A stretch of 21,346 bases of DNA from a virus. Of this stretch, positions 1 to 21,346 are shown in pieces. The notes below the pieces were generated by a model that was not told the origin of the DNA, searched no databases, and saw only the letters and a list, made by a program, of their open reading frames with translations. The translations under genes and the position numbers were made by a program. The stretch is taken from positions 1-21,346 of IMG/VR virus record IMGVR_UViG_3300023243_000565; one strand, given 5' to 3'. Every line of letters starts with the position of its first letter. The stretch's first letter is position 1.

Positions 1-713
1 ATGGATCAACTGAAGAAGGTTTAGACGCTCAGGATATTCAAGACATTATTGAAGATAAGTTTTCATATGATGAAGATTTAGATGATGAAAAGGATATTAG
101 AAAAATAAAACTAGCGAAGAAACGAGAACTTTCGAAAGCGAAAAAGTTTTTAAATGAACAGAAAGATATGTACGGTGTTCCTCTTGAGTCAAGTGGGAGT
201 GGGTTATCTGGAAATCAGGAACAAGACTTAGCAGCTTACAAAAAGTCAATCGAGGATTCAAAAAGTGTAACGGAGCAAAACAGTAAAAGGTATGATTATT
301 TCTTAAATAAAACCGAGTCGGTTTTTAACAATGAGTTCAAAGGTTTTGAATTCGAAGTTGGTGAAAAAAATATTACCTTTAAGTCAGGCGACACAAGTGA
401 ACTTAAAAATGTTCAATCTGATGTTAATAATTTCATTAACAAATTTATGGACAAGGATGGTTTAATTATGGATGCAAAAGGATATCATAAGGCTTTATCA
501 GTCGCTATGAATCCTGATAAGTTTGCTAAACACTTTTACGAACAGGGAGCAGCTTCTGCTTTAGACAGCTCTAATAGGAAGTCTAAAAACATCAATATGG
601 ATGTTAGGCAGCAGTCTCAAGTGTCATCCAAGAATGGGATAACAATTAGACCTGTAAGTAAAGGTAACGACAGCGGAAGGGGTCTGAAGATTAGAAGTAC
701 AAGGAAAAATTAA
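1..713 (+). CDS. Scaffold-like protein, C-terminal part (5' end outside window)
   Basis: The frame is open from the first bases of the window through the TAA ending at 713, so this is the C-terminal part (about 236 residues) of a longer protein. The ATG at 168 is only an internal methionine. The visible chain is highly charged and looks helical: an acidic stretch with several DE and ED pairs, then a lysine-rich segment (KIKLAKKRELSKAKKF), then a mixed region, and a basic tail ending GRGLKIRSTRKN. There is no membrane segment and no cysteine. Its position directly upstream of the major capsid protein, the charged helical composition and the motif HFYEQGAASALDSSNRKSKN match what I recall of scaffolding proteins in marine and crAss-like phages. 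These direct capsid assembly and leave the head. The scaffold role is inference from position and composition. The missing N-terminus could carry another domain such as a protease. Confidence 0.7.
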   Translation, partial: GSTEEGLDAQDIQDIIEDKFSYDEDLDDEKDIRKIKLAKKRELSKAKKFLNEQKDMYGVPLESSGSGLSGNQEQDLAAYKKSIEDSKSVTEQNSKRYDYFLNKTESVFNNEFKGFEFEVGEKNITFKSGDTSELKNVQSDVNNFINKFMDKDGLIMDAKGYHKALSVAMNPDKFAKHFYEQGAASALDSSNRKSKNINMDVRQQSQVSSKNGITIRPVSKGNDSGRGLKIRSTRKN

Positions 714-734
714 TAATTAAAAAAAATCAAAATT

Positions 735-2192
735 ATGCCAGTAAATGCAACACCGGGATTTGATTTGCAGCCAAGTGCGCAACAAACTCCATTAGCAACA
801 AACTACATAAGCAACTTTGATTTCTTAAATCAGTATCTTCCTGATACTTATGAAAAGGAATTTGAGCGTTATGGAAACAGATCAGTAGCATCATTCTTAA
901 GAATGGTTGGTGCTGAATTACCTTCAACTTCTGACCTTATTAAATGGACAGAACAAGGAAGGTTACACACGAAGTACCAGGCGGTAACTTCTTCAGGATC
1001 GATTGGTGCTGATTCGGCAGTTTGGACTATTCCAAACACGTCAACAAACTTTAACCCAGCATTAGGTGGGACATCTAGCCAAGCAGCTTTAAGAGCTGGT
1101 CAAACGGTTATGATTTCTGATAATAGCTCAAATTCTTCTGCACAGAACAAGGGTATTATTACTGTTGCTCCAACGGCTTCAAACCCGAATGTAGTAACAA
1201 TTGCTTACTATGAGTCTGCTGGTCAGACGATGGATGCAGGAATATCTTGTGATATTTTTGTATATGGTTCTGAATTCGCTAAAGGCGTAGAAGGAATGAA
1301 GGGTTCTTTAGAAGCTAACAACTATTTCTTCCAAAACAAACCAATCATAATCAAGGACAAGTATTCTGTTTCGGGTTCTGATATGGCTCAAATTGGATGG
1401 GTAGAAGTTGAAGGCGACAATGGAGTTGGGTACTTATGGTACTTAAAATCTGAGCATGAAACAAGATTACGTTTTGAGGATTATTTAGAAACAGCGATGA
1501 TTGAAGCAGTTCCTGCTGAAGCAGCGTCTGGAGCTGGAGATTACTTACAAGGCGTAGGTGCAGGACTTAGTGCTGTAAACGAGTCTGGTTCAGAAGGAAT
1601 TTTCTACGTTGTAGGAAATAGAGGAAATGTTTTTGGTGGTGGTAACCCTACTACTTTGGCACAATTTGATAACATTATTCAGAGACTTGATAAGCAGGGA
1701 TCTATTGAGGAGAATGTTATTTTTGTGGACAGACAGTTCTCATTTGATATTGACGATATGTTAGCTTCTCAAAACTCTTATGGAGATGGAGGAACTTCTT
1801 ATGGTTTATTTGACAATGACAAGGACATGGCATTGAATTTAGGTTTTACAGGTTTCCGTAGAGGTTATGACTTTTACAAGTCTGACTGGAAATACTTAAA
1901 CGATCCTACAATGAGAGGTGGTATAAATGCAGGAGCAGTTAATGGACTTTTAGTTCCAGCTGGTTCTACAACTGTTTATGACCAAGTCTTAGGAAAGAAC
2001 GCTAAGAGACCATTCTTACACGTTCGTTATAGAGCTTCAGAAACTGAAGACAGACGTTACAAGTCTTGGATTACTGGTTCTGCTGGTGGTGTTTCGACAA
2101 GTGATTTGGATGCAATGGAGGTAAACTTCTTGTCTGAAAGAGCAGTATGTACTTTAGGTGCAAACAACTTTTTCTTATTCCAACAAGCATAA
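735..2192 (+). CDS. Major capsid protein, crAss-like / HK97 fold
   Basis: 485 residues. This is the shell subunit of the head. The N-terminal block with YLPDTYEKEFERYGNRSV, then SFLRMVGAELP and EQGRLHTKY (about residues 34-82) is the pattern I recall from crAss-like and uncultured marine phage capsid proteins. The C-terminal block (RRYKSWITGSAGG then LDAMEVNFLSERAV) matches the same family. Between them lies a beta-rich stretch (about 95-180) suited to the E-loop and an inserted strand region, then a long P/A-domain segment. Length is normal for the family. The start is preceded by an A-rich leader (eight A in a row, then TCAAAATT), usual for Bacteroidetes, which rarely use Shine-Dalgarno sites. 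The gene follows the scaffold by 21 bases and is followed by a strong hairpin terminator, which fits separate high expression. I see no N-terminal propeptide that would require cleavage. Assignment is from remembered motifs and synteny. Confidence 0.9.
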   Translation: MPVNATPGFDLQPSAQQTPLATNYISNFDFLNQYLPDTYEKEFERYGNRSVASFLRMVGAELPSTSDLIKWTEQGRLHTKYQAVTSSGSIGADSAVWTIPNTSTNFNPALGGTSSQAALRAGQTVMISDNSSNSSAQNKGIITVAPTASNPNVVTIAYYESAGQTMDAGISCDIFVYGSEFAKGVEGMKGSLEANNYFFQNKPIIIKDKYSVSGSDMAQIGWVEVEGDNGVGYLWYLKSEHETRLRFEDYLETAMIEAVPAEAASGAGDYLQGVGAGLSAVNESGSEGIFYVVGNRGNVFGGGNPTTLAQFDNIIQRLDKQGSIEENVIFVDRQFSFDIDDMLASQNSYGDGGTSYGLFDNDKDMALNLGFTGFRRGYDFYKSDWKYLNDPTMRGGINAGAVNGLLVPAGSTTVYDQVLGKNAKRPFLHVRYRASETEDRRYKSWITGSAGGVSTSDLDAMEVNFLSERAVCTLGANNFFLFQQA

Positions 2193-2208
2193 GTAAATAA
2201 GTAGTATT

Positions 2209-2240
2209 AAATGGGGATTGATTTATCTTTCCCCATTTTT
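2209..2240 (+). terminator. Rho-independent terminator after the capsid gene
   Basis: A perfect 9-bp inverted repeat (AAATGGGGA at 2209-2217 pairing with TCCCCATTT at 2230-2238) encloses a 12-base loop and runs into five T (2236-2240). It lies 17 bases after the capsid stop. It probably stops or thins transcription so that the capsid gene and those upstream are made in excess over downstream genes. Confidence 0.78.
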
Positions 2241-2265
2241 ATAAATCAAATTTAATCATATCATA

Positions 2266-3018
2266 ATGAAAGAAAAACAACAGTACAAAGCAAAAGCTTA
2301 TCGTTTAAAAGGGAGTAAAGCTCCTTTATCATACATGTTATCTTCTAGGCACTCACAGAGGTCTCCTCTATTGTACTTTGACGAAACTAAAGGAACAAAT
2401 AGACCATTGCGTTATGCGCGTAATCAGAAGTCCGCTTTTGAGGATGAACAGGATGGTAATGCTATTATAGAGCCTATTGTTTTCGAAGACGGTTTATTAA
2501 CCGTTTCAAAGGAAAACCAAATATTACAAAAGTTTTTACACTTGCACCCAAGTAATGGAAACGTATTTGAAGAAATAAATAAAGAGCGTGATGCTTCTCA
2601 GGAACTAGAAAATGTTGAAACGGCACTAGATGCTCAGATTTCAGCAAAAGAAATAACAAAAGATACACTTAAGCTTACTCAGATTTGTCGTGTATTAATG
2701 GGTAATTCTATTGAGAACATGACTATTCCTGAATTAAAAAGAGATTTACTAGTTTATGCTAGAAACAATCCTGAAGAATTCTTGGATACTATTAATGATC
2801 CGATGCTTGAACTGATGGATGATGTTCATCAATTTTTCAACTCTACTTTACTAGGTTTTAGAAACAACAATAAAGATGTTTACTATAATTTAAGTAATAA
2901 TAAAAAGAAGATGCTAACTGTTCCGTTTGGAGAAGATCCTTACTTTATTGTTTCATCTTTCATGCAGAGTGATGAAGGTGTAGAGGTTTACAAGCTTCTT
3001 AAAGGTAAGATTAAATAA
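2266..3018 (+). CDS. Conserved head-module protein of unknown role
   Basis: 250 residues, no signal peptide or membrane segment. The N-terminal 25 residues are strongly basic. Next comes RPLRYARNQKSAFEDEQDG (about 44-64) and a block around FLHLHPSNGNVFEEI (about 89-103). The C-terminal half is helical and acidic, with LMDDVHQFFNS and a lysine-rich turn before the end. I recall genes with this RYARxQ...FEDEQ...HPxNG pattern just downstream of the capsid gene in uncultured marine phages, so it is likely a conserved part of the head module, but I know no demonstrated function. Options are an auxiliary capsid protein, a head-completion protein or an assembly factor. It stands alone between two terminators. 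The region upstream (2241-2265) is A/T-rich without a clear promoter, so it may depend on readthrough of the hairpin before it. Confidence 0.8.
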   Translation: MKEKQQYKAKAYRLKGSKAPLSYMLSSRHSQRSPLLYFDETKGTNRPLRYARNQKSAFEDEQDGNAIIEPIVFEDGLLTVSKENQILQKFLHLHPSNGNVFEEINKERDASQELENVETALDAQISAKEITKDTLKLTQICRVLMGNSIENMTIPELKRDLLVYARNNPEEFLDTINDPMLELMDDVHQFFNSTLLGFRNNNKDVYYNLSNNKKKMLTVPFGEDPYFIVSSFMQSDEGVEVYKLLKGKIK

Positions 3019-3039
3019 GATTTTACAAAATATACTAAG

Positions 3040-3072
3040 AACACTCTAAATAATTTAGGGTGTTTTTTTTTT
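3040..3072 (+). terminator. Rho-independent terminator
   Basis: The inverted repeat AACACTCTAAA (3040-3050) pairs with TTTAGGGTGTT (3054-3064), giving 11 bp with one G-T wobble around a three-base TAA loop, followed by a run of ten T (3063-3072). This is the strongest terminator in the window. It separates the head genes from the ring and tail genes and lies just before a candidate promoter. Confidence 0.88.
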
Positions 3073-3074
3073 GC

Positions 3075-3082
3075 TATATTTG
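3075..3082 (+). promoter_or_regulatory. Candidate Bacteroidetes-type -7 promoter element
   Basis: TATATTTG matches the Bacteroidetes sigma-A -7 consensus TAnnTTTG. It lies between the T-run of a terminator and the start codon at 3098, so transcription would begin near 3088-3090 with a very short leader. No clear TTG/TTTG -33 box is present at the expected distance; TTTAG at 3054-3058 is the nearest and lies inside the hairpin. Placement right after a terminator supports a fresh start for the tail operon. The motif alone is short and AT-rich, so chance occurrence is possible. Confidence 0.42.
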
Positions 3083-3097
3083 TAGAAAGAAATTATT

Positions 3098-4072
3098 ATG
3101 CCAATAAACGAAGTACGAAACACCGTATTAGCTATAGTTAATAAAAATAACTACGGATATATATCGCCACAAGACTTTAACTTATACTGTCAGCAGGCTC
3201 AGATGTCTATATTTGAAGATTATTTTTATGCTTATAACAATCAAATTGTTAAGGAGAATCAGAGAACATCTGGTACAGGATATGCGGATATTACAAAAGG
3301 ACTAGTTGAGGTAATTGACGGATTTTCAGCTACACAAACATTAATAAATAATGGAGCAAATTTATTTTCGCTTCCTAGTAACTATTACTTAATCAACAAA
3401 CTAAACTACTACCCTATAATTGTGGCTTCAGGGAATATAACCCTGAATGCTGCTTTTACAATCAATGACACTGGAGCAACTTTTGTAACAAGCGGAGTTG
3501 TAGCAGGTCAATTAGTATCATCTACTTCTAAAGATGGTGTTACGGCTGGTCAGAGCGCATATATAACAAGCGTAAATAGCGAGACCTCACTATCAATAAC
3601 AGTTGACTTATTTTCAAAAGTATCTACTATTGGTGGTTCGTATACTATCGTTCTAGGTAACGGAATAGTTGAAGTTGAAAGAGTTAATCAGCATAAAATA
3701 TTTTACCTAAAGTCATCACCATTAACTTCTCCATCTACTGGTTATCCAGCTTATGTATTAGGTAATGCCACGACTACAGGTTATGGGAATATAATTAATG
3801 TTTATCCAGAAACTTTAACAACACCGGGAACTATATTTGCACAGTACGTGAGGTACCCTATTGATCCAAAATGGACATACGTTGAGATTGTTTCAGGCGA
3901 GCCTGTATTCTCAGCCTCTCAAGATGACTACCAAGACTTCGAGTTACCCTTATCAGACGAACCTGCTTTAATAGCAAAAATATGTAAGTACGTAGGTATT
4001 GAAATTAGAGAGCAAGATGTTTTTCAATTTGGTGCAAATGAGTTACAATCAGAACAACAAACACAACGATAA
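3098..4072 (+). CDS. Tail-barrel ring protein with inserted beta domain
   Basis: 324 residues. The N-terminus (MPINEVRNTVLAIVNKNNYG, then YISPQDFNLYCQQAQ, IFEDYFYAYNNQ and SGTGYADITKGL) is a pattern I recall from crAss-like and marine phages, in a gene just upstream of the adaptor gene. By position it is one of the ring proteins stacked between portal and muzzle. From about residue 112 to 190 there is a Ser/Thr/Val-rich, beta-type stretch (NDTGATFVTSGVVAGQLV ... SLSITVDLF) with a composition unlike the flanks. It reads as an inserted small beta domain, perhaps facing outward. The chain then returns to the core (VEVERVNQHKIFYLKSSPL, then YVRYPIDPKW) and ends in an acidic helix and a Gln-rich tail. 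The stop TAA is directly followed by the ATG of the next gene. The ring number (R1, R2 or R3 of the crAss model) cannot be settled here. Confidence 0.78.
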   Translation: MPINEVRNTVLAIVNKNNYGYISPQDFNLYCQQAQMSIFEDYFYAYNNQIVKENQRTSGTGYADITKGLVEVIDGFSATQTLINNGANLFSLPSNYYLINKLNYYPIIVASGNITLNAAFTINDTGATFVTSGVVAGQLVSSTSKDGVTAGQSAYITSVNSETSLSITVDLFSKVSTIGGSYTIVLGNGIVEVERVNQHKIFYLKSSPLTSPSTGYPAYVLGNATTTGYGNIINVYPETLTTPGTIFAQYVRYPIDPKWTYVEIVSGEPVFSASQDDYQDFELPLSDEPALIAKICKYVGIEIREQDVFQFGANELQSEQQTQR

Positions 4073-4075
4073 ATG
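4070..4075 (+). other. TAAATG stop-start junction (ring 1 / ring 2)
   Basis: The stop codon and the next start codon abut with no intervening base, so both genes lie in the same frame and the second has no room for its own leader. This arrangement suggests that the second ring protein is translated by termination and re-initiation of the same ribosome, which would keep the two products near a fixed ratio. Confidence 0.6.
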
Positions 4076-4996
4076 GCATATATAAATGATTACGCATATT
4101 ACCAAAATTCAGGTAACGAACCAAAAGATGCAAACTGGGGTTCATATCAGTATGTTTCTCTAGCGGATATCGTTAACAATTTTATGTTAATGTACCAAGG
4201 AAATCACGAGCTGGTAAATAATGTTGACCGTTATCAAGTTTTGTTTCACGCAAAGAGAGGGATTCAGGAGTTGAATTATGATGCAATGAAGGAAATTAAA
4301 ATACTTCAATTAGATGTTACACTTCAACTTAGGTTTATACTTCCTCAAGATTATGTGAATTGGGTTAGGATTTCAGTTCATGCTGATGGTGTTTTAAAAC
4401 CTCTTACAGAAAATATTCAAACTAACTGGTCAGGGGCTTATCTTCAAGATCACGATGCAAACATATTATTTGATGAAGACGGAAATGTGTTAAAGCCTGA
4501 GAATTCAGAGCTTGATTTAGAAAGAATAACAGGTGGTGAAAAAAGTATTTACCTGAATGATGGGAGTAGGTTTAATGGTTCTGAGGGTTACTGTTGTGAT
4601 GGTGACTGGTATTTTGACTATGCAATTGGCGCACGTTTTGGTTTAAATACTGAAACAGCTAATTCAAACCCTACGTTTACAATAGATAAGCAATCAGGTG
4701 TAATTAATTTTAGCAACATCTCAAAAGCAGCATCTGTTGTTTTAGAGTATGTTTCTGATGGCATGGCTGGTGGTGTAGATTCTGAAGTTCAGTTAAATAA
4801 GTTATTTGAAGAATACATTTATGCTTATGTAAAATACTCAATCCTAAATGGGAAATTAGCTGTTCAGGAATATGTGGTTAATAGAGCAAGAAAAGATAAG
4901 TCTTCTTTACTTAGAAATGCTAAAATTAGATTAAGTAACATTCACCCTGGAAGACTCTTGCAGAATATGAGAGGCCAGAATAAATGGATAAAATAA
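4073..4996 (+). CDS. Tail adaptor/ring protein next to the muzzle gene
   Basis: 307 residues. The motif series SLADIVNNFMLMYQGNHELV, FHAKRGIQELNYDAMKEIK, FILPQDYVNWVRISV and LTENIQTNW (about residues 30-125) is what I recall from a very common marine phage gene that precedes the stabilisation (muzzle) gene. Its place matches the crAss ring protein adjacent to the muzzle, and by analogy the P22 gp4 or T7 gp11 adaptor that docks on the portal. The C-terminal third is helical (EYIYAYVKYSILNGKLAV), then basic (NRARKDKSSLLRNAKIRLS), again adaptor-like. A double cysteine (YCCDGDWYFDY, near residues 178-188) is notable for a cytoplasmically assembled structural protein. It begins directly on the preceding stop and ends one base before the muzzle start, so all three are co-translated. 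The exact ring number is inference. Confidence 0.82.
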   Translation: MAYINDYAYYQNSGNEPKDANWGSYQYVSLADIVNNFMLMYQGNHELVNNVDRYQVLFHAKRGIQELNYDAMKEIKILQLDVTLQLRFILPQDYVNWVRISVHADGVLKPLTENIQTNWSGAYLQDHDANILFDEDGNVLKPENSELDLERITGGEKSIYLNDGSRFNGSEGYCCDGDWYFDYAIGARFGLNTETANSNPTFTIDKQSGVINFSNISKAASVVLEYVSDGMAGGVDSEVQLNKLFEEYIYAYVKYSILNGKLAVQEYVVNRARKDKSSLLRNAKIRLSNIHPGRLLQNMRGQNKWIK

Positions 4997-4997
4997 T

Positions 4998-7900
4998 ATG
5001 CCAATAATTAATACAAACTTTGTTGCAGGTAGAATGAATAAGTCTGTTGACGAGAGACTTTTACCTCCAGGAGAATATATTGACGCACTTAATGTGAGGT
5101 TAGGTTCTACGGAAACTACTGAGATTGGAGCTGTTGAAAATGCAAAGGGTAACTCTAGACTTACAACGCTTAGTTATAAGGGGCAAGATTTAAGTCCTGC
5201 TGCTGTATGTATTGGCGCGTTTCAAGACGGTGTAAGAGAAACTTTGTATTGGTGGGTACACGATGATGAAAACCAAGCTGCCTCTGACGGAGTAGTAGAT
5301 ATGTTAGTGTCATACAACACGACTAGTCAGGTTATAAATTATCACGTTATTACTGAAGCTTTATTAAATTTTAATACAGATTATTTAATTACAGGAATAA
5401 GTTTAATTGATGGTTTATTGTTTTGGACAGATGATTTAAATCCACCTAGATATATAAATATTCTTAGAAACTACGACTCTCCAGAGGACGATGTAGACAA
5501 AATAAAAGAAGAAGACATTAGTGTAATTGTAAAAATCCCTGGTTTTGAAGATGCAGTAGATAACGTAACGCCATTACCCGTGCCTAAAATAACATTGTTA
5601 AATGTTCCGGGTGGAGAAAACTACATTAAAAATAGATTTCTTTGTTTTGCTTATAGGTATAGGTATTCTGATGGGCAGTATAGTGCTACATCATTATTTA
5701 GTTTACCAGCGTTTTCAGCAAAACCTTTTGATTTTGATACTAAAAACTTTAATAATGCAGGTATGGAAAACCTGTATAATGGAGTCACTGTAGAGTATTC
5801 TACAGGTAGTAAGAATGTGGTGGAAATTGATTTACTTTTTAAGGACACTAACGCAAATACAATTAATGTAATTGAACGATTTATAAAAGAAGATTATGGT
5901 TGGGCAGATAATACTATACAATCATACGTTTTTACTAACAGTAAAATATACACTGTTTTAGGTGGAGATGAATTACTTCGACAGTACGATAATGTTCCTC
6001 GTCTAGCTAAGGCTCAGATAATACAAGGAAATCGATTAATGTATGGGAATTATGTTGATGGATATAACTTTACAACAGGTAGTTCTGAGGGTACTAGAGT
6101 GGCTTTAGATTATAACACAAAAATAGTTAACACACCAATACAGTCTCAGGAGTTGCCATTTGCAAGTTTTGGTACAGGACTTACTTACAGTATAGATCCT
6201 TCAGATAGTAAAAGCTATATAAATAATATCCTTACTTTTGATTTGTCTTTAACAAACGGAAAGTTAATAAAAGGAGCTTTCATTGGTTTCATATTTAATA
6301 TTGAAAGTGAAGGAACTGCAGTAGGTTCCGGTCAGAGTGATAATCCTGCATGGTTAGCAAATGATCAGTTTAAAAATGCTAATTTTACTTTAGAGGTAAA
6401 CATTACTTTAGATGATGATTACTCTTCAACGTATGATTTTCTTACTAGCGCTTTATTTCAAAATGCTATAGGAACAATTCTTAATACTAATTTTAACCCA
6501 TTGTCTACATCGGATCAAGGTTCTTCTTTGACTGATTTTTTTAACAATGAATTATCATCACCGTCAACTTCTTTTCAATTTTCTAAAACAAACAGTGGTG
6601 TTACTAGTTCTGTAATACAGCAGGGTTTTTTACTATCTGGTATATCTCCTGGGTCTGATACTTTTAATATACAGATTATAGGTATGCAGTATCAAAACAC
6701 AGATACAACACCCACAACTACAGATATTTACGAATATTTTAGATTTGTTAGTGGTGAAGCTGGTTTTAGTAATACGGTAAATACTGGTAGCTTACATAGT
6801 AACAGAGATTATGAAACAGGTATTGTTTATAGTGATGGTTTCGGTAGGTCTTCTACGGTTTTAGTTTCGGAAAGAAATACAGTTTATGTAGAGCCAGGAA
6901 ATAGTGATACCCAAAATACAATACAAGTAGCATTAAGTTCTCTTGCTCCATACTGGGCTGAGAGATACAAGTTTGTTGTTAAACCAAGTTTAGCAAATTA
7001 TGAAGTTATATACACTAATCTTTATTACGTAAGGCCTAGTGATAATATGGTTTTCTTTAAACTGGAGGGAGATAATGTAAATAAAGTAACAAAGGGTCAA
7101 ACCCTAATAATAAAAGCAGATGTTTCAGGGCCTCTATCAAGACTTGAAAAAGCTGAAGTATTAGAAGTTCAGGCTGAGGCTAGGGACTTCTTGGCGCTAA
7201 GTAGTGAGTTAGGTGAAGATTCTAATCAACTAGCAGGTTTATACATGCAAATGAAAAACCAAAATTTCGACATTGTTATACCTGAAGATTCTGTAATAGA
7301 ATATGGAGAAATGGTTGTTAGGTCATCAAGTAACGGATGTACTTCTGGTAGAAAAATAGCTTATCCTTGCTACACTCAAGATGTGGTAGGTGATAGTTCT
7401 GCTACAACTAATTACACTGTTCCTGCTGGTTCATCTGTAAAAGTAAAAGTAAGAGCTTTTCGTAACGATACTTTTAATGGTAGAAGTTGCCAGGAAATAT
7501 TATGGGAATGGGATCAGCAATATATTTCAAGCGATGACTATTTAGATTTAAGAAAATGGTGGGTTGGAGATAATATAAATCCTGTAATTGCAGACCCAGG
7601 AAACTTGTCGGATGAAACAACTATAAATTACATTCAGTCTTTAGCGAATCCAAGTGGTACTCCTGGAAATGATATACTTGATACTAAGGGTGTTGCGGAC
7701 AATGTTGAATGTGAAAGTTTTGAAGTAACATTTCAGTGGATACAAGGTGATTCTCAATCGGCTGATGACCCATTGTATTTAGGTGTAAGTTCAGGAATGC
7801 ACGGATGCTATAGACCTACACAGTCAAATAGAACTGCAGATCTTCATGTTGAGTTAATTGTTCAAAGAGCAAATACTTTAATGGTTTTTGAAAGCGAGCC

Positions 7901-9806
7901 TTTAGATGCGGATGCTGAACTATACTATGATGCTTCTGAATCTTTTCCTATTACACAGCCTGAAGGATTTCATTTGTCAGGAAATAATATTGGTTTAGGA
8001 GACCAAGACCAAACATCAAGTGTTGATGCTGTAGTTAATTTAAATTTCCAAGACTGTTTTACTTTTGGTAATGGGGTTGAGAGTTTTAAAATAAAAGATT
8101 CATTAGCTGGTAGAGCTATGGTTTTAGGCCAAAGAGTATTAGCTGTATCTAATCAAGATTACAAAGAAGCTGATAGGTTTGAGGGTATTACTTATAGTGG
8201 AGTTTACAGTAGTAATAGTGGTGTCAATAATCTTAATGAATTTAATTTAGGATTGGCAAACTTTAAAGACTGCGAAACTATATTTGGCCCAATACAAAAA
8301 ATGCATGCTCGTGAAACTGATATACTTGTTCTTCAAGAAGATAGAATAACTTACGTATTATCAAGTAAAAATTTAATTAGCGACAGTACTGGTGGAGGAG
8401 TTATCGCATCTGTTCCTCAAGTACTTGGAACTCAGATAGCTAGAATAGAAGAATATGGTATTAGTTATAATCCTGAAAGTTTTGCTTCTTGGGGTTCTGA
8501 TATGTTTTTCACTGATGTAAAAAGAGGTGCTGTTCTAAAGCTTAGAGGTACTAGTAGAAATAATGATTCGTTAGAAGTTATATCTTCTAATGGAATGAGG
8601 TCATATTTTAGAGATCAGTTTCACGAATCAATACAGACTCAGAAGTTAGGAGGATACGATCCTTATATGAATGAATATGTATTAGGAATGAACTGTACTG
8701 AGATACCTTTACCTCCAGAGGTTTCAGCTTGTGGATATACTCTTCAGAAAAACAATTTATTAAAAGACTCTGTAATAGTATCAACTATAGATTATGGCGC
8801 TGTAATTGGTGAGTCTAATATTTCTTATACTATTGCATCAGGTGGAAGTATAACTATTTCTTCTTTATGGAATGGTATTACTACTACTAGTGGCTTGCTA
8901 ACAGGTAATGGTGTATTCTCTTTTGATAAAACATTAAACACTCCTAGAAACGCTGTGGTAACGATTACTGCAATAACAGATTCTTCTTTTAATATAACAG
9001 CTGATTGCCCTACGGAAGTTCCTATAGAAGTTATAAAGGTGGTAATGAATTCTTCAGTAGATGCAAATGATTTTATACACACTGAATATAAATGGAATAA
9101 TTTAGTTGTAGTTAGTCCTATTGATTCGAGTCTTTCAACTCTTGGAAGTAATAATAAAATTGCATCTAATTATGTTTCTCAAATAGGAATTAGGTCTTTA
9201 GGTGTTTTTCCTTATAGTGGTACAGATATTACTATCAGGTCTAATAAGATTAATTTTGATGATTATGATTGGGTTGTTAATAGTGATAACTTTAAATACC
9301 TATCTAGTGATGTTTTGTTTTCGAATAACGAAGCAGATATAAATACTTTATTATCAACATCGGTAACAATACCAAACAATGAAGTATCAAATCCTTCAAT
9401 TGGATTGTATGAGGCTATTGTTCCTGGATTAGATCTACCAATAAATAATAAATATTTATATTTGATTTATGATTACAGAGAAACTAGTTGTCAGGAATTT
9501 TGTTATGACCCAGTTTCAGCTTCAGCAGCTTGTTGTGAATGTACTATTTCGTATACAGCATACCAAAGTAGCTCAATACAACAGAACAATAAAGTTGTTT
9601 GTGGTCAGCCTTTAATACAGACTTTCTATCATACAGGAACCGGTTCATTACCAGTTATAGGTGACTTTGTTTACTCATCATCAATTGGCCAACCTGGAAC
9701 AACATTAGCTCTTGGGCTATACCAGATTAGTGGAACGGATTATATAACAGTAAATAAATTTGGACTAGTTACAAAGGTAACTACTTGTCCAGTAAATCAA
9801 GTTTAA
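4998..9806 (+). CDS. Giant muzzle / stabilisation protein (P22 gp10-like position)
   Basis: 1602 residues, by far the largest tail gene. The N-terminus (INTNFVAGRMNKSVDERLLP, then GEYIDALNVRLG and IGAVENAKGN) is the signature I recall for phage stabilisation proteins, which in crAss-like phages form the muzzle closing the tail barrel, comparable in position to P22 gp10 and T7 gp12. The first 350 residues look like a beta-propeller-like core (ITGISLIDGLLFWTDDLNPP, FLCFAYRYRYSDGQYS). Long beta-rich regions follow, then a second core segment (AGRAMVLGQRVLAVSNQDYK, then YVLSSKNLI and IARIEEYGISYNPESFASWG), consistent with one fold interrupted by insertions. The C-terminal 100 residues hold a tight cysteine cluster (SCQEFCYDP then AACCECTI, about 1496-1517) and a module bounded by C1535 and C1597. 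The chain ends five residues after C1597, and the next gene starts at once with another such module. Motif recognition is from memory. Confidence 0.85.
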   Translation: MPIINTNFVAGRMNKSVDERLLPPGEYIDALNVRLGSTETTEIGAVENAKGNSRLTTLSYKGQDLSPAAVCIGAFQDGVRETLYWWVHDDENQAASDGVVDMLVSYNTTSQVINYHVITEALLNFNTDYLITGISLIDGLLFWTDDLNPPRYINILRNYDSPEDDVDKIKEEDISVIVKIPGFEDAVDNVTPLPVPKITLLNVPGGENYIKNRFLCFAYRYRYSDGQYSATSLFSLPAFSAKPFDFDTKNFNNAGMENLYNGVTVEYSTGSKNVVEIDLLFKDTNANTINVIERFIKEDYGWADNTIQSYVFTNSKIYTVLGGDELLRQYDNVPRLAKAQIIQGNRLMYGNYVDGYNFTTGSSEGTRVALDYNTKIVNTPIQSQELPFASFGTGLTYSIDPSDSKSYINNILTFDLSLTNGKLIKGAFIGFIFNIESEGTAVGSGQSDNPAWLANDQFKNANFTLEVNITLDDDYSSTYDFLTSALFQNAIGTILNTNFNPLSTSDQGSSLTDFFNNELSSPSTSFQFSKTNSGVTSSVIQQGFLLSGISPGSDTFNIQIIGMQYQNTDTTPTTTDIYEYFRFVSGEAGFSNTVNTGSLHSNRDYETGIVYSDGFGRSSTVLVSERNTVYVEPGNSDTQNTIQVALSSLAPYWAERYKFVVKPSLANYEVIYTNLYYVRPSDNMVFFKLEGDNVNKVTKGQTLIIKADVSGPLSRLEKAEVLEVQAEARDFLALSSELGEDSNQLAGLYMQMKNQNFDIVIPEDSVIEYGEMVVRSSSNGCTSGRKIAYPCYTQDVVGDSSATTNYTVPAGSSVKVKVRAFRNDTFNGRSCQEILWEWDQQYISSDDYLDLRKWWVGDNINPVIADPGNLSDETTINYIQSLANPSGTPGNDILDTKGVADNVECESFEVTFQWIQGDSQSADDPLYLGVSSGMHGCYRPTQSNRTADLHVELIVQRANTLMVFESEPLDADAELYYDASESFPITQPEGFHLSGNNIGLGDQDQTSSVDAVVNLNFQDCFTFGNGVESFKIKDSLAGRAMVLGQRVLAVSNQDYKEADRFEGITYSGVYSSNSGVNNLNEFNLGLANFKDCETIFGPIQKMHARETDILVLQEDRITYVLSSKNLISDSTGGGVIASVPQVLGTQIARIEEYGISYNPESFASWGSDMFFTDVKRGAVLKLRGTSRNNDSLEVISSNGMRSYFRDQFHESIQTQKLGGYDPYMNEYVLGMNCTEIPLPPEVSACGYTLQKNNLLKDSVIVSTIDYGAVIGESNISYTIASGGSITISSLWNGITTTSGLLTGNGVFSFDKTLNTPRNAVVTITAITDSSFNITADCPTEVPIEVIKVVMNSSVDANDFIHTEYKWNNLVVVSPIDSSLSTLGSNNKIASNYVSQIGIRSLGVFPYSGTDITIRSNKINFDDYDWVVNSDNFKYLSSDVLFSNNEADINTLLSTSVTIPNNEVSNPSIGLYEAIVPGLDLPINNKYLYLIYDYRETSCQEFCYDPVSASAACCECTISYTAYQSSSIQQNNKVVCGQPLIQTFYHTGTGSLPVIGDFVYSSSIGQPGTTLALGLYQISGTDYITVNKFGLVTKVTTCPVNQV

Positions 9807-11072
9807 ATGGGAGTATTAGGAACATATTGTTTTGATGGATTAAATTTTTCTCAAGCCTCTGCGCTTTTTAGTGACGCATCATTATCGGTTTTAGCTGATG
9901 ATGGTTATTATTCTCAAGGAGGTATAGTTAGACAGCAATTAAATGGAGTTTTATTAAAAGCTAACGCTTGTGGATCGTGTTCTATTTCTTGTGGAAATGG
10001 AGTTTCTGTAAGTATTAGTCAGAATGGATTCTTTGATATAAATTTTGATGTTGGTAATAGTATTGGGGCAGTAGTTGCTTATTTTTATATGGGTACCTCT
10101 ATTGCTGATGGTGTCATTGCTAACTATGATTCGAATAATTATAATAGGTTAACCGCAAAAGGAAACGATGGTACTATTTTAATAGACGGATCTGGTGCTA
10201 ATGTTGATTATGCTGGTATTGGAAATCAAAACACTGGGGATCCTACTTATGTAGGTAGTAATTCTTCTAATATTATTAGATCTTACACCAACACGAATAC
10301 TACTCCTGGACAATGTTCTCCTGGAGATGCTCCTGAAAATTACAGTTATTCAGGGTCTTCGTATGTTGCTCAGGGAACTTTAAATCCATTAACGGTAACC
10401 AACGAAATGTGTGGAAGAGCTTCTAGTGGTAGCCCTGTGTTTACAATAGTAATACCTAAGACAAACTTAACTATTAATTCTTTAAACTTAAAAATTTCTG
10501 CTCCTGCGTGTGGAACTTTCTTTTCATATGAATTAGATTGTCCTATTTCTTTACCGTCTTTTAGTTCTTCAAATGCCTCTCTAACAACGGATTGTGATAC
10601 TACTCAAAACCAGACTTTTTATTTTGTAAGAAATGCTGTAGGAACAGGTACACCTTTTACCTTAGATACAAATACAATACCTGAAGTTGGTAATTTTGTT
10701 TTTATTGATGAAAATGGTGGTACTTATTTAAATGACAACTCTGATATATTGTACTACGTAACTGGAACTACTTCTATTGGTGTTAGAAATGGTGTTGTAA
10801 TATCTTCACAGCAATGTGAAAACAATTCATCAGACCCAAAAACAATGGGGCCAACTTCTACTTCTAGAAATGAAGCATGTTCTACTACTACTACACCTAA
10901 TACAGCTTATTTTTTAAACAATATAGTAGCAGAAGGTGTTACGGTTTTCTCTGATTCTAATTTGAATACTCCTTTTGTTGGTGATAGTGGATTTTACAAA
11001 CTGGAGGACGGTAAAGATAAAGCGATACAGATTGATTCATCAGGTGAAATTATATCTCCAGTGTTTCTTTGT
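9600..11072 (+). repeat. Cysteine-bounded beta modules spanning two genes
   Basis: At protein level at least four related modules of about 60-75 residues recur. They are muzzle C1535-C1597 (TFYHTGTGSLPVIGDFVY); a module from muzzle C1597 across the stop-start to C55 of the next protein (ASALFSDASLSVLADDGYY); then C263-C337 (TFYFVRNAVGTGTPF, IPEVGNFVFID); and C358-C422 (VTVFSDSNLNTPFVGDSGFY). Each begins and ends at a cysteine and closes with an NGVV/GLV/GEI-type turn before the last cysteine. Two sub-types are visible: the TFY...GDFVY pair and the LFSD/VFSD...GYY/GFY pair. Found by eye; the DNA is not recognisably repeated. Confidence 0.6.
9804..9809 (+). other. TAAATG junction splitting the muzzle at a module boundary
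   Basis: The TAA of the 1602-aa gene is followed immediately by the ATG of the 498-aa gene, in the same frame. Without this one codon the two would be a single 2100-residue chain. The break falls six codons after a boundary cysteine, so no module is cut in its core. Re-initiation, occasional stop readthrough, or a true gene split are all possible. Confidence 0.6.
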
Positions 11073-11303
11073 GGTTCATCTCTTTATAAACTAAGTGATT
11101 GTAGTTCTAATTTATTTTACACTGTAGCTAATGACTATCCTGCTCAATTAGGAGATGTTATGCAATATCAAATTGGAACTCCAGGTTCCGGAGCTGTATA
11201 CTGTGGTGAAGTTGTAGACTTAAATCAAGGAGGACAAGCAGATGCTACTTTAGTAAACGGCCTTAAGTATGATTGTAATGATAGTGTACACTGTGCGCAA
11301 TAA
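9807..11303 (+). CDS. Muzzle-associated Cys-rich modular beta protein
   Basis: 498 residues, rich in Ser, Thr, Asn and Gly, with 16 cysteines by my count, high for a phage structural protein. Residues 1-55 form one Cys-bounded module. A cysteine cluster (ACGSCSISCG, 54-63) follows. Residues about 64-255 are a separate beta region with GAVVAYFYMGTSIADGVI, FTIVIPKTNLTINS and CPISLPSFSSS. Then come modules at 263-337 and 358-422 and a last partial one to the end (LFYTVANDYPAQLGDVMQY). I recall the GAV...DGVI and VIPK...LPSF patterns from C-terminal parts of very long stabilisation proteins in uncultured marine phages, so this gene looks like a detached part of the muzzle. It probably assembles on the outer tip of the tail and could contact the host surface. 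No membrane segment, signal peptide or catalytic motif is seen. Binding function is inference. Confidence 0.72.
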   Translation: MGVLGTYCFDGLNFSQASALFSDASLSVLADDGYYSQGGIVRQQLNGVLLKANACGSCSISCGNGVSVSISQNGFFDINFDVGNSIGAVVAYFYMGTSIADGVIANYDSNNYNRLTAKGNDGTILIDGSGANVDYAGIGNQNTGDPTYVGSNSSNIIRSYTNTNTTPGQCSPGDAPENYSYSGSSYVAQGTLNPLTVTNEMCGRASSGSPVFTIVIPKTNLTINSLNLKISAPACGTFFSYELDCPISLPSFSSSNASLTTDCDTTQNQTFYFVRNAVGTGTPFTLDTNTIPEVGNFVFIDENGGTYLNDNSDILYYVTGTTSIGVRNGVVISSQQCENNSSDPKTMGPTSTSRNEACSTTTTPNTAYFLNNIVAEGVTVFSDSNLNTPFVGDSGFYKLEDGKDKAIQIDSSGEIISPVFLCGSSLYKLSDCSSNLFYTVANDYPAQLGDVMQYQIGTPGSGAVYCGEVVDLNQGGQADATLVNGLKYDCNDSVHCAQ

Positions 11304-11323
11304 TAATAATAAATTATAAAAAA

Positions 11324-12142
11324 ATGTCTTTAAATTGTAGTAATAGTACAGTAACGTACAGTGAAAGTGCAAAAGGATTTCCTTCTTTTTACAGCTTTAT
11401 ACCAGAGTATATGATTGGTATGAATAGTTTTTTCTATAGCTTTAAAGAAGGTAACCTGTGGAGACACAATACAAATCCAGTGCGTAACAATTTTTATGGA
11501 GAGCAACATAAATCTACAATAACAAGTGTATTTAATCCTCAGCCCACACAAGCAATAAAATTATTTAAAACGTTATCGTATGAATCAACAACAACTGTAG
11601 ATAATCAGGCAAATGCTGCCTGGAGTTGTACTTATTTAAAAACTGATTTAACGGATGGTAATCCTGGATCTATGTTATCAACTTATTTTCAACAAAAAGA
11701 AGGGGAGTGGTTTAGCTACATAAGAACAAATGAATCAACGATAAACTTTAAAGCTAGGTCAGCAAATGGTATAGGAAACTGTACTGCTATTAGTGGTTTA
11801 TCTGATGATATATTATTAGAATTCAACGTTTCAGTTGGCTCTATTCTTAGTATTGGTGATTTAGTTTATGCTGCAAATATAGAGAACGGTTCTGTAGTTG
11901 GAATTCCTATAGCTGCTGGTATTGTAATTTCAAAAAACTCCAGCAGTATTTCTATAAATGCAACTCCTACACAGAACTATACAGTTCCTACTGTTGGTCA
12001 GTACATAATGTATATAAAAAATGCTGTTGCAGAGTCTACTGGAGCTAGAGGTTACTACTTAGAATTTAAGTTAGAAAATAATTCCTCAAATCCAGTTGAA
12101 TTGTTTTCTGTGGGCAGTAGCGTCATGAAAAGTAATCCATAG
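11324..12142 (+). CDS. Muzzle C-terminal-domain-like tail protein
   Basis: 272 residues. The N-terminal half has the series KGFPSFYSFIPEYMIGMNSF, FYSFKEGNLWRHNTNPVRNN, FYG, STITSVFNPQP, IKLFKTLSYES and KEGEWFSYIRTNES. I recall this run of aromatic motifs as the final conserved domain of stabilisation/muzzle proteins in marine phages, where it is usually fused to the main chain. Here it stands alone, with a beta module (SVGSILSIGDLVY, then TVPTVGQYIMYIKN) as its C-terminal half, related in style to the modules of the two genes upstream. The gene starts after four in-line TAA codons and an A-rich leader (TATAAAAAA). It uses TAG as stop, the only TAG or TGA stop in the window. It likely completes the tail tip together with the 1602- and 498-residue proteins. 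No enzyme motif is visible. Confidence 0.75.
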   Translation: MSLNCSNSTVTYSESAKGFPSFYSFIPEYMIGMNSFFYSFKEGNLWRHNTNPVRNNFYGEQHKSTITSVFNPQPTQAIKLFKTLSYESTTTVDNQANAAWSCTYLKTDLTDGNPGSMLSTYFQQKEGEWFSYIRTNESTINFKARSANGIGNCTAISGLSDDILLEFNVSVGSILSIGDLVYAANIENGSVVGIPIAAGIVISKNSSSISINATPTQNYTVPTVGQYIMYIKNAVAESTGARGYYLEFKLENNSSNPVELFSVGSSVMKSNP

Positions 12143-12150
12143 AATTTCTG

Positions 12151-12158
12151 TATATTTG
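12151..12158 (+). promoter_or_regulatory. Candidate Bacteroidetes-type -7 promoter element
   Basis: A second exact TATATTTG, matching TAnnTTTG, lies in the 20-base gap between the tail gene and the GNAT-like gene, 4 bases before the ATG at 12163. A start 6-8 bases downstream would fall on or just after that ATG, giving leaderless or internally started messages. No TTG box is seen at the usual distance. It could instead drive the cargo genes beyond. Weak on its own; its value is that the same octamer appears in two of the few gaps. Confidence 0.3.
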
Positions 12159-12162
12159 TGAT

Positions 12163-12573
12163 ATGGAATTACATATAAGAAGATTAGTTGAATCGGATTA
12201 CGATAATATTTTGTGTAAATGGTGGAAAGATTGGAGATGGACACCACCTTCTAGAGACTTTTTACCTAACGATGGAGTAGGCGGTATTATAGTTTACGAT
12301 GGAAATACTCCTGTTTGTGCAGGGTATGTTTATATTACCAATTCAAAAGTAGGTTGGTGTGATTGGATTATATCTAACTTTGAATATAAAGACAAGAGTA
12401 ATAGAAAAGAAGCTTTAAATGAGCTGATACGTGCTTTAACTGACACATTAAAAAAAGGTGGTTGTAAGTATTCTTACGCTCTTATAAAATCCAAATCTCT
12501 AATTGGAAATTATGTAAATAACGGCTATGTTGAGGGAGATAGTTACAATAAAGAAATGATAAAAATATTATAA
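12163..12573 (+). CDS. GNAT-like acetyltransferase-fold protein
   Basis: 136 residues, close to a minimal GNAT domain. The order of elements fits that fold: first helix with IRRLVESDYDNILCKWWKDW, strands 2-4 with GGIIVYDGNTPVCAGYVY and GWCDWIISN, a helix with KEALNELIRALTDTLKKGG, then strand 5 KYSYALIKS, helix IGNYVNNGYV and the last strand EMIKIL. The usual acetyl-CoA pyrophosphate loop (Q/R-x-x-G-x-G/A) is not apparent; the equivalent place reads DKSNRKEAL. It may therefore bind a different ligand, have weak activity or be structural. I recall small GNAT-like genes at this place, between tail and internal-protein genes, in marine podovirus-like phages. It starts four bases after a candidate promoter and ends one base before the next gene. 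Substrate unknown. Confidence 0.72.
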   Translation: MELHIRRLVESDYDNILCKWWKDWRWTPPSRDFLPNDGVGGIIVYDGNTPVCAGYVYITNSKVGWCDWIISNFEYKDKSNRKEALNELIRALTDTLKKGGCKYSYALIKSKSLIGNYVNNGYVEGDSYNKEMIKIL

Positions 12574-12574
12574 T

Positions 12575-13420
12575 ATGGCGGCAGTAACAGCATCAGTAGT
12601 AGGTATAGCAACAGGTCTTGCATCAGCAGGTATGAGTTTTAGTCAAGCAGCTAAAGCGTCTGATGCTGAATCTAAAGCATTAAAGGCTTCTGAAGAATTA
12701 ATGGAGGAGGCTAAAAAAGAAGCAGAAGTTAGATACCTAGAAGGATTAAATGTTCCTTTAGATGGATACGATGAAGAAGCTCGTGCAAACTTACAAGCTC
12801 AACAACAAGGGTTACAAGCTCTTCAAGAGGGTGACCCTAGAAATTTAGCTGCTGGTGTAGGTAGAGTTGGAGCAGCTGCAACTTTAACGAATGAAGGTAT
12901 TCGTAACGACAAGAATAGAGAGCTATATGATTTAGAAAAAGCTCAAGTATTAGAACAACAAGCAATAGGGCAAGATTTAAAAGATATGGCTGTTGGTGCT
13001 GCTGCTGATCAGCAAATGATTTCTCGTGATGCTGCTGAAAATAAAGCTGCTGCTCAACAAAGTGCATTTGCAGGTATAGGTCAAGCGGCTAGTTCTGCGG
13101 CCAGCTTAGTTCCATTATACGCGAAGTCAAAAACAGATAGAGATATTAGTGATATTTTAGGAAATACAGATACTGCTAATATGAGAATAATGGGAGATAA
13201 TCCTAATAGTAATAGTAATTTATTTGAAAAATACACATTAGCAGGTAACAATTCAGAGGCGTCTAAATATGCTCCTCAGATTAGTGGCTCTGCAGCTATG
13301 AGTAATTCTCAGATTATGCAGGAAATTACAGCAATGGGTTATACTGCGGAGGAACTACGTGCATTGAAAAAAGCTAAGAGTGGTTTTAATATTAACACGT
13401 CAGGAAGATTCTCTAGATAA
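12575..13420 (+). CDS. Ala/Gln-rich internal virion (ejection) protein
   Basis: 281 residues. The first 25 residues (AAVTASVVGIATGLASAGMS) are small, hydrophobic and glycine-bearing, a possible membrane-inserting helix. Residues about 28-190 are helical and rich in Ala, Glu and Gln (KASEELMEEAKKEAEVRYLE, NLQAQQQGLQALQ, KAAAQQSAFAGIGQAAS), coiled-coil-like. The C-terminus is more polar and Asn/Ser-rich. Size, composition and place, as first of three cargo genes after the tail genes, resemble small internal proteins such as T7 gp14, which are packed in the head and form part of the DNA-ejection channel in the cell envelope. That comparison is by character and order only; I see no sequence match. 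Start codon follows the previous stop by one base, indicating coupling. Confidence 0.68.
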   Translation: MAAVTASVVGIATGLASAGMSFSQAAKASDAESKALKASEELMEEAKKEAEVRYLEGLNVPLDGYDEEARANLQAQQQGLQALQEGDPRNLAAGVGRVGAAATLTNEGIRNDKNRELYDLEKAQVLEQQAIGQDLKDMAVGAAADQQMISRDAAENKAAAQQSAFAGIGQAASSAASLVPLYAKSKTDRDISDILGNTDTANMRIMGDNPNSNSNLFEKYTLAGNNSEASKYAPQISGSAAMSNSQIMQEITAMGYTAEELRALKKAKSGFNINTSGRFSR

Positions 13421-13426
13421 AAAATT

Positions 13427-15484
13427 ATGGCAGAAAATAAAAGTACACCACAGGCATCAAATAAATATTCTATTTACGCTCAGAGAAATGTAGAAAGCAC
13501 TCAAGTTGACTGGTCTAAAATAGCCAGTACTTTAACTAAAGGAGCTGAATCAATCAGAGATGAGAGGCAAGGTCGTAAAGACGCTATAGACGTAGCTACT
13601 CAGGATTCAATGGAGCAGCTTAGTAAGGTTGAAGATGTAAATAATCAAGATGCTGCTAGTTTACTTATTGATGGCTCAAGTATGTCTACTGAGTCTCTCA
13701 GAGTTCAATCAAATATGCTGAAACGTGGTTTAATAAAGCCAAAAGATTTTAAGCTTTTTATGCAACAACAAAAAAATGGGTATTCAAATTTAAACACAGC
13801 TGTAAAGGGCTGGGATAAATGGGCTACACAAGCAACTGAAAGGTTGGCTATTGCAAAAGCTACAAGTTCACCTATAGCAAGTGAGTTAGAGATTGAATTA
13901 AACAAACAGCTAGAAGGTTTAGGTAACTTAAAGAATAAAAAACTATGGACTAATCCTGTAAATGGCCAAATGCAGTTGGTTACTATGGGTAAGAATAAGG
14001 ATGGCATCTATAATGTTATGCCTGATTACAATACTGAAAAAGAAAAGTTTCAGAATCCAAACACTATGAATAACTTGATGAAGTTTAAGTTAGATAGGTT
14101 TGATATGAAGTCTGCGACAAAAAGAATTACAGACCAAACTGCTACAATTATAACTGCATACGAAGGTAATTATAATGTTTTATCAGGTGGTGGAGCGATA
14201 TATTCAAAAGAAAGTTTTAGACAGTTAGGTAAATTTGGAAAAGATTCAAATGGCAAAAAGCTAACATTTAAAGACTGGAAAGAAAACGAGATTGATGCTG
14301 TTGTTGGTAGCTCTTCAGAGACTAATAATTCTAATGCCGGTCAAGTGCTTGCTGGTAGAGGTTACAAATATGCTAGAACTAAAAAACAATTTAAGTCTCA
14401 GTATCCAAATCTTGATGAAAAATTCTTTATTCCTTACGAAACAATTTCAGGAAGACCAGAAATTACATTAACTTCTGCTCAACAAAAAGAGGCTAGAAAT
14501 TTTGTAAACAATCAAATTGAAGCTGGTATCGATGATAAATTAACAATATCTTCTGCTAAGGCTGGTCAACAAAAAAGACAAGACACAACAAACACCACTG
14601 ATATAAATGATGCGAAAAACAGAAGGGTTGCATATGCTGGTGATTTAAATAACCTTATGTCTGGGGACTCAGGAAAAGCTTCTGCTGTTGGTGAGGATAG
14701 AATAGTAGACATGAACAAAAGATTCAAAGAGTCTAAAAGTCAGTCAACTAAAGAGATACAAAAAATATCAAGAAACGCTGACGAGTTTGTTATCAAACAA
14801 AAAGAGAAAGGAAAAGATATATCTGTTAAAATACAGAGGTATGAAAAGGATGGTAAAGGTGGGTATGATTCTTCTAGACCAAGACCAGCAAAAGAAATAG
14901 CGAGAGAGCTTTACAGGCAAATACTTCCTGCTGATGCTACTGATATGTCATTTGATCAATTTTATCAAGATGCCATAGATGATGGGTTTAGTTTTACTCC
15001 AAGAATGATTGATAATGGTAGTGGTACTATGGTTCCTAACCCTGATTACAAAGGTGATGAAACTACTTCTACTACTGAAAACATAAGACCAATTGAATTA
15101 TATTCTTCAGGGAGTGATTATACTGATTTAAACTTCACGAAAACATTAGCTGATGAGTACGCTTTAATACCTAAAGGTAGAGATAATTTTGAAGCGGCTA
15201 CTCCTGTTGTAATGAAATCAGTTGAAAGAGGTTTATCTGCAATACCTGGAGCTAGAGGTATCACAGTGACCAGTAACGATGTAAGATTTGATAGTACTAA
15301 CGAGATTATTGTAAACTTCAATAACCCAGTTACTGGGAAGCCTGATAAAAAAGTTTTTAAATTTAATGAAGACACAACTAAACTTCAAGGAGATGTTGAT
15401 GTTTTTATTAATGAGCAAATACAATTGTACAACGATTCAATAGGAAGTGATATAAAAGGAAACGCATCAAGATTTAATAAATAA
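13427..15484 (+). CDS. Large internal virion / cargo protein
   Basis: 685 residues, mostly helical and polar, with no signal peptide, membrane helix or cysteine that I can see. The N-terminus (VDWSKIASTLTKGAESIRDE) and a repeated-helix middle region carry many Lys, Asn and Gln. A segment near LTSAQQKEARNFVNNQIEAG (about 345-364) is one I recall from cargo-like proteins of marine flavobacterial phages. The C-terminal third (YRQILPADATDMSFDQFYQD, then GRDNFEAATPVVMKSVERGL and IIVNFNNPVTGKPDKKVFKF) looks like a compact alpha/beta domain. Placed between the small Ala-rich gene and the giant gene, it occupies the slot of T7 gp15 and of the crAss cargo proteins, which are ejected with the DNA. No catalytic motif is visible, so only the virion-cargo role is proposed, by position. 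Confidence 0.68.
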   Translation: MAENKSTPQASNKYSIYAQRNVESTQVDWSKIASTLTKGAESIRDERQGRKDAIDVATQDSMEQLSKVEDVNNQDAASLLIDGSSMSTESLRVQSNMLKRGLIKPKDFKLFMQQQKNGYSNLNTAVKGWDKWATQATERLAIAKATSSPIASELEIELNKQLEGLGNLKNKKLWTNPVNGQMQLVTMGKNKDGIYNVMPDYNTEKEKFQNPNTMNNLMKFKLDRFDMKSATKRITDQTATIITAYEGNYNVLSGGGAIYSKESFRQLGKFGKDSNGKKLTFKDWKENEIDAVVGSSSETNNSNAGQVLAGRGYKYARTKKQFKSQYPNLDEKFFIPYETISGRPEITLTSAQQKEARNFVNNQIEAGIDDKLTISSAKAGQQKRQDTTNTTDINDAKNRRVAYAGDLNNLMSGDSGKASAVGEDRIVDMNKRFKESKSQSTKEIQKISRNADEFVIKQKEKGKDISVKIQRYEKDGKGGYDSSRPRPAKEIARELYRQILPADATDMSFDQFYQDAIDDGFSFTPRMIDNGSGTMVPNPDYKGDETTSTTENIRPIELYSSGSDYTDLNFTKTLADEYALIPKGRDNFEAATPVVMKSVERGLSAIPGARGITVTSNDVRFDSTNEIIVNFNNPVTGKPDKKVFKFNEDTTKLQGDVDVFINEQIQLYNDSIGSDIKGNASRFNK

Positions 15485-15489
15485 GAACA

Positions 15490-18400
15490 ATGAACGAAGA
15501 AGCTTTTGAATATGCTTACAGTCTTTTTACTCAAGATGGATATACAGGAACAATAGATGATTACAGGTCTTTAGTATCTAGCGATACTGATGCTGTATCT
15601 CATTCTTATGAGTTATTTAAAAAAGATAAATACTCAGGTTCAAGAGAGGATTTTGAGCAATTGTTAAAACCTGAAAAAAAAAATCAAGTCGACACCGTGG
15701 AGGAAACTTCAGATGGGGTGGAGGAAGTTACGGAATCGTTACAAAAAAATGGATCTTCGGATTCTTTAGGTCAAGAAGATAATGTACCTAAAATAAAAGT
15801 AGAGCAAGATGTAATTACTGATAGTTCTATAAATGGTATTGATGTAGAAAAACAAGACTTTGATAAATTTGTAAGTGATGAAGAGGAGATAAAGAAACAA
15901 ACTGAAGACCCATTTTCTTATTCTATGAATATTGTAGATGAGGCTTTAATAAATGGTAGCGAGGAGAATGCTGTTCCTTTAATGAATTATCACTTTAATC
16001 AATATGGTTTTAAATTTAAAGAGTCAGATATACTTGGTGATGGTATGGTTGTTAGTTCAGCATCACTTGATGAGAATGGAAAAAGAAAAGAACTTAGAGT
16101 AAACCTTGACCCATTTTCTGGATTTGGAGACAAGGAAGAGAAGGAAGCATTACAGAATTTTTTAAACGAGAACAAAGAAAACAGCAGGAAACTTCAGTCT
16201 GCTGAGAAAGGATACGCTAATTTAGAAAGAAAAATTACTGACCAAAAAGGAATAGACTCCTCATTAAATTCACTTAATACCAAAGCAAATGTTTTTCGGC
16301 AAGAAGTGCAAGGATGGTTAAAAGGTAACGCTGAGTTAAAAAAAAGAACAGAGTTTTTCGATGGATTATCTCAAGACGAAATAAATGACCCTAAAATAAG
16401 AGATGCTTTTAACTTATACATATCAGATACCAATAAGTCAGAAGCATTAAAGAAAAAAATATTAGCTACTGAATCTGAATTAAGGGATTCGGGTAGAGCT
16501 TTAGACCAAACAATGGGGCGTTATTCTGAGATGAAATCTGCTTCAGGAAACATGTCATCAGCTTCTTTGAATGCTATATGGTCTGGAATTGGAAGGATGG
16601 GTTCAAGTGCAATGAATTATGTCACTGACTTTATTGTAAACACAGGAGAGTTTGGAGGCGCAAGTCCTATAGGTTACAAGAAATTGTATATGGATACAGC
16701 GAAGAAAATGTTTGCGACAAAGAAATCTGACGATATACACGACTTAGAAACTCCTAACGAAAACAACGAAACAAGTAAAGGTAAGTGGAATAGTTATCTT
16801 GAAAATTTAACTGACGAGCAAAAAGACAAAGTAAGCGCTAAGACTAAAGATATTTTAGCAAAGGATAGAAAGTTTGACATCTACGACTTTAATGAAGATG
16901 GAGGTGCTGATTTAAAAGAGATTCCATCAGGAAGTAGATACTCTGATTACGCTAGAAAACAAAATGTAAAAAATCTTAGTAAGGACTCAATGGTAGAGCT
17001 TGCTAGAACGGCTCCTGTAAAATCATTTGGTGATGACGATGCCAGTGTAGAGTACAGCGACTTAGTGAAAGAAGGTTTTTGGGGAGGAGCGTACCTTGGA
17101 TTAATGGAATCGTTACCAGCTATGGCAGGCCCTTCGGGAAAAGCAGGTTTAGTAATGAGGACAGCTTCTATGTTTGGTCAAGTTTCTGACCACGTAAACG
17201 AAGAGATGTTTAAGAATCCTGAATTTGCAGATATTTCTGAGAACGAAAAACTAACTGTTGCTATTCCTTTAGGTATAACTGTAGGTGTTCTTGAGACTAT
17301 TGGTTTTAGGAATGTAGTGCAACAAAAAGGACTTATCAATAAGGTTTTATTAAAAGCTATAGGAAAGTATACTGGAGCAAAACAAGTGTCTAAGAGAGGG
17401 TTTACGGACGTTGTTCGTCAAGAGGTTGACGGAATGTTAGCTCGTGGTGTCCTTACCTTGGCTGCTGGTGGTGTTGCTGAATTTGAAACAGGTGCTGCAC
17501 AAGAGATTGCGGATATTGGTATAAAAGCTATATACAATGGTGCTAAAGAGAAGGATATGTTTCAGACTCCTGAAAGTATCAAGGATGGAATAAACCAAGT
17601 TCTTAAAGCAGGTGCGCAAGAGATGGTTGGTGGCTGGATAATGAGTACTCCTGGAGCAATGATAAACGCTGCTACTTCTAAGGATTTTACTCGTTTAGAT
17701 AATGGTGTGTTCGAGGTTTTTGAGGATATGATAGATGATGGTACTTCTACCAAGTTGATAAACATAAAATTAAAAGAGCAAATAAACGCAGGTGTAATTA
17801 CTGCCAGTGAAGCAAAAGAGCAAGAAGCTATTTTTAATAAGTTAAAAGGAGTCTACACTCAGATTCCTAGTGACTATTCTACAGATCAAAAAAAGAAAGC
17901 TTTAGGTCTATTGTTGAATAGACAAGGTTTAGAGCAATCTATAGAAGGTAAAGATGATGCTACGGTTAAGCCAGTAAAAAGAAAAATTGATGAGATAAAC
18001 GATTTACTTGAGGAAATAAGTAATAATGCTTACGAATCTAATGAGGCAACTACTGTAGGTCGTGTTGAGGAGGACGAGATTATTGATGAAGAAATTAAAT
18101 TAGAAACACCAAACCCAGAAAAAGATGGAATACAAGAGCAAGGCACAGATGGAGTGGATGCAAAAGAACCTACCGGAAGTAGCGAGGAGATCGAACCAGG
18201 AACCACAGATGACAGAACTACCGGAAAGAGTGATACCGAAATCGAAAACGAAAGCAGGGAAAAGGCCGAGAAGGAAATAGAAGTACTAGAGTTTAAGGAG
18301 AAAGATTTACAAGTAAAGTTAAAAGAAATAGCACAGAACGGAACTTCTCCTGAGACTGAAAACGGTCAATTATTTGATAAGGTTTCAGATGAATTGATTG

Positions 18401-21346
18401 AAGTAATTTCTGAAATTAAAAAAGCAAAAGATAATTTATTAAATCAAAAAGAAAATAAGGAGGTTGCAGAAATTGAAGAGGATATAGATGTTGTTGAAAT
18501 TAAACCTACAAAAAAACTTAAGAACGATTTTAAAAACAATAAGCTTAGCTATTTTGACAGAGTCGGAATGCTTTTTGCTATTGCAATAAAAAAGAAGAAC
18601 AAGAAAAAGTTAACTAGTTTTGAGGATACACTTTTCTCTAGCTCAGATTCTGCTTTAGTTAATGATATTCTTATTGAGGTAGATGAACGTGCAAGTTCTC
18701 AGTCACAAAGAAGACCATATGTAAAACCTGATTTTGATGTATTAGGAAAGAATCAAGAGGAACAAGACCAGCAAGAGGCAGAGGATTTTGATGCGTTATT
18801 AAATCCTGATTCAAAAGTAGAGTCAGACATTGATAATCTTCCTACAGCAGAGCTTGAGTTAATGAATGGTGAGACTGTTAAAATCAATCAAGAATCCAAG
18901 AACCTCGTCTTTACAAAGAAAGGAAAGGATGCTTCTACAGGTACAGATCTTACTACTAAGATTTTAAAGCAGGCGCAACAAGCAGCCAAAGCTATTGCAA
19001 AAATATTTCCAAGTATCACAATAATGGTGCATAGGGATAGTGAAATATATGACACTCTAGACCCTGATAAAAATTCTAGAGGACTATATGACCCTGCAAC
19101 AAACACTGTTCACATAAATTTAACCAATGGTAAGGCAGACTCAAAAACTGTTGCTCACGAGGTGTTTCATGCAGTGTTGCTTAACAAGTTAAAAATGAAC
19201 AATAAGGCAGCAATTGCTGCTACTAAGAAAATGGTTCAAGCCTTGTCTAGGTCAAAAACTTTAGACAAGAATACTAGAATAGCTTTAAAGAATTTTGCAT
19301 CAAACTATGATACGGAGGTTCAGAACGAAGAAACTCTTGCTGAGATTATAGGAATGATTTCTGATAACTACTTAAAGTTAGAGCCTTCATCAAAAACAAT
19401 TGTACGTAAGTGGATCGAAAAGATTGCTGATAAACTTGGTTTAGAAATAGGTCAATCTGAGAATGATGTAGTGGATTTGCTTAATGTAATTGCCAGTAAA
19501 GTAATGACAGGTACTGTTATTAGTGATGGTGACTTATCTTTTTTAGATAATTTCGAAGGAGGTAAAGATGTTAAAAATCCAATTAACGCATTAAAGAAAA
19601 GTATTGTTGGTAATTTTGAAATATCTTATACTGAAGACTCAAAAATTACAGACTACTTAAAGAATAAAAAAAGTACAGAGAAAAGAATTACTCAACCTGT
19701 GGATTTGGAATTTATGAGAGGATTAAGTTCCGCTCTTCAGTCTCCGGACGATATGATGGTTGGTCAACTTAAATACAAGGGTAAAGTTATTTTTGAAGGA
19801 CAAGGCGGTATATTTTTTGTAACAAAGTTTGGTGCAGTATGGGCGTCTGGTGACGTAAAAACAGCAAAAACTTTGGCAGACATGATAAATAGAAGTGTCA
19901 AAGAGAATGGAGGAAAAAGAGGTTTTTTAACTTTAACAAAAGGAACTGATGCAAAATTAGTTAGTAGTGCTTCTGGTGTCAACTCTACTTTAGCTATACT
20001 TGAAACAATGCTTGACGAAGGGTTGATTACACCAAGCGCTTTTAGGTCTGCTATTTCCACTACTGTCAGTAAGGCTGGAGGTAAAATAAACTTAAGACAA
20101 AGTGCGAAGGATTTAAAAACAGACGTTGATAAGTATTTTTCTGATTCAACTACAAGTACTTTTGCAAAGAGAGGAGTTGTTGTAAATAATATAGTTACTG
20201 AATTAGCTAAATCATTAAAAGCAGATAAGGCAGCTAAGGTAAAAATAATTGAGTTCTTAGGTGGAGATACTTCTAAAGGTCTTGGTGCTGGTGTTACAGC
20301 TAAATCACAATCATTAGTGGATTTAATAGCAAAGGTTGTTGGCGAAAAGCTCGTGAAAGGACTTAATACTGGAGATGTTTATGCTGTTATAGAAGTTGAA
20401 GGTGAGGTCGAAGCTGTCAAGGGAGACCATAAATCATACAAGGGGTTTATAAAACAAAAGAACGGAAATCCACCAATACTACATCTTATTCAAAAGAGAG
20501 AACATGGTCGTGAATACATTACAAGAGATTCAGGAAAAGTTTATACCGGCCCTGCTGTAGCAACAAATGAATTTGTAACATATAATCTTTCAAAAAATAT
20601 TAACTCAAAAAACGAGTTAACTCTTAGAAAGCAAAAAACAATAAAAGACAATGGAAAACCAACAACAAAAGAAGGAAACAGAAAATTCAATGAGCCACTA
20701 CAGGACGCAACAACAATTGCGAATAGAGTTGCAGAGAGAACGGGCATTAATTATGAAGAAGCTACAAGAATCGAAAAACTAGATATTGACAGGGCTAGGG
20801 AGATTGCTCAAATTTTTGAACAAACAGAACCAAACCCAAACGATAAAGATGTTAAAGAATCTTACGAAGCTTTAATTGATGAGACTATAGTTCAGTATGA
20901 AGAAATACTAGACGGTGGTTACTTGATTGAAATAAATAATGATGAGCCTTACCTGAACTCTAATAAGATGATTGATGACTTACGTCAAAAGAAAAATATG
21001 AGAATATTTTCTACTGAGGCAGGTTTTGGTGATGGGAAAATAACTGATGCGGAGAGAGCAGCAAATCCATTATTAGCAAAGACAAAATTCAAAGATAAAA
21101 ACGGAGTGCCATTATTAGCTAATGACATCTTTAGGTTTGTTCACGACTTTTTTGGACATGCGAAGATGGGTAATGGTTTTGGGCCTATTGGTGAAGAAAA
21201 TGCCTGGAACGTACACTCTAGAATGTACACTGAATTAGCAAGGGGTGCAATGACAACTGAAACTAGGGGTCAAAACTCTTGGGTTAATTTTTCAGGAGCA
21301 AATAAAGATGCATTTATATTAAGAGATGCCGCTAGAAAACTTAGAA
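15490..21346 (+). CDS. Giant multidomain virion cargo protein (3' end outside window)
   Basis: Translated by hand, the frame is open from ATG 15490 to the right edge: 1952 codons without a stop, five bases after the previous gene. Parts in order: a tandem repeat at residues 9-59; a charged N-terminal region; a Gly/Ala-rich hydrophobic region with segments near 531-555, 588-606 and 649-677, including AEFETGAAQEIADIG; an acidic Glu-rich linker (about 838-997); a zincin-type peptidase domain with HEVFH (H1223, E1224, H1227) and possible third ligand in NEETLAEIIG (E1281 or E1285); an alpha/beta region (about 1398-1700) with FMRGLSSALQS, GGIFFVTKFGAVWASGD, FLTLTKG, GDVYAVIEVEG and HKSYKGF; then a domain with HDFFGH (H1885, D1886, H1890), FGPIGEENAW and TTETRGQNSW. 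The layout fits polyvalent phage proteins carried in the head and injected to modify the host. Activities are inferred from motifs; the C-terminus is unseen. Confidence 0.85.
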   Translation, partial: MNEEAFEYAYSLFTQDGYTGTIDDYRSLVSSDTDAVSHSYELFKKDKYSGSREDFEQLLKPEKKNQVDTVEETSDGVEEVTESLQKNGSSDSLGQEDNVPKIKVEQDVITDSSINGIDVEKQDFDKFVSDEEEIKKQTEDPFSYSMNIVDEALINGSEENAVPLMNYHFNQYGFKFKESDILGDGMVVSSASLDENGKRKELRVNLDPFSGFGDKEEKEALQNFLNENKENSRKLQSAEKGYANLERKITDQKGIDSSLNSLNTKANVFRQEVQGWLKGNAELKKRTEFFDGLSQDEINDPKIRDAFNLYISDTNKSEALKKKILATESELRDSGRALDQTMGRYSEMKSASGNMSSASLNAIWSGIGRMGSSAMNYVTDFIVNTGEFGGASPIGYKKLYMDTAKKMFATKKSDDIHDLETPNENNETSKGKWNSYLENLTDEQKDKVSAKTKDILAKDRKFDIYDFNEDGGADLKEIPSGSRYSDYARKQNVKNLSKDSMVELARTAPVKSFGDDDASVEYSDLVKEGFWGGAYLGLMESLPAMAGPSGKAGLVMRTASMFGQVSDHVNEEMFKNPEFADISENEKLTVAIPLGITVGVLETIGFRNVVQQKGLINKVLLKAIGKYTGAKQVSKRGFTDVVRQEVDGMLARGVLTLAAGGVAEFETGAAQEIADIGIKAIYNGAKEKDMFQTPESIKDGINQVLKAGAQEMVGGWIMSTPGAMINAATSKDFTRLDNGVFEVFEDMIDDGTSTKLINIKLKEQINAGVITASEAKEQEAIFNKLKGVYTQIPSDYSTDQKKKALGLLLNRQGLEQSIEGKDDATVKPVKRKIDEINDLLEEISNNAYESNEATTVGRVEEDEIIDEEIKLETPNPEKDGIQEQGTDGVDAKEPTGSSEEIEPGTTDDRTTGKSDTEIENESREKAEKEIEVLEFKEKDLQVKLKEIAQNGTSPETENGQLFDKVSDELIEVISEIKKAKDNLLNQKENKEVAEIEEDIDVVEIKPTKKLKNDFKNNKLSYFDRVGMLFAIAIKKKNKKKLTSFEDTLFSSSDSALVNDILIEVDERASSQSQRRPYVKPDFDVLGKNQEEQDQQEAEDFDALLNPDSKVESDIDNLPTAELELMNGETVKINQESKNLVFTKKGKDASTGTDLTTKILKQAQQAAKAIAKIFPSITIMVHRDSEIYDTLDPDKNSRGLYDPATNTVHINLTNGKADSKTVAHEVFHAVLLNKLKMNNKAAIAATKKMVQALSRSKTLDKNTRIALKNFASNYDTEVQNEETLAEIIGMISDNYLKLEPSSKTIVRKWIEKIADKLGLEIGQSENDVVDLLNVIASKVMTGTVISDGDLSFLDNFEGGKDVKNPINALKKSIVGNFEISYTEDSKITDYLKNKKSTEKRITQPVDLEFMRGLSSALQSPDDMMVGQLKYKGKVIFEGQGGIFFVTKFGAVWASGDVKTAKTLADMINRSVKENGGKRGFLTLTKGTDAKLVSSASGVNSTLAILETMLDEGLITPSAFRSAISTTVSKAGGKINLRQSAKDLKTDVDKYFSDSTTSTFAKRGVVVNNIVTELAKSLKADKAAKVKIIEFLGGDTSKGLGAGVTAKSQSLVDLIAKVVGEKLVKGLNTGDVYAVIEVEGEVEAVKGDHKSYKGFIKQKNGNPPILHLIQKREHGREYITRDSGKVYTGPAVATNEFVTYNLSKNINSKNELTLRKQKTIKDNGKPTTKEGNRKFNEPLQDATTIANRVAERTGINYEEATRIEKLDIDRAREIAQIFEQTEPNPNDKDVKESYEALIDETIVQYEEILDGGYLIEINNDEPYLNSNKMIDDLRQKKNMRIFSTEAGFGDGKITDAERAANPLLAKTKFKDKNGVPLLANDIFRFVHDFFGHAKMGNGFGPIGEENAWNVHSRMYTELARGAMTTETRGQNSWVNFSGANKDAFILRDAARKLR
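15514..15666 (+). repeat. Tandem 30-residue repeat at N-terminus of the giant protein
   Basis: Residues 9-29 (AYSLFTQDGYTGTIDDYRSL...) and 39-59 (SYELFKKDKYSGSREDFEQL...) share the pattern [AS]Y-x-L-F-x-x-D-x-Y-[TS]-G-[TS]-x-x-D-[YF]-x-x-L at a period of exactly 30 residues. I recall this type of motif at the N-termini of large proteins in Bacteroidetes phages. It may be a small docking or packaging tag. The DNA has diverged well beyond direct repeat level. Confidence 0.75.
18106..18300 (+). other. T-poor, purine-rich linker-coding segment
   Basis: In 18121-18300 I count 19 T in 180 bases (about 11%), far below the surrounding sequence, with unusual ACC, ATC, GCC and CGA/CCA use (ACCGGA occurs twice). 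It encodes an acidic, Glu/Gly/Thr/Asp-rich, probably disordered linker between the hydrophobic part and the peptidase part. I found no alternative long frame within it. Confidence 0.55.
19156..19170 (+). other. HEVFH zinc-peptidase motif within the giant gene
   Basis: HEVFH fits HExxH, the zinc-binding and catalytic motif of zincin metallopeptidases. It is preceded by a strand-like segment (NTVHINLTNG) and a helix start (KTVAHE). About 53-58 residues downstream, EETLAEIIG supplies a Glu in a helix as in gluzincin-type families. Motif is seen; activity is inferred. Confidence 0.68.
21142..21159 (+). other. HDFFGH putative metal site within the giant gene
   Basis: HDFFGH fits H-[DE]-[LIVF]-[LIVMFY]-G-H, the core of the signature holding two iron-ligand histidines of aromatic amino acid hydroxylases. 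Further acidic residues lie at E1902/E1903, E1915 and E1924. The flanking text (NDIFRFV before, FGPIGEENAW and TTETRGQNSW after) is what I recall as a conserved phage domain without known function. Relationship to the hydroxylases is a hypothesis. Confidence 0.45.

Follow-up and report, generated by a model that had tools for sequence, protein, structure and literature searches.

Phage 'polyvalent proteins', very long chains of unrelated domains encoded beside virion genes, have already been described as a class (Iyer, Burroughs, Anand, de Souza, Aravind 2017, PMC5512222); they are marked by a zincin-like peptidase, by module shuffling and by the ART-PolyVal, LPD38 and LPD22 domains, and one phage-type MPTase clade is described as bearing a conserved His where strand 2 ends. 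The cargo delivered into the cell ahead of phage gene expression is largely unassigned, and most polyvalent modules are without known activity. In the crAss-like phage PhicrAss001 the muzzle is gp44, and gp45, gp46, gp47, gp49 and gp50 are cargo proteins detected in the virion by mass spectrometry, the giant ones being related to RNA polymerase (PMC10172136). Cellulophaga phage phi38:1 (Pervagoviridae, Callevirus) has the gene order portal-gp092-capsid gp093-gp094 to gp096-gp097-gp098-gp099-gp100-gp101, which ends in the 1691-aa gp101, a match to a PHROG virion structural protein; 'structural protein' in the records of phi38:1 and of Flavobacterium phage elemo is the wording of their annotators. 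Further points of comparison are the three consecutive internal proteins of T7 (gp14-gp15-gp16), which rise in size and follow the tail genes, and the giants of Synechococcus phage MinM2 (2803 aa, annotated RelA/SpoT) and Planktothrix phage Pag-Yong1, the latter already annotated 'large polyvalent protein'.

The locus compared with these systems is a 21,346-nucleotide stretch (the window), the whole of the single viral fragment in IMG/VR record IMGVR_UViG_3300023243_000565, whose genes all lie on the + strand and whose last gene is a giant open frame. We consider it probable (about 0.78) that this gene encodes a delivered polyvalent cargo protein. New here are a large family of HDxxGH domains and, in many giants, a doubled N-terminal unit followed by KKK, the unit differing between phages.

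Results

The giant frame and its relatives

From the ATG at 15490 the + frame is free of stops up to 21346, a length of 1952 codons plus one base, as had been noted from the sequence beforehand. The chance of 1952 open codons, calculated from the base composition, is ~3e-72. Stops number 58 to 250 in the five remaining frames of this stretch. The end of the record coincides with the end of the frame, and the giant gene (15490..21346, +) is therefore truncated by the contig end, with the C-terminal third of the giant lying beyond the window. The same gene is one uninterrupted frame of 2976 aa at 50% identity in one relative (L003) and one frame of 3234 aa in another (L004; 41% identity over residues 1089-1952), and a third (L002) matches the N-terminal half, residues 1-1008, at 82% identity. 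Read-through of the gene in these independent contigs makes an assembly artefact, one of the outcomes that the earlier reading had named as fatal to it, unlikely. The frame is a genuine gene and encodes the front portion of a larger phage protein; by adding the C-terminal part of L004 we expect the complete protein to have ~3,300 aa. In a further relative (L005:6736-15725) the giant gene is split into several frames, with a change near 7977-7992 and further pieces later, so that this copy is either decayed or affected by sequence errors.

Gene order around the giant

A capsid-type virion protein (735..2192, +; phrog_13704) places the contig, by sequence family, among the crAss-like flavobacterial podophages. 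Tail proteins come next. A 1602-aa tail protein (4998..9806, +; phrog_14478) is a relative of phi38:1 gp097, and a 272-aa protein (11324..12142, +) contains the C-terminal domain of the crassvirus muzzle (PF25729, E 3e-14, exceeding the curated cut-off) and aligns to the C-terminal part of gp097. Since both proteins align to the single gp097, the muzzle appears to be split in this phage, and the 1602-aa protein is probably its N-terminal part. A 498-aa protein sits between the two muzzle pieces (4998-12142).

Between the muzzle genes and the giant lie a 281-aa Ala-rich protein (12575..13420, +), in the position of the smallest cargo or ejection protein, and a 685-aa protein (13427..15484, +), directly upstream of the giant and in the position of the second cargo protein; both may well be cargo. 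This arrangement recalls T7 gp14-gp15-gp16, with the difference that the 281-aa and 685-aa proteins showed no profile similarity to gp14 and gp15 (hhalign probabilities 0.9% and 0.2%). Taken together, the muzzle domain, the phi38:1 gene order and the PhicrAss001 cargo identify the giant, as far as gene order can tell, as the last gene of a crAss-like tail and cargo group. The sequence-only reading had made it the last gene of a cargo group, and both the PF25729 match and the phi38:1 order, with its long final protein, bear this placement out. From the same position the giant would be packaged in the virion. The likeness to PhicrAss001 gp45-gp50, in cargo genes that come after a crass-type muzzle and in large virion-stored proteins, concerns proteins that were measured in that phage and are assigned by position in this one (PMC10172136). 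The giant cargo proteins of PhicrAss001 are RNA-polymerase-related, whereas no RNA polymerase match was found anywhere in the window, which is a fragment. Phage phi38:1 gp101 occupies the equivalent place and likewise begins with a doubled tag and then KKK, but it lacks all three enzyme-like modules described below (MP, MID and HD).

The gene following the 272-aa muzzle piece encodes a 136-aa acetyltransferase-like protein (12163-12573, +) that has no Pfam match and whose Manatee Spring homologue is annotated as an N-terminal acetyltransferase subunit. L004, L005 and MW202828 likewise keep it among their structural genes.

The doubled N-terminal tag

All of the features previously named in the chain (tandem tag, Gly/Ala segment, acidic linker, zinc-peptidase motif, alpha/beta region and HDxxGH domain) were recovered. 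The protein opens with a doubled tag (15490..15675, +) made of two 31-residue units (15490-15582 and 15583-15675), directly followed by a lysine cluster, PEKKN (~15673-15684, +). In the window protein the signal is modest, with a self-alignment score of 58 against a 99th percentile of 57 for 912 inner control windows, and the N-terminal doubling is much stronger in relatives: duplication scores above 99% of the inner control windows in 50 of 114 non-redundant giants, and a lysine cluster just after the unit pair is found in 78 of the 114, compared with 18% of inner windows. The unit types bear no visible relation to one another (LYxxLxxxGYTKSxDEF, LRDFVATSNSGKY...FPEL, PPSDAV, PPLPSGYEP, KKPWEK and DPLGIKK), and phi38:1 gp101 carries ELDEFGIPVKK twice, though it is without every other module. 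Among the gathered loci, the 30-residue tag type is found only at the starts of giants, with the exception of one marginal match and the split L005 gene.

The simplest reading of this pattern is that the doubled tag would serve as a lineage-specific docking or packaging signal, which makes it a concrete candidate for cargo selection in crAss-like phage packaging. A literature search with limited terms found no report of a doubled packaging tag, and a doubled N-terminal tag is likewise absent from the passages covered of the polyvalent-protein paper (PMC5512222). Two tandem units followed by KKK also open, for example, the giants of L055, L265, L217, L281, L285, L170 and L326:17422-17560, where the layout is conserved and the sequence is not. 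The giant of Maribacter phage Panino (L008:31735-31774) has a frame that opens with KKNPNQ immediately after a stop, so its tag may sit in a different frame, or its start may have been assigned wrongly.

Segments and modules of the chain

Downstream of the tag, a Gly/Ala-rich segment (17092..17769, +) has a single hydrophobic peak at 17251-17307 (residues 588-606) and is a candidate membrane-contact region. It is followed by an acidic low-complexity linker (18007..18486, +) with a net charge of -30 over 160 residues (~840-999), and a further acidic linker spans residues ~1080-1119.

The next module (MP; 18940..19527, +; residues 1151-1346) has the conserved motifs of a zincin-like metallopeptidase: an HExxH, here HEVFH (19156-19170, +; residues 1223-1227), and a downstream EExLxE (19324-19353, +) that would supply the further Glu ligand. 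H69, E70 and H73, together with E126/E127/E131, are invariant in five relatives and near-invariant in 44. An invariant His also precedes the HExxH in relatives, recalling the conserved His of the phage-type MPTase clade (PMC5512222). In an AlphaFold2 model of residues 1151-1690, which covers MP and the following module (pLDDT 78-80), the MP part aligned with PPEP-2, anthrax lethal factor, Certhrax, SPRTN-like proteins and collagenase at VIA-align Z scores of 4.7-6.0, below the caution line of 8. From its motifs and this model, MP is likely a zincin-like peptidase. The following module (MID; 19627..20544, +; residues ~1380-1685) is a conserved alpha/beta region with relatives in 72 viral stretches and an invariant Trp, within VWAS (19837-19848, +).

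We found more than 10 module orders in ~230 related frames, among them MP-MID, MP-HD, HD-MP, HD-MP-MID and MP-MID-HD; these loci were found by searching for the modules themselves, and the module counts are thus not population frequencies. L003 is a clear case, in that HD is missing exactly between MID and the C-terminal part common with L004. The median length of complete frames with these modules is 2804 aa. Giants that bear HD also have ART-PolyVal, LPD38, LPD22, GNAT or DUF3293 domains, the first three being shared with polyvalent proteins (PMC5512222), and BFVD relatives are named polyvalent and head-morphogenesis proteins. The part of the protein inside the window, itself incomplete, has no Pfam match to LPD, ART-PolyVal or MPTase-PolyVal models, some of which its HD-sharing relatives do match; an LPD38-like C-terminus in L003 and L004 gave no profile signal, and the PADLOC defence-protein library gave no match.

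With two or more unrelated domains per frame (MP, MID and HD), varied module orders and adjoining late virion genes, these proteins have the properties of the polyvalent class. The earlier reading of the giant as an injected multidomain effector stands in part: it does combine several unrelated domains whose activities are mostly undescribed, but the kind itself is described, in PMC5512222 and in the annotation of the Pag-Yong1 homologue. It differs from the described proteins in that its HD and MID match no Pfam LPD model. The MinM2 and Pag-Yong1 giants share the HDxxGH domain with it at 37% identity, and the MinM2 giant also has LPD38 and a weak ART-PolyVal match, but these phages belong to another lineage and their giants have an otherwise unrelated architecture.

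The HDxxGH domain

The last module in the window (HD; 20662..21346, +; residues 1725-1952) is cut before its conserved FAxQKxxLLP end. It contains the motifs HDFFGH (21142-21159, +; residues 1885-1890), GEENAW (21190-21207, +) and TETRGQNS (21256-21279, +). Across 69 diverse sequences 16 columns are invariant (Q78, Y97, F157, R158, H161, D162, G165, H166, F173, G177, E178, A181, H185, M188, T201 and Q204), and E74, E200, Q252 and K253 are nearly so. A scan of viral contigs gave at least 590 stretches encoding HD, and 200 more matches lie in phage records, 187 of them from mycobacteriophages, where Flabslab gp100 is HD as a stand-alone protein of 433 aa. On plasmids HD was found on four actinobacterial plasmids only.

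No Pfam or NCBIfam model matches HD, and its PHROGs entry is one of unknown function. The AlphaFold2 model of the domain is confident (pLDDT 95.3, pTM 0.92), and independent BFVD models of HD relatives agree with it (TM up to 0.84). Solved structures gave no match by sequence profile, nor by Foldseek at E 0.001, and none of 821 chains reached Z ≥ 2 against the model, which does not in itself prove a new fold. As judged by its conservation and its model, HD is a widespread, strictly conserved enzyme-like domain without a family name or a solved-structure match. Its core-enzyme-like conservation, its single-domain form, its confident model and its spread over at least 590 viral loci and 187 mycobacteriophage records make it directly testable at the bench.

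Single-domain HD is rare in cells: a search of two families, ~300 genomes each, gave 2 and 1 matches, and these 3 matches in ~600 genomes include two query genomes. Three actinobacterial genomes, among them Streptomyces xanthophaeus and Micromonospora tarensis, have the HD gene within one conserved cluster (L105:2507-10817, L106:2840-11065 and L115:2518-10833), whose order is S-adenosylhomocysteine hydrolase (AdoHcyase), an MFS exporter, the HDxxGH protein, a class V aminotransferase/desulfurase, a methyltransferase, a Cys/Met-metabolism PLP enzyme and a homocysteine S-methyltransferase. A literature search with limited terms found nothing on this cluster. In Ruegeria haliotis (L099:5848-8212) the HD gene, a DUF3293 gene and an AdoHcyase-like gene stand side by side, and DUF3293 recurs as a domain in two phage giants, one of them that of elemo. 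The AdoHcyase, DUF3293 and methyl-cycle neighbours tentatively suggest that HD is an enzyme for a small molecule, close to the metabolism of methyl groups or sulfur amino acids.

Discussion

The gene order and the modules suggest a course of events for the delivered cargo protein. It would be a late product, expressed together with the virion genes, and would be kept in the particle, to which the doubled N-terminal tag may target it. By analogy with crAss-like virions, it might then follow the two smaller cargo proteins through the muzzle into the host envelope or cytoplasm, helped by the Gly/Ala-rich segment. There the zincin-like peptidase, to judge from its class, could cut the chain itself or a host protein and so free or activate modules, and the freed HD, probably a metal-dependent enzyme, would act on a small molecule in the cytoplasm.

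The main competing explanation gives the giant a chiefly structural or ejectosome role, comparable to that of T7 gp16 or P22 gp16: it would form or line the channel through which the DNA enters, and its enzyme-like domains would be minor or decayed. Its place as the third of three consecutive proteins (281 aa, 685 aa and the giant) after the tail genes is that of gp16 in T7, a hydrophobic Gly/Ala-rich region is present, and phi38:1 gp101 does without all three enzyme-like modules in the equivalent place, so that another part of the chain may hold the essential role. Decay, however, would leave neither the 16 invariant columns of HD nor the HExxH kept in MP, and module swapping fits effectors; we therefore regard this explanation as unlikely, while noting that an ejectosome role and delivery of cargo are compatible. 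Large size and a late position would also suit a tail fibre, a tape measure or some other long structural protein of an ordinary kind, but no fibre or tape-measure family was matched, the chain carries a peptidase and enzyme-like modules, and a phage with podovirus-type tail genes needs no tape measure, all of which makes an ordinary structural protein extremely improbable.

Two module assignments were weighed in the same way. MID could be a YTH-like reader of modified nucleic acid, in which case the giant, once inside the cell, would bind nucleic acid of the host or of the phage. The cage Trp of YTH domains lies in the strand following the first helix, and the invariant Trp of MID is found in the same placement in the model, residues 233-540 of which align with many YTH domains (YTHDF1/2/3 and MRB1) at Z 4.6-6.0 over 112-134 residues. 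These Z scores are below 8 and the pLDDT of the MID model is only 78; moreover, profile similarity to YTH (0.7%) and EVE (0.05%, from a set of 2 sequences) was not beyond shuffled controls, and the MID HMM had no PDB match. Without support from profiles, the weak structural resemblance of MID to YTH domains is only a lead, and we find a YTH-like function doubtful. For HD, the candidate was a distant relative of the aromatic amino acid hydroxylases, 2-His-1-Glu iron enzymes, with HDFFGH as the metal site and E1924 as the third ligand. Bacterial members of PF00351 carry HDVFGH or HDFFGH, with a Glu ~41 residues further on compared with 34 in HD, and hhalign aligned the motifs of HD and PF00351 with a probability of 31-44%. 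When the motif was kept and the other columns were shuffled, however, 126 of 150 controls scored at least as high, so that the signal is that of the motif alone; no profile similarity beyond H[DE]xxGH places HD in PF00351. The Foldseek list for HD also contains no aromatic amino acid hydroxylase, although absence from the list is no proof. Such a kinship is very unlikely.

Returning to delivered cargo as the preferred account of the giant, we put the odds that HD is an enzyme slightly above even. For its substrates, methyl- or thiol-cycle metabolites are the leading guess from gene neighbours in few genomes, and one of low probability. A fuller proposal is also improbable: HD may be a hitherto unrecognized enzyme family, perhaps of novel fold, which phages bring in at the start of infection and which alters metabolites of the S-adenosylmethionine/homocysteine cycle or thiol metabolites, with a rare single-domain bacterial use in a methyl-cycle biosynthetic cluster. 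If this were true, HD could, for instance, undermine defences that depend on methylation or on nucleotide signalling.

A compact version of the giant was also observed, a protein of ~472 aa that combines HD with a Gly/Ala-rich N-terminus (L073, L078, L079, L081-L086 and L090). In L081, a 7.3-kb contig, its gene adjoins a terminase-like gene.
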